NCBI RefSeq assembly: GCF_039566955.1
Contig: NZ_CP154796.1
Span: 1,922,001 to 1,986,000 of the forward strand
Source: Micromonospora sp. DSM 45708
Lineage (GTDB): Bacteria > Actinomycetota > Actinomycetes > Mycobacteriales > Micromonosporaceae
Direction of reading: 5' to 3'
DNA length: 64,000 bases
Within the stretch, counting starts at the first letter, position 1, and every line of letters begins with the position of its first letter. The position numbers and the translations under genes were made by a program. Shown piece after piece: positions 1-64,000 of the stretch. The notes beneath the pieces were generated by a model, which made no database searches, was not told the DNA's origin, and saw only the letters and a list, made by a program, of their open reading frames with translations.

Positions 1-3000
1 TGGCGCAGTTGTGGCGTTCGGTGGGTGTGGTTCCGGCGGCGGTGGTGGGGCACAGTCAGGGTGAGATCGCTGCGGCGTGTGTGGCTGGTGGCCTGTCTTT
101 GGCTGATGGGGCCAGGGTGGTGGTGTTGCGGAGTCGGGCGATTGTGGCGTTGTCGGGGTCGGGGGGCATGGTGTCGGTGCCCGCACCGTTGTCCGAGGTG
201 CAGCAGTTGATTGCCGGGTGGGGTGGGGACCTGTCGGTCGCGGCGGTCAACGGTCCGGCGCAGGTGGTGATCTCTGGTACCACGGCCGCGTGTGAGGAGT
301 TCGTGCGGGCGCATGCGGGGTTGGGGGTTCGGCGGATCGCGGTGGATTACGCCTCGCATTCGCCGCAGGTGCAGGCGATCGAGGATCGGTTGCGCACGGA
401 TTTGGCTGGTCTGCGGCCTCGTAGCGGGCAGGTGGCGTTCTATTCGACGCTGGAGGCGGGGCGGGTCGACACTGCTGGTCTTGATGGTGGTTACTGGTAT
501 CGGAATCTGCGGCACCAGGTTCGGTTCGGTGAGGTGATCCGGACGCTGACTGAGGCTGGTCATCGGACGTTCGTGGAGGTTAGTCCGCATCCGGTGTTGG
601 CGATGGCGGTGGAGCAGGCCGGTGAGGGCCTGGTGGTGACGGGCACGCTGCGTCGTGACGACGGTGGGCGGGAGCGTTGGCTACGGTCGATGGCCGCGCT
701 GCATGTTGCCGGTGTCGCCATCGACTGGACTCCGGCGCTGGGTACCGGCCCGATCCCGCCGGTTGCCCTGCCGACTTATCCGTTTGAGCATCAGCGGTTC
801 TGGCCGGCGGTGCGGGATGTGTCGGTGCGGGGTGGGGATGGTGGGTTTGATGCGGAGTTTTGGCGGGTGGTGCAGCGTGGTGATGTGGGGGCTTTGGCTT
901 CTGCGTGGGGGGTGGATGAGCAGGGTGTGGCGAGGGTTTTGCCGGGGTTGGTGGCGTGGCAGCGGGCTCGTGAGGACCGGCGGCTGATTGACGCGTGGCG
1001 GTATCGGGTTGTGTGGGAGCCGTTGACCGGTGGTCCTGAAGCGGCGCTGAATGGTAGCTGGCTTGTGGTGTATGGCGCGGATCTGGTGGCTGATGAGGTC
1101 GGGTCGGGGTGGGTCGGGCGGGTTGAGCAGATCCTGGTCGGGCATGGTGCGCGGGTGGTGCGGGTAGTTGTTGACGGTACCCGGGTGGGGGCGGCTACGG
1201 CGTTGCGGGCGGTGGTGGCCGGGCTGGACGGGGCCGGGTGGGGTGGGGTGGTGTTCCTACCCGGCGGGGCGCCGGTGCAGGAGCTATTGGCGCTGTTGCA
1301 GGGTCTGCACGACACCGACACGGGTAGCGACGCGGGGCGGGTGTGGGTGCTGACTCGTGGCGCGGTGGGTACGGGTCGGTTCGATGCTCCTGTTGTTCCG
1401 GTGCAGGCTCTAGCGTGGGGTTTGGGTGTGGTCGCGGCGTTGGAGTATCCGCGCCTGTGGGGTGGTCTGGTGGATCTGCCTGCGCTCTGGCCTGAGGCGT
1501 CGCGGGACGCGGCGGCGGTGGCGCGTCGGTGTGTCGCGGTGTTGGCCGGGTGGGGTGGTCAGGATCAGGTCGCGGTGCGTGCGAGTGGTGTGTATGGGCG
1601 CAGGTTGGTGCGTGCCGGGGCGGTGGAGTCGCCGCGGGTGTGGCAGCCGCGGGGCACGGTGTTGATCACTGGTGGTACCGGTGGGTTGGGTGCGCATGTG
1701 GCTCGTTGGGTGGCCGGGCATGGTGCGGAGCATGTGGTGTTGGTGTCTCGTCGGGGTATGGACGGGCCGGGTGTGGCCGAGCTGGTCGGTGAGTTGGGCG
1801 CTGATGGCCGGGTCCGGGTGAGTGTGCGGGGTTGTGATGTGGCGGATCGTGACGGGTTGGCCGCGGTCCTGTCCGGGGTGGGGCCGGTTGATGCGGTGGT
1901 GCACGCGGCCGGGGTGGGTCAGCTCGCGTCCATCGACGACACCGATGCGGAGGCGGCGGAGCACATTTTGGCGGCGAAGGTTGCGGGTACCCGTAACTTG
2001 CACGAGTTGTTGGTCGAGGGGTCTGAGCGTCCGTTGGACGCGATGGTGTTGTTTTCCTCGAACGCCGGTGTGTGGGGTGGTGGCGGGCAGGGGGTGTACG
2101 CGGCCGCGAACGCGTTCCTGGACGCCTACGCCGCCCAGCAGCGTGCCGCAGGACAACCGGTGACCAGCGTGGCGTGGGGCTTGTGGGCCGGAGAGGGAAT
2201 GGCCGGGCAGGCCGACACCGGGCAGTTGCACCGGCGCGGGGTGCGCGGCATGGATCCGCAGCGGGCGGTGCAGGCCCTGGCCGAGGCGGTCGGTCAGGGC
2301 GAAGGCTTCCTCGCCGTCGCTGACGTGGACTGGGCCCAGTTCACCCAGGCGTTCACCTCCGCACGCCCGAGTGCGCTACTGGCCGGCCTGCCCGAGGCAC
2401 AAGCCACGATCGCCGACGCTGAACCCAGGCCATCCGACGACTCGACACTGGCCGCCGAGTTGCGGGCGTTGACCGGCCCGCAACGCCAGCAGAAGATCCT
2501 CGAACTGGTACGCACCCACGCCGCCACAGCCCTCGGCCACGACAACGCCCAAGCCATCCCACCCGACCGGGCATTCCGCGAACTCGGCTTCGACTCCCTG
2601 ACCGCCGTAGAACTACGCAACCGGTTGGCCGCCGTGACTGGGTTGTCGTTGCCGGCCACGCTGGTCTTCGACTATCCGACACCGGTGGTGTTGGCCGGGT
2701 ATCTGTTGACGGAACTGCTCGGTGAGCAGAGCGATGTCCTCACGCCGGTGGCGGTGGGTGTGGGTGTTGATGAGCCGGTGGCGATTGTGGGGATGGGGTG
2801 TCGGTATCCGGGTGGGGTTGTTGACCCGGACGGGTTCTGGCAGTTGCTGCTCGAGGGCGTTGACGCGGTAGATGGATTCCCCGCGGATCGGGGTTGGGAT
2901 GTCGGGTCGTTGGATGACTCGGATCCGGCGCGGTCGGGGACCAGTTATGCCCGCAAGGGTGGATTCCTGGCTGGTGCGGCGTTGTTCGACGCGGGGTTCT

Positions 3001-6000
3001 TCGGGATCAGTCCGCGAGAGGCCGTGGCGATGGATCCGCAGCAGCGGCTGCTCTTGGAGGTCTCCTGGGAAGCGCTGGAGCGGGCCGGGATCGACCCGTC
3101 CGGGCTACGCGGCTCGGACACCGGCGTGTATGTGGGTACTACCGGGCAGGACTACGTCTCGGTGATCGGCGACGCGCAGGCCGGCAGCGAGGGACATCTT
3201 CTTACCGGGAATGCGGCGAGTGTCATGTCGGGGCGGGTGGCGTACACCCTGGGTCTGGAGGGTCCGGCGGTGTCGGTGGATACGGCGTGTTCGTCGTCGT
3301 TGGTGGCGGTGCATTTGGCGGCGCAGGCGTTGCGGTCGGGTGAGTGTTCGATGGCCCTGGCCGGTGGTGTGACGGTGATGGCCACGCCGGGAGCGTTCGT
3401 GGAGTTTTCCCGGCAGGGTGGGTTGGCCGCTGACGGGCGGTGTAAATCGTTCGCGGACGCCGCTGACGGCACAGGCTGGGGTGAGGGCGTCGGAATCCTG
3501 GTGTTGGAGCGGTTGTCGGATGCCCGTCGGCGGGGGCATCAGGTGTTGGCGGTGGTGCGGGGCAGCGCGGTCAATCAGGATGGTGCCTCCAACGGGTTGA
3601 GTGCCCCGAACGGTCCGTCGCAGCAGCGGGTGCTCCGTCAGGCTTTGGCGAATGCGCGGTTGACGCCCGGCGACGTCGACGTGGTGGAAGCACACGGCAC
3701 GGGCACCACCCTGGGTGACCCGATCGAAGCGCAGGCGCTGATCGCCGCGTACGGCCAGGACCGGCCCGCGGAACAGCCGTTGCGGTTGGGGTCGGTGAAG
3801 TCGAACATCGGCCACACCATGGCAGCCGCGGGCGTCGCTGGGATCATCAAGATGGTGTTGGCGATGCGGCACGGGCTGATGCCCAGGACACTGCACGTGG
3901 ACACCCCGTCCACCCACGTGGACTGGTCGGCGGGGTCGGTGCGGTTGCTGACCGAGGCCACGCCATGGCCGGCCAGCGGCCGGCCGCGGCGGGCTGGGGT
4001 GTCCTCGTTCGGGATCAGCGGCACCAACGCCCACCTCATCCTCGAAGAAGCCGAACCGTTCGAACTGCTGCAGGTCGCACCGGCTGACCCGGCGGGCTCG
4101 GGTCAGGAGTCGCCGGCGGTCCCGCTGCCGGGCGGTGGGGTGGTGCCGTGGCTGTTGTCGGCTAAGTCCGAGGTGGCGTTGCGGGCGCAGGCGCAGCGGT
4201 TGGCCGGGTTCGTGGCTGACCGGCCCGAGGTGGAGCCGGTGGTGGTGGGGCGGGCGTTGGCGGCCCGGTCGGTGTTCACGCATCGGGCGGTGGTGCTTGG
4301 CCGGCATCAGCCAGCGTTGTCGGACGGGCTGCAGGCGTTGGCTGCGGGTGCTCAGGTGTCGGGGGTGGTGACCGGCGTCGCTGGGTCCGGCGGACTGGCG
4401 GTGGTGTTTTCCGGGCAGGGGAGTCAGCGGGTTGGGATGGGCCTGGGCTTGTATGAGGCGTATCCGGTGTTCGCGGAGGCGTTCGATCAGGTCTGCGCGT
4501 CCTTTGACCAGCATCTCGATCGGTCGTTGCAGGACGTGGTCGCGGGCGAGCCGCGGCTGCTGGACCAGACGTTGTATGCCCAGGCGGGGCTGTTCGCGGT
4601 GCAGGTGGCGTTGTTCCGGTTGGTCGGCTCGTGGGGGGTGGCCCCGCAGTGTCTGGCCGGACACTCGATTGGTGAGTTGAGCGCGGCGTATGTGGCCGGG
4701 GTGTGGGATCTGCCTGATGCGGTGGCGGTGGTGGCCGCCCGGGGCCGCCTGATGCAGGCGCTACCCGCTGGTGGCGCCATGGTCGCGTTGACCGCCACCG
4801 ACGCTGAAGCCCATGAGTTGATCGCCGGGCACACGGACCTGGTAGGGGTGGCGGCGGTCAACGGCCCTCGCTCGGCGGTGATTTCCGGTGACCAGGATCT
4901 GGTCCTGGACCTGGCGCGGCAGTGGCGAGACGCCGGTGGCAAGGCCCGGCAGTTGAAGGTCAGTCACGCGTTCCATTCGCCGTTGATGGAGCCGATGTTG
5001 GCCGAGTTCGCCCAGGTGTTGGCCGAGGTGGTCTGGCGGGAGCCGGCCATCCCGGTGATCTCTGGCGCCCCCGACGCGGACGTGACTGATCCCGGATATT
5101 GGTTGGCGCACGTCCGCCAGGCGGTGCGGTACTACGACGCGGTGACGGCGCTGCGGGAGCGAGGCGTGGGTGTCTTCCTCGAACTGGGCCCGGACGGCAC
5201 GCTGACCTCGATGGCCGACACCCCCGATGCAGGTGTGTGGCTACCGGCGTTGCGTGCTGAGCGGGACGAGCCGCAGACGTTACTGACCGCAGTCGCCGGT
5301 GTTCACGTACACGGCGGGACGGTGGACTGGCCGACACTGCTCGGCACGAGTGCCGGTGGGCGGGCTCTGGAACTGCCGACCTACCCGTTTCAGCATCAGC
5401 GGTTCTGGCCGCAGACCGTGGCCGGCGGTGTGGGGGATGTTCGGGTGTTGGGGCTGGGTTCGGTTGATCATCCGTTGTTGCGTGCGACGGTGTCGTTGGC
5501 TGATGGGGACGGGGTGGTGTTGACCGGTCGGTTGTCGCTGTCGGCGCAGCCGTGGCTGGCTGAGCATGTGGTGTTGGGTTCGGTGTTGTTGGCGGGCACG
5601 GCGTATGTGGAGTTGGTGATGTACGCCGGGGACCAGGTCGGTTGTGGCTTGGTGCGGGAGTTGACGCTGCAGACCCCGTTGGTGTTGCCGGAGCAGGGTG
5701 GGGTGCAGGTGCAGGTGTGGGTCGGTGATCCCGGCCAGGATGGTCGACGGCCGGTCAACGTGTACTCCCGACCGGAGGGCGCGGAGGGTGTGGGGGGTTC
5801 GTGGGTTCGGCATGCCACGGGTGTGTTGAGCCCGCAGGCCGGTCGGGTTGCGGCGGGGTTGGGGCAGTGGCCGCCGGCCGACGCGCGGCCGGTGGCTGTT
5901 GATGGTCTGTATGAACGGTTGGCCGACGGCGGGTACGTGTACGGGCCGGTGTTCCAAGGCCTTCGGGCGGTGTGGCGTGGCGAGCGGGATGTGTATGCCG

Positions 6001-8900
6001 AGGTGACGCTGCCCGAGCACGTCGAGACCGGCGGGTTCGGGTTGCATCCGGCGGTGTTGGACGCGGCGTTGCATCCGATCGGGTTGACCGGGCTGCTCGG
6101 CGACGACGATGGCGGGGCGGTGTTGCCGTTCGTGTGGAGCGGGGTGCGGCTGCATGCGACCGGGGCGAGCACGGTGCGGGTCCGGCTGACACCGGCCGGC
6201 GAGGGTGGTATCGCGGTGGCGGTGTTCGACGCCGCCGGCCAGCCGGTGCTGACCGCGGACTCGCTGGTGCTACGGCCGGTGACCACCGACCAACTGGGCG
6301 CCGGGGTACTGGACGCGGCGCAGTCACTGTTCGCCGTGGAATGGGTACCGCTGCCCGACGCGGAACCCGACACCACGATGGCTGCCGAACCGGTCTGGGC
6401 ATGGCACGGGCAGGTTGATGGTGAGCTGCCCACCGTCGTGGTCGCCGAGCTACCAGCGGCGGGCGAGCTATCGGCTGCGGGCGATGGTGTCGGTGTTGTT
6501 GAGGCCACGCATGCGGCGAGCGCGTTGGTGTTGGGTTGGGTGCAGGACTGGCTGGCCGATGTGGCCACGGACGGTTCCCGCCTGGTGGTGCTCACCCGTG
6601 GCGCTACCGATGGCAGTGACCTGGCCGCGGCTGCGGTGTGGGGTCTGGTCCGTTCCGCGCAGTCCGAACACCCCCACCGATTCATCCTGCTCGACCTCGA
6701 CGATCACACTGACCACGGCACCGACCACGGCAGCGAACTGGGCAGGATCCTGGCGGCGGTGCTCGCCAGCGGCGAACCCGAGATCGCGGTACGCGGCGAC
6801 CTGTATACCCGGCGGCTGGCCCGGGCCGGTGGTAGCGGCCGGCTGCCCCTGCCCGGCTCTGACGGGTTGCCGGTGGGGTTGGATGCGGGTGGCACGGTGG
6901 TGATCACTGGTGGGACCGGGGTGCTGGGTGGATTGGTGGCCCGGCATCTGGTCACCACACACGGGGTCAGGCACCTGTTGTTGTTGTCCCGGCGGGGCCC
7001 GGCCGCGGCGGGGGCGGCGGAACTGGTCGGTGACCTGACGGAGCTGGGTGCGCGGGTGCAGGTGGTGGCGTGTGACGTCGCTGACCGCAAAGCCCTGGCC
7101 GAGGTGCTGGCGGCGGTACCGGCCGGGCATCCGGTGGTCGGGGTGGTGCACACCGCGGGGGTGCTTGATGACGGGGTGGTCGAGGCGTTGACGCCGCAGC
7201 GGCTGGAGAGGGTACTGCGGGCCAAGGCCGATGCGGCGTGGTGGCTGCACGAACTGACCCGGGACATGGATCTGGCGTTGTTCGTGGTGTATTCGTCGGC
7301 GGCGGCCACGTTCGGGTCACCGGGGCAGGGCAACTACGCCGCGGCCAACGCCGTCTTGGATGCCTTGGCGCTGCGGCGGCAGACCGAGGGTCTGGTGGGG
7401 CAGTCGTTGGCGTGGGGGCTGTGGGCCCAGCAGTCGGCGATGACCGGGCATCTCGACGAGGCCGACCTGGACCGGATGCGACGCAGCGGCATCCTCCCCA
7501 TCTCCTCCGAGCAGGGCCTGGCGCTGTTCGACACGGCAATACGCACCAACGAGCCGCAACTCGTGCCGATCCGGGTGGACCTGCCCGCGCTGCGTCGCGC
7601 TGGCGCTGGCGCCGGTGGTGTGCCGCCGTTGTGGCAGACATTGGCCGGCGGTTCGACCCGCCGCACGGCGTCCACCGCCGACACGCCGGTGGATCTGGCC
7701 GCCAGGCTGGCGGCTATGGGCGTCGAGGAACGCCAGCGGACAGTCCTGGAACTGGTACGGACACAGGCCGCGGTCGTGCTCGGCCATCCCGACTCCACGA
7801 CGATCGATTCGGACAGCGCGTTCCGCGAGCTCGGCTTCGACTCGTTGACCGCGGTGGAGCTGCGTAACCGGTTGGCCGCCGCGACCGGGCTGTCGTTGCC
7901 GGCCACGCTGGTCTTCGACCATTCCAGCACCGGAGCCTTGACCGATCATCTGGTGAACAAGCTGGCCGCCGCCGTGAGTGCCGGCAGTGACCGCGGTAGC
8001 GGCGCCGAATCCGCCGGCTCGGGAGCCGTTCGGGTGTCGAACCTCGCGGAGATGTACATGCAGGCCGAGGTCGACGGCAGACACGACGAGTTCTTCGACG
8101 TGATCGGCCGGTTGGCGAAGCTCCGCCAGACGTTCGGTGTGGACACGGCCGACGAGGCGGTCCGGCCTCCCACCCGGATCGCCACCGGCGACGCCAAGCC
8201 CAAGTTGTACCTCTTCAACCCATACGTAGCCCCGGACAGTTTCTCCTATGCGCGGCTGGCATTGGCCTTCCAAGGCACCCGTGACGTGTCGGTGTTGCAC
8301 TCGCCCGGCTTCCATGCCGGTGAGAAGCTGCCGGAGGACATCGAGGCGATGACGCTTGCGTACGTCGAGGCAATCATCCGGGACAACGCGAACGGCGAAG
8401 AATTCGCACTGGGCGGCACCTCCAGCGGTGGGCTGATCGCCCACCGGGTTGCTGCCAAACTGGCGCGGATGGGCATGGCGCCGGCCGGCGTCATTCTCCT
8501 CGACGCACCCTCGCAGGAGGACCATCCCACCGTGTCGGAGGACGGAACGCTGTGGCAGAAGCAGATCTTTGAGGGACTCCGGCGGACTGGCGACGACGGC
8601 GACGACAGTTGGGTCTTCGCGATGGTCCATTACCTCTCCTTCCCGTGGTGGCCCGCCGAGCACATCGAGATACCGACGCTCCAGGTCCGGGCATCCGAAC
8701 GGATCAGCGGACCGAAAGACAACAACGACTGGATGTTCACCTGGAACTACGCCAGCACAGTCACGTTGGCAGATGTGCCAGGGAATCACCTGGAAATAAC
8801 CGACCAATACGCTTCGGTGAGCGCGTTGGCGGTCAATGACTGGTTCTCGCACTCGCCCGAGGAGCGCCCAGCGTTCGTAGACTACCGGGGATCAAAGTAG
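1..8900 (+). CDS. Type I modular polyketide synthase, C-terminal part: AT-KR-ACP / KS-AT-DH-KR-ACP-TE (5' partial)
   Basis: The reading frame is open from the window edge, so the start lies upstream. Domains in order: AT1 (GHSQGE near nt 48-65; YASH at 348-359, the usual methylmalonyl-CoA signature); KR1 (GGTGGLG near 1670; Trp before the catalytic Tyr, no LDD, so A-type); ACP1 (phosphopantetheine Ser at 2595 in GFDSL); KS ([10 protein letters not shown] near 2772, Cys at 3288 in DTACSSS, EAHGTGT and KSNIGH histidines); AT2 (Ser at 4665 in GHSIGE; HAFH at 4965, malonyl-type); DH (His at 5565, Asp at 6060 in LDAALH); KR2 (GGTGVLG near 6905, LDD motif, B-type); ACP2 (Ser at 7842); TE (GTSSG, Ser at 8421; later GNHLE histidine). 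The last module should add an unsaturated malonate unit before release. The DH motif reads HxxxGxxxxA rather than HxxxGxxxxP. No ER is present. The TE makes this the last PKS protein of its line. Confidence 0.97.
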
Positions 8901-8989
8901 ACGTAGCCCTCCCGAGCTCATGGGCTTAGCTTTGCTGAGCCACCGAATCTTGACTCGGGTGGGGACCACCAACCTGCTCGGAATTGACC

Positions 8990-9610
8990 CGGCAGGTCGC
9001 CTGGTGGGTCGAGGATCCGTGGGTGGCAGAGATGATGGTGGTGAGCACCAGCACCCGGCGCAGCGCTGCCGGCCGCCACGACGAGTCCGCGGCAAGCGCG
9101 ACGATGTCGCCGTCTGTGACCGCGACACCGTTCGGATTGCCGATCACCCCGGCTCGTGAAGAGCACACAGGCCAACCGCTCGAAACAGCCGTGGCGGGGC
9201 GGGCGCTACGGCGGCCGTGCCGGGCACGGGATCGTCGTTCACGGTGCCGCCGGTGACGAGGTGGGCGCCGTGCGGGAGGATGGTGCCGCGCGCCGGCTCA
9301 TCCACCAGGATCACCGGCGGTTGGAGCCGAGTCACCAGCCCGGCGAGCGTGGCAGACGAAAAGCCGGGCGGGACCGGGACGTAGCACCCGCCGGCCTTCA
9401 GGACCGCGGGGATCGCCACGGTCAGCGCCGGCCCGCGTTCCACCAGGACGGTGACCGGCGACTCAGCGCCGCCCGCACGGCGGCGCAGGCGAACGGCGGG
9501 TTCGGTGGCCGCTCGTCCAGTTCCGGTAGCTGGGGATGTCGTCGGCAAAGCAGACCGCGGGCGCGCCGGGTTGCTCCTCGGCCCACGACCGGAAGCGGGC
9601 GACAGCCGTG
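8990..9610 (-). pseudogene. Relic of an NRPS adenylation domain
   Basis: Three or four minus-strand frames each carry a consecutive piece of an adenylation domain, in the right order. From about 9603 down: an N-terminal part with WAEEQPGAPAV and SYRNW; a short ELDER-like piece near 9520; then from 9461 to 9275 VTVLVERGPAL and AVLKAGGCYVPVPPGF (core A1-A2); then from about 9168 to 9000 IGNPNGVAVTDG and VALAADSSWRP (core A3 and what follows). The A3 lysine of the usual GRPKG is replaced by Asn. No single frame spans it, so it cannot make a working enzyme. It lies between the PKS end and the start of the nucleotide-type operon's last gene, and probably marks an old NRPS module or a recombination border. 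Exact ends are uncertain. Confidence 0.75.
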
Positions 9611-9713
9611 CCCCGGCCCCGGATCGGGCAGTTCGGCCCACGCGGGCGACGAACCGCGGAGCGGTGCCCGCTGGAGCAGGCCTCGCCGGCACGCTGACTC
9701 TCCCCGTTCTGCC

Positions 9714-10721
9714 TCAACCCTGCTGCTGGGCAAGCGTCTCTGGCGCACTTCCGGCTCGCCGAGGGGCGGGGCCCGGCCGGCCGCCCACCAGGGTGACGCA
9801 CAGGGAGCCAAGTTCACAGCCTCGGCGCAGGGCCGCCGCCGGCGCCGATCCATCGACCCACGCGGCGACGAGGCCGGCCGCGAAGGCGTCGCCGGCTCCG
9901 GTGCTGTCCGCAACCGCGGCCGTCGGGGCTTCGACGCTGTGCACCACGTTGCCGCCCTCGCACCAGAGCGCGCCGTCCCTGCCCAGCTTCACCACCGGAT
10001 TGCGGACGAAACGGGCCAGGTGCCGCGCTGCCTCGCGGGGATCCGCCTTGCCGGTGAGGACCGTCGCCTCGTCGGCGTTGGCGAGCAGAATGTCGACGTC
10101 GGCCACCCATTTGAGGAAGCGGTCCGGCCCGGCCTGGCGCAGTGGTTCAGCGGAGGCGGCGTCCACGCTGATCGTCATACCCCGTCGGCGGGCCTCGGCG
10201 AGCGCCCTCAGCCCGCCCGTCCGCGACGGCGCGTCAAGGAGCGGGTATGCGGACAGGTGAAGGTGGCGCGCGTCGGTGGCCGCGGTGAGGGCCTCGGTGA
10301 TGTCGTGGCCATCCAGGTGAAGGTTGGCACCACGCTGGGACACCATCGTCCGGTCGTGGGTGTGGGACAGCACCAGCACCATTCCGGTGGGGGCGCCGGG
10401 GCAGCGGCGCACGGCGCACCGCACCCCCGCCGCGGTGAGCTCACGTACCCGCGCCTGACCTGCCTCGTCGGTGCCGACGACGCCGACGAGGGTGACCCGG
10501 CGGCCGAGCCAGGCCATCCAGGCGGCGGTGTTGGCGCCCTGCCCGCCGGGCAGCGTCCGCACCGTGCCTGGTGTGTCCGAGCCGAAAGCCAGCGGAGCCT
10601 CCAACAGGGCGACGACATCGGTGGTCACGTCGCCGACGACGACAACCCGCGGTGGTCTCGACGGGCGGCCGGTGGCAGACGGGGGCGTGGGGGCGCTCGG
10701 GATGCCGCGTCCGGTTCGCAT
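9714..10721 (-). CDS. PfkB/ribokinase-family carbohydrate or nucleoside kinase
   Basis: 335 residues from the ATG at 10721, which lies 2 bases past the TGA of the upstream Maf gene; the longer frame is read-through of that gene. The family transfers the ATP gamma-phosphate to a sugar, nucleoside or sugar phosphate. Visible signatures: GDVTTDV near the start, the first PfkB glycine motif (PGGQGANTAAW), NADEATVLTG, and the second PfkB signature with the catalytic Asp and anion hole (DSTGAGDAFAAG). Length and order fit ribokinase/adenosine-kinase-like enzymes. It is the last gene of the eleven-gene minus-strand operon. Beside a Maf pyrophosphatase, a phosphoribosyltransferase and a ribonucleotide reductase, a nucleoside or ribose-type substrate is reasonable, but the sequence alone does not fix it. 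Confidence 0.9.
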   Translation of the reverse strand: MRTGRGIPSAPTPPSATGRPSRPPRVVVVGDVTTDVVALLEAPLAFGSDTPGTVRTLPGGQGANTAAWMAWLGRRVTLVGVVGTDEAGQARVRELTAAGVRCAVRRCPGAPTGMVLVLSHTHDRTMVSQRGANLHLDGHDITEALTAATDARHLHLSAYPLLDAPSRTGGLRALAEARRRGMTISVDAASAEPLRQAGPDRFLKWVADVDILLANADEATVLTGKADPREAARHLARFVRNPVVKLGRDGALWCEGGNVVHSVEAPTAAVADSTGAGDAFAAGLVAAWVDGSAPAAALRRGCELGSLCVTLVGGRPGPAPRRAGSAPETLAQQQG

Positions 10722-10723
10722 GC

Positions 10724-11311
10724 TCACATCCAAAGCTGGACGGTGTGGACGTCCAGTTGGCGCAGGAGGCGTCGCAGGACGGGCAGTGACAATCCTTCCA
10801 AGTTCGACGGATGGCCCGCGACGTGGTCCACGAACCACCCGCCCCGTCCATTGATCTTGAAGGCGCCAGCCACTCGCAGCGGCTCCGAGGTGGCGACGTA
10901 GGCAGCCATCTCGTCGTCAGTGACCTCCCCGAAGCGGACGTCAGTGGAGCACACCTCGGCGGCGGTGTGCCCCGTGCGGGTGTCGACAACGCAGTGCCCC
11001 GTGTGAAAGACGGCCGCCTGGCCCGAGATACGCCGCCACATGTCGAGCGCCACGTCCGGCTCGTGTGGCTTGCCGTACGTCACGCCGTCGAACTCCAGCA
11101 CCGAGTCACAACCGATGACGAGCGCGTCGTCAACGGTGGCAGCGACTGCTGTGGCCTTCGCGTGGGCCAGCCGCTCGGTCAGCTGCCGGGGTGTCTCGCC
11201 CGGTCGGGGTGTCTCGTCCACACCGCTGGTTTGGACGACCGGATCAAGGCCTGCGCGGCGCAGCAGGTCGAGCCGCGACGGAGAACCGGAACCGAGCACA
11301 ATTTTCGTCAT
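10724..11311 (-). CDS. maf: Maf-family nucleotide pyrophosphatase
   Basis: 195 residues. Maf proteins hydrolyse canonical or modified NTPs (dTTP, UTP, pseudo-UTP, 7-methyl-GTP by subclass) to the monophosphate plus pyrophosphate. The N-terminal phosphate-binding signature is present as GSGSPSRLDLLRRAG, followed by VIGCDSVLEF with the catalytic Asp region, YGKPHEPDVAL and the actinobacterial-type HTGHCVVDTRTG. The length is normal for the family. It overlaps the methyltransferase stop by four bases (ATGA) and is followed almost directly by the PfkB kinase, so translational coupling is likely. A housekeeping Maf is common in actinomycetes; its place inside this operon suggests a dedicated copy acting on the pathway's nucleotide. 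Confidence 0.92.
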   Translation of the reverse strand: MTKIVLGSGSPSRLDLLRRAGLDPVVQTSGVDETPRPGETPRQLTERLAHAKATAVAATVDDALVIGCDSVLEFDGVTYGKPHEPDVALDMWRRISGQAAVFHTGHCVVDTRTGHTAAEVCSTDVRFGEVTDDEMAAYVATSEPLRVAGAFKINGRGGWFVDHVAGHPSNLEGLSLPVLRRLLRQLDVHTVQLWM

Positions 11312-12063
11312 ACCGGCTCTCCGGCCCCGGTTCGGCGCTGCCAGATCGCGCCGGCCAACCGTCGCTGGTGCACGGCTCCCGAGCGGACGTCCGGGAAGGA
11401 GAACGTCTCGGACTCCAGCAGCAAGAAGGACGGCTCGATCAGCGTCGCGAGCTCCTCGACCTGGTACACCCGTTGGCGCAAGTCGGTGACCGGATCGTAG
11501 GTAAGGTTCCGCCCCGCGCCGTCCCGGTTGATCAGCGGCAGGTAGTAGCCATCCTCAGGGGTGAGGAAGTACGCGAAGAACAAACCGCGAGGACACAGGA
11601 CACGACGCACCTCCCGCGCGAGCCCTTCGAGTCGCTCGTCCTCGATCACATTCTCGAGGCTGGTGAAGGCAGTCACGAGGCTGAACGTGCCGTCCCGGAA
11701 TGGCAGCAGCGCCTTCATCGACGCCTGCACCAGCCGCGAGGGCCCCACACCCGGACGGGAACGGGCCGCCCGCAACGGCCGGTGGGCGAAATCCATACCG
11801 AAGAAGGCAAGCCCGGTCTCGGCGAGTACGGTGGCGTTCCGGCCGCCGCCGCAACCCAGGTCGAGCAGGCGCGGAGGACCGGCTACTCGCGTGATCCTCG
11901 GCAGTTGCCGGCGGAGGAAGTCGGCACCATGCGACGGCCTGTTGTTAGTCGACGACGAGATGGAATGGCTGACATACTCGCGTTCCCAGAGATCGCGGCT
12001 CAATTGGAAACTCCATTCGTGAAGGTCAGGCGGGACCGCGCCGCGCAGAATCGCCGTGGTCAC
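11308..12063 (-). CDS. Class I SAM-dependent methyltransferase
   Basis: 251 residues from a GTG start that overlaps the stop of the ribonucleotide reductase (GTGA). The SAM-binding motif I is clear (LLDLGCGGGRNATVL), then motif II (FFGMDFAHRPLRAAR), an acidic/aromatic motif IV (FSLVTAFTSLENV) and a post-motif (VRRVLCPRGLFFAYF), the layout of small-molecule Methyltransf_11/25 proteins. The substrate cannot be told. Its position between a class II reductase and Maf points to methylation of a base, a sugar hydroxyl or a late intermediate of the operon's product. Confidence 0.88.
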   Translation of the reverse strand: MTTAILRGAVPPDLHEWSFQLSRDLWEREYVSHSISSSTNNRPSHGADFLRRQLPRITRVAGPPRLLDLGCGGGRNATVLAETGLAFFGMDFAHRPLRAARSRPGVGPSRLVQASMKALLPFRDGTFSLVTAFTSLENVIEDERLEGLAREVRRVLCPRGLFFAYFLTPEDGYYLPLINRDGAGRNLTYDPVTDLRQRVYQVEELATLIEPSFLLLESETFSFPDVRSGAVHQRRLAGAIWQRRTGAGEPV

Positions 12064-13910
12064 TCACAGACAGCGCATGTGCCGTCCGTCGGGTCGCAGC
12101 TCACTTGCGGGGTCGCGGCGGTCTCCGCCGGCCGGGTCGCCTCGATCGCTTGGTCGGCCCGGGACGTGTCCCGGTACACGGTGATTCCCTTGCAACCCAA
12201 CCGCCACGCCTGCTGGTACAGCTCGGCCACCTGCCCAGGTGTTGCGGTACGCGGGAGGTTGACCGTCTTGGTGACGGCGTTGTCCACGTGTTCCTGAAAG
12301 GCTGCCTGCATGCGGACGTGCCATTCGGGGCTGATGTCGTGTGCGGTCTTGTAGACGCGCTGGATCCGCTCCGGTACCAGAGACAGTCCCTGCACGCCGC
12401 CACCGTTGCCGGCGATTTCCTGGAGGAGGTCCGCCTCCTGCACGCCGTGCTCGGCGAGTTCCCGCAGCAGTAGCCGGTTGACGGAGCGAATCTCCCGGCC
12501 GCCGAACACCCGCTGGGTGTAGGACATCGCGAAGAACGGCTCAATGCTGAAACTCGTGTCGAAGATGACAGCGTTGTTGCCGCTCGGCGGCATGGCGAGT
12601 AGGGCCACATTGCGTGGCGGCTCGTCGGCGTCCTTCCATACCGAACGGTGGACGTTGGGGAAGGGGCCCCGCTCTCTCGCCAGCGCGACCGAGGCGTCAT
12701 AGGCGAACTCGCGCATGGACCGGGCCAGCATTGTCGCGGCCGCGAGTGCTTCGTCCGAGTCGTACGGGATGCCGGCCAGCGCCAGGCTCTCTGCCCAGCC
12801 GGTGACCCCGATGCCGATACGTCGGTTGCCGCGCACCGCCTCCCGGATTTCCGCCACCGGGAACCATGACTCGGAGATGGCGTTGTCGATCATCCGCACG
12901 CCGGCTGCCATGATCGTACGTAGCCGGTCGAGGTCGAACAGGTGGACGGCGTCTCGGCGGTCCGCCGGAAGGAGCAGTCGGGGAAGGTTCACATAACCGA
13001 GGTTGCAGGCCTCGTAGGGATAGAGCCCGATCTCACCACAGGGGTTGGTGGCGGCAATGTCGCCCATGGAGTGGCGCATCGGGTTGTTCCGGTTCATCGC
13101 GTCCAGGAAGATCAGCCCGGGGTCACCCGTGTCGCAGGCCAGGTCGCAGGCCGCGGCGAAGAGCTCCCGCGCGGGCAGGGTCCGGACCGCTGCGTCGATG
13201 CGGCGGTTGACCAACGTCCAGTCGGTGTCCGCCTCGACCGCCCGCATGAAGGCGTCGCTCACTCCGAGTGAAATGTTCGTCATGCTCAGCCAGCCGTCCT
13301 GCCGCTTGGCCGCAACGAACTCCAGCACATCAGGGTGGTCGACGTCGAGGATGGCCATGTTGCCGCTTTCGTACCGGCCGCGCTGCCGGAACAGTTTTGT
13401 CGCGTCGTCGAAGAGCTTGAGCAGTGCCACCGGGCCGACGGCGAGCCCGGAACTGCCGCGAACGTCGTCGCCGCGGGGTCGGACATTCGAGTAGTTGAAG
13501 CCGCACCCGCCGCCATAACTCTTGACGATCGACGACTCGGAAAAGGTCCGCAACACGCTTTCCTGAGAGTCTTCGATGGGGAAGACGAAACAGTTGGCCA
13601 TCTGGGGCCGGTGCGTGCCGGCGTTGGCGAGGGTGCGACTGCCCGGGTGGAACTCCAGGCGGGCCATCACCTCGTAGAACGCTGTCGCCCACGGCCCGGC
13701 GGCGTCCGGCTGTTCGGCCCGGGCGAGAGCCCGGGCCACCCGCTGCAGCATCGCTTCCGGGGTTTCCACTACCTGGCCGACGGCATCCCGCGCCAGGTAC
13801 CGCTCCTGCAACAGCAGCTGGGCGTTCTGCGCGAACGCGGCCTGTGGGGTCCGGGTGGAGAGAAGGTCGTGCAGGACTGATTCGAAGAGCTTGGACGTCT
13901 CGACGGGCAT
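12060..13910 (-). CDS. nrdJ: Adenosylcobalamin-dependent (class II) ribonucleotide reductase-like protein
   Basis: 616 residues from the ATG at 13910, chosen because GGGAAGG lies just upstream; a longer frame adds 19 residues. The catalytic cysteines fit NrdJ: the first redox Cys in ANCFVFP (about residue 104), the radical-bearing Cys in NPCGE (about 289), the partner Cys in ACNLGYVNL (about 302), and a C-terminal tail with two close cysteines (CAVC). The GGGCGF and GNMAILDVDHPDVLEF blocks are typical of class II. It should reduce ribonucleotides to 2'-deoxyribonucleotides without a small subunit, using B12. It is shorter than the usual housekeeping NrdJ, and no nrdR or other nrd gene accompanies it, so a specialised role is inferred. 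It lies 93 bases downstream of folE and overlaps the methyltransferase gene. Confidence 0.9.
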   Translation of the reverse strand: MPVETSKLFESVLHDLLSTRTPQAAFAQNAQLLLQERYLARDAVGQVVETPEAMLQRVARALARAEQPDAAGPWATAFYEVMARLEFHPGSRTLANAGTHRPQMANCFVFPIEDSQESVLRTFSESSIVKSYGGGCGFNYSNVRPRGDDVRGSSGLAVGPVALLKLFDDATKLFRQRGRYESGNMAILDVDHPDVLEFVAAKRQDGWLSMTNISLGVSDAFMRAVEADTDWTLVNRRIDAAVRTLPARELFAAACDLACDTGDPGLIFLDAMNRNNPMRHSMGDIAATNPCGEIGLYPYEACNLGYVNLPRLLLPADRRDAVHLFDLDRLRTIMAAGVRMIDNAISESWFPVAEIREAVRGNRRIGIGVTGWAESLALAGIPYDSDEALAAATMLARSMREFAYDASVALARERGPFPNVHRSVWKDADEPPRNVALLAMPPSGNNAVIFDTSFSIEPFFAMSYTQRVFGGREIRSVNRLLLRELAEHGVQEADLLQEIAGNGGGVQGLSLVPERIQRVYKTAHDISPEWHVRMQAAFQEHVDNAVTKTVNLPRTATPGQVAELYQQAWRLGCKGITVYRDTSRADQAIEATRPAETAATPQVSCDPTDGTCAVCE

Positions 13911-14003
13911 GAATCTGGCCTTCCCGGGAGCGGCGGCACATGGCGACCGTGACTGCGGGACGCGCATGGGTGACGGAGCCGGTGACAGGGGGAGCGGAGC
14001 TGA

Positions 14004-14555
14004 TCAACCGCGCCGGACGACCGACCGCGGCGCACCGAACTCGGTCAGCAGGGCGGTGTCGCCGGCGACGAACGAGGTGTCGGTGATCGCCGTCTGGTCC
14101 GATGGGCCGCGACTGCACATGCACATGTGCCGACCCGTCGAGGAGACCCGAACAGCCCGCGCGCCACCGCTGTTCATGATCTCCATGGCGATGTCCTTGA
14201 CCAGGTACTCCTGGATCTGGAACCGCTTGCTGAACGCCTGCACCAGCCGGGGGAATTTGCCCAGACCGAGGATCCGTTGGCCGGGAACGTAGGTGATGTC
14301 CACCTTGCCGAAGAAGGGCAGGAAGTGGTGCGCGCAGATCGAGAAGTAGTTGATGTCGTGGATGTCGACGACGCCGGTGTGCTCGTCCTCGACCAGACAG
14401 GTCGTCTTGAGGACCTTCGAGGTGTCGATGTCGTAGCCGCCGAGCAGTTCCTTGTAGGCACGGACGATGCGCGGCTCGCACTCGGGCCCGGTGTACCAGT
14501 CGAGCGCCCGCTTGTCCGTGGTGATGTTCTGCTCGAGCCATTCGGCGATGGTCAC
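14004..14555 (-). CDS. folE: GTP cyclohydrolase I
   Basis: 183 residues, GTG start preceded by AAGGAGGAG. FolE opens the guanine ring of GTP and forms 7,8-dihydroneopterin triphosphate, the entry to folate, biopterin and 7-deazapurine pathways. The zinc ligands are visible as CAHHFLPF (Cys and His) and HMCMCSRG (second Cys), together with VPGQRILGLGKFPRLV and the family tail. It lies in the middle of the operon, 54 bases after the Nudix gene. No folB, folK, folP, queD or queE-like gene is in the window, so the GTP-derived product must be used by other genes or by the neighbours here. Confidence 0.95.
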   Translation of the reverse strand: MTIAEWLEQNITTDKRALDWYTGPECEPRIVRAYKELLGGYDIDTSKVLKTTCLVEDEHTGVVDIHDINYFSICAHHFLPFFGKVDITYVPGQRILGLGKFPRLVQAFSKRFQIQEYLVKDIAMEIMNSGGARAVRVSSTGRHMCMCSRGPSDQTAITDTSFVAGDTALLTEFGAPRSVVRRG

Positions 14556-14609
14556 GTCTCCTCCTTGGAGGTGGGGGTCTGCGCCCCGACGGTGCGCGGC
14601 GGTTGTGGT

Positions 14610-15008
14610 CTAAAGGCGTCCCTGTTCGCGCAGGTGGTCGAAGATGATCTGATCGACAGGTGAGGTCAGGTGCCGGTCCGCGTAGGTCAGCCACGCCACC
14701 TCGGCGATCTCCGCCGACGCCTCGATGCGGCCCTGGTAGGCGGACTCGTAGCAGCGCATGCGCACCACGACTCCTTCCGGGTGCGCGTCGGCCTGAGCGC
14801 GGAACTCGCCGAGGAAGGTGGCGGTGAGGGGGTCGATGTCGATCGTGAGTTCCTCCTTTGCTTCGCGTACCAGCGTGTCGAGATCGCTTTCGCCGGCCTC
14901 CCGCTTGCCGCCGGGGAGGTAGTAGCGTTCGCGGCCGTGTGACCTGGTGGAGAGCACCCGTCCGTCGGCGAGGTGGATCCAGGCGATCTTGTCAATCTCG
15001 TGCGTCAT
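14610..15008 (-). CDS. Nudix hydrolase
   Basis: 132 residues from the ATG at 15008, which overlaps the end of the phosphoribosyltransferase-like gene by 17 bases; the much longer open frame is antisense read-through of that gene. The Nudix box runs from GGKREAGE to REAKEEL, with the metal-binding REXXEE present and the last glycine of the consensus changed to Thr. Nudix enzymes cleave a nucleoside diphosphate linked to another group. Beside FolE, one attractive role is removal of pyrophosphate from dihydroneopterin triphosphate, as some Nudix enzymes do in folate synthesis; hydrolysis of an abnormal nucleotide is equally possible. Confidence 0.9.
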   Translation of the reverse strand: MTHEIDKIAWIHLADGRVLSTRSHGRERYYLPGGKREAGESDLDTLVREAKEELTIDIDPLTATFLGEFRAQADAHPEGVVVRMRCYESAYQGRIEASAEIAEVAWLTYADRHLTSPVDQIIFDHLREQGRL

Positions 15009-16041
15009 TGTCGTGGAGTCCTTTGGTGAGCCGTTCGTGCACGTAGTCGGCGGTGGCTGTGCTCTCGGCATAGCGCAGTGCGCGGCTGCCAAGGTCGTGG
15101 ATGAGGTCCAGGTCAACGCCGGATTGCGACGCCCAGGGTAGGTGTCGACGCCATCGGGGTGGTGGAAGCGCGTAGGAGGACAGTCCTGCGGCGTGCTTAC
15201 CGAGGGCCGCCAGCGGTACGCCTCGGTCCACAACGGTCGACCACCAGGAGGAGCGATCGTTGACATGGGCGGACGGAGTGAAGGCCCGTACGCCGCCGTC
15301 GTAGATGACGCATCGTTCGAAGAGGCTTCCGACCGAGGCCAGGCGGGCTGCCTCGTACTCCGGCGTCGAGCCGGCCGCCGACCGGAGCAGGTCGAAGGAG
15401 AACCGCGGAAAGGGCACTGTGTCGGGTGTCGGCAACGCGAACAGGGCCTCCAAGAGGACGAGGGTGACCTGCGGCCTCTCGGATGGATCCACGGCGGCGA
15501 CACAGCGCTGGACCGCGTCGACGCCCGCGGCCGAGCCGATCAACACCAGCACGATCGCCCCGGGGCGACGCCGTCGAGCGGTCGTGGCCGCCAGGAGGCG
15601 CGACAGCACCGCGGTCATGGTTCCGCCGCTGGCCATGATGTCACCGGCGAGGACCGGGTCGGCGCCGAGTTCCCAGCGCTCGTACACGACCTTGAGCGGC
15701 GCGGTCGTGGACCGTTCGGTACCGACGAAGCTGACGTCGGCCTCGGCGCCGCACGCGGTGCTGACCGCCTCCTCGACGCCGAAGCTGAGGCCGCCGCGGA
15801 GAATGGTGACCACCGACATCCGGTCGGTGGACAACACCTCGCCGCCGGCCGTGTCGGTGCGGAGAATCATGAGGGCCTCCGCCACCGCGCTACGCACCAG
15901 GTGCCGGTACGCGCTGCCGGTGACCACCGGGTCCGTCAGCAGGCGTCGGGACGGCGCGGTCGAGCAGAGCAGTACGCGGGCAGGGCCTGGGTGCGGGTGC
16001 TCGTAAAGAGCCGTGGCGTCGCCGGTGGCGATGAGTCTCAT
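14992..16041 (-). CDS. Uracil phosphoribosyltransferase-like protein with C-terminal extension
   Basis: 349 residues; the ATG overlaps the stop of the upstream ThDP beta subunit (ATGA). The first 210 or so residues look like the Upp/PRTase fold: TILRGGLSFGVEEAV in the hood/loop region, and LAGDIMASGGTMTAVL in the place of the PRPP-binding loop (DPMLATGGS in UPRTases). The remaining 130 or so residues, from about FPRFSF onward, are extra compared with ordinary uracil phosphoribosyltransferases and match nothing I recognise. The fold predicts ribosylation of a base using PRPP, or the reverse. Tight coupling to the decarboxylase pair suggests the base is made in the pathway rather than being uracil. 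Confidence 0.75.
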   Translation of the reverse strand: MRLIATGDATALYEHPHPGPARVLLCSTAPSRRLLTDPVVTGSAYRHLVRSAVAEALMILRTDTAGGEVLSTDRMSVVTILRGGLSFGVEEAVSTACGAEADVSFVGTERSTTAPLKVVYERWELGADPVLAGDIMASGGTMTAVLSRLLAATTARRRRPGAIVLVLIGSAAGVDAVQRCVAAVDPSERPQVTLVLLEALFALPTPDTVPFPRFSFDLLRSAAGSTPEYEAARLASVGSLFERCVIYDGGVRAFTPSAHVNDRSSWWSTVVDRGVPLAALGKHAAGLSSYALPPPRWRRHLPWASQSGVDLDLIHDLGSRALRYAESTATADYVHERLTKGLHDNDARD

Positions 16042-16622
16042 GTCTTGACCGCCGGCCGCCGGTAGGCCACCCCGCGCCGGTGAGCGATGTACTTCTCGAT
16101 CAGGTACGCGGACTCCACGCCGTCGACCGGCTTGGTCGCGGACGGGGCCGGGTCGTCATTGGTGACGTGACCCACGACGACAACGCCGGGTGTCGGTAGC
16201 CGCTCGGGTAGGTCGCTCGGCGCGTGGACGCTCGCCACCGTGAGACCCACCGCGCCGAAGAGCTTGTGCCAGTCGAGCTGGACGAGGCGGCTCGGCATAC
16301 CACCGGCCGACTCGTAGCGCGCGTTGTCGACAATCACCAGCGTGTGGTTGTCGAGGCCGGGTAGTCGCGCACCCAGCGCGGTCAGCACCGAGAGGTTCAT
16401 CAGGAAGCTGCCGTCGGTGTCGACTCCCGCAACGGGCAGCGGCCGAGCGCCGATCGCCAGACCGGTCGAGAGCGCGGCGACATCGCCCATGGTGTCCGTG
16501 ACCAGCGTGCGATGTGCCGCGAGCCGGTACAACTCCTCGCTGGTGCGGCCGAGTGCGGAGACGAGCAGGCTGTCCGGCGGCAGCCGGTCGAGCAGGGCGG
16601 CGATGAATTCGGACGTCCGCAC
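16038..16622 (-). CDS. ThDP-dependent decarboxylase, beta (cofactor-binding) subunit, sulfopyruvate/phosphonopyruvate decarboxylase-like
   Basis: 194 residues from a GTG start at 16622 that overlaps the alpha-subunit TAG; the longer upstream frame is antisense of that gene. The thiamine-diphosphate motif reads DTDGSFLMNLSVLTALG, followed after about 25 residues by IVDNARYESAGG, matching the GDG-to-N magnesium/ThDP signature of ComE and the C-terminal half of phosphonopyruvate decarboxylases; the first Gly of GDG is Thr here. With the alpha subunit it should decarboxylate an anionic 2-oxo acid to an aldehyde. No PEP phosphomutase or phosphosulfolactate enzyme is in the window, so the substrate is open. 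Confidence 0.82.
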   Translation of the reverse strand: MRTSEFIAALLDRLPPDSLLVSALGRTSEELYRLAAHRTLVTDTMGDVAALSTGLAIGARPLPVAGVDTDGSFLMNLSVLTALGARLPGLDNHTLVIVDNARYESAGGMPSRLVQLDWHKLFGAVGLTVASVHAPSDLPERLPTPGVVVVGHVTNDDPAPSATKPVDGVESAYLIEKYIAHRRGVAYRRPAVKT

Positions 16623-17128
16623 TACCGGCTCCGCAGTTCTTCGACGAACGACGGGTTGGCGATCAGCGCGACGGTGCGTTGGCCGGTGTCGAGTGTGTCG
16701 TATGCCTGCCTGAGCAGATCGGGCAACGCGTGAACCGAGCCGACCTCCGCTGTTGCTGCTGATAGCATCCGCAGATGTGGGTGCATGGTCTCCTCGTGCG
16801 GGAGGCCCCACCAGTTGGCCTCCCCGAAAGCGCCGCGTCGGGCCAGCAGCAGCACCGTGTGCAGACGGTGGCTGAGAGCGAATCGGGCCAGGGTCTCGCA
16901 GGCCCGCCGCAACCCGGAGTTCTCCATCAGCACCAGACTTCGACTGCCGGCGAGGCGGGCGCCGGCGGCGATGCCCACCGCGGTCGCCTCGTCGCAAACC
17001 TGGATGTACGTGATGTCGTCGCGCTCGGCGGCGTACCGGTGCAGGGGAGCCAGCAACGAGTCGGGGACGGCAGTGATCAGGTCGACCCCACTGTCGACCA
17101 ACGTCTGGTAAACGCTCGACGCAGCCAT
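16622..17128 (-). CDS. ThDP-dependent decarboxylase, alpha (pyrimidine-binding) subunit, sulfopyruvate/phosphonopyruvate decarboxylase-like
   Basis: 168 residues from the ATG at 17128. Signatures of the ComD-like N-terminal ThDP domain are visible: GVDLITAVPDSLL, the activating glutamate in CDEATAVGIAAGARLAG, LVLMENSGL and, later, LARRGAFGEANWWGLPHEE. It ends in TAG overlapping the GTG of the beta gene, so the pair is certainly co-translated. Most phosphonopyruvate decarboxylases are one chain of about 370 residues; sulfopyruvate decarboxylases are split like this one. The cupin gene ends four bases upstream of its start. Confidence 0.82.
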   Translation of the reverse strand: MAASSVYQTLVDSGVDLITAVPDSLLAPLHRYAAERDDITYIQVCDEATAVGIAAGARLAGSRSLVLMENSGLRRACETLARFALSHRLHTVLLLARRGAFGEANWWGLPHEETMHPHLRMLSAATAEVGSVHALPDLLRQAYDTLDTGQRTVALIANPSFVEELRSR

Positions 17129-17132
17129 GCCA

Positions 17133-17438
17133 TCACCGCCCGGTGGAGACGAGCTCGACGATGACGTTCGCATACGGTGTGGCACCCACGTTGCGGAGCA
17201 GGTGAGGTAGCCCGGCCTCGTGGTAGACGGCGTCGCCGACCTTGTCGTCGCCCGGCAGGACCGTGCCGTCGGTGCACACCGTCTCCGTCTGGCCGGGGCT
17301 CAGCACGACGTACACGTAGTCGCAGGGGTGCTGATGGATGTCGGTTTCCTGCCCGGGGGCGAGATCCAGCGTCCAGATCCGGACCCGGTCGTCCTGGTAC
17401 ACCAGTTTGGTGCCCACCTGAACGATGTCCGACTGCAT
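17133..17438 (-). CDS. Small cupin-domain protein
   Basis: 101 residues, ATG preceded by GGAGG with good spacing. A single conserved beta-barrel cupin: motif 1 appears as [25 protein letters not shown] sequence with two metal-binding histidines, though the usual downstream Glu is replaced, and motif 2 as [14 protein letters not shown] with another His. Such proteins may be metal-dependent oxygenases, isomerases, decarboxylases or just binding proteins. It sits between the luciferase-like gene (69 bases) and the ThDP alpha subunit (4 bases) and so belongs to the operon. Its reaction cannot be read from the sequence. Confidence 0.85.
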
Positions 17439-17507
17439 GCGTGTCCTCCGTGGAAGCGTCGACGGCTGGTGGAGATCAACGAGAAGCGGCCTGAGCTCCG
17501 GACCCGG

Positions 17508-18401
17508 TCAGAGCCGGGGAGGCCCAAGGGCGATCCGGCCGCGCATCTGCGACAGGTCGCCACGGAAACCGTGCAGGTTCTCGACCCACCAGGTCAGGCC
17601 GGCGTCTGCGTACGTCTTCACCCGGTCGCGGTCGGCGGGCCCACCGTCGCCGTCGCTGTACCCGCCGATGGCGAAGTCGAAATGCGCGTCGCTCGTTCGC
17701 CGATCGGAGACGAAGGAGGCCATTTCTCGGTACTGGTCGACGGGGATCATGGTGGGGGTCCAGGCGCGCCGGCGTTCGAGAGAGAGCCGGCCGGGCAGCA
17801 CGCCGTCCCACCGGGCGGCCCGACGGAACGGCGGGCGGTTCGGCCAGTAGCCGCCCACCCAGATGGGGATGCGGGGCTCCTGCACGGGCCGGGGCAGGAA
17901 GGTGCAGTCCCGGACCTGGAAGTGGCGACCCGCGTAGCTGAACGGTTTCCCCGACCACAACCCCTCGATGACGTCCAAAGCCTCGTCGAGTTTCTCGGCG
18001 CGAACGCGTTCGTCCCCGTCCTCGCCAAAGTCCTCGAACTCCGAATCGGCCGGATAACCGAGCCCGACACCGAGGATGAGTCGTCCCTGCGACAGGTGGT
18101 CGAGGGTGACGGTCTCCCGGGCGACCTTCCACGGCCGTCGTCGCGCCAGAGGTGTCACCATGGGCCCGAGCCGTATGCGGGTGGTCGACGCGGCAATCGC
18201 GGCGAGGCTGATCCAGGGATCCACGATAGGGCCGTCGAAACCGCGCATGAAAGCGAGATGGTCCCACAGGAAAAAGCCGTCCCAGCCGGCGTCCTCGGCT
18301 TCTTTGGCGAGTGTTGCCAGGAATCGCGGATCACCGTAGTCACCGTGCGGAGGAACAGAAACCGCGTACTTCAGCGGACGGTTCAATCGGCTTTCCGGCA
18401 T
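17508..18401 (-). CDS. LLM-class (luciferase-like) flavin or F420-dependent oxidoreductase
   Basis: 297 residues, first gene of the minus-strand operon. It has the bacterial-luciferase TIM-barrel pattern: AEDAGWDGFFLWDHLAF, TTRIRLGPMVTPLARRRPWKVARE, LDHLSQGRLILGVGLGYP, then IWVGGYWPN. This matches FMN/F420-using LLM oxidoreductases. A clear Shine-Dalgarno is not seen before the ATG (GGGGAAC is the best candidate). In this context it may oxidise or monooxygenate the pathway product. Choice of FMN or F420 cannot be made by eye. Confidence 0.9.
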   Translation of the reverse strand: MPESRLNRPLKYAVSVPPHGDYGDPRFLATLAKEAEDAGWDGFFLWDHLAFMRGFDGPIVDPWISLAAIAASTTRIRLGPMVTPLARRRPWKVARETVTLDHLSQGRLILGVGLGYPADSEFEDFGEDGDERVRAEKLDEALDVIEGLWSGKPFSYAGRHFQVRDCTFLPRPVQEPRIPIWVGGYWPNRPPFRRAARWDGVLPGRLSLERRRAWTPTMIPVDQYREMASFVSDRRTSDAHFDFAIGGYSDGDGGPADRDRVKTYADAGLTWWVENLHGFRGDLSQMRGRIALGPPRL

Positions 18402-18775
18402 ACGGTTCCCCGATCATCGTCGTGCATCCTGGATGCGAAGCGTGCGCCTTGAGGCGAACCCGTTGTGGAAGTCGCAATGCGGCCAACCCTAGCTCCGGTA
18501 TCGATGCCGGTCAACGCCAATGCCAATACCGAGGGCGCAAGATGGGATTCCCACACTTGAAACTTTGGTTTATCGCAAAGGCGGAAATCGCTTCGTCCGG
18601 CCATTGGAGATCGGCAGTTCCGGGGGAGCGCGACGACTAGGCAATTCATTCAGCTCGCGCTACCCTTGGCCCCCGACGGGGCTGACGACTGCCGAGCAAT
18701 GGCGGGCCCCTGTCCGGAAGCGTGTCGTCCCGTCCGGCATGCCATCGCGACGTGTACGCGACCCTGGGAGGAATC
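18402..18775. promoter_or_regulatory. Divergent intergenic region before the nucleotide-type operon and the Trm112-like gene
   Basis: 374 bases without a gene. It must hold the promoter of the leftward eleven-gene operon and of the rightward Trm112-like gene. The segment around 18550-18580 is locally AT-rich (contains CTTGAAACTTTGG). I could not pick convincing -35/-10 pairs or an operator. Confidence 0.4.
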
Positions 18776-18928
18776 GTGAACGTCGATCAGGAGCTTCTCG
18801 AAATCCTGTGCTGTCCGGCGGACCGCGGTGACCTCAGCTACTCAGCGGAGAGCGAGGAACTGCGCTGCGACCGCTGTGGGCTGGGCTTCCCGGTCCGTGA
18901 TGGCATCCCGGCGCTGCTCCTGGAGTGA
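18776..18928 (+). CDS. Trm112-family zinc-ribbon-like miniprotein
   Basis: 50 residues from the GTG at 18776, chosen over an upstream ATG because GGGAGG lies directly before it. It shows the whole family pattern: VDQELLEILCCPADRGDL at the start, then LRCDRCGLGFPVRDGIPALL at the end, with paired cysteines. Trm112 partners activate methyltransferases in eukaryotes and archaea; bacterial members are often next to methyltransferases or glycosyl/lipid pathway genes. Here it is divergent from the operon that encodes a SAM methyltransferase, so a partner role is possible but unproved. Confidence 0.88.
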   Translation: MNVDQELLEILCCPADRGDLSYSAESEELRCDRCGLGFPVRDGIPALLLE

Positions 18929-19005
18929 TCCGACCCCGCTGGCGATCCGGGCGACATCGGTCGCCTGACCGCCCGTTGGCGGAGGGCCGGGCGCGCGACG
19001 GCGCG

Positions 19006-19689
19006 CTAGCCAGCAGACGTCGGCAGTGGATGCTGGTCGAGCTGCTTGACCGCGTCGACGATGTCGGGAAAAGCGTCAATGAAGGCATCGACGTAGCGGG
19101 AATCGAAGTCCGCCGGTCTCCGTACCCCGCTCTGCAGGCAGCCGACGAAGTGCATGCCGGCGCCGCCGGCGGCTAGTGCGTCACCCGGTGAATCCCCGAC
19201 GTAAACGCACTGGTCCGGTGGAATGACGGTCGCTGCCAGCAGTTCGTCGAAGGCGCGCGGATCCGGCTTGCGAAAACGCGTGTTGCCGGCGTGGTAGATG
19301 CCACTGACCCGCTCGGCCAGGACATGATCCGGCTCCAGCATGTGCCGAACCTCGTCCTCGGTCCGCGACGTCAACAGGAAGACCGACCGGCCGGCCATCA
19401 CGAATTCGTCCAACGCACGCAGGTTCTCCGGGGGAATCAGATCCAGACGACCGTCGGCGAGGTACCCCTCCAGCGCGCTCTGATAGAGCGCCGAGAACTG
19501 GGCCAGGTCCAAACCGGGTGAGCGTCGGGGCATGGCGTCCAGGAGCGGCTCGCCCCAGGTGGACAGATGCACCTCCCGTTGCATGGGGGGCCGGCCCATC
19601 TCCGCCAGGACTTCATTCTCCAATGCGAACGAGGCGGCCTGAGTGAGGCACAGGGTGTCGTCGACGTCCACAATCACAGCGCGAATCAC
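19006..19689 (-). CDS. HAD-superfamily phosphatase
   Basis: 227 residues from a GTG start. The four HAD motifs are visible: I, VIVDVDDTLCLTQ (nucleophile and acid/base Asp); II, VFLLTSRTE; III, RFRKPDPRAF (Lys); IV, CVYVGDSPGDALAAG. The helical cap between I and II fits the phosphoglycolate-phosphatase/beta-phosphoglucomutase group (subfamily I). It removes phosphate from a small molecule or nucleotide. It is convergent with the Trm112-like gene and may supply a dephosphorylation step for the neighbouring operon. Confidence 0.9.
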   Translation of the reverse strand: MIRAVIVDVDDTLCLTQAASFALENEVLAEMGRPPMQREVHLSTWGEPLLDAMPRRSPGLDLAQFSALYQSALEGYLADGRLDLIPPENLRALDEFVMAGRSVFLLTSRTEDEVRHMLEPDHVLAERVSGIYHAGNTRFRKPDPRAFDELLAATVIPPDQCVYVGDSPGDALAAGGAGMHFVGCLQSGVRRPADFDSRYVDAFIDAFPDIVDAVKQLDQHPLPTSAG

Positions 19690-20069
19690 GAGCCCAGCCT
19701 AACGGCCCCGGCGGTTGCCCACACTGATCGAGAAGCGGAGTTTCACGGTCCGTCTGCCGCGTCAGGACGGGGGCTCCGGCGGCAGCTACCCGCAGACGCG
19801 ATGCCGCTGTGCCGGAGGAGCGTCACGTCGATGAGGTACGTGCCAGACCGGCGAGTCTCTCGATGACCTGGTGCGGCGCATCTCACCTCGTGGCCGACCC
19901 GCCCTCCTTCGCCCTGATCCGAGCGCGGCCCTCCAGGGCGGTCCGGAGGCATGCGTCGATCCGGGATTGAAGATCACGTGATTCGCCCGGACCGGCCGGA
20001 ACTTTTGCCATGAGAACAAAAAGGTAACGATGTATCGACGGAAGTGCTGGTCGTCGCGACGATGGTCGG
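19690..20069. other. Gene-free stretch
   Basis: 380 bases between the divergent HAD phosphatase and CopC-like genes. The last 90 bases are less GC-rich (GAACAAAAAGGTAACGATG) and probably hold the rightward promoter. I see no coding pattern, RNA gene or clear repeat; short open frames here lack family-like sequence. Confidence 0.4.
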
Positions 20070-21947
20070 ATGCGTCGTCTCATCGCTTCACTTGTCCGGC
20101 TGCTCGCCGGCCTCTTGGCTCTGCTGTTCGTGGCGGTCCTGCTCCTCGTGCCGGCGCGGCCGGCGGCGGCGCACGGGACGCTGGCGATGTCCGTCCCTGC
20201 GGCGGGCGCCACGGCGTCGAAGCCGTTGACAGAGGTGCGGCTCTACTTCACCGAGAAGGTCGCCTCCAACGCCCACTTCACCATCACCGTTCCCGGCGGT
20301 GGACGGGTCGATGGCGGCTGGAGTCACGGCGAGCCCCAACCGCTGCCCAAACCGGTCACCGAGTACGTGCTCGTCAACGGGTTGTTCCAGCCACGCGAGT
20401 ACGCCACCGGGTTCCCGGCCGTGGTGACGGTCGCGCACCTGCCGGCGGTGGGGGAGTACACCGCCACGTACCTGTCGGTCGCCTCCGACGGCGAACCGGT
20501 GCGCGGCACGCTGACCTTCCGGTACACGGGCCCGGTGACGGCGGCCCCCAGCGGCTGGCGTCCGCCGACCGACCAACCCGACCCGGCACTGCTGGCGGCG
20601 GTGGCGCAGCACGAGAGCTCCGGGCACGGATCGGGGGCGGCGACCTCCTCGGCACCCGCCCCGGTCGCCGCCCCGCCGTCGCCCGCCGCTACCGCCACTT
20701 CGACCGACGAGGGTGCTGCCGTCCCGATCGGCTGGCTGGGCGCCGGGGTGGCGGTGGTCGCGGTCATCGTCGGTCTGGTGCTGTGGCGACGCCTGCTGAA
20801 CCGGCCGGGTGGAACGCCTGCGCGTCAGCGGGTAGGGACAAGGCAACGGCGGCCCGGCGGCAGCCCCGCCGGCGGTGCGCGTACGCCCGCTCGCGGTCGC
20901 ACCGACCGGCGGGTCCGGTCCTCGCCGAAGGGCCGGAACCTGCCGCCCGTCGCGGTGCCCGTGGACGGCTCACCGCAGCACCCCGCTGCTGTGCTGCCCG
21001 ACCTCGGGGCGAGCAGCACGCGGTTCGCGCTGCTCGTCGGCGCGCTGGTGGTGAGCCTGCTGGCCGGGTTCGGGCTGGGACGCATCGACACCGGCGTGGA
21101 GACCGCCGGCACCGCACGGCCGGCCGCCGTCACCGCACCCGCCGTGACCGGCACGGCCGAGGCGGCCGGGGACGGGCATCGACACGCGGCCGGCGCGGGA
21201 GCGCACACCCACCCGGGCGACGGCGGCACGGACCGCACGCAGGCGACCGGCACCACGGTCAGCGCGGGCGGGTACACCCTGCGGCCCGAGCGGCGCTCCC
21301 AGTCCGCCGGCCGGACCGAGGACTACCGCTTCCGCGTCGTGGGCACCGACGGGCGGCCGGTGACACGCTTCGCCGTCGTCCACGACAAGCCCCTGCACCT
21401 CGTGGTGGTGGGCCGCGACCTCACCGGCTACCAGCACCTGCATCCCAGCATGGCGCCCGACGGCACCTGGAGCGTGCCGCTGACGCTTCCCCGCGCCGGC
21501 ACCTACCGCGTCTACGCGGACTTCTCCCTCCTCGGCCCGGGCGGCGCCGCGACACCGCTGGTGCTCGGCGTCGACCACCACGTCCCGGGCACGTACGCCC
21601 CGGCCACCCCGCCGCCACCGCGACCGCAGGCGACGGCCGGCCCGTTCACGGTGACCTTGGCCGGCACCCCAAAGGTCGGCACCACCGTGCCGATGGCGTT
21701 CGTCGTCGGCCGCGCCGCCAGTACCGGTCCGGTGGCGGTGCAGCGCTACCTCGGCGCGTACGGGCACCTGGTCGTCATCCGGGAGGGCGACCTCGGCTAC
21801 GTGCACGTCCATCCCGAACCGGAACTGGTCAACGGCGCGATCTCGTTCTGGCTCACCGCGCCCGGCGCGGGCCGCTACGCCGCGTTCCTCGACTTCCAGG
21901 TCGACGGCACGGTCCACACCGCCGGGTACACGATCGACGTGGACTGA
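20070..21947 (+). CDS. CopC-like domain protein fused through two membrane segments to a secreted beta-rich metal-associated domain
   Basis: 625 residues. A signal peptide ends at PAAAHGTL, leaving an N-terminal His as in CopC copper-binding proteins; the first 120 mature residues follow the CopC pattern (PLTEVRLYFTEKV; GEYTATYLSVASDGEPVRGTLTF). The canonical DGH histidine of the copper site is Glu here. A proline/alanine linker and a membrane helix (GWLGAGVAVVAVIVGLVLW) follow, then a basic region, a second helix (FALLVGALVVSLLAGFGLG), and a His-rich outer part with PLHLVVVGRDLTGYQHLHP and YVHVHPE. That C-terminal domain is frequent in actinobacterial copper-linked membrane proteins. A copper-handling role is likely but altered. 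The Shine-Dalgarno is weak. Confidence 0.8.
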   Translation: MRRLIASLVRLLAGLLALLFVAVLLLVPARPAAAHGTLAMSVPAAGATASKPLTEVRLYFTEKVASNAHFTITVPGGGRVDGGWSHGEPQPLPKPVTEYVLVNGLFQPREYATGFPAVVTVAHLPAVGEYTATYLSVASDGEPVRGTLTFRYTGPVTAAPSGWRPPTDQPDPALLAAVAQHESSGHGSGAATSSAPAPVAAPPSPAATATSTDEGAAVPIGWLGAGVAVVAVIVGLVLWRRLLNRPGGTPARQRVGTRQRRPGGSPAGGARTPARGRTDRRVRSSPKGRNLPPVAVPVDGSPQHPAAVLPDLGASSTRFALLVGALVVSLLAGFGLGRIDTGVETAGTARPAAVTAPAVTGTAEAAGDGHRHAAGAGAHTHPGDGGTDRTQATGTTVSAGGYTLRPERRSQSAGRTEDYRFRVVGTDGRPVTRFAVVHDKPLHLVVVGRDLTGYQHLHPSMAPDGTWSVPLTLPRAGTYRVYADFSLLGPGGAATPLVLGVDHHVPGTYAPATPPPPRPQATAGPFTVTLAGTPKVGTTVPMAFVVGRAASTGPVAVQRYLGAYGHLVVIREGDLGYVHVHPEPELVNGAISFWLTAPGAGRYAAFLDFQVDGTVHTAGYTIDVD

Positions 21948-22231
21948 AGCCTCATGTCCGGCGCGCCGGCGGTCAACGACAGCAAGACCGTCGAGCTGGC
22001 CCCAGATCGCGGCGATCCTCGACGACCCGGTTCGACAGCGATGGTCGCGCACACCGGTGGGACCAGGCTCGACGCGCTTGTCGAATCCCGGCATTGCCGA
22101 TCCAGCCTGGTGCGCTGTGTGGCGACGTCACCGGGATAATTGCCCGGCGCGGGACTGTAGGACGGACGGTGCAACTCCTGATCAAGGAGCAGCACCCGGT
22201 CGCGCAGGCCCGCGGCGGACAAGCCGGTCGG

Positions 22232-22265
22232 GGGGCCCCGGCCACCTGACGGCGGCCGGGGCCCC
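22232..22265 (-). terminator. Strong hairpin terminator after the multidomain gene
   Basis: A perfect 12-bp stem, GGGGCCCCGGCC paired with GGCCGGGGCCCC, with a 10-base loop. It begins 4 bases past the stop of the leftward 1597-residue gene. There is no T-run, as usual in actinomycetes. Confidence 0.8.
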
Positions 22266-22268
22266 GGT

Positions 22269-25200
22269 TCAACAGACGTACATGGTCTTCTGGCCCACGG
22301 ACGCCGCTTCGTCGGTCAGCGGTACGGTCAGATACTCCGTGCCGCTGGTCAGCAACTGGTTCTGATAGCCGGGGCTGCCGATGATGTTTTCGTAGGTGCC
22401 GGTCTGCATCCGGCAGTCCTGGTGGGCGTACATCGCGCCGACCATGCTGCCCTCCGCCCTGTTCTCGGTCGCGGGGATCATCAGCAGCCGGGTGCTCAGC
22501 GGAGAATTCTCCCCACCGGTGAAGAAGTCCCAGGCGCCGCCCTCCTCGGAGGTGTAGAACGGATATTCGTCGCACTGGTCTTCGGGCCGCGTCGTCGGGC
22601 AGGAGGTCTGGCCGTACGGTGCGTTCATGAACCAGCTACGGGAGAGCACCTTGAACTTCTCCGTCGTGCCGTTGACGTAGCGTAGCTGCACCCAGGGCGG
22701 GTTGGCGTCGATCGCGGCGTCGTCGTTGCGGGCGGCTCCGCGGGCGTCGAAGGCGGTGGGAAACAAGATCGGTTTGGACAGGCAGGGGTTGCCGACGATC
22801 CCGCCGCGCCGGGTCAGGTCGAGGCAGCGTTCGGCGGCGAGTTCCGCCTGGTGGTCGGTGACGATCCACCTGCCCTTGGTGTCGGTCGGCGCGCGCTTCG
22901 CCGAATAGTCGAGGATGCGTTTCTTGATCGCCGCCACGTCCTCCGCCCGCGGGCGCCGGGCGTCCGCGAACGCCGCGGTGAGCAGGTCGGCGAAGCCCTG
23001 CTGGCCGCGGGCGGTCGGGTGGAAGGTGCCGGTGCCCGGCGTCTTCTCCCCGCTGCCGTCGGTGGACGTCGAGGTGACCGCGTTCAGCCACCGGTAGCCG
23101 TCGTCGCCACCGCACGCCCACTTCTTCTGCCCGCTGTTGCCGACGCTGATCGCCGCCGTGGTGTGGACGTAGCGGATGTCCACCCCCTCGGCGCGCAGGT
23201 CGCCGACGACCCGCGCGATGGCGATGGAGATGCGACCGGCCATCGCGTTGAGGAACAGCCGGGCCTGCGAGCCGATGTTGTAGCAGGCGTTGTTGCCTTC
23301 CTCGTTGGCGAACATCTGTGGGTAGCCCACGACGAAGATCTGGGCGTTCGGGGCGGCGGTGTGGATCGCCCGGTAGGTGGCCTTCAGCTTTGCCGGCAGC
23401 CAGTCCCGAATGACCTTCGTTTGGTAGTCGCGCAGGGGTTCGGGGTCGACGACGCCGTTCGACCGGGTCAGCCGGTAGTTCGGCCCCGAGCAGTCGTTCA
23501 GCGTGGCGATGCACCCGGTGAGCACGTCGGAGAACCGGGCGTCGTTGCCGCCGATCGAGATCGACACGTGCGTGGTCTCCGGGTCCAGCCAGCCCTGCTC
23601 CACCTGGGTCAGCTCGCCCCAGCGGTCGACCGCCTGTCCCCAGTCGGTGTGTCCCGCCGTGTCGGAGGCGGCCGGCGGAACGTTGACCGCGTCGCGGGTG
23701 ACGGCCGTGGTGGTCGCGCCCGAACAGGCGAGGAAGCCGAAGCTGCCCCAGCTGTACTTCGTCGACATCTGTTCGATTGTGTAGTGGTCGTTCGGGAAGT
23801 CCCGGACGGAGTCGCGGCCGGGATCATGCACCAGACGGGGGTACGCGCCGGCCGTCGACCGGTGGCAGGCGTCGACGCTGGAGCCCTTCGTGCCGTTGGT
23901 CCGCTTGAGGTCGCTGTTGCGGTCGTACGGCGCCACGCCCTCGCCCGACGAGTAGGAGTCGCCCAGCGCGACGTACCGGGGCATGCCGCCGACCTCCTCG
24001 GGCACGCCGGGCGGCGACGGGCTGGGCCAGCTGAACGCCACCGCGTCGAAGATGATGCTGTCGTCGCCGGTGCCGTCCTTGGCCACCGTGGTCAGCGAGA
24101 CCGAGGGCTGGCCCCGGAAGTTGAAGGTGCCCAGGTCGACCCACTTGTTCTGCTGCCAGGTCTGGTTGATCACCCGGTACCGGGTTTCGCCGTTGCCCAG
24201 ATCGATTGTGTACTTCGCCTGTTGCGTCCAGGCGCCGAACTCGGGCACGAACACCTGGACCCGCCGCCAGCCGGTGCCGGTCTCGTTCAGCCGCCAGGTG
24301 CCGGTGACCTTGAGGTTTCCGCCCTGGGCCGCCTGGGTCCGGGTGCTGGCCCGCCAGTAGTGGCCGCCGTAACCGCCGCCGACCTGGTGGAAATCGATCT
24401 TCGACGGGTAGGTGCCGTTGGCCACCCCCGTGAAGGAGAGCTGGAACGTACCCTGGTTCTGCAGCTGTCTGCCGCACGACCGCGGCGAGGGCGAGCCGAG
24501 CGGAACGTTGTCGACCACCTTGGCGCCGGCGGCGAGGTCGCCGCCGCTGTCCTGGCAGTGCGGCGGGTAGCTGATGCCGTCGCTCTCGCAGGCCGTCTGG
24601 CCGGCCGTCGTGCACCACGGGTAGCCCGGGTCGAACCGGATCTGCTCGTGGCCGCAGGTGTCGCAGACGACTCCCGGCGGCGCCTTCCACCCGACCGCGG
24701 AGTGGGCCCAGCACCTTAGGTCGTACAGGCCAGCGGTGTTCTTGTGCAGACACGGACCGGGCTTCTCGCTGCTGACGTCCGGATCGTTCGGCTGCACGGA
24801 GGCGTACGGATCGCATTGGTTGGTGGTGTCGCAGAAGGTCTTCAGCGGGGGCTTGACCTTGGGCTTGTCCTCGCTCAGGTTCCACCAGGCGTAGTTGAAG
24901 CCGGGCCGCTCGACGCCCGGCGACTCGGTCGCGGAGATCGGATTGCCGGCCCAGCCGAGCACCTTCTCCGGGTACGGCCAGTTCTGCGGCGTGCGAGCGT
25001 CGTCGTACGTGGTCATGAACGGGTGCCGGAGCGGGTCGTACCTGGGGTTGATCGGATTGTTGAGCCACCCGACGCCCCACGGGTCGGTTTCGTTCTTCTT
25101 CGGGTAGAAGCCCGAGTTGTACGCCCACACCGCGTAGAACCAGTTCTCGAGCGCGGACGGATCGGCGTTGTGCACCCGCAGCCCCGCCGCGTACGTCTGG

Positions 25201-27062
25201 TTCCACTTCTCCTGCAAGATCTTCAACCCGTACGCGATGTTCGCAGCGAAGTCGAGCGCGACCGCCCGCTGGGTCTGGAACGGCAGCGAGACCTCGACCT
25301 TGTTGCCGTTGGCGTCGGTCTTCTCGTGGCCCGCCAGGCGCATGCCGTCGGTCGCCTGGGTGAGCCCGTAGCCGCAGTCGGCCTTCGTCCAGTCGATGTC
25401 CCAGTCGTCCAGCGAGGTGGCGTTGTAGATGTCGCGCCCGTAGTAGTTGCCCATCAACGGGTTCGCCGGCACACCGGGCAGCGCGAACTTCGACGCCTGC
25501 CACATGTTGGATTCCTGCGTGATGATGCCCAGCATGATCTGCGCCGGCACCCGGCCACCGTTCGCCAGCGGTGGCGCCGGGAACAGCGTCTGCGGCTCGT
25601 ACGCCGGCATGCCGTAGCCCTTCCAGTTTGCCGGGCGTGAGGCCGCGTCATTGAGCCGGCCGAAGACCGCCTGGTCGACCGCCCACTCCACATTGCGCGG
25701 CTTCGGCTGCACGGTCTGGTTCGCCAGGTCGTTGCGCGGCACCGAGCAGTAGCGGTCCGCCTCGACCGGTTCGGTCGAGGCGTCGGCCGCGATCCGGGAG
25801 CGGGGCGCGGTGGCCGTGGCCGCGGCGCCGAGCGTCGGATGGGTGGCTCGGCCGGCGATCGCCTCGGGTCCGACCACCTCGGGGCTCACCTCGAAGGTGA
25901 GCGACGTGCCGGTCCTGGTCACCGTCGCTGTGACGGCGACGTTGCGGGCCACGCTCGGGTCGCCGCCCTGGGTTCGCGGGTCGCCCGCGCCGGCCGCCTT
26001 GACCTGGGTGAGCGCCAGGTCGCCGCGGGTGGACAGCTCACTGTCGCGGGGGACGGCGATCCGGCGCACGGCGGCGGGCAGCGCGGACACGTGCGCCGGC
26101 CGGCCGGTGATGAAGGTCCGGCCGCCGTCGCCGCGGGCCAGGCCGACATCGGCCGCGCGGCCGCGCGCGAGCTCCCGCACGGACCGGCCGACGGCCCGCT
26201 TCACCCGGGTCTGCTGGCCGTCGGAGTCCATGAAGATGACGCCGCCGGCGGCGTCGGGCGCCAGCCGGAACGGCACCCCGGTCGCCGCGACGGACCGGGT
26301 CACCCTGCCGGTCCTCGCCACCGAGACCAGCCCGCCGGCAGCCGCCGCGACGATGCCGTCCTTGACCGGGACGGGGGAGCTCAACTCGGTGTTCAGCAGG
26401 ATCGGCTTGGACAGCGTGCGCGCCGCCGCGTCCACGGTGAACAGCCGGCTCCGCGGCGCGGTGGACTTCGGGTCCTCGCGGTTCTCGCCGCCGAGCTGGG
26501 AGAGCACCGCCTGCTCGCCCGCGCCACAACCGGGGTTGAAGTAGGCGAGCGACGACTGCACCGGCAGCTTGGTGACCTGGCGCGTCTTCAGGTCGACGAC
26601 CGCGGTGAACCCGCCGCGGTCGAACAGCTCCGCCTTGTTGGTGAAGGTGCGGGGTGCGTACACCACGACCAGCCGGCGACCCGAGCCGGTCACGCAGGCG
26701 TTGCCGATCCACAGGTCGACGTCGAAGCCCGGCTCGGCGAGGCTGGCCGCGGTCTCCCAGGTGTAGCCGGTGGCCGCCGTGGCGGTGAGAATGTGGAAGC
26801 CGTTGGCGTCGCCGGAGGTCGTCCAGATCCGGTCCGCGGAGCCGCGCCACCCCTTCGGCAGAACCCGGTCCCGGTCGCCGGGCGCGACGCGATCGGCCTG
26901 CCCGGCCGCCGCCGGGGCCGCCGCTGCCGCCGGCGCGGATGGCGGGGCCGCCGCCGGTTCGGCCCGGGCCACTGCCGACAGTGCCGGGCCGGAAAGCAGC
27001 GCAACGGCGGCCACGGCGGCCACCACCGCCTTGCCGGCCGTCAATAACGTTCCTGTCTTCAC
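22269..27062 (-). CDS. Secreted multidomain hydrolase: lytic-transglycosylase-like, golvesin-like, SGNH hydrolase and NucA/NucB-like parts
   Basis: 1597 residues from the GTG at 27062, preceded by GGAGGGAG; the longer frame before it is noncoding. After a signal peptide (about 1-34) come some 450 residues with no motif I recognise. Residues about 480-720 resemble lytic transglycosylases (MLGIITQESNMWQAS; CGYGLTQATDGM). Residues about 895-1007 resemble the golvesin-type carbohydrate-binding domain, ending IIFDAVAFSW. Residues about 1029-1370 are an SGNH esterase/lipase: GDSYSSGEG, GGND and FHPTARG carry the catalytic Ser, oxyanion residues and His. Residues about 1490-1570 match NucA/NucB nucleases (CDEYPFYTSEEGG; PATENRAEG). 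The combination suggests attack on cell walls and released DNA, by a secreted, cysteine-rich enzyme. Confidence 0.85.
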   Translation of the reverse strand: MKTGTLLTAGKAVVAAVAAVALLSGPALSAVARAEPAAAPPSAPAAAAAPAAAGQADRVAPGDRDRVLPKGWRGSADRIWTTSGDANGFHILTATAATGYTWETAASLAEPGFDVDLWIGNACVTGSGRRLVVVYAPRTFTNKAELFDRGGFTAVVDLKTRQVTKLPVQSSLAYFNPGCGAGEQAVLSQLGGENREDPKSTAPRSRLFTVDAAARTLSKPILLNTELSSPVPVKDGIVAAAAGGLVSVARTGRVTRSVAATGVPFRLAPDAAGGVIFMDSDGQQTRVKRAVGRSVRELARGRAADVGLARGDGGRTFITGRPAHVSALPAAVRRIAVPRDSELSTRGDLALTQVKAAGAGDPRTQGGDPSVARNVAVTATVTRTGTSLTFEVSPEVVGPEAIAGRATHPTLGAAATATAPRSRIAADASTEPVEADRYCSVPRNDLANQTVQPKPRNVEWAVDQAVFGRLNDAASRPANWKGYGMPAYEPQTLFPAPPLANGGRVPAQIMLGIITQESNMWQASKFALPGVPANPLMGNYYGRDIYNATSLDDWDIDWTKADCGYGLTQATDGMRLAGHEKTDANGNKVEVSLPFQTQRAVALDFAANIAYGLKILQEKWNQTYAAGLRVHNADPSALENWFYAVWAYNSGFYPKKNETDPWGVGWLNNPINPRYDPLRHPFMTTYDDARTPQNWPYPEKVLGWAGNPISATESPGVERPGFNYAWWNLSEDKPKVKPPLKTFCDTTNQCDPYASVQPNDPDVSSEKPGPCLHKNTAGLYDLRCWAHSAVGWKAPPGVVCDTCGHEQIRFDPGYPWCTTAGQTACESDGISYPPHCQDSGGDLAAGAKVVDNVPLGSPSPRSCGRQLQNQGTFQLSFTGVANGTYPSKIDFHQVGGGYGGHYWRASTRTQAAQGGNLKVTGTWRLNETGTGWRRVQVFVPEFGAWTQQAKYTIDLGNGETRYRVINQTWQQNKWVDLGTFNFRGQPSVSLTTVAKDGTGDDSIIFDAVAFSWPSPSPPGVPEEVGGMPRYVALGDSYSSGEGVAPYDRNSDLKRTNGTKGSSVDACHRSTAGAYPRLVHDPGRDSVRDFPNDHYTIEQMSTKYSWGSFGFLACSGATTTAVTRDAVNVPPAASDTAGHTDWGQAVDRWGELTQVEQGWLDPETTHVSISIGGNDARFSDVLTGCIATLNDCSGPNYRLTRSNGVVDPEPLRDYQTKVIRDWLPAKLKATYRAIHTAAPNAQIFVVGYPQMFANEEGNNACYNIGSQARLFLNAMAGRISIAIARVVGDLRAEGVDIRYVHTTAAISVGNSGQKKWACGGDDGYRWLNAVTSTSTDGSGEKTPGTGTFHPTARGQQGFADLLTAAFADARRPRAEDVAAIKKRILDYSAKRAPTDTKGRWIVTDHQAELAAERCLDLTRRGGIVGNPCLSKPILFPTAFDARGAARNDDAAIDANPPWVQLRYVNGTTEKFKVLSRSWFMNAPYGQTSCPTTRPEDQCDEYPFYTSEEGGAWDFFTGGENSPLSTRLLMIPATENRAEGSMVGAMYAHQDCRMQTGTYENIIGSPGYQNQLLTSGTEYLTVPLTDEAASVGQKTMYVC

Positions 27063-27420
27063 GGGTCTCCCTCCATTACGAGCGCAGTGCGCAGTGAAAA
27101 CAATGGAGGGCCATGTTCTGGCCGCACGCCGACGGCGGACCACACCTTTAACCCGAGCGCGAAAGGTGTGCCCGGCGAGTCTCGGGTGCGTCACTTGTGG
27201 CGTGGAAAATCCACTGCCGTAACTCGCAGCTAGTCGGGACGCAATGACCCCGGCTGCCCTCACCGCTCGTTTAAGCCTTGGCTGAAACCTCTTGCCGCTG
27301 CCATATGCCAGTACCGAGGATCGCCACGTGCCGACCGGTGAAGGCACTTTTCTTTTCCCCACCTGGAACGTTTGCGCACCTGCGAATGGCATTCCACGTA
27401 CTACGAAAGGGAGTCAGTTC
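27063..27420. promoter_or_regulatory. Divergent promoter region of the multidomain hydrolase and DUF2690 gene
   Basis: 358 bases between two divergent secreted-protein genes. It is noticeably less GC-rich around 27090-27150 and 27280-27420, as expected of promoters. Leftward Shine-Dalgarno GGAGGGAG and rightward AAAGGGAG frame it. I found no convincing riboswitch or operator. Confidence 0.5.
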
Positions 27421-27894
27421 ATGCACGACACGACCCGCCGCTGGATCGGCCTCGTGGCCGCTGCCATCACCGCGACCACCGGGCTGGTGGCGACCACCAC
27501 CGCACCGGCCCAGGCCATCACGTTCTACGAGGGGCACTCGCCCGAGGAGTACTTCACCGGCAACAACGGGATCAGGTACCGGTGCACCGACGACGCACTG
27601 ACGGCCCGGGAGGCGTACCTGCCGGGCGGCGGGCCACTGATCGCGGAGTTGCGCTACAGCCCGCGCTGCCGCACGGCGTGGGCCCGCGGCAAAGCGAACT
27701 ACGACGTCCGGGTCGACGGCTTCTACGCCAACGGGCAGTACCGCACACACGCCGACGCGGGCCGCAATCCCGGTGCGCCCTCCACCGCCGTGCACTGGAC
27801 CGTGATGCTCGACGACGCCGGCCTGCTGGCCAGAGCCTGCACCGCCTGGGGCGACAACAACGAGTACGAGGAGTACTGCACCAGCCGGTACTGA
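27421..27894 (+). CDS. Secreted DUF2690-like protein
   Basis: 157 residues, ATG preceded by AAAGGGAG. A Sec signal peptide ends near APAQA. The mature part has the DUF2690 pattern: a cysteine in IRYRCTDDALTAREAY, then AELRYSPRCRTAWAR, and further cysteines at the end (RACTAWGDNNEYEEYC). The function of the family is not known. It is followed by a strong hairpin terminator shared with the convergent ArsR-type gene. Confidence 0.82.
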   Translation: MHDTTRRWIGLVAAAITATTGLVATTTAPAQAITFYEGHSPEEYFTGNNGIRYRCTDDALTAREAYLPGGGPLIAELRYSPRCRTAWARGKANYDVRVDGFYANGQYRTHADAGRNPGAPSTAVHWTVMLDDAGLLARACTAWGDNNEYEEYCTSRY

Positions 27895-27913
27895 GATCCA
27901 CCGGACAACAGCG

Positions 27914-27947
27914 GCGGCCCGCACACCGACCACCGGGTGCGGGCCGC
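27914..27947. terminator. Bidirectional hairpin terminator
   Basis: A perfect 11-bp stem, GCGGCCCGCAC with GTGCGGGCCGC, and a 12-base loop, 20 bases past the DUF2690 stop. It lies between convergent genes. Confidence 0.75.
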
Positions 27948-28129
27948 GTCGGTTGCCACGGTGGCGTGGGCGACCCCGGTCAGACCGACGAACATGGCGA
28001 GCGTCCGCCGGCCGTGCCAGGTGGCGTAGCCGCCAGCCATCCCGGCCGCACAGTTGCGGGGGGCAGCATGCGCGGACCGGCACCGCCCGGCGACGGAGGT
28101 CGCGCCCCGGTGACCGGCGGGGGCGGAGC

Positions 28130-29143
28130 CTACGCCGCGGGACCCGCGGCGACGTCGATCGGCGCGCGTCGACGCGGGGTGTCGTCGAGCATCGCCGCGC
28201 CGAGTGGGGTGATCGTGTGCAGCACCGCCTTACCGATGCGGGTGGTTTTGATCAGCCGGGCGTCGCGCAGCACGGCGGTGTGCTGGCTGATCGACGCCGC
28301 GCTCACTCCGACGCGTCCGGCCAGCTCCGAGGTGGTCTGACCATCGCCGATGGCCTCCAGCACGTCCGCGCGGGTCGGCCCGATGAGGGCGGCGAGGGCG
28401 CTCGGCCCGGAGGGCCGCGCCGCGTCCAGGTGCCGGGTCAGGTCGTGTTCGACCGGATACACCAGCACCGGCGTGAGGTTCGGGTCCCGCAGCGTGTCGG
28501 GAGTCTTCCAGGACAGGTAGGACGGCACCAGCAGCAGCCCGCGGCCGTCGAGGTGGATCGACTGGGTGGACGGCACATCGACCACGAGCGCCGGCGGCTC
28601 CCAGCGCATCATCGGCCGGAAGCTCTTCAGCAACCCCTCACCACCGTGCTCCAGCAGCACCCGCGCCCGCCGCGCCCGGTCGGCGTCCACGTGCGCCCGT
28701 GCCTCCGCCCAGAACGGGGCGACCGCGACCGCGAACTGTGACCGCATCGCCCCGGCCAGGCGGCCGAGCACCTCGCCGTCGCCGTCGGCGAGGCCCCGCA
28801 TCCAGGACGGCAGTGGCCCACCGAGGCGGGCGAGCTGCTCCATTTCGGCGCGGAGCCGGGCCGTCGGGGTGCGCAGCAGGGCCTCGATCGCGTGCGGCAG
28901 ACCGAGCCCGCCCTCGGCCGGGGTGAGGAAATCCGGATAGTAGGCACCGTTCACCAGGGGCCGGAGCATTTCCAGATCGGCGGGTCGCATGGCGGGCACG
29001 GCCCGCCGGCGCCAGCGCCCGAAGACCGCCGCCGGCCCCGGGCGGTCGAGGCGGAACACGCTGAAGACCGTCTCCCACATCGGATCGGGTGCCGCGGCCA
29101 CGCGGACCCGCCCGAGATCCTCCGCCGTGAAGTAGATGCGCAA
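28130..29143 (-). CDS. ArsR-type winged-helix transcriptional regulator with N-terminal DUF5937-like domain
   Basis: 337 residues from a TTG start, with GGGAG six bases upstream. The first 230 residues form a domain typical of actinobacterial two-part ArsR relatives (starts RIYFTAEDLGRVRVA). The C-terminal 90 residues are the winged helix: GPTRADVLEAIGDGQTTSELA, then the recognition helix GVSAASISQHTAVLRDARLI, then the wing with HTITPLG. No metal-binding cysteines of classical ArsR are seen. The target is unknown. It is convergent with the DUF2690 gene and upstream of the PGRP gene on the same strand by gene order, not by transcription. Confidence 0.88.
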   Translation of the reverse strand: MRIYFTAEDLGRVRVAAAPDPMWETVFSVFRLDRPGPAAVFGRWRRRAVPAMRPADLEMLRPLVNGAYYPDFLTPAEGGLGLPHAIEALLRTPTARLRAEMEQLARLGGPLPSWMRGLADGDGEVLGRLAGAMRSQFAVAVAPFWAEARAHVDADRARRARVLLEHGGEGLLKSFRPMMRWEPPALVVDVPSTQSIHLDGRGLLLVPSYLSWKTPDTLRDPNLTPVLVYPVEHDLTRHLDAARPSGPSALAALIGPTRADVLEAIGDGQTTSELAGRVGVSAASISQHTAVLRDARLIKTTRIGKAVLHTITPLGAAMLDDTPRRRAPIDVAAGPAA

Positions 29144-29347
29144 CGAGGCTCCCGATGACGCATGTGAATGCCGTGAGCTCGCGGCAGTCTAGCCTTGGCA
29201 TATCGGAGCGCACCACCCTCGTGCGCAGGGTGCGACACGAGCTTCGTTACCTTCGAGGCGATTGTGTCGGTCCCGTGCCACGAAACGTTACCTCGGGCGC
29301 GTCTCCGGTTCGTCGGCGTTGCCGCACGGCGGTCACCGCCACCGGCG

Positions 29348-30493
29348 TCAGCCGACGAACGCGGAGCGACGCGGGTCGGCCAGCACGGCCGCGATCTCCT
29401 GGCGCAGGTCGCCCAGTATCCCGCTGAGCACCCCACCCGGGCACTCCGTCGGCCCCCAGTCCTGATGCCCCGCGATCGCGGGCACGCCGCGGCGGAGGCC
29501 GCTTATCGGATTGACGTAGGTCACGCTGGCCAGCGGGTCGACGTGGCACCAACCGGTCAGGGCGGCGAGCAGCAGGGTGAGGCTGCGCCGCGCCGCCGCC
29601 GTCGGTTCGCGCGCCACGAAGGTCCCGAGCAGGACGACACCCACGTTCCCCGCGTTGTAACCGCCCACGTGCGAGCCGTTCACCATCCAACCGGCCGGGT
29701 CGAAACCGGGCAGCACGTCCCCGCCGGAACGCCGGCCCTCGTAGACCCGGCCTGCCTCGTCGATGAGGAAGTGGTAGCCGAAGTCGCCGTAGCCGAGGTC
29801 GACCGCCTGGTAGCGGTAGATGGCGCGCATCCGGGCGGCCGGATCGGGATCGTCGTTGCCGGTGGCGGTGTGGTGAACGGTGAACGTCTGCACCGGCCAG
29901 AACGTGGGTGGGTACTTCTCCACGCCGGCGGCGTCGAACCGCAGGGACTCGTCGGCGCCCCAGGCGGCACGGCTCAGGAAGGGCAGCCCCGCCAGCCGGG
30001 TGCGCTCGGACACCTCGGCGGACGCGGACCGCAGTGCCGGACCGTCGGTGCCGTTGAGGACGACCGCCCGGCTGCCGGTCGGCAGGTCGAGGTCGACGGC
30101 CGGAGCGTTGGGTACGGTGACGAACGCCAGTTGCCCGGTCGCGGGCGCGGCGTCGCCCGCGCCGGCCGGGCAGCCGCCGGGTGCCAGGGCCCACCGGCTC
30201 CACGCCCCCGACCGGTCGGCGGAGCGCCACCGTGCCGGGGCCGCGCCGGCCGGCGACCGCAGGGCGACGACCTGGGCGTCGAATCCGGGCCGTACGGTCC
30301 CGCTGCGCAGCGGCCCTGTCGCCAACGTCCGTGGAGCCGGGGGGCGGTCGGGCGTCGGGGTGCCAGCCCGTGCGGATCGTGGCGTGGCCAGGACGGTTGC
30401 CGCCCCGACACCGGCGCCGAGCGCGCCGAGGAGGGTTCGCCGGTCGAGGCCACCGACTGCTGGCGTCTCGACGTCAGGACGATCGGTATGCAC
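29348..30493 (-). CDS. Tat-exported peptidoglycan-recognition/N-acetylmuramoyl-L-alanine amidase
   Basis: 381 residues from the GTG at 30493, with GGGAAGGA directly upstream. A twin-arginine signal (DRRTLLGALGAGVGAATVL) is followed by about 150 residues of beta-rich N-terminal sequence and then the PGRP/amidase-2 domain: TFTVHHTATGND (zinc His), YHFLIDEAGRVYEGR, GYNAGNVGVVLLGTF, and GHQDWGPTECPG (second His and the Cys ligand). It cuts the bond between muramic acid and the stem peptide. With the zinc set intact it should be active outside the membrane. Confidence 0.93.
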   Translation of the reverse strand: MHTDRPDVETPAVGGLDRRTLLGALGAGVGAATVLATPRSARAGTPTPDRPPAPRTLATGPLRSGTVRPGFDAQVVALRSPAGAAPARWRSADRSGAWSRWALAPGGCPAGAGDAAPATGQLAFVTVPNAPAVDLDLPTGSRAVVLNGTDGPALRSASAEVSERTRLAGLPFLSRAAWGADESLRFDAAGVEKYPPTFWPVQTFTVHHTATGNDDPDPAARMRAIYRYQAVDLGYGDFGYHFLIDEAGRVYEGRRSGGDVLPGFDPAGWMVNGSHVGGYNAGNVGVVLLGTFVAREPTAAARRSLTLLLAALTGWCHVDPLASVTYVNPISGLRRGVPAIAGHQDWGPTECPGGVLSGILGDLRQEIAAVLADPRRSAFVG

Positions 30494-30639
30494 GATTCCT
30501 TCCCTTCGCCCGCAGTGCACGTGCGTACGACAGGCATCGTGAATTCCGTCGACGCGCCGCGGCAATTCTTTTCAGCGCAGCCTTCAAGGATCGGGCCAGC
30601 GCCGCCCGAATTGGTGCCTGGGGTACGCGCAGGCTGCGT

Positions 30640-30862
30640 GGCGGACGGCGTCGTCGGGCTGCTCACCTACATCCTCTACGGCCTCACCAAGACCTCCGCC
30701 TGCTCGAATCCCGGCGAGATCGGCGCGCCGGTCCTCGCCGGCGACCAGACCCAGGGCATCGCCGTGGTCAGCTCCAACAACTGCACCATCGGCGGGTCGA
30801 CGTATCTCCAACCGGTAACAGGGCGTTGGCCGCGTACGGCCTCGCACTCATCACGTCCTGAC
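30640..30862 (+). pseudogene. Relic of the 3' end of a streptogrisin-like (S1/chymotrypsin family) protease gene
   Basis: About 75 codons match the C-terminus of secreted actinomycete S1 proteases: YGLTKTSACSNPGEIGAPV, then AGDQTQGIAVVSSNNC and GGSTYLQPVT. The catalytic GDSG is read GEIG, so the nucleophile Ser is gone. Near 30818 the match switches frame and finishes as NRALAAYGLALITS and a stop. No upstream part with the His and Asp of the triad is present. The fragment therefore is a decayed, truncated gene. Confidence 0.75.
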
Positions 30863-30968
30863 CACTCGACCTGACGTAGCTCCGGTGGGCGGGCCCGCTC
30901 TGCGCCGACGGCGGCGGGGCCGTCCAGCACGAGGGCCGGTCGTCCGGGAGAGGCGGCCCGGCGAGTGG

Positions 30969-32009
30969 TCACCGGCGCGGGGCCGGCCCGCTGGACTGCC
31001 GGATGGTCAGGTGCGTGGGCAGCAGCACGGTCTGACGGGACGCCGTTTCCCCCAGGTGCTCAAGGTGGTCCAGCAGCATCGACACCGCCACCCGGCCGGC
31101 CTGTTCGATCGGCGCGGTGAGGGTGGTCAGCGGAGGGCTGCAGAAGTCGGCGCCGAAGATGTCGTCGCAGCCCACCACGCTGATCTCGCCGGGCACGTCG
31201 ACGCCGCGTTCGGCCAGCCGCCGCAGGATGCCGATCGCCAGCAGGTCGTTGAAGGTGACGCCGGCGGTGGCGCCGGTGTTCAGCAGCGCGTCCGCGGCGA
31301 CCGACCCGGAGCTGCGGGACACGCCGAACGGTCCGACGCGGGCCGCCGTGAGGCCGTGTCGGGCCATCGCGGTCCGCATCGCCCGCCACCGGGCCTCGTT
31401 GGCCCAGGAGGACGGCGGTCCGGCGACGTACGCGATCGCCAGGTGGCCCAGCGAGACCAGGTGCTCGACGGCCTGCATCACCCCGTCCGGGCTGTCGATG
31501 ACGACGCTGCGCACCCGGGGGACGTTGCGGTTGACGGTGACGACCGGCAGCTCGGCGGCGATGACGGAGAGGGTCTGCTCGGGCAGCCGGGAGGCGGCGA
31601 GGATCACCCCGTCGACCGACCGGCGCACCTTGTGCAGCAGATGGTTCTCCAGCTCGGCCGAGTCCTCGGTGTCGATCAGCAGCAGGGCGTGGCCGGCGGC
31701 GCGCAGTTGTTGCTGCGCGCCGCGGATCAGTCCGAAGTAGAACGGATTCGTCGCGTCCGAGACGAGCAGGGCGACCGTTTCGGTACGCCCCGACGACAGC
31801 GCCCGCGCCTGGGTGTTGGGTACGTAGTTCAGCTCGCGGGCGGCGGCCTGGATGCGTTCCCGGGTGACCCGGTTGACCCGGTCGGGCCGGCTCAGCGCCC
31901 GGGACACGGTGGAGGCGGCGACGCCGGTGAGGGCAGCGATGTCGTTGATGGTCACGCGGCCCTCCCGGCGTACCGCCGCACGGGGAGAGGACCCGTCTTC
32001 GGGGTTCAT
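30969..32009 (-). CDS. LacI-family repressor of the sugar regulon
   Basis: 346 residues from the ATG at 32009 (another ATG lies two codons upstream). The N-terminal helix-turn-helix is typical: VTINDIAALTGVAASTVSRA, then the hinge helix with NTQARALSSGRTETVALL. The ligand domain is a periplasmic-binding fold: NPFYFGLIRGAQQQL, SVDGVILAASRL, ISVVGCDDI and TTLTAPIEQAGRVAV. It is divergent from the sugar ABC operon, and a near-perfect LacI-type palindrome lies just before its start. It probably represses itself, the operon and two more secreted-protein genes downstream. Confidence 0.94.
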   Translation of the reverse strand: MNPEDGSSPRAAVRREGRVTINDIAALTGVAASTVSRALSRPDRVNRVTRERIQAAARELNYVPNTQARALSSGRTETVALLVSDATNPFYFGLIRGAQQQLRAAGHALLLIDTEDSAELENHLLHKVRRSVDGVILAASRLPEQTLSVIAAELPVVTVNRNVPRVRSVVIDSPDGVMQAVEHLVSLGHLAIAYVAGPPSSWANEARWRAMRTAMARHGLTAARVGPFGVSRSSGSVAADALLNTGATAGVTFNDLLAIGILRRLAERGVDVPGEISVVGCDDIFGADFCSPPLTTLTAPIEQAGRVAVSMLLDHLEHLGETASRQTVLLPTHLTIRQSSGPAPRR

Positions 32010-32029
32010 GCACATCAGCAGAGCATCGA

Positions 32030-32079
32030 TGGCAATTAATGGCAACCGATTGCCACTCGGTTTCCATGGTTGTTACGGT
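32030..32079 (+). promoter_or_regulatory. LacI-type operator and promoter of the sugar ABC operon
   Basis: Palindrome TGGCAACCGATTGCCA at 32040-32055, preceded 10 bases earlier by an extra TGGCAA half site at 32030. The right half overlaps a candidate -35 box TTGCCA (32050-32055), with 18 bases to TACGGT (32074-32079). Related composite sites occur at 38246 and 40742. Confidence 0.8.
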
Positions 32080-32177
32080 CCCTCGCACGGTTTATCGAAC
32101 CGGGGGAATTCCCGGGCGTCTGGCTATGTGTCTTCCACACCACTCCTCTCCGGACAGCCACCACCCAAGGAGCAGAG

Positions 32178-33500
32178 ATGAACGCCACCCGTGCACTTCT
32201 CGCGGCGGCCCTGGCCGTCACGGTCGCCATACCCGTCACCGCCTGCGACTCCAGTAGCTCCGCCGAGAACGGCAGGACGCTCAACGTGCTCATCGGAGCG
32301 AACTCGATCTATCCCACGGAGCAGAAGCAGTGGTTCGCCGACGTCTCGGCGAAGTTCCAGCAGCAGGTCGGGGCGAAGGTCACGTTCGAGACCTTCGCCA
32401 GCCCCACCGACGAACTCACCAAGATCCAGACATCGATGCTCTCCGGGCAGGGGCCGGACATCTATGCCCTCGGCACCACCTTCACCCCGACGGCATACTC
32501 CACCGGCGCCTTCGTCGACCTCACCGCCGACCAGTGGACGAAGATCGGCGGCCGGGACCGGTTCCTGCCGGCCACCCTCGGAATCTCCGGCCCGGACGCC
32601 ACGCACGAGGTCGGCATTCCCTTCACCAGCCGCCCGTTCGTCATGGCGTACAACAAGGAACTGCTGGCCGCGGCGGGCATCGACAAGCCGGCCACCACCT
32701 GGGACGGCCTGCGGCAACAGGCCAGACAGCTGACCGGGGCCGGCAGGTACGGCCTGGCTGTGGCCTACGGCGACGGCTTCGACCCGTGGAAGTTCATCTG
32801 GGCGATGAGCATCCAGGCCGGCAACCCGCTGGTCTCCGACGGCAAGGCGCGGCTGACCGATCCGGTCACGGTCAAGGCCTACCAGACGTACCTCGGCTGG
32901 CTCGCCACCGACAAGGTCGTCGACCCGGCGGCGACCGGCTGGAAGAACGCCCAGGCCATCGCCGCGTTCGGTGCCGGCAAGGCCGCCTTCCTGCCGATGG
33001 TCTCGGCGACCTCGAAGGTCACGCTGGACAAGTCCGCGGTCGCCGGGAAGTACGGCTACGCCGTCATGCCGACCGTTCCGCCGGGCGCCACCAGCCTGCC
33101 GTCGGGCGGCGTCGGCGCCACCAGCATCCTCTCCGGTGACAACCTGGTGATCGCCAAGTACAGCAAGAACCAGAACCTGGCGCTGCGCCTGGTGAACATG
33201 CTGACCACCGCCGAGTCGCAGGAGGCCTACTACCGGACCTTCGGCGAGTTGCCGACGAACGCGGAGCTGGCAAACCGGCTGGTCGCCGACCCGGCGCTCG
33301 CGGCCATCGTGGACTCCGCGTCGAAGGCGCACGGCACCCCGTTCCACGGTGGGTGGAGCAAGGTGCAGCTCGCGCTGGTCAACGTGGTCGTCCAGTCGGT
33401 GCCGAACCTCGCCGCCGGCAAGGTCGACGACACGTCCGTCAACGCCCTGCTCACCCAGGCCCAGTCCGAGGCGCAGGCCGCGCTGGACAAGGCGAAGTAG
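32178..33500 (+). CDS. Carbohydrate ABC transporter substrate-binding lipoprotein
   Basis: 440 residues, ATG preceded by AAGGAG. A lipoprotein signal ends in the lipobox VTAC, placing the mature Cys at the membrane surface. The rest has the family-1 extracellular sugar-binding pattern: WFADVSAKFQQQVGAKVTFE, TKIQTSMLSGQGPDIYALG, VGIPFTSRPFVMAYNKELL. The ligand is not predictable; downstream enzymes suggest a sugar acid, inositol-like polyol or oligosaccharide derivative. It heads the six-gene operon and stands one base before the first permease. No ATPase gene is in the operon, so a shared MsiK-type ATPase is expected. Confidence 0.94.
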   Translation: MNATRALLAAALAVTVAIPVTACDSSSSAENGRTLNVLIGANSIYPTEQKQWFADVSAKFQQQVGAKVTFETFASPTDELTKIQTSMLSGQGPDIYALGTTFTPTAYSTGAFVDLTADQWTKIGGRDRFLPATLGISGPDATHEVGIPFTSRPFVMAYNKELLAAAGIDKPATTWDGLRQQARQLTGAGRYGLAVAYGDGFDPWKFIWAMSIQAGNPLVSDGKARLTDPVTVKAYQTYLGWLATDKVVDPAATGWKNAQAIAAFGAGKAAFLPMVSATSKVTLDKSAVAGKYGYAVMPTVPPGATSLPSGGVGATSILSGDNLVIAKYSKNQNLALRLVNMLTTAESQEAYYRTFGELPTNAELANRLVADPALAAIVDSASKAHGTPFHGGWSKVQLALVNVVVQSVPNLAAGKVDDTSVNALLTQAQSEAQAALDKAK

Positions 33501-34478
33501 ATGACGGTCACCGACCCAGCTACGGCAGACGCTCCGGGCACCGGCGACGCGCGCCGGGCCGGGATGGCCCGCCCGTCCCCGCCGCGCCGCCGTCGCGCCG
33601 CGACCGCCGGCGGTGCCGCGGTGTGGCTGCTCGCGCCCGGCGGCCTGCTCACCCTGACCGTCATCGTCGTGCCGTTCGTCGTCGCGCTGGTGATGTCGCT
33701 GCTCGACCTCGACCAGTACACCTTCCGGCAGTGGCTGTCGGCGCCGTTCGTCGGCGCCGGCAACTACGTCGAGGCGGTGGGCCGCACCAGCCTGCCGCAC
33801 GCCATCTGGGTCAGCGGGTCCGCGGCGGTGGTCGCGACGCTGCTCGCGTTGCCGCTGGGGGTCGCCGCCGCGCTGACCACCCACCTACCGTTCCGCGGGC
33901 GGTCGCTGATCCGATCCCTCTACCTCATCCCGTACGTGCTGCCCGCCTTCGTCGTCGGCACCATCTGGCGGATCATCCTGCAACCCGACGGGGTCGCCAA
34001 CCAGGGCCTCGCGACCCTGGGCATCGCCGGCGGCCTGTGGCTGAACGGGCCGAAGAGCTACCTTGCGCTGATCGTCGTGCAGGCCTGGTCGGGCTGGCCG
34101 CTGGTCTACCTGCTCGTCCTGGCCGGCCTGCAGGGCATCGACGACAGCCTGCACGAGGCCGCCGCGCTCGACGGCGCGCAGTGGGGGGAGAAGCTGCGCC
34201 ACGTCATCCTCCCGCTGCTGCGCCCCCCGGTCGCGCTCGCCGCGATCATCTCGCTGCTGCACATGGTGAACAGCTTCACCCTGCCGTTCGTGCTGTTCGG
34301 CGTCCCGAGCCCGCACGACGTGGAGGTGCTGCCGGTGCTGACGTACGTGGAGAGCTTCCAGAACCTGCGGTTCGGGCTGAGCGCGGCAATGGCCGTGATC
34401 TCGCTGGCGCTGATCCTGGTCCCGCTGCTGGTCTATCTGCGCACCGTCAGACTCGACGCGCCGGAGGCCGGCGCATGA
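33501..34478 (+). CDS. Carbohydrate ABC transporter permease, MalF/UgpA-like
   Basis: 325 residues, starting directly after the binding-protein stop. Six or so membrane helices are visible, first LLTLTVIVVPFVVALVMSLL after a basic cytoplasmic start. The ATPase-contacting EAA loop is clear: LHEAAALDGAQWGEKLRHVI followed by LPLLRPP. The length and loop match the MalF-like partner of sugar importers. Its stop overlaps the ATG of the second permease (ATGA). Confidence 0.94.
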   Translation: MTVTDPATADAPGTGDARRAGMARPSPPRRRRAATAGGAAVWLLAPGGLLTLTVIVVPFVVALVMSLLDLDQYTFRQWLSAPFVGAGNYVEAVGRTSLPHAIWVSGSAAVVATLLALPLGVAAALTTHLPFRGRSLIRSLYLIPYVLPAFVVGTIWRIILQPDGVANQGLATLGIAGGLWLNGPKSYLALIVVQAWSGWPLVYLLVLAGLQGIDDSLHEAAALDGAQWGEKLRHVILPLLRPPVALAAIISLLHMVNSFTLPFVLFGVPSPHDVEVLPVLTYVESFQNLRFGLSAAMAVISLALILVPLLVYLRTVRLDAPEAGA

Positions 34479-35325
34479 ACTCCGTGCTTCGCCTGCTGCC
34501 GCGACCACTGCAGATCGGCCTGACGGTGTTCCTGCTGACCATCGTCGGCGCGCCGGTCGGCTACGTCTTCCTCGCCTCGGTCAACACCGACCTGGCCGTG
34601 GCCGCGGGTGAGTTCTGGCCGGAGCGGGTCAGCGTCGGCAACTACGTCCGGATCTGGTCGACCGTTCCACTCGGCCGGGGGCTCGCGAACAGCCTGCTCG
34701 TCGCCGGCACGGTGGCGGTGACCTGCGCGGCGGTCGCGGTCTTCTCGGCGTACGTCCTGGTCCGGCACCGGTTCCGAGGCCGGCGCACCGTGCTGCGCGC
34801 GCTGCTGGGCATGCAGTCGATCCCCGGCACGCTGCTCCTCCTGCCGGTCTTCGTGCTCTTCGCGACGATCGGCAGCAGCCTCGGCGTGCCGACGATCGGC
34901 ACCCGGTGGTGGTCGTCACCTACCTCACGTTCGGGCTGCCGTTCTCCACCTGGATCATGGTGACCTACCTGCGTGAGCTGCCCGGCGAGCTGATCGAGGC
35001 CGCCCGCGTGGACGGTGCCGGGAGCTGGCAGATCCTGCTGCGTGTCGTCATCCCGCTGAGCTGGCCGGGCCTGGTCGTCGCGGCGATCTTCGCCTTCCTG
35101 CTCGGCTGGAACGACGTGCTGTTCGCCTCGGTCATGACCGACGTGGACACCCGCACCGCGGCGGTCGTGCTGCAGGTCTTCGGCGCGGCGCAGGAGGGCG
35201 GGGCGATCCCGCCGTACGGGCAGATGATGGCCGCCGCCCTCGTCTGTGCGGCCCCGGTGGTCGCCCTCTACCTCGCCTTCCAGCGGTACATCGTCGGTGG
35301 GCTGACCGCGGGAGGTGTGAAGTGA
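34475..35325 (+). pseudogene. Carbohydrate ABC transporter permease, MalG-like, with a -1 frameshift
   Basis: The two halves lie in different frames. From 34475 to about 34906 one frame reads a normal MalG N-terminus with helices IGLTVFLLTIVGAPVGYVFL and LLGMQSIPGTLLLLPVFVLF up to VPTIGTRW. From about 34906 another frame continues without gap: VVVTYLTFGLPFSTWIM, the EAA loop IEAARVDGAGSWQILLRVVI, and the last helices to GGVK. The switch is at CGGTGGTGGTC; one extra G would restore TRWVVVTYL. So either the gene recently broke, which would disable the importer, or one base was lost in sequencing. All neighbours are intact and coupled to it, which favours a recent change or an error. Confidence 0.88.
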
Positions 35326-36155
35326 CGGCGTGGACGCTGTCCGGCTTCGGCGACGAGATCGATTCCGACCCGGCGGTGCAGCTCGCGGTGCTCAGTGCCC
35401 TCGGTGCCCGGCACATCGAGGTGCGCAGCGCGTGGGGCACCAACGTGGTGGAGCTTGGCGACGCCCAACTGGACGCCCTGGCGGAAGCGGTCGACGCGCG
35501 TGACATGGCGGTTTCGGCGGTCGCGTCGCCCGTCGGGAAGGTCGACGTGACCACCGAGGACGGCGGTGAGCTCGACCGGCTGCGCGCCGCCGTGGCGGCC
35601 GCGCACCGGCTGGGCAGCCGGTACGTGCGGATCTTCTCGTTCTACCGCCCGGCCGGGGTCGCCCCCGCCGAGATCCGCGCGGCGGTGCTGGCGCGGATGC
35701 GGGCCTTCGCGGCCCTCGCCGAGGACTCCGGCGTCGTGCTGCTGCACGAGAACGAGAAGGGCATCTACGGCGATGTGCCGCGGCGGGTCGCCGACCTCGT
35801 CGAGTCGGTCGACTCGCCCGCGCTGCGCGTCGCCTGGGACAACGCGAACTTCGTGCAGGTCGGGGTGCGTCCCTACGACGACGGATACGCGCTGCTGCGC
35901 CCGCACCTGGAGTATCTGCAGGTCAAGGACGCGATCGCGGCCACCGCCGAGGTCGTGCCCGCCGGCCACGGCGACGGCCAGCTGCTGCGGACGCTGACCG
36001 CGCTGCGCGACGACGGCTATGCCGGCTTCGCCTCCCTCGAACCGCACCTCGCCAGCCAGCACGAACTCGGCGGATTCTCCGGCCCCGCCGAGTTCGGCCG
36101 GGCGGCGCGCGCGTTCGTGAACCTCACCGCCTCGATAGGAGTGCATCTTCGATGA
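35322..36155 (+). CDS. Sugar phosphate isomerase/epimerase (xylose isomerase-like TIM barrel) 1
   Basis: 277 residues, GTG start overlapping the permease stop (GTGA). The AP-endonuclease-2/xylose-isomerase barrel is visible: SGFGDEID at the start, GARHIEVRSAWG, LGSRYVRIFSFY, VVLLHENEKGIYG (metal-binding Glu), RVAWDNANFVQVG, LEYLQVKD and GFASLEPHL (Glu). Such enzymes isomerise or epimerise sugars or inositol intermediates, often with a partner dehydrogenase like the next gene. It overlaps that gene by four bases. Confidence 0.9.
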   Translation: MTAWTLSGFGDEIDSDPAVQLAVLSALGARHIEVRSAWGTNVVELGDAQLDALAEAVDARDMAVSAVASPVGKVDVTTEDGGELDRLRAAVAAAHRLGSRYVRIFSFYRPAGVAPAEIRAAVLARMRAFAALAEDSGVVLLHENEKGIYGDVPRRVADLVESVDSPALRVAWDNANFVQVGVRPYDDGYALLRPHLEYLQVKDAIAATAEVVPAGHGDGQLLRTLTALRDDGYAGFASLEPHLASQHELGGFSGPAEFGRAARAFVNLTASIGVHLR

Positions 36156-37330
36156 CCGTCCTCAACGTCGTGATCACGGGCAGCGGGGTCATCGCCCGCA
36201 CCCACGCCGGGGCGATCCTGCGGCACCCCGGACTGCGCCTCACCGCGCTCGCCGACCCGGACCCGCAGGCCAACGACCGGCTCGCCGGGTGGATCGGCGA
36301 GCAGGGCGGCCCGCCGCCCGCCCGGTACGCCTCGCTGGGCGAGGCCCTCGCGGCCGGCGCGGCGGACCTGGTGGTGGTCTGCACGCCCAGCGGTACGCAC
36401 GCCGACCTCGCCGAGGAGGCCCTCGCGGCCGGCGTGCACGTGCTCGTCGAGAAGCCCCTCGATGCCTCCCTGCCGGCGGCCCGCCGCATCGCCCGGGTCG
36501 CCACGGACGCCGAGGCGGCCGGTCAGGTCTGCGCGGTGGTCTGCCAGCACCGGTTCGACCCGGCGAGCGTCGCGGTCGCCGCCCGGGTGCGCGCCGGCGA
36601 CCTGGGGCGGCTCACCTCGGCGGTGGCCAGCGTGCCGTGGTGGCGGGGCCAGCGGTACTACGACTCGGCGGGCTGGCGCGGCACCCGGGAACAGGACGGC
36701 GGCGGCGCCGCCATGAACCAGGGCGTGCACACCGTGGACCTGCTGCTGTGGCTGTTCGGCCGGCCCGAGGAGGTGTTCGCCTACACCGGCGTCCTCGCCC
36801 ACGAGCGGATCGAGGTGGAGGACGTCGCCGTGGCGGCGATCCGGTTCGCCGACGGAGCGCTCGCCGTGCTGCACGCCACCACGGCGGCGTACCCGGGCCT
36901 GGGCGTGCGATTGCAGGTGCACGGCTCGCAGGGGTCCGCGGTGATCCACGACGACCAGCTGGAATACCTGCACACCGCTGACGGCCCGGACCCGTCCGCG
37001 TACGCCGACGGGCCCGACCGGTCCGGCGACGCCGTGCCACCGTCGCAGCTGCGGGGGGCGACCAAGCCCGACGACGCCTTCGTGACCGGGCACCTGCGGC
37101 AGTACCACGACACGGTCGAGGCGATCCTCGGCGGCCGGCGACCGGGGGTCACGGCGGTCGATGCGCTGCTCGACGTCGCCGTGGTCAAGGCGGTCTACCT
37201 CTCGGCGCACCTGCGTCGGCCGGTGTCGGTGCCGGCCGTGCTGGCCGGCGACTTCGACGACGTGCTCGCCGCCGTCGAGGGCTCCGCGGCCACGGTGTCG
37301 TCCGTCCTGCGGGCGGGGGTGGCGCGATGA
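36152..37330 (+). CDS. Gfo/Idh/MocA-family NAD(P)-dependent oxidoreductase
   Basis: 392 residues. The N-terminal Rossmann fold begins VVITGSGVIARTHAGAIL, followed by LTALADPDPQAN and the typical LVEKPLDASLPAARRIA (EKP with the catalytic-site Lys). The C-terminal sheet has WWRGQRYYDSAGWRGTREQ and GAAMNQGVHTVDLLLWLFG (His). Family members oxidise or reduce sugars, inositols or sugar acids at one carbon. It sits between two isomerase/epimerases with four-base overlaps on both sides, a pattern seen in pathways that oxidise, epimerise and reduce the imported sugar. Confidence 0.94.
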   Translation: MTVLNVVITGSGVIARTHAGAILRHPGLRLTALADPDPQANDRLAGWIGEQGGPPPARYASLGEALAAGAADLVVVCTPSGTHADLAEEALAAGVHVLVEKPLDASLPAARRIARVATDAEAAGQVCAVVCQHRFDPASVAVAARVRAGDLGRLTSAVASVPWWRGQRYYDSAGWRGTREQDGGGAAMNQGVHTVDLLLWLFGRPEEVFAYTGVLAHERIEVEDVAVAAIRFADGALAVLHATTAAYPGLGVRLQVHGSQGSAVIHDDQLEYLHTADGPDPSAYADGPDRSGDAVPPSQLRGATKPDDAFVTGHLRQYHDTVEAILGGRRPGVTAVDALLDVAVVKAVYLSAHLRRPVSVPAVLAGDFDDVLAAVEGSAATVSSVLRAGVAR

Positions 37331-38193
37331 GGTGGTCGGTGTTCACAGCGTCCACGCCGGACTGGACGCCGGAGGAGACGGTCGGGCAGTTGGCCGCGCA
37401 GGGCTGGGACGGTGTCGAGTGGCGGGTCACCGACCAGGATCCGGCCCGGCCGCCCGGGTTCTGGGCCGGCAACCTGGCGACCGTCCCGTTGACCGGGCTG
37501 GAGGGTGAGTTGACCCGGATCGCCACGATCACCCGCGAGGCCGGGCTGGCGCTGTCCGGGCTCGGGGCGTACGTGCCGGCGGCCGACCACGGCAACGTCG
37601 AGCGGGTGTTGGCCGCGGCCGCCGCGCTGGGCGCGGAACGGGTCCGGGTGACCATGCCGCTACTGGGCAGCGGCGACTATCGGGAGCTGATGGCCGGTAC
37701 CCGCCGGGACCTGGCGTGGATCGCCGGGCGGGCGGCGGAGCACGGGGTGACCGCGCTGGTCGAGCTGCACCACGGCACCATCGTCGCCTCGGCGTCGGCG
37801 GCGATGCGGCTGCTCGACGGCCTGCCGCCGGAGCATGCCGGGGTCATCCATGACATCGGCAACCTGACCATCGAGGGGTTCGAGGATCCGCTGGCCGGTT
37901 TCCAGCTGCTCGGCCCGTACCTGGCGCACGTGCACGTGAAGAACGTCGCGTGGCGGGTGACCGGCACCCGGGACGACGGGGGACCGCGCTGGTCGGCCGA
38001 GTGGGCGCCGTTGCGGGAGGGGCAGGCCGACCTGGCGGCCTATCTCGGCGCGCTGCGCCGGGTCGGCTACGACGGGTGGGTGACGGTCGAGGACTTCTCC
38101 ACCGCCGTGCCGCTGGCTCAGCGGACCCGGGACAACCTGGCCTACCTTCGGGAGTTGGACCTTCGGGTACGCGCGGAGAAAGCGGGACGCTGA
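37327..38193 (+). CDS. Sugar phosphate isomerase/epimerase (xylose isomerase-like TIM barrel) 2
   Basis: 288 residues, ATG overlapping the dehydrogenase stop. Another AP-endonuclease-2 fold: the start has SVFTASTPDWTPEE, then LAAQGWDGVEWRV, GAERVRVTMPLLG, VTALVELHHGTI (metal Glu and His), AGVIHDIGNLTIEGFED, YLAHVHVKNVAWR and DGWVTVEDFS. It differs clearly from the first isomerase, so the two probably take different steps. It is the last gene of the operon and is followed by a hairpin. Confidence 0.9.
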   Translation: MRWSVFTASTPDWTPEETVGQLAAQGWDGVEWRVTDQDPARPPGFWAGNLATVPLTGLEGELTRIATITREAGLALSGLGAYVPAADHGNVERVLAAAAALGAERVRVTMPLLGSGDYRELMAGTRRDLAWIAGRAAEHGVTALVELHHGTIVASASAAMRLLDGLPPEHAGVIHDIGNLTIEGFEDPLAGFQLLGPYLAHVHVKNVAWRVTGTRDDGGPRWSAEWAPLREGQADLAAYLGALRRVGYDGWVTVEDFSTAVPLAQRTRDNLAYLRELDLRVRAEKAGR

Positions 38194-38195
38194 TT

Positions 38196-38219
38196 CCCTG
38201 AATAGACGGGAATTCAGGG
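38196..38219 (+). terminator. Hairpin after the sugar operon
   Basis: An 8-bp stem, CCCTGAAT with ATTCAGGG, and an 8-base loop, directly after the stop of the last operon gene. Its moderate strength may let some transcription pass. Confidence 0.6.
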
Positions 38220-38245
38220 TCTGCGGTTCCGGTATCGATCGAGTG

Positions 38246-38294
38246 TGGCAAATGTTGGCAACCGATTGTCGGGCCCTGGTGGCGCCCATAGTGT
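38246..38294 (+). promoter_or_regulatory. LacI-type operator and promoter of the discoidin/beta-helix gene
   Basis: TGGCAACCGATTGTCG at 38256-38271 with an extra TGGCAA half site 10 bases before it (38246). The operator's right half contains the -35 candidate TTGTCG (38266-38271), with a 17-base spacer to TAGTGT (38289-38294). Confidence 0.8.
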
Positions 38295-38422
38295 CCAGAC
38301 AACCGCCACTGGTGCGCGATCCGTGGGCCATCGTCCAAGGCCCCTCGGTACCCGTCCCCACGGAGCCACCGCCGCCTGGCCGTCGGCGGTGGCTTCCATC
38401 CTGACCCCATCAGGGAGATGTC

Positions 38423-40663
38423 ATGCAACGCTCCGTCAGCAGGGCGAGCCGGACCGGCAGACGCCGGTCCGCGCTCGCCGCGGCCGTGTCTGGGCTGGCC
38501 GTGTTCGTCACCTACGCCCTCGCCGTGACCACCCCGTCCGCCACCGCCACCGCCACCGCCACCGCCGCCGCAGCCGGCTGCGGCACCGCCAATGTCGCCC
38601 TGAACCGGCCGGCCACCGCGTCGTCGGTGGAGAACAGCCGGCTGTCGGCGGCCAACGCCGTGGACGGCAGTGCCACGACCCGCTGGTCCAGCGCGTTCAG
38701 CGACCCGCAGTGGCTCCAGGTGGATTTCGGCGCCAGCACCGATGTCTGCGAGGTCGTCCTCACCTGGCAGACGTCGTACGCGAAGGCGTTCCAGATCCAG
38801 GTCTCGCCCGACGGGGTCGGCAACTGGTCGTCGCTCTACTCCACCGCCACCGGCAGCGGCGGCACGCAGACCATCCCGGTCAGCGGTACCGGCCGCTTCC
38901 TGCGGGTGTTCGGCACCACCCGGGCTACCGGCTACGGATACTCGATCTTCGAGCTGGTGGTGCACAGCGGGTCGACGCCCACCACCGCGCCGCCCACGAC
39001 CGGCCCGCCCATTCCCGGTGGGGGCGACCTCGGCTCCAACGTCATCGTGTTCGACCCGTCGATGTCGTCGTCCAGCATCCAGTCGAAGCTGGACCAGGTG
39101 TTCGCCACGCAGGAGACGAATCAGTTCGGCACGCAGCGGTACGCGCTGCTGTTCAAGCCCGGCTCGTACACCGGCCTCAACGCCCAGTTGGGCTTCTACA
39201 CCTCGATCGCCGGCCTCGGGCAGAACCCGGCCGACGTGCAGATCAACGGTGACGTCACCGTCGACGCGGGCTGGATGGCCGGCAACGCGACGCAGAACTT
39301 CTGGCGCTCGGCGGAGAACATGTCGATCACTCCGGTGTCGGGCCGTGACCGGTGGGCGGTGGCCCAGGCGGCGCCGTTCCGGCGGATGGACGTGCACGGC
39401 GGAATGACCCTCGCCTCGCCCAACTGCGGGTGGGCCAGCGGCGGGTACATCGCCGACAGTCGGATCAGCGGCACGGTCAGCCCGTGCTCGCAGCAGCAGT
39501 GGTACACCCGGGACAGTCAGGTCGGCGCCTGGAACGGCGGCGTCTGGAACGTGGTCTTCTCCGGTGTGGCCGGGGCGCCCGCCAACACGTTCCCGACGCC
39601 GCCCTACACCGTCCTGCCGAAGACCCCGGTCAGCCGCGAGAAGCCCTACCTGTACACGGACTCGTCGGGCGCCTACCGGGTGTTCGTCCCGTCCCTGCGT
39701 ACCAACAGCTCCGGCGTCACCTGGGCAGCCGGCAACACCGCCGGCTCGTCGCTGCCGCTGACCCAGTTCTACGTCGCGCACCCGGGCGATTCGGCGGCCA
39801 CCATCAACAGCGCGCTCGCGCAGGGCCTGAACCTGCTCTTCACCCCGGGGGTCTACCACGTCGGCCAGACGATCAACGTGACCCGGCCGGACACCGTCGT
39901 CCTCGGCCTGGGCTTCGCCACCCTCATCGCCGACAACGGGGTCACCGCGATGAACGTGGCCGACGTCAACGGGGTCAAGGTGGCCGGGCTGCTCTTCGAC
40001 GCCGGCACCACCCGGTCGCCGTCGCTGCTCCAGGTCGGCCAGAGCGGCGCGAACGCGGACCACGCCGCCAATCCGATCTCGCTCCAGGACGTGTTCCTGC
40101 GCGTCGGCGGCGCCGGCCCGGCCGCCGTCACCAACGCCCTGGTGGTGAACAGCAACAACACGATCATCGACCACATCTGGGCCTGGCGTGCCGACCACGG
40201 CGCCGGGGCCGGGTGGACCACGAACCCGTCGGACACCGGCCTGGTCGTCAACGGCACCGACGTCACCGCGCTCGGCCTGTTCGTCGAGCACTTCCAGAAG
40301 TACAACGTGGTCTGGAACGGCAATGGCGGCCGGACCATCTTCTTCCAGAACGAGCTGCCCTACGACCCTCCGAGCGCGGCAGCCTGGTCGCACGACGGCA
40401 TCACCGGCTACGCCGCCTACCAGGTGGCAAACTCGGTGACCAGTCACGAGGCCTGGGGGCTCGGTAGTTACTGCGTGTTCACCGCCGACCCGTCCATCGC
40501 CGCATACCACTCCTTCGAGGTTCCGGTCAATCCCAACGTCAGGTTCCACGACGTGCTGACGGTGTCCCTGGGCAAGGGTTCGATCACCCACGTCATCAAC
40601 GACACCGGTGACGCGGCCCTGCCGTCCTCCGTGACCCCGCACAACGTGATCAGCTACCCGTGA
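38423..40663 (+). CDS. Secreted discoidin (F5/8 type C, CBM32-like) plus right-handed beta-helix protein
   Basis: 746 residues, GGGAG before the ATG. A signal peptide with a simple Thr-Ala repeat is followed by a discoidin carbohydrate-binding domain (NVALNRPATASSVEN; WSSAFSDPQWLQVDFG), a Thr/Pro linker and a long beta-helix domain (RYALLFKPGSYTGLNAQLGF; FWRSAENMSITPV; QQQWYTRDSQVGAWNGG; GVYHVGQTINVTRPDTVV; VNGVKVAGLLFDAG). The helical part resembles the pectate-lyase/GH55-like enzymes that act on polysaccharides; the precise activity is not clear. The LacI-type operator in its promoter links it to uptake of the product by the ABC system. Confidence 0.85.
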   Translation: MQRSVSRASRTGRRRSALAAAVSGLAVFVTYALAVTTPSATATATATAAAAGCGTANVALNRPATASSVENSRLSAANAVDGSATTRWSSAFSDPQWLQVDFGASTDVCEVVLTWQTSYAKAFQIQVSPDGVGNWSSLYSTATGSGGTQTIPVSGTGRFLRVFGTTRATGYGYSIFELVVHSGSTPTTAPPTTGPPIPGGGDLGSNVIVFDPSMSSSSIQSKLDQVFATQETNQFGTQRYALLFKPGSYTGLNAQLGFYTSIAGLGQNPADVQINGDVTVDAGWMAGNATQNFWRSAENMSITPVSGRDRWAVAQAAPFRRMDVHGGMTLASPNCGWASGGYIADSRISGTVSPCSQQQWYTRDSQVGAWNGGVWNVVFSGVAGAPANTFPTPPYTVLPKTPVSREKPYLYTDSSGAYRVFVPSLRTNSSGVTWAAGNTAGSSLPLTQFYVAHPGDSAATINSALAQGLNLLFTPGVYHVGQTINVTRPDTVVLGLGFATLIADNGVTAMNVADVNGVKVAGLLFDAGTTRSPSLLQVGQSGANADHAANPISLQDVFLRVGGAGPAAVTNALVVNSNNTIIDHIWAWRADHGAGAGWTTNPSDTGLVVNGTDVTALGLFVEHFQKYNVVWNGNGGRTIFFQNELPYDPPSAAAWSHDGITGYAAYQVANSVTSHEAWGLGSYCVFTADPSIAAYHSFEVPVNPNVRFHDVLTVSLGKGSITHVINDTGDAALPSSVTPHNVISYP

Positions 40664-40669
40664 ATCATC

Positions 40670-40703
40670 GGGTGTCCGGCCGACCCGGGTCGGCCGGACA
40701 CCC
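40670..40703. terminator. Perfect 34-base palindrome, terminator
   Basis: GGGTGTCCGGCCGACCC immediately followed by its exact reverse complement, 7 bases after the stop codon. As RNA it folds into a long stem with a minimal loop. Confidence 0.75.
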
Positions 40704-40741
40704 CTGTGCGGGTTGTTGCGCGGCACCGTCGGCCAGCCCTT

Positions 40742-40791
40742 TGGCAAACTGGTGGCAACCAATTGTTTCAATCTCTGGCCATTGTTAGCTT
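40742..40791 (+). promoter_or_regulatory. LacI-type operator and promoter of the first DUF1996 gene
   Basis: TGGCAACCAATTGTTT at 40753-40768 with a TGGCAA half site 11 bases before it (40742). The right half contains the -35 candidate TTGTTT (40763-40768), with 17 bases to TAGCTT (40786-40791). It is the weakest of the three sites. Confidence 0.7.
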
Positions 40792-40832
40792 TTTGGAAAT
40801 AGGTGCTCGTTCCTACGTCCAAAGGAGATCCG

Positions 40833-41732
40833 ATGAGCATCAGGTCGCTCTTGTCCAGAGCCGTTTCGGGAGGGCGTCGGAGAGTTGTCACCAGGCCACT
40901 CGCCGCGGTTTTCCTGAGTGTCGTGGTAAGCGCCGCGGTCGGTGGAAACGGCACGGCGTTCGCGGCGGACGAACCGCCCTTCGCGCAGTATCAGGAGGCG
41001 CACGCCAACTGCGACGTCAACCACCGGCTCAGCGACGACCCGATCGTCTTCCCCGGTCTGCCCGGCGCGTCGCACAACCACACGTTCATCGGCAACCCCA
41101 CCACCAGCGCCAACTCCACCCCGCAGTCGCTGGTCGGTGGTGCCACATCCTGTCAGGACACCCTCGACGCGTCCGGTTACTGGTTCCCGACGCTGTCGCA
41201 GAACGGCACGCCGGTGCCGAACAGCATCGTCACCGTGTACTACAAGGCCGGGGTGAAGGACTACCGCACGGTCAAGCCGTTCCCGGCCGGGTTCAAGCTG
41301 CTCGTGGGGGACGTGAAGACGCCGGACGCGGCGCACTTCGGGGGCAGTTGGTCGTGCACCGGCTACAAGGGCAACGACTGGCCGGCCTCCTGCCCCTCCG
41401 GGTCGTCCCTGGTCGTGCGCCTCAAGGCACCGAGTTGCTGGGACGGCGTGCACCTGGACGTGCCCGACCACAGGTCGCACATGGCCTGGCCGGTGAGCGG
41501 GGTCTGCCCGGCCGACCACCCCGTCCCGCTGCCGATGCTGGAGATCAAGCTCCCGTACAAGCTGGCGGGCACCAGCACCGCCGGCCTGGCATATTCCTCG
41601 GGGGCCAGCTACTCATTCCACTACGACTTCATGAACGGGTGGAATGCGGCCCGCCAGGCCTATGTCGTGGCCTACTGCATCAATGGGGGTCGGCAGTGCA
41701 ACGGTTACGGTGAGGACCCTAATAAGCCGTAG
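40833..41732 (+). CDS. Secreted DUF1996 protein 1
   Basis: 299 residues from the ATG at 40833 with AAAGGAG upstream; ten codons before it are discarded. After a signal peptide ending near AFAA the DUF1996 domain begins: NHRLSDDPIVFPGLPGASHNH, DASGYWFPTLSQNG, CWDGVHLDVPDHRSHMAWP and CPADHPVPLPMLEIKLPY. DUF1996 is found mostly in fungi and in some actinomycetes; its activity is unknown, but conserved His/Asp/Cys residues in HDH-like blocks suggest an enzyme. The LacI-type operator places it in the sugar regulon. Confidence 0.9.
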   Translation: MSIRSLLSRAVSGGRRRVVTRPLAAVFLSVVVSAAVGGNGTAFAADEPPFAQYQEAHANCDVNHRLSDDPIVFPGLPGASHNHTFIGNPTTSANSTPQSLVGGATSCQDTLDASGYWFPTLSQNGTPVPNSIVTVYYKAGVKDYRTVKPFPAGFKLLVGDVKTPDAAHFGGSWSCTGYKGNDWPASCPSGSSLVVRLKAPSCWDGVHLDVPDHRSHMAWPVSGVCPADHPVPLPMLEIKLPYKLAGTSTAGLAYSSGASYSFHYDFMNGWNAARQAYVVAYCINGGRQCNGYGEDPNKP

Positions 41733-41746
41733 CGGTCAGGTGGCGT

Positions 41747-41796
41747 CGATCGTGGCCGTTGCTCGGTGTCGAGCGGGAGTCGCCCGGCCACGATCG
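41747..41796 (+). terminator. Hairpin after DUF1996 gene 1
   Basis: A 12-bp stem, CGATCGTGGCCG with CGGCCACGATCG, enclosing about 26 bases that may form a smaller hairpin of their own. It lies 15 bases after the stop. Confidence 0.6.
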
Positions 41797-41864
41797 GCCG
41801 CGTCCGGTAGCGGGGCCCGCCCTGGCGCCCCGACCATCCGCCGCCCGTCAGACATTCATGCTGA

Positions 41865-41929
41865 TCAATGGAAGCCATTGACATCCGTGGTTGGCGAGTT
41901 GAGAATGAGTTACGTCGGAGAGCGCTCTC
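41865..41929 (+). promoter_or_regulatory. Promoter of DUF1996 gene 2 with two palindromes
   Basis: Consensus -35 box TTGACA (41878-41883), 17 bases to GAGAAT (41901-41906). The palindrome TCAATGG-AAG-CCATTGA (41865-41881) overlaps the -35 box. A second one, GAGAGCGCTCTC (41918-41929), lies just past the -10 and resembles operators of actinomycete LacI regulators of the CebR type. Neither equals the TGGCAACC operator. Confidence 0.65.
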
Positions 41930-41983
41930 TCGCGAGTTGGTCCCGTCCGCGTCTACCAGTAGCCCGGCCCGGAAGGATTCCTC

Positions 41984-43282
41984 ATGTCCCTGCCAACATC
42001 TCCGACACCGGCTCGCGTGCGGCTGCGTACCACCGTGCTCGCCGTGGCGCTCGTCGCCATGCTCGGCGGCTACCTGGTCGCCACCGGCATCCGGGCCGAC
42101 GCCGCCGACCCCCTGCTGTCCCAGGGCAGACCGGCGACGGCGTCCACCACCGAGAACGGCGGCACGCCGGCCGCCAACGCCGTCGACGGCGACAACGGCA
42201 CCCGCTGGGGCAGCGCGTTCAGCGATCCGCAGTGGCTGCGGGTCGACCTCGGCGCCACCGCGACCGTCAGCCGGGTGGTGCTGCGCTGGGAGGCCGCCTT
42301 CGCGCGGGCCTTCACGGTGCAGACCTCGGCCGACGGCACCGCCTGGACGACCGTCTACAGCACCACGACCGGCCCCGGCGGCGTACAGGATCTCGCCGTC
42401 TCCGGCAGCGGCCGGTACGTCCGGGTCAACGCGACCCAGCGGGCCACCCAGTACGGCGTGTCGCTGTGGGAGTTTCAGGTCTACGGCACGGGTGGCGCTC
42501 CGCCGTCGACCAGGCCGCCCGGCGACGTCGTCCGGGTCGCCGAGTTCCTCGCCGACTGTCCGTTCAGCCACCGGCTGCCGGACGACCCGATCGTCTTTCC
42601 GGGCCTGCCCGGCGCCTCGCACATGCACAGCTTCTTCGGCAGCAGGGTGACGAACGCCTACACCACCGTGAACGACCTGCTCAACGCCAACAGCAACTGC
42701 AATCCCTCGGTGGACACCTCGTCCTACTGGATCCCGACCTTCTATGTCGACAACCAGCCGGTCGAGCCGTCGATCGCCACGTTCTACTATCTCGGCGAGG
42801 GCGTCCGCCCGGACGTGACAGCGCGGATCCAGCCGCTGCCGCTGGGTCTGCGCATCGTCGCCGGGAACGCCAAGGCGACCGCGCCGGAGCAGAGCATCGC
42901 CCGGTGGTCCTGCCTGCACCATGGCGAGGTACCCCCGTCGAAGAACTTCGTCAGTTGTCCGGCCGGCAGCATGATCGAGTCGTACCTGGACTTCCCGCAG
43001 TGCTGGGACGGGGTGAACCTGGACTCGGCCAACCACCAGAGCCACATGGCGTACCCGGTGAACAACGACTGCCCGGCCAGCCACCCTGTGCCCGTGCCCA
43101 AGCTGCGCCAGGTGATCCGGTACCCGGTCAACGGGGACCCCGCCCGCTTCCGGCTCGCCTCCGGTGCCGGCTACACGATGCACGGCGACTTCTTCAACGC
43201 CTGGCCGGTGGCGGAGATGGAGCGCCGGGTACGGGACTGCATCCGCCCGATCATCAAGTGCGGCGTCAGCGGGACGCCGTGA
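41984..43282 (+). CDS. Secreted discoidin plus DUF1996 protein 2
   Basis: 432 residues, ATG with GGAAGGA upstream. Signal peptide, then a discoidin/CBM32-like domain (GRPATASTTENGG; WGSAFSDPQWLRVDLG; GVSLWEFQVYG) very like that of the beta-helix protein, then a DUF1996 domain (SHRLPDDPIVFPGLPGASHMH; SSYWIPTFYVDNQ; CWDGVNLDSANHQSHMAYP; CPASHPVPVPKLRQVIRYP). It shares the DUF1996 part with the upstream gene and adds a sugar-binding module, which supports a carbohydrate target for DUF1996. Its stop overlaps the GTG start of the DUF305 lipoprotein gene. Confidence 0.9.
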   Translation: MSLPTSPTPARVRLRTTVLAVALVAMLGGYLVATGIRADAADPLLSQGRPATASTTENGGTPAANAVDGDNGTRWGSAFSDPQWLRVDLGATATVSRVVLRWEAAFARAFTVQTSADGTAWTTVYSTTTGPGGVQDLAVSGSGRYVRVNATQRATQYGVSLWEFQVYGTGGAPPSTRPPGDVVRVAEFLADCPFSHRLPDDPIVFPGLPGASHMHSFFGSRVTNAYTTVNDLLNANSNCNPSVDTSSYWIPTFYVDNQPVEPSIATFYYLGEGVRPDVTARIQPLPLGLRIVAGNAKATAPEQSIARWSCLHHGEVPPSKNFVSCPAGSMIESYLDFPQCWDGVNLDSANHQSHMAYPVNNDCPASHPVPVPKLRQVIRYPVNGDPARFRLASGAGYTMHGDFFNAWPVAEMERRVRDCIRPIIKCGVSGTP

Positions 43283-43893
43283 CGGTCGTACCTCCTCGCC
43301 GGCCCGGCACCGGGCCGGCGAGGCTGTCCGCTCTGCTTGCCGGGCTGCTGCTCGCCCTCGTGCCGGCGGCCGGCTGCGCCACCGGGTCGGCCACGGAAAG
43401 GACCGCGCCGGCCCCCGTCGTGTCAACCCCGGCCACGGCGAGGCTCGGCGGCACCGACGCGGCCTGGATCCAGTTGATGATCCCGATGAATGAACAGGTG
43501 CTCAAGGCGCTCGACCTCGTACCCGGGCAGACCACCGACGAGCGGATCCGGGACCTGGCCGGGCGGATCGCGGCGGGCCGACGCGCGGAACTCGACGACC
43601 TGAGGCGGCTGCGGGGCAGCGCGGGGCTCTCGGCGGTCAACCAGCACGAGGGGCATGACCTGCCCGGCATGGTGGTCCCGGCCGACCTCGTCGTGCTGCG
43701 CTCACTGCGCGACGCGGCGTTCGACCGCGCCGTGCGGGAGACCCTGCGTGAGCACGTGGAGCAGGGCGCGCGGCTCGCGGACGCCGAACAGACCAACGGG
43801 GGCGATCCGGAGACCCGGCGGCTCGCGGAGCGGATGCGGCAGACCCGGGCCACCGAACGCGGCTGGCTCAGGCGGACGACCGCCACGCCGTGA
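43279..43893 (+). CDS. DUF305-like lipoprotein lacking the usual histidines
   Basis: 204 residues from a GTG overlapping the previous stop (GTGA). The lipoprotein signal ends in PAAGC. The mature part aligns with DUF305: IQLMIPMNEQVLKALDL, GRRAELDDLRRLRG, HDLPGMVVPADLVVLRSL, AAFDRAVRETLREHVEQGARLA. In typical members the first and last of these read MIPHH and HH-type pairs that may bind metal; here they are MN and EHVE. It is therefore a divergent member of unknown function, translationally coupled to DUF1996 protein 2. Confidence 0.8.
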   Translation: MTVVPPRRPGTGPARLSALLAGLLLALVPAAGCATGSATERTAPAPVVSTPATARLGGTDAAWIQLMIPMNEQVLKALDLVPGQTTDERIRDLAGRIAAGRRAELDDLRRLRGSAGLSAVNQHEGHDLPGMVVPADLVVLRSLRDAAFDRAVRETLREHVEQGARLADAEQTNGGDPETRRLAERMRQTRATERGWLRRTTATP

Positions 43894-43927
43894 CCCTGTC
43901 CGCCACGTCGGACGCCGGTGGGACCGA

Positions 43928-43959
43928 GCGGTCGCCGCCGGGGAGCCGGCGGCGACCGC
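43928..43959. terminator. Bidirectional hairpin terminator
   Basis: A perfect 14-bp stem (inner arms CGGTCGCCGCCGG and CCGGCGGCGACCG) with a GGAG loop, between convergent genes that end at 43893 and 43974. Confidence 0.85.
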
Positions 43960-43973
43960 GGGTGGTTCAGCCG

Positions 43974-44477
43974 TCAGCAGCCACAGGTGTAGTAGAGAAT
44001 GTCCCAGTGGTTGCCCTCGTCGGTGTAGAGGTTGCCCGATGGGGCCCGCCACTGGTAGCCCCAGCCCGAAATGTAACCCATGTAGGTGTAGGCCTGGGAG
44101 ATGTAGTTGTTGATGCAGGTCGACTTGCCGATGTCCAACTTGTAGCCGTTCCAGTGGGAATATGTGCCACCGGCGTGCCCGGTCTCGGTGCCGGCGGTGA
44201 TGGTGATGCCGCAGCCGCTGGCACGTTTGAAGGTGATGATGCCGTCGATCGTGGACTGCCGGATGCCCTCGAACGAGGTGCATGTCGGGGTGTTGCGGTC
44301 GCTGCAGTTGCCGCTGGAAACCCAGCCGATGCCGGCGGCGCGCAGTTGAGAGCTGGCGCTGCTGTGGCTGACAGCGAAGGCGGGGCTGCTGAAGCCGAAG
44401 GTGGTGATGATCGCCGCGATGCCCGCGAGAAGCAAGGTGAGCATGCGGCGGCGCACGGTACGACGGGTCGTTGACAT
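43974..44477 (-). CDS. Small exported M15-like (D-Ala-D-Ala carboxypeptidase-like) protein
   Basis: 167 residues from the ATG at 44477, preceded by AGGAGA; a longer frame begins upstream of this Shine-Dalgarno. Signal peptide ends near PAFA. The mature protein has GIRQSTIDGIITFKRASGC, then TGHAGGTYSHWNGYKLDIG and, near the end, GNHWDILYYTC. The spacing of His...Asp in SHWNGYKLD and a last His before Trp resembles the zinc site of M15/VanY peptidases. Four or more cysteines suggest disulfides. A role in cutting or modifying peptidoglycan is plausible; activity is not proved by the sequence. Confidence 0.65.
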   Translation of the reverse strand: MSTTRRTVRRRMLTLLLAGIAAIITTFGFSSPAFAVSHSSASSQLRAAGIGWVSSGNCSDRNTPTCTSFEGIRQSTIDGIITFKRASGCGITITAGTETGHAGGTYSHWNGYKLDIGKSTCINNYISQAYTYMGYISGWGYQWRAPSGNLYTDEGNHWDILYYTCGC

Positions 44478-44632
44478 GGCGTCTCCTGGATCGCAGCGGA
44501 GGTAGATATTTGCGAGGCGGAGGGCCGGCCCTGGCAATTTTTACCACGCATTGATGCTCTTGACTAGAAAGCTGCGCTTCTTCCCGGGTCACAGCGCCGG
44601 CATAGGGAGGACTCGGCGGCGTCGCGGCCCTG

Positions 44633-44929
44633 ATGTGCGTCGTACTGACCGCCGGCTGCGGCCTGGTCGGCTCCGGCGGCTCCGCGGGCCCTGGCGCGGC
44701 CGGCAACCGCTACGGCTACGCCCCGAAGCCGGGCAGGTCCGTGGTCTACCAGCCGGACGTCGTGCTCGTGTCCGGCGGCGGCGATGTCATCTGCGGTCCA
44801 CGGTCAGCCACGGTTGCGGTGCGAGAACCTTTGGCGACCTGTGGCGCGAAGGCCGGTGAGGCGAGCCTGAGCAGCACCGGTGTGAGCGTGTCCCGTTCCA
44901 GCCGGGTGATCCTCATGTTTGGCTATTGA
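44633..44929 (+). other. Possible small lipoprotein or remnant
   Basis: A 98-codon frame beginning with an apparent lipobox (LTAGC) and YQPDVVLVSGGGDVI, which reminds me of a short actinobacterial lipoprotein family. After that the similarity fades, and the last part reads as ordinary noncoding sequence, so it may be a frameshifted remnant. GGGAGG lies about 25 bases before the first ATG. The rest of the gap between 44478 and 44953 holds the leftward promoter of the M15-like gene. Confidence 0.3.
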
Positions 44930-44953
44930 CACGAATAGAGGTCGAACGTCCAG

Positions 44954-47794
44954 TTATGCCGTGTCGGTGCTCGCGCCGGATCGCCAGACACCGCTCGGTT
45001 CGACCGCCCAGTTGTCCAGCCGATCGAGCTTGTCCCTAATGGCACCGGTGTCATGCCCGGCGAACGTCTCGAAGAGGTCGCGGGCCTTCTGCCAGTGCAG
45101 GCGAGCGCGAGGGTGGTCGGCGAGGGCCCGGTGCACGTCACCGAGATGGTCGAGGGCGTACGCCAGGGACAGCAGGACGCCGTTCTCCTCACTGGCCTCG
45201 ACAGCGGCTTCGAGGCAGGTGACGGCGGCGCGGTACCGGCCGAGCCGGTGAAACAGGGTGCCGAGGCTGTCGAACAGGTACGCCTGGCCGGCGCGATCAC
45301 CGAGCCCCTGGTGCAGTCGGAGCGCGAGGCGGCAGTGCCGCAGCGCGGTGTGGTACTGCCGCAGCTCGATGTGCAGGGCAGCGAGGTTGTTGTGGGTACG
45401 GGCGAGGCCGACCCGGTCACCGACGTCGGTGTAGAGCCGGTGGGCCTGGTCGGTGTGCTCGACGGCTCGCTCAAGCAGGCCGCGGTGGCTGGCCAGTACC
45501 CCCAGGCCGCTGTGGACGCGGGCCTGGCCGTGCCGGTCACCGGTTCGGGTGAACAGGTCGAGGGCGCGGGCGAAGTGCCGGTCGGCTTCGGCGATTCGGC
45601 GTTGGGCCGCGTAGGCGGCGGCGAGGTTCTGGTGGGTGTGTGCGGTGACGGTGGGATCGCCGATGCGTTCGGTGAGCCGCAGCGCGTCATGCTGGAGGTC
45701 GAGCCACTGGCCCCGCCACCCCTGGGCTTCGTAGTAGCCGGCGACATGCCAGCTGAGCTGCCATGCCTCGACGGGCAGGTCGAGTGCGGCGGCTTGCCGG
45801 GCGGTGGCGGCCAACGCCGCGTGTTCGTCGCGGAACCAGGAGAGGGCCTGTTTTCGGTCGCCGATGGCGACCCGTGCCACGTCCGGTGCCGGGGGCGGCG
45901 TCGGCAGCAGGGCAGGGAGCGGGTCGAGGATGCCCGTGGCGGTGTGCGCGGTGCTGAGGTAGTGGTTGAGCAACCGGCCGACCGCCGCGGAATGCGCCTC
46001 GACTGAGTCGTGCACGCGGAGGAGTTCGGCGGCGTAGGCGCGGAGCAGGTCGTGAGTGTGGTACCGACCGGGCCGGTGTTCGTCGGCGAGCCGGGCCGCG
46101 CACAGTTCGCCGAGGGCCCGGCGGGCGGCGTCGGGCGCGGCTCCGGTGAGGCTGGCCGCGACCGGCACGGTGAGGTCCGGCCCGTGGTGCACGGCGGACA
46201 ACCGGAACATCGTCCGGGTGAAAGGCTCCAACGCCAGGTAGGACCAGGAGAACACGGATCGCAGGTCGGTGCGGGGGTCGCGGCCGGCGAACCCGTCAAG
46301 TCCGGCGTCACCAGCGACCAACTGGCCCGCCAGGTCGGTCAGGCTCCAGGTCGGCGTGATGGCGGTCCGAGCGGCGGCGATGGCCAGCGCCAGCGGCAGG
46401 CCGGCGCAGTGATCGAGAATGCGGCTGGCCGCGTCGCTTTCGCGTTCGAGCCGGTCCCGGCCGACCTTGCCGGCCAGCAGGCTCTCGGCGGCGGACGCAT
46501 CGAGCGGTGCCAGCGTGACCGGATGGGCGCCGTCCGCGACGACCAGTCCGGCGAGATCGTCGCGGCTGTTCACCACCGTTCGGCAGCCCGGTGCGGCCGG
46601 CAGCAGCGGGCGGACCTGCTCCGCGTTGCGCGCGTTGTCCAGCACGACGAGCAGGTGTCTGTCGCTGGTCGTGGAGCGGTACAGCGCCGACCGGGCGGCG
46701 AGCCCGTCGGGCATCCGTCTGGCCGGCACCCCGAGCCCCGCCAGCAGGGTGCCGAGTGCCTCGATCGGGTCGACGGCGTTGCCGGTCGGGTCGAAGCCGC
46801 GCAGGTTCAGGAAGAGGACGCCGTCCCGGAACCGGCCCGCCACCCGGTGTGCCCAGTGGACAGCGAGTGCGGTCTTGCCGATGCCGGGAGCTCCGGTGAT
46901 GGTGACAACCCGGGCGCCGGTGTCGTCCAGCGCGGCCAGTGCGTCGTCTCGTCCGGTGAAGCCCGGCACGTCCGCGGGCAGTTGGGCCGGAACGACCAGG
47001 TGCGGGTCGACCGGTACGCCCGCTGGCTCGGCGTCGGGGGTCGCCGCCGGGTCGCCGCGGAGGATCGCCAGGTGCAGGTCCTGGAGCTCCCGGCCCGGGT
47101 CGGCCCCCAACTCCTCGGCGAGCCGGAGTCGGGCAGCGGTGTAGACGTCGATGGCCTGGGCGCTTCGGCCGGCCGTGTGCAGCGCTCGCATCAGAGCCGC
47201 GACGAGCGGTTCGGTCAGCGGGTACTCGCCGGTGAGGTGGGTGAGTGGCGTGACGAGGGCCGTACCGTTGCCCAGCCGCAGCTCGGTCTGCGCCCATGCC
47301 ACGACCGTGTCGATGTGCTGTTGGCGCAGGACGTGCCGGGTCTGCTCGACCCACCGGCCGGAGATGCCGGCCAGTGGCTCGTCTCGCCACAGGTCGACCG
47401 CCGTCCGCAGCAACGACACCCGGTGCCGGTCGTCGGTACGGGGGTCACGGGCCTGTTGGACCAGCCGCGCGGCGTGATGCAGGTCGACGCTGGCCGGGTC
47501 CACGTCGATCGCGTAGCCACCGGATCGCCGGACCAGCCGGGGCCGGTTCCCGTCCGGGCCGCCGACCCTGCCGAGCAGGCCGCGCAGGCGGGAGACGTGG
47601 GCGTGAAGCGCTTTTCGGGACTGCGCCGGTGGGCTGTCGTCCCAGACCCGGTCCACCAGGGTCTCGGTGCTGACGGCGACGCCGGCGCTGACGAGCAGGG
47701 CGGCGAGCACCGTGCGCTGTTTCGGCCGACCAAGATCGATTTGTTGGTCGTGATCCCAGGCCGCCACCGGCCCCAGCAGGCGAAAGGTGACCAT
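44954..47794 (-). CDS. SARP/AfsR-type transcriptional regulator (winged helix, BTAD, NB-ARC, TPR)
   Basis: 946 residues. The OmpR-like winged helix comes first (FRLLGPVAAWDHDQQIDLG; RKALHAHVSRLRGLLG), then the bacterial transcription-activation domain (DLWRDEPLAGISGRWVE; ALHTAGRSAQAIDVYTAAR). The NB-ARC ATPase follows from residue 290 or so: Walker A GAPGIGKTALAVHWA, Walker B HLLVVLDNARN, then NSRDDLAGL and a GLPLAL motif. About ten tetratricopeptide repeats fill the C-terminal third. Such AfsR-like proteins integrate signals and activate secondary-metabolite or secretion genes. No cluster gene is next to it, so the target could be the lectin gene or something distant. Confidence 0.95.
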   Translation of the reverse strand: MVTFRLLGPVAAWDHDQQIDLGRPKQRTVLAALLVSAGVAVSTETLVDRVWDDSPPAQSRKALHAHVSRLRGLLGRVGGPDGNRPRLVRRSGGYAIDVDPASVDLHHAARLVQQARDPRTDDRHRVSLLRTAVDLWRDEPLAGISGRWVEQTRHVLRQQHIDTVVAWAQTELRLGNGTALVTPLTHLTGEYPLTEPLVAALMRALHTAGRSAQAIDVYTAARLRLAEELGADPGRELQDLHLAILRGDPAATPDAEPAGVPVDPHLVVPAQLPADVPGFTGRDDALAALDDTGARVVTITGAPGIGKTALAVHWAHRVAGRFRDGVLFLNLRGFDPTGNAVDPIEALGTLLAGLGVPARRMPDGLAARSALYRSTTSDRHLLVVLDNARNAEQVRPLLPAAPGCRTVVNSRDDLAGLVVADGAHPVTLAPLDASAAESLLAGKVGRDRLERESDAASRILDHCAGLPLALAIAAARTAITPTWSLTDLAGQLVAGDAGLDGFAGRDPRTDLRSVFSWSYLALEPFTRTMFRLSAVHHGPDLTVPVAASLTGAAPDAARRALGELCAARLADEHRPGRYHTHDLLRAYAAELLRVHDSVEAHSAAVGRLLNHYLSTAHTATGILDPLPALLPTPPPAPDVARVAIGDRKQALSWFRDEHAALAATARQAAALDLPVEAWQLSWHVAGYYEAQGWRGQWLDLQHDALRLTERIGDPTVTAHTHQNLAAAYAAQRRIAEADRHFARALDLFTRTGDRHGQARVHSGLGVLASHRGLLERAVEHTDQAHRLYTDVGDRVGLARTHNNLAALHIELRQYHTALRHCRLALRLHQGLGDRAGQAYLFDSLGTLFHRLGRYRAAVTCLEAAVEASEENGVLLSLAYALDHLGDVHRALADHPRARLHWQKARDLFETFAGHDTGAIRDKLDRLDNWAVEPSGVWRSGASTDTA

Positions 47795-47959
47795 GTCTGC
47801 CCCGACGTCTCGAATGGCGATTCTTCGATCTGTTCAGGGATACGGGTGTCGGCCGCGGCACGGCAAGGTTTCGGCAGCAATTCGACAGCCGGTCCCGCCC
47901 AGGATCCATCCCAGGACCGCGGACGTCGTGGCCTGGGTCGATCGAGAGGACGGGGACGG

Positions 47960-48538
47960 ATGCAGATGGTGCGAGGGGAACGGGCCGGGTCCGGTCCGGA
48001 CCGACAGGGGAGGGTCGTCAATCTGCGGAGCATGGCGGGCGCGGCCCTGATGGCGGTCGCGATGATGGTGGCCGGGCTCGTCGTGGCACCGCACCCCGCC
48101 TACGCGGGTGACTGGGGAGCGGTGGTGACGGAAACGAACAAGGACAATCGGAAGGAACAGTTCTGGGTCGGCGGCGACGGTGCTGTCTGGCACCGCTGGG
48201 AGTCGAGCCCCGGCTCGGGGTACAACAGCGGGGACTGGAGCCTCGGCGGTGTGCTCTCCAGTGGTGTCGGGGTCAGCCACAACCAGGACGGCCGCCTGGA
48301 GATCTTCGGCCGGGCGGCCGGTGGCGACCTGAACCACAAGTGGCAGCTCACGCCGGGCGGCGACTGGAGTGGCTGGGCGTCGCTGGGCGGCCAACTGAAG
48401 GCGTACACGGGGGTGTACGCGGACTACTTCTCCACCAACGGCGGCACGCTGCGGGTGAAGGTGACCGGCGTCGACAACCTCCTGCACTACAAGTGGCAGG
48501 ACAAGCCGAACTGCTGCTGGCGGGACTACTGGCAGTAG
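47960..48538 (+). CDS. Secreted PLL/tectonin-like lectin-type protein
   Basis: 192 residues from the ATG at 47960; another ATG lies two codons later and a third just before the hydrophobic segment. A signal peptide ends near PAYA. The mature part consists of about three blades of a beta-propeller: QFWVGGDGAVWHRWES, then LEIFGRAAGGDLNHKWQL and GGDWSGWASLGGQ, then LLHYKWQDKPNCCWRDYW, as in fucose-binding PLL lectins. The protein is shorter than a full propeller and may oligomerise. It is divergent from the SARP gene and followed by a terminator. Confidence 0.8.
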   Translation: MQMVRGERAGSGPDRQGRVVNLRSMAGAALMAVAMMVAGLVVAPHPAYAGDWGAVVTETNKDNRKEQFWVGGDGAVWHRWESSPGSGYNSGDWSLGGVLSSGVGVSHNQDGRLEIFGRAAGGDLNHKWQLTPGGDWSGWASLGGQLKAYTGVYADYFSTNGGTLRVKVTGVDNLLHYKWQDKPNCCWRDYWQ

Positions 48539-48569
48539 GCCTGCCCGGTGGCGGGCCGGAAGGTCGGGT

Positions 48570-48597
48570 GGGGCGGGCGCCGTGCGGTGCCCGCCCC
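48570..48597 (+). terminator. Hairpin terminator after the lectin-type gene
   Basis: A 12-bp stem with one G-T pair, GGGGCGGGCGCC with GGTGCCCGCCCC, and a GTGC loop, 31 bases past the stop. Confidence 0.75.
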
Positions 48598-49089
48598 ATC
48601 CGGCTACTCAGCCTCGCCCGAACCGGCGGCGGCATTCGTCCAGCAGCTGACGGCATTCCTCGGCTGATCTGCGCGCACGGGAGCCCGGTCGGGGCAGGGC
48701 CGATGCGACCCGCCTCCGCCCGTGACGCGGCGAGCACGACCTGGCGCCGTGCCGGAGTTGCGGGTCACCGAGGCAGAGCGCGTGCGACTGCGACCGCTCC
48801 GCCGGCCTGCCGCGGCGCGGTCGGCGACGGCCCCGGCGGCCGGCTGCGGGTCGATACGACCAAGATCTATGGGCACTTCGTGCGGTCCTGTTCGGAATGT
48901 CGCCTGCCGTTGCAGAACCGTTACCCGCTCGCATCTTGCCCGACATCGAGTCAGCCGAATTAATTTGTTCAGCGATTCGACAAAATGTCGGTGGGACCGC
49001 CTTGGCGCGGTCTGACCACCGACTCCACCAGGGGCGGCCTTCGGGGAGCCGACTCCCGCGAGCCCTGTCACTGCGACACAGGAGGCGGC
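48598..49089. other. Gene-free stretch upstream of the ThuA-like gene
   Basis: About 490 bases with no recognisable gene on either strand; the open frames here do not look like proteins. From about 48940 to 48990 the composition becomes AT-rich (GAATTAATTTGTTC), a probable promoter of the rightward gene. The GTG of that gene has AGGAGG immediately before it. Confidence 0.5.
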
Positions 49090-52000
49090 GTGTCCCGTTC
49101 TCGTCGTGCCCGCGTACCCATCACCGCAGCACTGATCTCTCTGGCCATGGCCTCGACCACCCTGTTCGGCGCACCCGCCCAGGCAGCCGCGCAGGCGGCG
49201 CCGACGGCAGCGCCGGTAGCCCAGGTCGCGCCGAAGGCGGCGAAGGCCGCCGACGATCCCTACTCCGTCCTGATCTTCTCCAAGACCGCCGGCTTCCGGC
49301 ACGACTCCATCCCCACCGGCATCGCCGCCATCCAGCAACTCGGTGCGGCCAACGGATTCACCGCTGACAGCACCGAGGACGGCGCGGCATTCAACGACGC
49401 CAACCTGGCGAAGTACAAGGCCGTGATCTGGCTCTCCACCACCGGTGACGTGCTCGACGCCGAGCAGCAGGCGGCGTTCGAGCGCTACGTCAAGGCCGGT
49501 GGCGGCTACGTCGGCATCCACGCCGCCTCGGACACCGAGTACAGCTGGGCCTGGTACGGCGACCTGGTCGGCACGTACTTCGCCAACCACCCACAGAACC
49601 AGCAGGCAACGGTCAAGGTGGAGGACCACGCGCACCCGTCCACGGCCGGGCTGCCGGACCGCTGGTCCCGGTTCGACGAGTGGTACAACTACCGGACCAA
49701 CCCCCGGCCGGACGTGCACGTGCTGGCCAGCCTGGACGAGAAGAGCTACACCGCGGGCGCGGGCGCGATGGGTGCCGACCACCCGATCGCCTGGTGCCAG
49801 GACTTCGACGGTGGCCGCTCCTGGTACACCGGCGGCGGGCATACCCGTGAGTCGTACGCCGAGCCGACGTTCCTGTCCCACCTGCTCGGCGGCATCCGCA
49901 CCGCGGCAGGTGTCGAGAACGCCGACTGTGGCGCCTCGAAGACCGCCAACTTCGAGAAGGTCACGCTGGACAGCAACACCAGCAACCCGATGGAGTTGGA
50001 CATCGCCCCCGACGGGCGGGTCTTCTACATCGAGCGCGACGGTCGCGTGCAGATCGTGAAGCCGGACACCGGCAACACCGTCACCGCCGTCGACCTGGAC
50101 GTCTTCACCGGCAACGAGGACGGCCTGATCGGCATCCGGCTCGACCCGGACTTCGCCAGCAACAAGTGGGTGTACCTCTACTACGCCCCGAACGACGGGG
50201 TCACCCGCAACCTGCTGTCCCGGTTCACGGTGACCGGCGACACGATCAACCCGGCCAGCGAGAAGCAGGTGCTGCGCGTCGACACCCAGCGCAACACCTG
50301 CTGCCACGCCGGCGGCAGCATGGCCTTCGACAGCGCCGGCAACCTCTACCTGGCCACCGGTGACAACACCAACCCGTTCGAGTCGAACTCGTACTCGCCG
50401 CTCGACGAGCGGGCGGGCCGCCAGGACTACGACGCGCAGCGCACCTCCGCCAACACGAACGACCTGCGCGGCAAGGTGATCCGGATCCACCCGGAGGACG
50501 ACGGGACGTACACGGTCCCGGCGGGGAACCTCTTCGCGCCGGGCACCGAGAAGACCCGTCCCGAGGTCTACGCGATGGGCTTCCGCAACCCGTTCCGGAT
50601 CGGCACCGACCCGAAGACCGACACGCTGTACGTCGCGGACTACGGACCGGACGCCAACGCGGACAACCCGAACCGGGGCCCCCGCGGTCTGGTCGAGTGG
50701 AACATCGTCACGCCGGGCAACTACGGCTGGCCGTACTGCACGGGCACGAACGAGGCGTACAACGACTACACGTTCCCGTCCGGCCCGAGTGGCCCGAAGT
50801 TCGACTGCGCCGCGCCGGTGAACAACTCGCCCAACAACACCGGTCTGACCAATCTCCCGCCGGTGGTTCCGGCGACCGTCGACTACGGGTACGCCGGTGA
50901 CGCGCGCTACCCGGAGATCGGCGGCGGCGGTGCCCCGATGGGCGGCCCGGTCTACCGGTACGACGCGGATCTCAACTCGAACCGCAAGTGGCCGGCGTAC
51001 TACGACGGCAAGGCTCTGCTCGGTGAGTGGAACCAGAACAAGATGTACACCATGCAGGTGACCGCCGACGGCAAGTCGCTCGTGGACATCAACCAGCTGC
51101 TCACCGGTATGAGCATGATCCGGCCGATGGACTTCGAGTTCGGCCCGGACGGCGCGCTGTACCTGATCGAGTGGGGCAGCGGCTTCGGCGGCAACAACGA
51201 CAACTCCGGCGTCTACCGGATCGACTACACCGCCGGTGACCGCGCCCCGATCGCGGCGGCGTCCGCCGACCCGACCTCGGGTCCGGCGCCGTTGACAGTC
51301 GCGTTCTCCAGCGCCGGTTCCCGGGACCCGGACGGTGGCGCGCTCACCTACGCCTGGACGTTCGGCGACGGGCAGACCTCCACCGAGGCCAACCCGACCC
51401 ACACCTACGCGACGGCGGGCAACTACACCGCCCAGCTCACCGTGACCAACCCCAAGGGCCGGACCGCGGTGGCCAATGTGCCGGTCACCGTGGGCAACAC
51501 CGCGCCGACGGTGAGCATCGAGTTCCCACCGGACGGCGGCTTCTTCAACTGGGGCGACCAGGTCCGCTACTCGATCAAGGTGACCGACCCGGAGGACGGG
51601 CAGATCGACTGTGACAAGGTGCAGTTGCAGGTGCTGCTCGGTCACGACGAGCACGCCCACCCGCTGGAGCAGCACACCGGCTGCACCGGCACCGTCCAGA
51701 CGTCGCTCGCCTCCGGGCACGGCGCCGAGGCGAACGTCTTCGCGGTCTTCGAGGCGACCTACACCGACAAGGGTGGCGCCGGCGGCTCCGGTGCCCTGAC
51801 CGGCCGGCAGATCGAGGTCCTCCAGCCGAAGCAGAAGCAGGCCGAGTTCTTCACCGCCACTGGGCGCGCACCGGTGAGCACCGGCGGCGGCGACGCCGGC
51901 GTGCAGCGGGAGACCAGCGCCGACACCGCCGGCGGGGGCCAGAACATCGGGTTCATCGAGGACGGCGACTGGTGGTCGGTGGCCCCGGCGGACCTGACCA

Positions 52001-54909
52001 ACATCGCCGAGATCCGGTTCCGGGCGGCCTCGGCCGCCGCCGGCGGTCGGATCGAGGTCCGCGCGGGTGCCGTCGACGGACCGGTGGTCGCCACGGCCAC
52101 CGTCCCGGCGACCGGCGCGTGGCAGACGTACACGGACGTGAGCGCACCGGTCACCGGTGCCGCGAGCGGCTCGCTGTACTTCCTGGCCCGCGACCCGAAC
52201 GGCGGAACGGGTTCGCTGTTCAACGTCAACTGGATGGACTTCGTCGGCCGCGGTGTCACCGAGAACGCGCCGCCGGTGGTCAGCGCCACGGCCACCCCGG
52301 CCACCGGCACCGCACCGGTCGCCGTCGTGTTCGACGGCACGGCCACCGACGCCGAGGGCGACACCCCGCTGACGTACGCCTGGGACTTCGGGGACGGAGG
52401 CACGGCGACCACCCTGGACGCCAGCCACACCTACGCCAACCCGGGCACCTTCACGGCCACCCTCACGGTGACCGACAGCAAGGGCGCCAAGTCGTACGCC
52501 ACGGTGCCGGTGAAGGTCGACGCGCCGGACACGTCCTGCTTCGGGGCGCGTTCGGACGGCTTCAACGGCAACAGCCTCGACAAGGAGCGCTGGACCAGCG
52601 TCATCCGGGAGAACCAGCTCTACTCGGTCAGCGGCGGATCGCTGCGGCTGCCCACCTCGGTGGGTGACCTCTACGGCGCCCGCAACGACGCCACCAACCT
52701 GGTGCTCCAGCCGGCCCCGACCGGCGCCTGGGAGATAACCACCAAGGTCACTCTGCCGGTGACGGCCAACTACCAGCAGGCGGGTCTGCTGCTGTACGGC
52801 GACGACGACAACTACGCCAAGGTGGACCTGCTGTACAACGGCAGCCGGCGGGTGGAGTTCATCCGGGAGACGGCGGCCACGCCTCGCAACGAGGCCGCCG
52901 ACAGCGCCGCCGCACCGGCGGGTGACACCGTGTACCTGCGGATCACCAGCGACGGCACGAACCTGACCGCGTCCGCCTCGGGCGACGGTCAGACGTTCAC
53001 CCCGGTCGGCCGTTCGGCCGCGCTGGCCGGCATCACCAACCCGCGGATCGGGGTGTTCGCGCTCAACGGCGGCACCGAGGCGCCGGTCGTCGACGCGGCC
53101 TTCGACTCGTTCCAGGTGACGCCGGACGCCCCGGCCGGGCCGGTCGACCCGTCGGACGAGTTCACCGGCACCACGTTGGACAAGTGCCGGTGGAACGCCA
53201 TCACGCGGGAGGACCCGAGCGGTTACCGGGTCACCGGTGGCGCGTTGCGCATCGACGTGCCCAACGGTGACATCTACGGCACCGACAACACCGGGCCGAA
53301 GAACTTCATCCTCCAGACCGCGCCGTCGGGCGACTGGACCCTGGAGACGAAGGTCGACGGCAGTCTGCTGAACGAGCAGTACCAGCAGGCCGGTCTGCTC
53401 GTGCAGGCCGACGACGACAACTACCTGAAGTTCGACTTCATCGCGGACAACCAGGCCGGCCAGGCGGTGACGCGGCGGATCGAGTTCCGCAGTGAGATCG
53501 CCGGGGTGGTCCAGAACCCGCAGCCGGAGGCCGGCAACCTGACCGCTGCCGTGTGGCACCTGCGGCTGGCCCGCACCGGCAACACGTTCACCGCGTCCTA
53601 CTCGGCCGACGGGACGACCTGGACCGCGTTGACGGCGCTGACCAACAGCGCGGTGGGTGCCACCCCGAAGGTCGGGTTGTTCACCCTCGGCGCCAGCCAG
53701 ACGGCGTCGAAGACCGCCGCGTTCGACTACTTCCGGCTCAGCACGGAGGTGGCCGACGAGACCGCACCGGTGACCAAGGCGACGGTTTCCGGCACCCCGA
53801 CCGAGGGGTGGTACACCGGGCCGGTGACGATCACGCTCACCGGTGCCGACGAGGCCGGCGGTAGCGGGCTCGGCAGCACGGAGTACCAGCTGGACGCTGC
53901 CACCACCTGGACGGCCTACACCGACCCGGTGGCCGTCAGCGGGGACGGCGAGCACGAGCTGCGGTTCCGCTCGACGGACAAGGCCGGGAACGCGGAGGCG
54001 ACGAAGACCGTCTCGGTCAAGATCGACGCAACCGCGCCGGTGACCTCGGCGACGTTCGCTCCGGCGAACGACGCCGGCTGGCACAACGGGACCATCCCGG
54101 TCGTGCTGACCTCGACCGACGCCGGTTCCGGCGTGAAGACGGTGGAGTGGTCGTTGGACGGCGGCTCGTGGACGCCCTACACGGAGCCGGTCGAGGTGAC
54201 CGGTGACGGGCAGCACGAGCTGCTGTTCCGCTCGACGGACAAGGCGGGCAACGCCGAGACGCTCAAGTCTGCGGTGCTGCGCATCGACGGCACCAAGCCG
54301 ACGCTGCTGGTCTCCGGGATCGCCGACGGCCAGCTCTACGGCGACAGCCAGGACGTCCGGGTGTCCTGGCAGGCCGTCGACCCGACCTCGGGCATCGCGT
54401 CCGTGGTCGGCCAGTTGGACGGTCAGGCGTACGCCGGCGGCACCCTGCAGGCCATGTACGAGCTGTCGCTCGGCCTGCACGAGCTGACCGTGACCGCGAC
54501 CGACAAGGCGGGCAACAAGACCACCTCGACGGTCCGGTTCTTCGTCACCACCTCGTTCCGGGACATGCAGGGTCTGCTGGACCGGTTCAAGGCGACGGGG
54601 CGGCTCTCGGCCAAGGCGCACAGGCAGCTGTCGAACAAGCTCGACGCTGTCCGTGCGTCCGAGGCGGCCGGCGACGACAAGGTGGCGGTGCGGCAGTTGA
54701 CCGCGTTCCGGACGCTCGCCTCCGACACCGCCCTGGTGGGCGAGGCGGAGATCCGGGACGTCCTGATCCGGGACGCCGACGCCATGATCGTTCGGCTGGG
54801 CGGCGCGGCCAGCAAGGCCGGCGTCAAGGCGAACGACGGTGAAACGGTCAAGGGCACCGGACGGCTCGGTGGCGACGCCACCCGGCTGGCACCCGGTCGC
54901 CAGCTCTGA
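49090..54909 (+). CDS. Secreted ThuA-like plus sugar-dehydrogenase-like mosaic protein with PKD, CBM6 and Ig-like domains
   Basis: 1939 residues from the GTG at 49090 (ACAGGAGG upstream). After the signal peptide come: a ThuA-like domain, about residues 57-272 (VLIFSKTAGFRHDSIPTG; GGYVGIHAASDTEYSW); a PQQ-type glucose/sorbosone dehydrogenase propeller, about 290-717 (MELDIAPDGRVFYIERDG; GFRNPFRIGTDP; PMDFEFGPDGALYLIEWG); PKD, about 719-803 (YAWTFGDGQTSTEANPTHTY); a CBM6-like domain, about 917-1053; a second PKD, about 1060-1143; two concanavalin-like domains, about 1153-1552; three Ig-like repeats (each with RSTDKAGNAE-type ends); and a helical FIVAR-like tail. ThuA plus dehydrogenase fusions are known in actinomycetes and planctomycetes for sugar turnover. 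The substrate is likely a polysaccharide-derived sugar. Confidence 0.93.
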   Translation: MSRSRRARVPITAALISLAMASTTLFGAPAQAAAQAAPTAAPVAQVAPKAAKAADDPYSVLIFSKTAGFRHDSIPTGIAAIQQLGAANGFTADSTEDGAAFNDANLAKYKAVIWLSTTGDVLDAEQQAAFERYVKAGGGYVGIHAASDTEYSWAWYGDLVGTYFANHPQNQQATVKVEDHAHPSTAGLPDRWSRFDEWYNYRTNPRPDVHVLASLDEKSYTAGAGAMGADHPIAWCQDFDGGRSWYTGGGHTRESYAEPTFLSHLLGGIRTAAGVENADCGASKTANFEKVTLDSNTSNPMELDIAPDGRVFYIERDGRVQIVKPDTGNTVTAVDLDVFTGNEDGLIGIRLDPDFASNKWVYLYYAPNDGVTRNLLSRFTVTGDTINPASEKQVLRVDTQRNTCCHAGGSMAFDSAGNLYLATGDNTNPFESNSYSPLDERAGRQDYDAQRTSANTNDLRGKVIRIHPEDDGTYTVPAGNLFAPGTEKTRPEVYAMGFRNPFRIGTDPKTDTLYVADYGPDANADNPNRGPRGLVEWNIVTPGNYGWPYCTGTNEAYNDYTFPSGPSGPKFDCAAPVNNSPNNTGLTNLPPVVPATVDYGYAGDARYPEIGGGGAPMGGPVYRYDADLNSNRKWPAYYDGKALLGEWNQNKMYTMQVTADGKSLVDINQLLTGMSMIRPMDFEFGPDGALYLIEWGSGFGGNNDNSGVYRIDYTAGDRAPIAAASADPTSGPAPLTVAFSSAGSRDPDGGALTYAWTFGDGQTSTEANPTHTYATAGNYTAQLTVTNPKGRTAVANVPVTVGNTAPTVSIEFPPDGGFFNWGDQVRYSIKVTDPEDGQIDCDKVQLQVLLGHDEHAHPLEQHTGCTGTVQTSLASGHGAEANVFAVFEATYTDKGGAGGSGALTGRQIEVLQPKQKQAEFFTATGRAPVSTGGGDAGVQRETSADTAGGGQNIGFIEDGDWWSVAPADLTNIAEIRFRAASAAAGGRIEVRAGAVDGPVVATATVPATGAWQTYTDVSAPVTGAASGSLYFLARDPNGGTGSLFNVNWMDFVGRGVTENAPPVVSATATPATGTAPVAVVFDGTATDAEGDTPLTYAWDFGDGGTATTLDASHTYANPGTFTATLTVTDSKGAKSYATVPVKVDAPDTSCFGARSDGFNGNSLDKERWTSVIRENQLYSVSGGSLRLPTSVGDLYGARNDATNLVLQPAPTGAWEITTKVTLPVTANYQQAGLLLYGDDDNYAKVDLLYNGSRRVEFIRETAATPRNEAADSAAAPAGDTVYLRITSDGTNLTASASGDGQTFTPVGRSAALAGITNPRIGVFALNGGTEAPVVDAAFDSFQVTPDAPAGPVDPSDEFTGTTLDKCRWNAITREDPSGYRVTGGALRIDVPNGDIYGTDNTGPKNFILQTAPSGDWTLETKVDGSLLNEQYQQAGLLVQADDDNYLKFDFIADNQAGQAVTRRIEFRSEIAGVVQNPQPEAGNLTAAVWHLRLARTGNTFTASYSADGTTWTALTALTNSAVGATPKVGLFTLGASQTASKTAAFDYFRLSTEVADETAPVTKATVSGTPTEGWYTGPVTITLTGADEAGGSGLGSTEYQLDAATTWTAYTDPVAVSGDGEHELRFRSTDKAGNAEATKTVSVKIDATAPVTSATFAPANDAGWHNGTIPVVLTSTDAGSGVKTVEWSLDGGSWTPYTEPVEVTGDGQHELLFRSTDKAGNAETLKSAVLRIDGTKPTLLVSGIADGQLYGDSQDVRVSWQAVDPTSGIASVVGQLDGQAYAGGTLQAMYELSLGLHELTVTATDKAGNKTTSTVRFFVTTSFRDMQGLLDRFKATGRLSAKAHRQLSNKLDAVRASEAAGDDKVAVRQLTAFRTLASDTALVGEAEIRDVLIRDADAMIVRLGGAASKAGVKANDGETVKGTGRLGGDATRLAPGRQL

Positions 54910-54916
54910 TCCGACG

Positions 54917-54954
54917 AGGCCCCTTCCCGACGCTCCGGGGTCGGGGAGGGGCCT
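54917..54954 (+). terminator. Hairpin after the ThuA-like gene
   Basis: A 14-bp stem with one G-T pair, AGGCCCCTTCCCGA with TCGGGGAGGGGCCT, and a 10-base loop, 7 bases past the stop. The next gene starts only 26 bases later, so it may act as an attenuator between the two. Confidence 0.75.
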
Positions 54955-54980
54955 CCCTCATCGGTAGCGAGGAGATGTCC

Positions 54981-55505
54981 GTGACGGGTATCCACAAGGT
55001 GTTGGCGGCCGTGTTCGCCGGACTGGTCCTGACCCTGTTCGCCGCCGCCCCGGCGGCCGCGAAGGCCGACGAACTCAAGCTCACCGTGGCCGGCGACGGG
55101 GCCGAGGGGGTCACCATCCAGGCCATCCACGCCGACGGCCGCCGGCTGGAGCAGGTGGTGCGGTTGGTCCTCACCGCCACCGGCCCGGACGGGCAGCGGG
55201 TCGGTCCGCTGCAACTGGAGCCGCAGCCCGAGGGGCAGGGTTTCTACAGCAGCGGTCCGGTGCTGTCCGCCGGCACCTGGAAGGTGACGGTGAACGCCCC
55301 CGCCCCGCTGCGGAGCGAGGCCACCGCCACGGTCCAGGCCCGGGCGGCCCAGTCACCACCGGCGCCCGCGCCGGTCGCGGTGACCAGGCCGGACGGAGAC
55401 CGCGCGGCGGGCGCCGGCTGGTGGCCGTTCGCGGCGGCCGGCCTCGTGCTCGCCGCCACGGCGATGGGCGTGGCCCTGCTGTCCGGCCGCCGCCGCACCG
55501 GCTGA
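54981..55505 (+). CDS. Small secreted, membrane-anchored Ig-like protein
   Basis: 174 residues from the GTG at 54981; the ATG six bases earlier would leave no room after GAGGAG. A signal peptide ends near PAAAKA. About 90 residues of beta-rich sequence (LKLTVAGDGAEGVTIQAIHA; GFYSSGPVLSAGTWKVTV) are followed by a Pro/Ala linker and a C-terminal helix (WWPFAAAGLVLAATAMGVAL) with Arg residues inside, so it is held in the membrane with the body outside. The layout resembles YtkA/CopC-type accessory proteins. It probably works with the ThuA-like protein upstream. No catalytic motif is seen. Confidence 0.75.
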   Translation: MTGIHKVLAAVFAGLVLTLFAAAPAAAKADELKLTVAGDGAEGVTIQAIHADGRRLEQVVRLVLTATGPDGQRVGPLQLEPQPEGQGFYSSGPVLSAGTWKVTVNAPAPLRSEATATVQARAAQSPPAPAPVAVTRPDGDRAAGAGWWPFAAAGLVLAATAMGVALLSGRRRTG

Positions 55506-55524
55506 CCAACCAGCGGCGCACGAC

Positions 55525-55556
55525 CGGGCCGGGCCGCGACGAAGCGGCCCGGCCCG
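55525..55556. terminator. Bidirectional hairpin terminator
   Basis: A perfect 13-bp stem, CGGGCCGGGCCGC with GCGGCCCGGCCCG, and a 6-base loop, between convergent genes ending at 55505 and 55623. Confidence 0.8.
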
Positions 55557-55622
55557 CCCGGCCGCGACCGCGGCCGGCACGGCATCGGTACGCGTGCCGC
55601 AACCGCGCGCCGGCTGCGGTCC

Positions 55623-56594
55623 TCAGGCCACCGTGAGCAGGAGTTTGCCGGCGTAGGACGTCTCCAGGCGCTGGTGCGCCTCACGCACCTTGCCCAACGG
55701 GAACGTCTCCGCGACGTGCACCACGAACGGCCCCGCCTCGATGAGGTCGTTGAGCCGTCGCAGTTGTCGGGGGTTGGACTCGCCGTCGTACGCGCGGACC
55801 ACGACGCCGGGACGCTCGCGCGGCTCCGGCCGGACCCCGTGGGCGTACGCGACAACGCCGCCGTCGACGAGCGCCTCGGTGAGCCGGTCCAGGGTCTCGC
55901 CGCCGGCCATCGCCAGGATGGCGTCCACCCCGTTCGGTGCCGCCTCGCGGATCCGGCCGAGCACGTCGGTGAGGTCGCCGTGCCCGTCGAGAGACACGTC
56001 GGCGCCGAGGCGGGTCACCAGCGTGACGCCCTCCGCTCCGGAGGCCACGGCGACGACGTGCAGCCCCTGCCGTTTGGCCAGTTGGACGGCCAGGTGGCCC
56101 TGACCGCCGCTGGCCCCGAAGATCAGCAACCAGGCCCCGGCGGCCAGGCTGAGCGCGTCGAGCCCGGCCAGCGCGGTCAGCGCGTCGGTGGGCATCGCGC
56201 CGGCGTGCTCGGTGGGCACTCCTTCGGGCACCCTCGCCGCGTACTCCGCCTTGACCACCGCGTACTCGGCGTAGAGGCCGCCCTTCGGACGGGTGGTGGC
56301 GGCGACGTAGACCGGGTCACCCGCCGCGAGGTCGGTAACCGCGCGGCCGGCCACCACGACCGTTCCGGCACCGTCGGAGCCGGGCACGATCGGCAGGGAC
56401 GAGCCCTCCGGGACCAGCACACCCTGCCGCTCGTACGCGTCCCACACGCCGACGCCGGCGCTCCACACCTTGATCAGCAGCTCGTCGTCGGCGACCTCCG
56501 GGATCGGCAGCTTCCGCAGGGTGATCACCTCCGGCCCGCCGAACTCGTCGAAGGCCGCGGCCTGCATCCGCTCTGGCAGATTCCCGTCAACCAT
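55623..56594 (-). CDS. NADPH-dependent quinone-reductase-like alcohol dehydrogenase superfamily protein
   Basis: 323 residues, ATG with GGAGAGGGA upstream. The MDR pattern without zinc ligands is visible: AAFDEFGGPEVITLRKLPI, LLIKVWSAGVGVWDAYERQG, LPIVPGSDGAGTVV, the cofactor site LLIFGASGGQGHLAVQLAK, LHVVAVASGAEG and, near the end, FPLGKVREAHQRLETSYAGK. It reduces quinones or enones with NADPH. It stands alone between the ThuA and M14 regions. Confidence 0.92.
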   Translation of the reverse strand: MVDGNLPERMQAAAFDEFGGPEVITLRKLPIPEVADDELLIKVWSAGVGVWDAYERQGVLVPEGSSLPIVPGSDGAGTVVVAGRAVTDLAAGDPVYVAATTRPKGGLYAEYAVVKAEYAARVPEGVPTEHAGAMPTDALTALAGLDALSLAAGAWLLIFGASGGQGHLAVQLAKRQGLHVVAVASGAEGVTLVTRLGADVSLDGHGDLTDVLGRIREAAPNGVDAILAMAGGETLDRLTEALVDGGVVAYAHGVRPEPRERPGVVVRAYDGESNPRQLRRLNDLIEAGPFVVHVAETFPLGKVREAHQRLETSYAGKLLLTVA

Positions 56595-56618
56595 GTGGAT
56601 TCCCTCTCCGTGCCGGCG

Positions 56619-56840
56619 TCACCGTCGCAGCATGCCGGCTGGGCGACAAGCGTGGCCCGGGGCCGGGTGCCGTTCACCCACAAGGGCGACCGTCCACTCT
56701 GCGAGCGCGACGGTCGGCGCCACGCCGTCGACGGGCACGGTGACGCGCCAACTCTCGCCGGGCGACAGCTCCGGCGGCGCGGCGATGTCACCGGCGACCA
56801 GCCGGCGCACCGCTGGCGGCCACGGACTGGGCGGGGTCGA
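56619..56840 (-). other. Possible coding remnant beyond the M14 gene
   Basis: A minus-strand frame with strong third-position GC and plausible beta-rich sequence (VRRLVAGDIAAPPELSPGE; PTVALAEWTVALVGERHP) ends at 56619. It has no start codon with a ribosome binding site and lies in another frame from the M14 gene just upstream. It could be a broken end of a former longer protein or a chance frame. Confidence 0.3.
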
Positions 56841-56887
56841 CCAGCGGGGGCCCGGCGGCGCGGCCCCCCGCTGGCGCGCTCGGAGCC

Positions 56888-59323
56888 TCAGCCGGTGGGC
56901 AGCGTCGCCCAGCCCCGGTTGAAGGTCTTGCTGTCCTCGTCCGGTCGGTAGTTGCGTTCGATGTTGCCGGCCGCGTCCACCGAGAACCAGTGGATCCTGG
57001 TGCCGGTCGGGACGGTCAGCGTCTCGGCCCCCTCCCGGAGACCCGCCGAGGCGTACAGGGTGGACCCGAACGTCGGTCGGCTGCCGTCGAGGGTGTAGAA
57101 CACCGCCGCCGGCTCGCTGACGTCGAACCGGACGCTGACCGTGCCCTCGGTGCCGCTCGGCGTGACCGACAGGGTGCTGGTCGGGCGCTTCTTGTCCTTG
57201 TCGAAGTCCCGGGCCACCCGCAGCAGCTCGACCAGGCCGTTGCTGAACTCCATGGTCTCCTGGTGCGCCTCCTCCCAGGTGGGCTGGAAGCTGGTGCCGA
57301 CCTCGAAGTTCCAGGCGTAGACGCCGTACTTGTACCAGAGCATGTCGCCGGAGTTGCCGGCCGCCGAGTACAGCACGTCGGAGATCGGGCCGGTCCGGGC
57401 CGGGGTGACCGCCATGTTGCGGTGCCGCTTGATCGCGGTGAGGATGCGCGACGACGCGCCCCAGAAGAACGACTCCTCGGCCAGCGTCGGCCGGGGTGCG
57501 GAGATCCGCCCCGGGGTGGCGTACGCGCCCGGCGACCACATGAAGTAGTTGCCGGAGGAGTGCAGGTTCATCGAGAACTTCATGTTCGGCCGCTGGGCCA
57601 GCCAGTCGACGTTGCGGTTCTCCGGCTCGGACAGCTCGCTCGGCCCGGCGTAGGTGTCGCTGGTGCAGCTCGCCGACGCCCCCGAGTAGCCGTCGAAGAG
57701 GCTGTACTCGGTGTAGTTGCGGTTGTTGTCCACGCCCCACGAGTTACGGGCCAGCGCGTCGGTGGCACCGCCCGGCGCACAGTGGTTGGTCATGTTGCGG
57801 CGCTGTGAGGCGTAGTCGTAGAACGAGTAGTGCCCGCCGTCCGGGTTGATCGACGGGACGATCCAGATGTCCAGGGTGCGCAGCAACTGCTTGGTGTTCT
57901 CGTCGGTGGCGTGGTTGCGCAGCAGCCGCTCCGCGGTCTCGATGGTCACCAGCGGCGGCACCCACTCCCGCGCGTGTTCCTGCGCGTACGCGAGCACCCC
58001 GGTGCGGGAGCCGTCGCGGTACTTGCCGATCCGGATGGCGTACACCGGGTGCGGGTCGCGGGAGACCCCGGCCGGCGCCTTCAGGTTGTCCGACAGCGGC
58101 GTCGGCGCGACCGGCGCGACCACCCCGGCGCCGGCGTCCCCCCGATAGGTGTACGCCTTGACCAGCGCGCCCGCCTCGGCGGTCAGCGCCGCGGCGACCT
58201 GGGCGGCGGTACTGGTCACCGCCCCGGCGGCGTCGGTGGCCAGGCTGACCCGGATGGCCCTGCCGGTCACCGTGACCGAGAGCGGCCGGTCGGCCGCGCC
58301 CGGGTCGGCCAGCTCGACGGTGATGTCGTTGCCGCCCTCGTGACCCCAGGCGAGCGAGTCCACGGCGACCCGGGTGGCGTTGGTCCCACCGAGCACGACC
58401 TGCGCCTTACGCCGGTAGCCGTTGGTCTGGTACGGCAGCTTCACCACCTCGGCGAGTTGCGGGTAGGCGTCGGCCAGCCGCTTGATCCGGTCGTACAACT
58501 CGGTCGGGGTGAGGTAGCTGGTGACGAAGTCCTTCTGGTAGCCGGGGCCCTCCGGGCTGTCGGCCGGGATCGGCAGCCACTCCTTGACCTCGGCGACCGC
58601 CACGTCCCCGGAGGGGCTGGTGATCTGGATACGCTGCGGCCGGGCGGTGACGGCGGCGGCGCCCCGGTGGTAGAGGTAGACCCCGGCATCGAAGAACCGG
58701 GAGATGTTCTGGGTGCCGCCGGAGCCGATCTCGGTGCCGGGGCCGCTGTCCCGGGCCACGGTCAGCGCGCTGGTGGAGGTCTGCCCCTGGGCCCACTTCG
58801 CCTCGACCGAGAGCACCTGGTCGGTGCCGGAGGTGTAGTAGTCGGCCCGGATGATCTTGACGTCGGAGGTCGCGGCACTGCGCTCCAGGGTCGCCGTCCA
58901 GGTCCGGTTCTCGGCCTGGTGAGCGGCGATCGTCGCCTCGCGCTCGCTGATCCGCTGCGCGGAGTCGGCGGCGTCGTGCAGCACGGCACCGACCCGGTAG
59001 CCCATCCGCTTCAGCGCGGCGACCTCGGTCGGGGTGACCACGGCGTGCACCACGATGCCCGCCTCGGTGGGGGTGACGTGGTGGTCGAGGTCGACGCCGG
59101 TGGCGACCAGCGCGTCCAACTGGGCGGTGCCGTCGACCGTCACCTCCACCACGTCGGCCTGCTCGTCGGCGGAACGTTCGAGCACGACCGGGGCGTCGGC
59201 CGTCCGATCGGGCGGGGCGGCGGCGCCGGCGGTCGCCGGACCGGCGAGCAGCAGCAACGCCACGCCTGCGGCCGTGGCGGCGGGTAGCCGCCGCCAGCGG
59301 CGGGGGAACGCGGAACGGGACAT
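56888..59323 (-). CDS. Secreted M14 zinc carboxypeptidase
   Basis: 811 residues from the ATG at 59323 with AGGAAAGG upstream; the longer frame is not coding. A signal peptide is followed by about 300 residues of propeptide-like and beta-rich sequence, then the M14 domain: the first zinc motif HAREWVPPLVTIE (His and Glu, about residue 448), PSINPDGGHYSF, RNWGVDNNRNYTEY-type sequence, the third ligand His in MNLHSSGNYF (about 588), and the catalytic Glu in NFEVGTSF (about 673). The last 110 residues are a chitobiase/FN3-like domain (AVFYTLDGSRPTFGS). It removes C-terminal residues from peptides outside the cell. All metal and catalytic residues are present. Confidence 0.94.
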   Translation of the reverse strand: MSRSAFPRRWRRLPAATAAGVALLLLAGPATAGAAAPPDRTADAPVVLERSADEQADVVEVTVDGTAQLDALVATGVDLDHHVTPTEAGIVVHAVVTPTEVAALKRMGYRVGAVLHDAADSAQRISEREATIAAHQAENRTWTATLERSAATSDVKIIRADYYTSGTDQVLSVEAKWAQGQTSTSALTVARDSGPGTEIGSGGTQNISRFFDAGVYLYHRGAAAVTARPQRIQITSPSGDVAVAEVKEWLPIPADSPEGPGYQKDFVTSYLTPTELYDRIKRLADAYPQLAEVVKLPYQTNGYRRKAQVVLGGTNATRVAVDSLAWGHEGGNDITVELADPGAADRPLSVTVTGRAIRVSLATDAAGAVTSTAAQVAAALTAEAGALVKAYTYRGDAGAGVVAPVAPTPLSDNLKAPAGVSRDPHPVYAIRIGKYRDGSRTGVLAYAQEHAREWVPPLVTIETAERLLRNHATDENTKQLLRTLDIWIVPSINPDGGHYSFYDYASQRRNMTNHCAPGGATDALARNSWGVDNNRNYTEYSLFDGYSGASASCTSDTYAGPSELSEPENRNVDWLAQRPNMKFSMNLHSSGNYFMWSPGAYATPGRISAPRPTLAEESFFWGASSRILTAIKRHRNMAVTPARTGPISDVLYSAAGNSGDMLWYKYGVYAWNFEVGTSFQPTWEEAHQETMEFSNGLVELLRVARDFDKDKKRPTSTLSVTPSGTEGTVSVRFDVSEPAAVFYTLDGSRPTFGSTLYASAGLREGAETLTVPTGTRIHWFSVDAAGNIERNYRPDEDSKTFNRGWATLPTG

Positions 59324-59703
59324 TTCGGGCCGCCTTTCCTGGGGGTGCGAGACGGGCCGACGGCGCGCGGCAGCGCCCGCCGTCGGGCGGGTGTGCGAAA
59401 ACGGGGAGGTCGGACGCCGGCAGTCGGGCGACGGTGGCGACCGAACACGACGTCCGCCCGCCGACGACGGGGGACCCGGGGGGCGTCTCCTCGGACGCGC
59501 GGAGGCGACGGACCGGTGCCGATCCGGTCTGTGTAACGGGCGGGGGCGTACCCGGTTACGGTAGGTCGTGGAGGCATTGCCGAGCGGTGCGCCCATCCTG
59601 GCCGTACCCGCTCGGATCTGTCAATGATCTGTCCGGCCGGACACGGGCTGTCACAGTGGGCGGTGCGGGTGTCCTCTCCCGATGGTCGGTCCGGCGGCGA
59701 CCG
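59324..59703. other. Gene-free stretch between the M14 and PucR genes
   Basis: 380 bases. Both flanking genes are on the minus strand, so this holds the M14 promoter and the end of the PucR transcript. Short AT-richer segments lie near 59615-59640 (GTCAATGATCTGTCC). I see no gene or clear repeat. Confidence 0.4.
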
Positions 59704-60936
59704 TCAGGACGCCGACCGGTAGTGGCCGGTGAGCCGACCCAGCTTCATCGCCAGGTGCAGGCACAACCGTTCGTTGCCGTCCTTGAGGTCGGTGTCGGCG
59801 AGCTGCTCGACCCGTTGCAGCCGGTAGTAGAGGGTGGTCCGGTGCAGTCGCAGCTTCTCGGCGGTCGCGTGGGCGTTGCCGGCCAGGTCGAGGTACGCCT
59901 CCAGGGTCTCCAGCAGCACCTGGTGGGCGTCGTCGCGCAGTAGCCGATCCAACCCGGGGTGCACCCCGGCGACGTCGAGGTGCCGGTCGTCGAGCTGGGA
60001 CAGCACCCGGTAGATGCCCAGGCCGGCCCAGGAGACCACCCGGCCGAGCGCCGGCAGCTGCACCCCGACCCGGGCCGCCTGCACCGCCTCCCGGTAGGAC
60101 TGCACCGCCTCGGCCAGCCCCGGGCGGGACTGGCCGATCCCGGTCACCGTCCGTTCCACCGAGGACAGCCCCCGGGTCGCCTGGCCCAACGCCTCGTCGA
60201 GATGCTCGGCGGCGGCCTCCGGGGTGGGCCGGCCGGCGATCCGGCCGCCGCAGATCAGCAGCACCCCGTGGTCGGGCCAGACCATGTGCAGCGACTCCCG
60301 CACGCCGAGCCACCGCCGGGTCGCCACCAGCGCCTGCTCCAGCGCGATCCGGGCCACCTCGTCGGGGTGCCGCCCGGCGGCGGGGGCGAGCTGGGCCACC
60401 ACGGCGGTGGTGGGGCCGTCACCGGCGACGACGCCCTCCTCCAGCAGCGCCCGGACGGCGTGCGCGCGGGCCTGCGGGCTCTCCACCAGCAGTGTCCGGG
60501 TGGCCTCCGACTCCCGCTGCGAGGCCAGCTCGCCGAGCAGGTTCTCCCGGTAGAGGGCCAGCGACAGGTGGGTGAAGGCGCTGGTCGCGGTGGCGATGTC
60601 GGCGTCGGTCATCGACCCGTCGTCGTCGATGAACCAGACGAACCCGAGCAGCAGGTCGTCGTGCCAGATCGGCACGCAGACCCGGGGGAGCAGGTCGAGG
60701 TCGACGTCGGCCGGGGTACGCACCGGCTCACGGGCGGTGAGCACACCCATCCGGCGGAACCAGGCGATCACCTCAGGGGTGGTCTGTCGGCGCAGGATCG
60801 ACATCCGGCGCACCTCGTCCATCGGCCCGTCGTGTTCGCTGTAGACGACCACCCGCTGCCGCCGGTCCTCGATGAGGGCGGGACGCCCCACCCGGGCGGC
60901 GACGGCATCGACTATGCGCTGAAGCTCACCGTGCAT
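59704..60936 (-). CDS. PucR/CdaR-family transcriptional regulator
   Basis: 410 residues, ATG with GGGGAGATC upstream. The N-terminal 150 residues are a sensor-like domain (RPALIEDRRQRVVVYSEHDG; DLLLGFVWFIDDDGSM). A GGDEF-like middle part follows (GIGQSRPGLAEAVQSYREAV), and the C-terminus is the PucR helix-turn-helix: LLETLEAYLDLAGNAHATAE, then LRLHRTTLYYRLQRVEQL. Members control purine, amino-acid and proline catabolism. It is divergent from the DapA-family gene, its most likely target. Confidence 0.93.
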   Translation of the reverse strand: MHGELQRIVDAVAARVGRPALIEDRRQRVVVYSEHDGPMDEVRRMSILRRQTTPEVIAWFRRMGVLTAREPVRTPADVDLDLLPRVCVPIWHDDLLLGFVWFIDDDGSMTDADIATATSAFTHLSLALYRENLLGELASQRESEATRTLLVESPQARAHAVRALLEEGVVAGDGPTTAVVAQLAPAAGRHPDEVARIALEQALVATRRWLGVRESLHMVWPDHGVLLICGGRIAGRPTPEAAAEHLDEALGQATRGLSSVERTVTGIGQSRPGLAEAVQSYREAVQAARVGVQLPALGRVVSWAGLGIYRVLSQLDDRHLDVAGVHPGLDRLLRDDAHQVLLETLEAYLDLAGNAHATAEKLRLHRTTLYYRLQRVEQLADTDLKDGNERLCLHLAMKLGRLTGHYRSAS

Positions 60937-61155
60937 GGATCTCCCCTGGTTGGCCGCGCGACAGGGGCGACAGCCGGTGCCCTACCCTCTGCGGCCGGTG
61001 GCCCTGTGCGCAAGGTCCACCGAAGATCTACCGACAAACGGATGGCCCCCATGGCGACTGTTCCGGCAATTGTCCGAAGCACCGCCGTGATCGACGATCG
61101 TAAGGTTCCGGTGCGGTGGGCAGCGGGCCGCCGGCGCGCAGGAGGGAACGCCCGA

Positions 61156-62073
61156 GTGACAGCTGGTAGGCCCTGGCGGGGGGTGCTGGTCGCCATCACC
61201 ACGCCGTTCCGCGACGACCTCGGTGTCGACTTCGACCGGCTCCAGGAGCACGTGCGCTGGCTGGCCGAGGCGGGGTGCCACGGGGTGACCCCGTGCGCGT
61301 CGGTGGGGGAGTACCGGGCCCTGTCCGACGACGAGCGGGCCGACGTGGTGCGGGCGACGGTGCAGGCCGCGCCGCCCGGCTGCGCGGTGCTTCCCGGCGT
61401 CGGCGGGTACGGCAGCCGGCAGTCCCGCCGTTGGGCGGAGCAGGCCGCCGCCGCCGGGGCCCACGGGGTGCTCGCCCCACCCCCGGACGGCTACCCTGCC
61501 GGCGACGCCGACGTGGTCGCCCACTACCGGGAGGTGACCGCCGTCGGCCTGCCGGTGGTGGCACACAACGACCCGTACGACACCCGGGTGGACCTCACGC
61601 CGGAGCTGCTCGCCCGGGTCGCCGAGACCGACGGGATCGTCGCGGTCGAGGAGTTCTCCGGTGACGTCCGACGGATGCACCAGATCAGGGACCTCTGCCC
61701 GCACGTGGACGTGCTGGCCGGCGCGGACGACATGCTGCTGGAACTCGTGTTGTGCGGGGCCCGGGGCTGGGTAGCCGGCCTGGCCAACGCGCTGCCCCGG
61801 CAGGCCCTGCGCCTGTACGACCTCTGTGCCGCCGGTGACCTGGCCCGCGCGTTGCCGCTCTATGCCGAGTTGCACCCGGCGTTCGGCTGGGGCTCCCGGC
61901 CGGAGGCGGTGCAGGCGATCAAACTGGCGATGGACTCTGCCGGGCGGTTCGGTGGACGGTGCCGCCCGCCGCGCGGCCCGCTGCCGCCGCCGGTCGCCGC
62001 CCGGCTGTGCCGGGACCTGGTCCGGGCCCTGTCGGTCACCGCCGATCCGGTTGCCGAGGGCCGTCTCCGCTGA
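61156..62073 (+). CDS. DapA-family (dihydrodipicolinate synthase-like) protein without the Schiff-base lysine
   Basis: 305 residues from the GTG at 61156 (AGGAGGG upstream). The TIM-barrel family pattern is clear: GVLVAITTPFRDDLGVDFDR, GVTPCASVGEYRALSDDER, VLPGVGGYGSRQS, VVAHNDPYDTRVDLTPELL, then VAVEEFSGDVRRM and GARGWVAGLANALP. In working members the last-but-one block has Lys (VGVKEFSGD) that forms a Schiff base with a 2-oxo acid; here it is Glu, and the Tyr of the YNxP block is His. So the normal aldolase or dehydratase chemistry should be lost. The divergent PucR gene suggests a catabolic setting. Confidence 0.9.
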   Translation: MTAGRPWRGVLVAITTPFRDDLGVDFDRLQEHVRWLAEAGCHGVTPCASVGEYRALSDDERADVVRATVQAAPPGCAVLPGVGGYGSRQSRRWAEQAAAAGAHGVLAPPPDGYPAGDADVVAHYREVTAVGLPVVAHNDPYDTRVDLTPELLARVAETDGIVAVEEFSGDVRRMHQIRDLCPHVDVLAGADDMLLELVLCGARGWVAGLANALPRQALRLYDLCAAGDLARALPLYAELHPAFGWGSRPEAVQAIKLAMDSAGRFGGRCRPPRGPLPPPVAARLCRDLVRALSVTADPVAEGRLR

Positions 62074-62352
62074 ACCGTCCGGCCCGCTCCGGGCGGTGCC
62101 CGGGGCGCACCGGTGGGCCGGGCCGTTCGGGCCGGGCCGGTCGGTCCGGGCCGGGGCCCCGGCCGGTCGCGACCGGATGCCGGTCCTTCAGGTGTCGGAA
62201 GCCGCCGGTCCGCCTGCCGACATCTGCACGGTGACCAGCCCCGGCCTGTCCTCCTAGATTCGCTGCGCGGCCCGGTGCACGGCTGTCCCGGCAGCCACCC
62301 CTCGGGACACCGGTCACCGGCGGCCGCGTCCCTCCCGACGAGAGGCGAACCC

Positions 62353-64000
62353 GTGCACCGTGCTTCCCGCACCATCCCCCGACTGCGGCGTCGCGTGCTG
62401 GCCGCGGTCCTGGCCGGCACGCTCGTGGCGACCGCCGCGACGCAGGCCGCCGCGGCCCCGGCCAATCCGGCCGGCGGCACCGCGCCGTTCCAGGTCCTCG
62501 ATCCGCAGGCCTGGCAGAACCCCGACACCATGACCTGGGACGACTACCAGGCGGTTCCCGGCAAGAACTGGGCCGATCCGAGTGTGCGGGGCTCGATCCG
62601 CAACTTCAAGATCGCCCTGGTCGCGCTCGACTATCCCGATGAGACGTTCGCGGTCTCCCAGCGGGCCCGCTCCACGGTCTTCGGCAACCCCCAGTCGGTC
62701 GCGACCAACATCCCCCGCACCGACGTGCCGAAGTTCTACCAGGACTTCCTCAACACCCCGAACACCCTGAACAAGGGGCACACCCTGCACGAGTACTGGA
62801 TGCAGGACTCCAACGGGCGCTACGGCGTGGACCTGGCCGGGTTCGGGCCCTACCAGCTCCCGGCGAAGTCCTACCAGTACGGGCTGGACAACGGCTTCAA
62901 CCCCGGCGCCTGCCCGAGCGGGGAGACCTGCAGCAAGAACATCCGCACCGACGGGCTGGGCGCCTGGCGGGCAGCGGTCGGTGACGAGGTCGCCAACCAG
63001 TACGAGCTGGTCTTCATCCTCAGCGCCGGGCAGGACGAGTCGTCCACCTGGCAGGAGTTCGGGCAGATGATCTTCCAGAACAAGGAGGACGTGCCGGACG
63101 CCTGGGGCCCGCCGGACCCGAACCTGCCGAACTGGGCCAAGACCCGCTACGTGGAGTGGACCTCCTGGAAGGCGGCGGCGACGTTGTGGCCCAACGCCGG
63201 TGGCGGCTCCTCCACCCAGGGGGAGAGCTCCGGCATGGGGGTGTACGCCCACGAGCTGACCCACCTGCTCGGTATCGGCGACAACTACAACAACCCGTAC
63301 GGCGAGCCGTTACGAAGGGCGTACACCGGCATCTGGAGCATGATGTCGCGCGGTTCGTTCAACGGACCCGGTGGCCCGCACACCCGCTGGCAGATCCCAC
63401 CGACCAACGGCGGTTCGATGGGGTCGCTGCACACGGTGCGGGACAAGCTCAAGATCGGCCTGCTCGGTGAGGAGCACGTGCTGCGGCTGTCCCGGGAGGC
63501 GCTGGCCTCCTCGGGCCTGGCCGTCGTCCAGGTGACCGCCCGTGTGGTCGACGCCGGCCCGAAGGGGCTGACCGGCGTGAACATCGCCCTGAACAAGGAC
63601 CTCTCGCCGGCCTGCACGGTCGCCACGAACCCGTTGTGCGACGGCGGGAACTTCAACAACTACACGGTCGAGGTCGTCGACCGGATGGGGGCGGACTCGT
63701 TCACCCCGGACCGGGGCGTGCTGCTGAGCAAGACCAAGAACGCCGACAGCGCGCCGTTCCAGTGGGTGGTGGACGCCAACCCGCAGGACATCGACATGAT
63801 CGACTTCTACCGGCCGGACGGCACCCCGCAGAAAATCACCATGGGTGACTACCGGCAGCTCTCCGACGCGCTGTTCCACGCCGGGGCGGACACCGGCAGC
63901 CAGTACGAGTACGTCGACGAGGCCAACCGGCTGCACTTCTACATCATCGACCTCAAGCGGGACGCGGCCGGCTCGCTGTCGTACACGGTGGCGGTGCGGT
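62353..64000 (+). CDS. Secreted M6-family (immune inhibitor A-like) metalloprotease, 3' partial
   Basis: At least 549 residues, GTG start with GAGAGG upstream; it runs off the window. The signal peptide ends near AAAA. The M6 pattern is visible: FKIALVALDYPDETF, TLHEYWMQDSNGRYGVD, QYELVFILSAGQDES, and the zinc site AHELTHLLGIGDNY (about residue 299), followed by GIWSMMSRGSFNGPGGPHTRW. HELTH plus GIGD supplies the metal ligands. It digests proteins outside the cell, as its relatives do. The rest of the chain probably carries accessory domains beyond 64000. Confidence 0.95.
   Translation, partial: MHRASRTIPRLRRRVLAAVLAGTLVATAATQAAAAPANPAGGTAPFQVLDPQAWQNPDTMTWDDYQAVPGKNWADPSVRGSIRNFKIALVALDYPDETFAVSQRARSTVFGNPQSVATNIPRTDVPKFYQDFLNTPNTLNKGHTLHEYWMQDSNGRYGVDLAGFGPYQLPAKSYQYGLDNGFNPGACPSGETCSKNIRTDGLGAWRAAVGDEVANQYELVFILSAGQDESSTWQEFGQMIFQNKEDVPDAWGPPDPNLPNWAKTRYVEWTSWKAAATLWPNAGGGSSTQGESSGMGVYAHELTHLLGIGDNYNNPYGEPLRRAYTGIWSMMSRGSFNGPGGPHTRWQIPPTNGGSMGSLHTVRDKLKIGLLGEEHVLRLSREALASSGLAVVQVTARVVDAGPKGLTGVNIALNKDLSPACTVATNPLCDGGNFNNYTVEVVDRMGADSFTPDRGVLLSKTKNADSAPFQWVVDANPQDIDMIDFYRPDGTPQKITMGDYRQLSDALFHAGADTGSQYEYVDEANRLHFYIIDLKRDAAGSLSYTVAVR

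What the first reader, a model, noticed from the sequence alone, without database searches (positions are those of the whole stretch)
9714..18401. Eleven-gene operon that looks like an unrecognised nucleotide-based biosynthetic pathway
Eleven genes on one strand overlap or nearly touch (ATGA, GTGA and TAGTG junctions). They encode FolE, a Nudix hydrolase, an enlarged Upp-like phosphoribosyltransferase, a split ComDE-like ThDP decarboxylase, a cupin, an LLM oxidoreductase, a class II ribonucleotide reductase, a SAM methyltransferase, Maf and a PfkB kinase, with a HAD phosphatase and a Trm112-like protein alongside. The family functions allow a chain: make an unusual base (FolE or decarboxylase), attach ribose phosphate (PRTase), reduce to the 2'-deoxy form (RNR), trim phosphates (Maf, Nudix, HAD), decorate (methyltransferase, LLM). 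I know no described cluster with this set. The product and step order are inference.
Basis: partly seen in the sequence, partly recalled or inferred. Interest (0 to 1): 0.88.

Follow-up and report, generated by a model that had tools for sequence, protein, structure and literature searches.

The report
Triazine deoxynucleoside antibiotic gene cluster
This set of bacterial genes looks like the recipe for a rare mimic of a DNA building block: four of them closely match recently solved enzymes, two of which are described as making a nitrogen-rich triazine base related to a cancer drug, and the extra genes should turn that base into a methylated deoxy look-alike of thymidine.

The parts
17508..18401 (-). 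LLM-class (F420- or FMN-dependent) oxidoreductase; proposed reduction of the triazine C6=N5 bond
   Evidence: Bac_luciferase 151.7 bits; best NCBIfam TIGR03619 F420_Rv2161c 163.0 bits against cut-off 166.9. Orthologues near the core in L004, L005, L006.
17133..17438 (-). AzcA-like cupin; proposed to form 6-amino-4-oxo-1,3,5-triazine-2-carboxylate
16622..17128 (-). AzcB-like ThDP subunit (ComD-like); half of an alpha-imino acid decarboxylase
16038..16622 (-). AzcC-like ThDP subunit (ComE-like)
   Evidence: 9u8q_G 222.5 bits; homologue XF35_00970 in Streptomyces platensis subsp. clarensis, 63% id.
14992..16041 (-). Enlarged UPRT-like phosphoribosyltransferase; proposed to add PRPP-derived ribose 5-phosphate to the triazine base
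   Evidence: Below the curated cut-offs for UPRTase/upp; PRPP-loop-like segment present, and the C-terminal D-G-G-x-R of 13 of 13 relatives aligns to Upp D-A-G-D-R.
14610..15008 (-). Nudix hydrolase, core gene; overlaps the PRTase by 17 bases
   Evidence: NUDIX 45.3 bits; present in 10 of 10 loci; fused to the PRTase in P0020.
14004..14555 (-). GTP cyclohydrolase I-like FolE; proposed removal of guanine C8
   Evidence: 9ujf_A 335.2 bits, 82% id; presumed zinc- and guanine-binding residues (roles recalled) invariant in 10 of 10 sequences aligned, window included; the Ser before the conserved Lys of canonical enzymes is Gly in 10 of 10.
12060..13910 (-). Class II (B12-dependent) ribonucleotide reductase; proposed dedicated 2'-deoxygenation
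   Evidence: TIGR02504 549.9 bits, above cut-off 399.95; catalytic Cys/Asn/Cys/Glu/Cys and C-terminal CxxC kept (roles recalled); own clade, support 1.0. Alternative start at 13967.
11308..12063 (-). SAM-dependent methyltransferase; proposed N5-methylation
   Evidence: Methyltransf_11 62.8 bits; found in the same 3 of 10 loci as NrdJ.
10724..11311 (-). Maf nucleotide pyrophosphatase; proposed trimming of the nucleotide or self-protection
   Evidence: TIGR00172 162.1 bits, cut-off 117.15; 47% identical to the genome's other Maf.
9714..10721 (-). PfkB-family kinase; role unassigned (nucleoside, nucleotide or ribose kinase)
   Evidence: PfkB 180.3 bits; orthologues in L004, L005, L007.
19006..19689 (-). 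HAD phosphatase upstream; proposed 5'-nucleotidase
   Evidence: HAD_2 61.9 bits; kept upstream of LLM in L004 (95%) and L005 (85%).
18722..18928 (+). Trm112p-like small protein, divergent from the operon; role unknown, membership doubtful
   Evidence: Trm112p 53.9 bits; same sequence type at the same place in L004, not in the gene list of L005.

Best explanation
The operon is an s-triazine (5-azapyrimidine) nucleoside biosynthetic cluster: the azc core plus a deoxy/methyl/dihydro tailoring set. FolE removes C8 of the guanine ring of GTP as formate. After ring opening, the AzcA-like cupin forms 6-amino-4-oxo-1,3,5-triazine-2-carboxylate (6-carboxy-5-azacytosine). The AzcB/AzcC ThDP enzyme decarboxylates this alpha-imino acid to 5-azacytosine. 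The UPRT-like PRTase adds ribose 5-phosphate from PRPP. In the variant in this window the LLM enzyme reduces the 5,6 imine, the SAM methyltransferase methylates N5, the class II RNR makes the 2'-deoxy nucleotide, and Maf, Nudix and HAD strip phosphates. The expected product is a 2'-deoxynucleoside of the 5,6-dihydro-5-azathymidine type. Shown elsewhere, as entry titles state: the cupin and ThDP chemistry in homologues. Inferred: the FolE role, the PRTase substrate, all tailoring steps and their order. My estimates: triazine base 0.93; 2'-deoxy product 0.75; dihydro-5-azathymidine itself or a close analogue 0.55.
For: Cupin = AzcA-like; ComD/ComE = AzcB/AzcC-like; FolE is 82% identical to 9ujf, which is 94% identical to the FolE of locus L009 that also carries the cupin and ComD/ComE. 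The carboxytriazine intermediate and an alpha-imino acid decarboxylation were written down (note) before the titles were seen. The dihydro-5-azathymidine idea was held before one search was read: (the latter sent in the same turn as 67) already search for it, and 68 names clarensis. One search then returned XF35_00970 of S. platensis subsp. clarensis, one of six entries named Streptomyces among 33 hits, while in 392 genomes of the genus of S. avicenniae only the seed has a strong PRTase hit. NrdJ and methyltransferase occur in the same 3 of 10 loci. NrdJ of this type is in 3 of 354 Micromonosporaceae genomes, the same three with the Micromonospora-type PRTase. PRTase and NrdJ entries share a contig length in 5 cases, three of them Streptomyces. 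The NrdJ clade is monophyletic, support 1.0.
Against: No metabolite is shown. The identity of the dihydro-5-azathymidine producer is recalled; no held paper found states it. In S. platensis subsp. clarensis I saw only the ComE homologue, not NrdJ, methyltransferase or LLM. No deaminase that would turn a 5-azacytosine into a 5-azauracil derivative is in the operon. The NrdJ loop that I take for the substrate loop is not special to the operon clade. The LLM protein falls just below the F420 subfamily cut-off. One presumed triphosphate contact of FolE (Ser) is Gly here. The title of 9ujf was not seen, so placing FolE in the azc pathway rests on sequence and neighbourhood.
Confidence: 0.75

Rival explanations
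1. The cluster makes a 5-azacytosine deoxynucleoside (5-aza-2'-deoxycytidine type); the LLM enzyme and the methyltransferase act elsewhere, for example in protection, or on another position.
For: Core and NrdJ as above; no deaminase in the operon.
Against: LLM and methyltransferase lie in the same operon and are kept in L004 and L005, whose outer flanks differ.
Confidence: 0.13
2. The product is the ribonucleoside 5-azacytidine; NrdJ, Maf and others are self-protection rather than pathway steps.
For: Cores without NrdJ in the fetched stretch exist (L006, L008, L009, L010, L048, L049); producers of nucleotide analogues often carry protective copies (general knowledge).
Against: An extra RNR gives no obvious protection while two other RNRs are present. 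NrdJ comes with the methyltransferase in the loci compared (3 of 10 have both, none has one alone).
Confidence: 0.08
3. The product is 1-methylpseudouridine, another nucleoside reported from S. platensis var. clarensis.
For: A paper title in the reference list of PMC12322656 names it as a metabolite of that strain; PfkB families include pseudouridine kinase (weak match, 56.5 bits against cut-off 540).
Against: It needs a C-glycoside-forming enzyme, and no operon gene belongs to such a family; triazine-forming AzcA/AzcBC homologues would have no role.
Confidence: 0.02
4. The FolE feeds a pterin or 7-deazapurine product.
For: FolE starts both kinds of pathway (general knowledge; the tubercidin paper PMC6112128 was seen in search listings only).
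Against: No QueD, QueE or QueC among the operon genes; the cupin and ThDP homologues have a stated triazine-related function.
Confidence: 0.02

Closest known systems
azc pathway of a Streptomyces (AzcA cupin, AzcB/AzcC ThDP alpha-imino acid decarboxylase; PDB 9u8n, 9u8o, 9u8q, 9u8r, 9u8s; titles seen, cut by the tool)
   Same: Cupin and both ThDP subunits, with a FolE, in one operon; the same base-forming chemistry is expected.
   Different: The window adds NrdJ, methyltransferase and PfkB. The locus whose FolE is closest to 9ujf (L009, Streptomyces sp. CB02056, 94%) has no orthologue of these in its 21 kb.
5,6-dihydro-5-azathymidine of Streptomyces platensis var. clarensis (recalled, nothing read)
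   Same: 2'-deoxyribose, N-methyl and dihydro-triazine match the NrdJ, methyltransferase and LLM genes; the subspecies carries a ComE homologue.
   Different: Its gene cluster could not be read here; host is Streptomyces, not Micromonospora.
8-azaguanine cluster ptn (PMC7109123; outline, passages and section 12 read)
   Same: A GCH I-like protein proposed to remove guanine C8 for an aza-base.
   Different: ptn uses nitric oxide synthase; the main text has no occurrence of phosphoribosyltransferase, decarboxylase, Nudix or thiamine.
RhiEF phosphonopyruvate decarboxylase and ComDE (PMC12141560, passages read)
   Different: Far below the Azc match and below the curated cut-offs of the sulfo- and phosphonopyruvate decarboxylase models.

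Membership tests
azc-type s-triazine pathway | AzcA-like cupin | tested here: met
azc-type s-triazine pathway | AzcB/AzcC-like split ThDP decarboxylase | tested here: met
azc-type s-triazine pathway | GCH I-like FolE beside the cupin and ThDP genes | tested here: met
   present; Cys74, His76, His77, Cys145, Lys100, Arg103, Gln115, Glu116, Arg149 invariant in 10 of 10 sequences, roles recalled; that FolE belongs to the azc pathway is inferred, the 9ujf title was not seen
azc-type s-triazine pathway | product is 5-azacytosine or its nucleoside | not testable with these tools
   needs metabolite analysis
dihydro-5-azathymidine-type cluster (proposed) | class II RNR with its catalytic residues | tested here: met
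   TIGR02504 above cut-off; residues kept; activity not tested
dihydro-5-azathymidine-type cluster (proposed) | N-methyltransferase | tested here: inconclusive
   a class I SAM methyltransferase is present; its substrate is unknown
dihydro-5-azathymidine-type cluster (proposed) | imine reductase for the 5,6 bond | tested here: inconclusive
   LLM protein, 163.0 bits against the F420 subfamily cut-off 166.9
dihydro-5-azathymidine-type cluster (proposed) | recalled producer strain carries the module | tested here: inconclusive
   ComE homologue XF35_00970 seen; its neighbours could not be read
GTP cyclohydrolase I equivalog (TIGR00063) | score above curated cut-off | tested here: not met
   121.9 against 181.6 bits; the Pfam domain is met, 141.4 against 27
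uracil phosphoribosyltransferase equivalog (TIGR01091) | score above curated cut-off | tested here: not met
   26.8 against 208.35 bits
sulfopyruvate or phosphonopyruvate decarboxylase (TIGR03845, TIGR03846, TIGR03297) | score above curated cut-off | tested here: not met
   68.2 against 147.95; 61.3 against 221.5; 57.5 and 54 against 312.5
8-azaguanine (ptn) type | nitric oxide synthase in the cluster | tested here: not met
   none of the operon genes is one; the rest of the genome was not searched
7-deazapurine nucleoside type | QueD/QueE/QueC in the cluster | tested here: not met
   none among the operon genes; the rest of the genome was not searched

The most novel reading that the evidence does not exclude
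This is the first gene cluster assigned to a 2'-deoxy s-triazine nucleoside (5,6-dihydro-5-azathymidine type): an azc base pathway extended by a dedicated class II ribonucleotide reductase that makes the deoxyribose of a natural product, plus a reductase and a methyltransferase that build a thymidine mimic. ('First' as far as the paper searches show.)
Probability: 0.55. Interest if true: 0.85.

Novelty: new variant of a known kind. Interest (0 to 1): 0.74.

Why it matters
5-Azacytidine and 5-aza-2'-deoxycytidine are clinical drugs (general knowledge). A natural route that puts a triazine base on a 2'-deoxy sugar by a pathway-dedicated B12 ribonucleotide reductase would be an unusual use of that enzyme class, and would make the biosynthesis of a nucleoside antibiotic known since the 1970s (recalled) directly testable. 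The comparison also gives a simple genomic rule to test: azc clusters without NrdJ and methyltransferase should make ribonucleosides, those with both should make methylated deoxynucleosides.

Tried and rejected
Rejected: (1) membership of the PKS at 9..8900 in the cluster: outer flanks differ in L004 and L005. (2) CoM or phosphonate chemistry for ComDE: far below cut-offs. (3) An operon-specific NrdJ substrate loop: the QGRYESGNM-type loop is shared with the less related NrdJ proteins aligned. (4) 8-azaguanine and 7-deazapurine pathways: required genes missing from the operon.

Led nowhere: scan of viral contigs (no relative); plasmids (no match); phages (one 25.9% match in an unannotated record); papers for PDB codes 9UJF and 9U8Q-S (no paper on this pathway; 9IZ3/9IZ4 led to PMC12141560, passages read); papers on the gene set and on triazine nucleosides: no listed paper is on the azc pathway or on dihydro-5-azathymidine biosynthesis; several listings were capped and the library holds only open papers. 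Passages only were read of PMC12648386, PMC7674941 and PMC12322656. Promoter and terminator scan: nothing above expectation.

My errors: the Nudix, ComD and Trm112 queries were wrongly framed or too long; identities are quoted, where Nudix is right. ComD carried 8 residues upstream of its likely start, and 7 in the alignment that was folded.
Full report
Observation. The window lies in a 7.0 Mb single-contig genome; by PRTase and ComE identity its nearest named relatives are Micromonospora. The genome has other copies of the ordinary relatives: two other FolE matches, two other full-length matches to the RNR barrel domain, a true Upp and another Maf. The operon proteins differ strongly from those I compared: FolE 36 and 44%, Maf 47%, NrdJ 29% identity to one of the two other RNRs.

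Conservation. A search of the PRTase gave 36 relatives (only the 8000 best candidates were scored), and one scan of genome contigs gave 15 loci. I compared ten loci: L004-L011 of those 15, plus L048 and L049 from two other Micromonosporaceae genera. Cupin, ComD, ComE, PRTase, Nudix and FolE are all present in 8 of 10. L007 starts inside ComE, so its cupin and ComD cannot be seen; L011 shows only PRTase and Nudix. NrdJ and the methyltransferase are in 3 of 10 (L004, L005, L007), PfkB orthologues in the same three, Maf in 4 of 10 (those three and L006), LLM in 3 of 10 (L004, L005, L006; the upstream part of L007 is not available). Two of the three NrdJ loci are Micromonospora like the window; the third is a Pseudonocardiales genome. 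Outer flanks of the window, L004 and L005 differ, so HAD-LLM-...-PfkB behaves as a cassette; Trm112 is seen beside it in L004 but not in the gene list of L005. A PRTase-Nudix fusion exists (P0020), which ties these two functions together.

Distribution. Strong PRTase hits (E below 1e-70) are in 5 of 354 Micromonosporaceae genomes; five more have weak hits. In 394 genomes drawn from the class only the window's genome has a strong hit; 23 others are weak. In 392 genomes of the genus of S. avicenniae only the seed is strong; one other is weak. NrdJ of the operon type (E at most 1e-120) is in 3 of 354 Micromonosporaceae genomes, the same three whose PRTase hit is below 1e-150. In the protein database 205 NrdJ relatives passed 1e-150 and 120 were listed. 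The operon clade (P0070-P0086, 66-95% id) includes records named Micromonospora, Amycolatopsis samaneae, Streptomyces yaizuensis, Streptomyces sp. G7(2002) and Streptomyces sp. NPDC059788. In a tree of 44 proteins, rooted on one other RNR of the genome and with three partial rows left out, this clade is monophyletic, 18 of 18 members, support 1.0. The A. samaneae entry has no such partner among those compared.

Hypothesis before the test. From the gene set I inferred a thymidine-like s-triazine: 2'-deoxy, N-methyl and dihydro features match NrdJ, methyltransferase and LLM, and the PRTase is UPRT-like. I recalled 5,6-dihydro-5-azathymidine from Streptomyces platensis var. clarensis, and 5-azacytidine from a Streptoverticillium. 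Searches already search for these, which names clarensis, was sent in the same turn, before its answer was read. One search then listed XF35_00970 of S. platensis subsp. clarensis among 33 ComE relatives (63% id, full length), one of six entries named Streptomyces. No record named after the 5-azacytidine producer that I recalled appeared. A later alignment showed that D-G-G-x-R in 13 of 13 PRTase relatives lines up with the D-A-G-D-R segment of the genome's Upp. A note set out a mechanism: FolE removes C8, the cupin makes 6-carboxy-5-azacytosine, and the ThDP enzyme decarboxylates this alpha-imino acid.

Mechanism. Shown elsewhere for homologues (entry titles only): triazine carboxylate formation and alpha-imino acid decarboxylation. 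That the decarboxylated product is 5-azacytosine follows from the structure named. Directly visible here: complete genes with kept residues for FolE (10 of 10 sequences), NrdJ and the cupin histidines (9 of 9 sequences); residue roles are recalled. One deviation: the Ser before the conserved Lys of canonical FolE, named as a triphosphate contact for PtnA (PMC7109123 section 12), is Gly in 10 of 10. Inferred: C8 removal by FolE, as that paper proposes for PtnA; ribosylation by the PRTase; reduction, methylation, 2'-deoxygenation and phosphate removal in the variant. An atom map made by hand suggests how the triazine could arise: guanine N9 closes onto C6 after cleavage of the C5-C6 bond, and C5 leaves as the carboxylate. 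Nudix, Maf and HAD could each trim phosphates; I cannot separate their roles. PfkB has no firm role.

Against. No metabolite is known from this strain in the data used. The operon has no deaminase, so a uracil-type triazine would need a host enzyme. The NrdJ loop is not distinctive. Only the ComE homologue of S. platensis subsp. clarensis was seen. That strain is also reported to make 1-methylpseudouridine (title in a reference list), so a nucleoside cluster there need not be the azathymidine one. The statement that no paper covers this rests, in an open-access library with capped listings.

Verdict.

Noticed in passing
L048:5530-6147 and L049:14216-14833: Beside the core in two other Micromonosporaceae genera lie three conserved genes (by eye); one is thymidylate-synthase-like (PF00303) with the catalytic Cys position aligned to Ser. 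These loci show no methyltransferase or NrdJ orthologue; folate-dependent N5-methylation of a triazine is a possibility.
   Followed up: partly
L014, L015, L016, L018: Distant PRTase relatives in gut bacteria sit directly before a gene that reads like a CodB/NCS1 nucleobase permease (judged by eye; 4 of 7 distant loci): a probable unrecognised nucleobase-salvage phosphoribosyltransferase family. In L013 it lies among FdrA/AllH-like genes (by eye).
   Followed up: partly
L008:12338-13045 and L010:7215-7913: A CRP/FNR-type regulator (PF00027, PF13545) lies downstream of the core in Nonomuraea and Actinomadura, on the other strand, suggesting dedicated control.
   Followed up: no
L006:13047-16328: In S. 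avicenniae the core with Maf and LLM is followed by an L-ornithine/lysine N-monooxygenase and an FMN-binding protein, near genes that read like NRPS: possibly another triazine product.
   Followed up: no
L010:1635-3602: Upstream of the Actinomadura core: a 478-aa protein without Pfam match and a weak nucleoside 2-deoxyribosyltransferase-like protein (13.5 bits, cut-off 28.8).
   Followed up: no
window 9144-9692 (-): Between PfkB and the PKS end lies an open frame that resembles, by eye, a decayed NRPS adenylation domain.
   Followed up: no
P0020 (protein database entry): A 477-aa protein in which the PRTase and the Nudix domain are fused.
   Followed up: no
whole genome G000: No classical thymidylate synthase (PF00303) was found, so the host probably makes dTMP by another enzyme, which may matter for tolerance of a thymidine mimic.
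   Followed up: no
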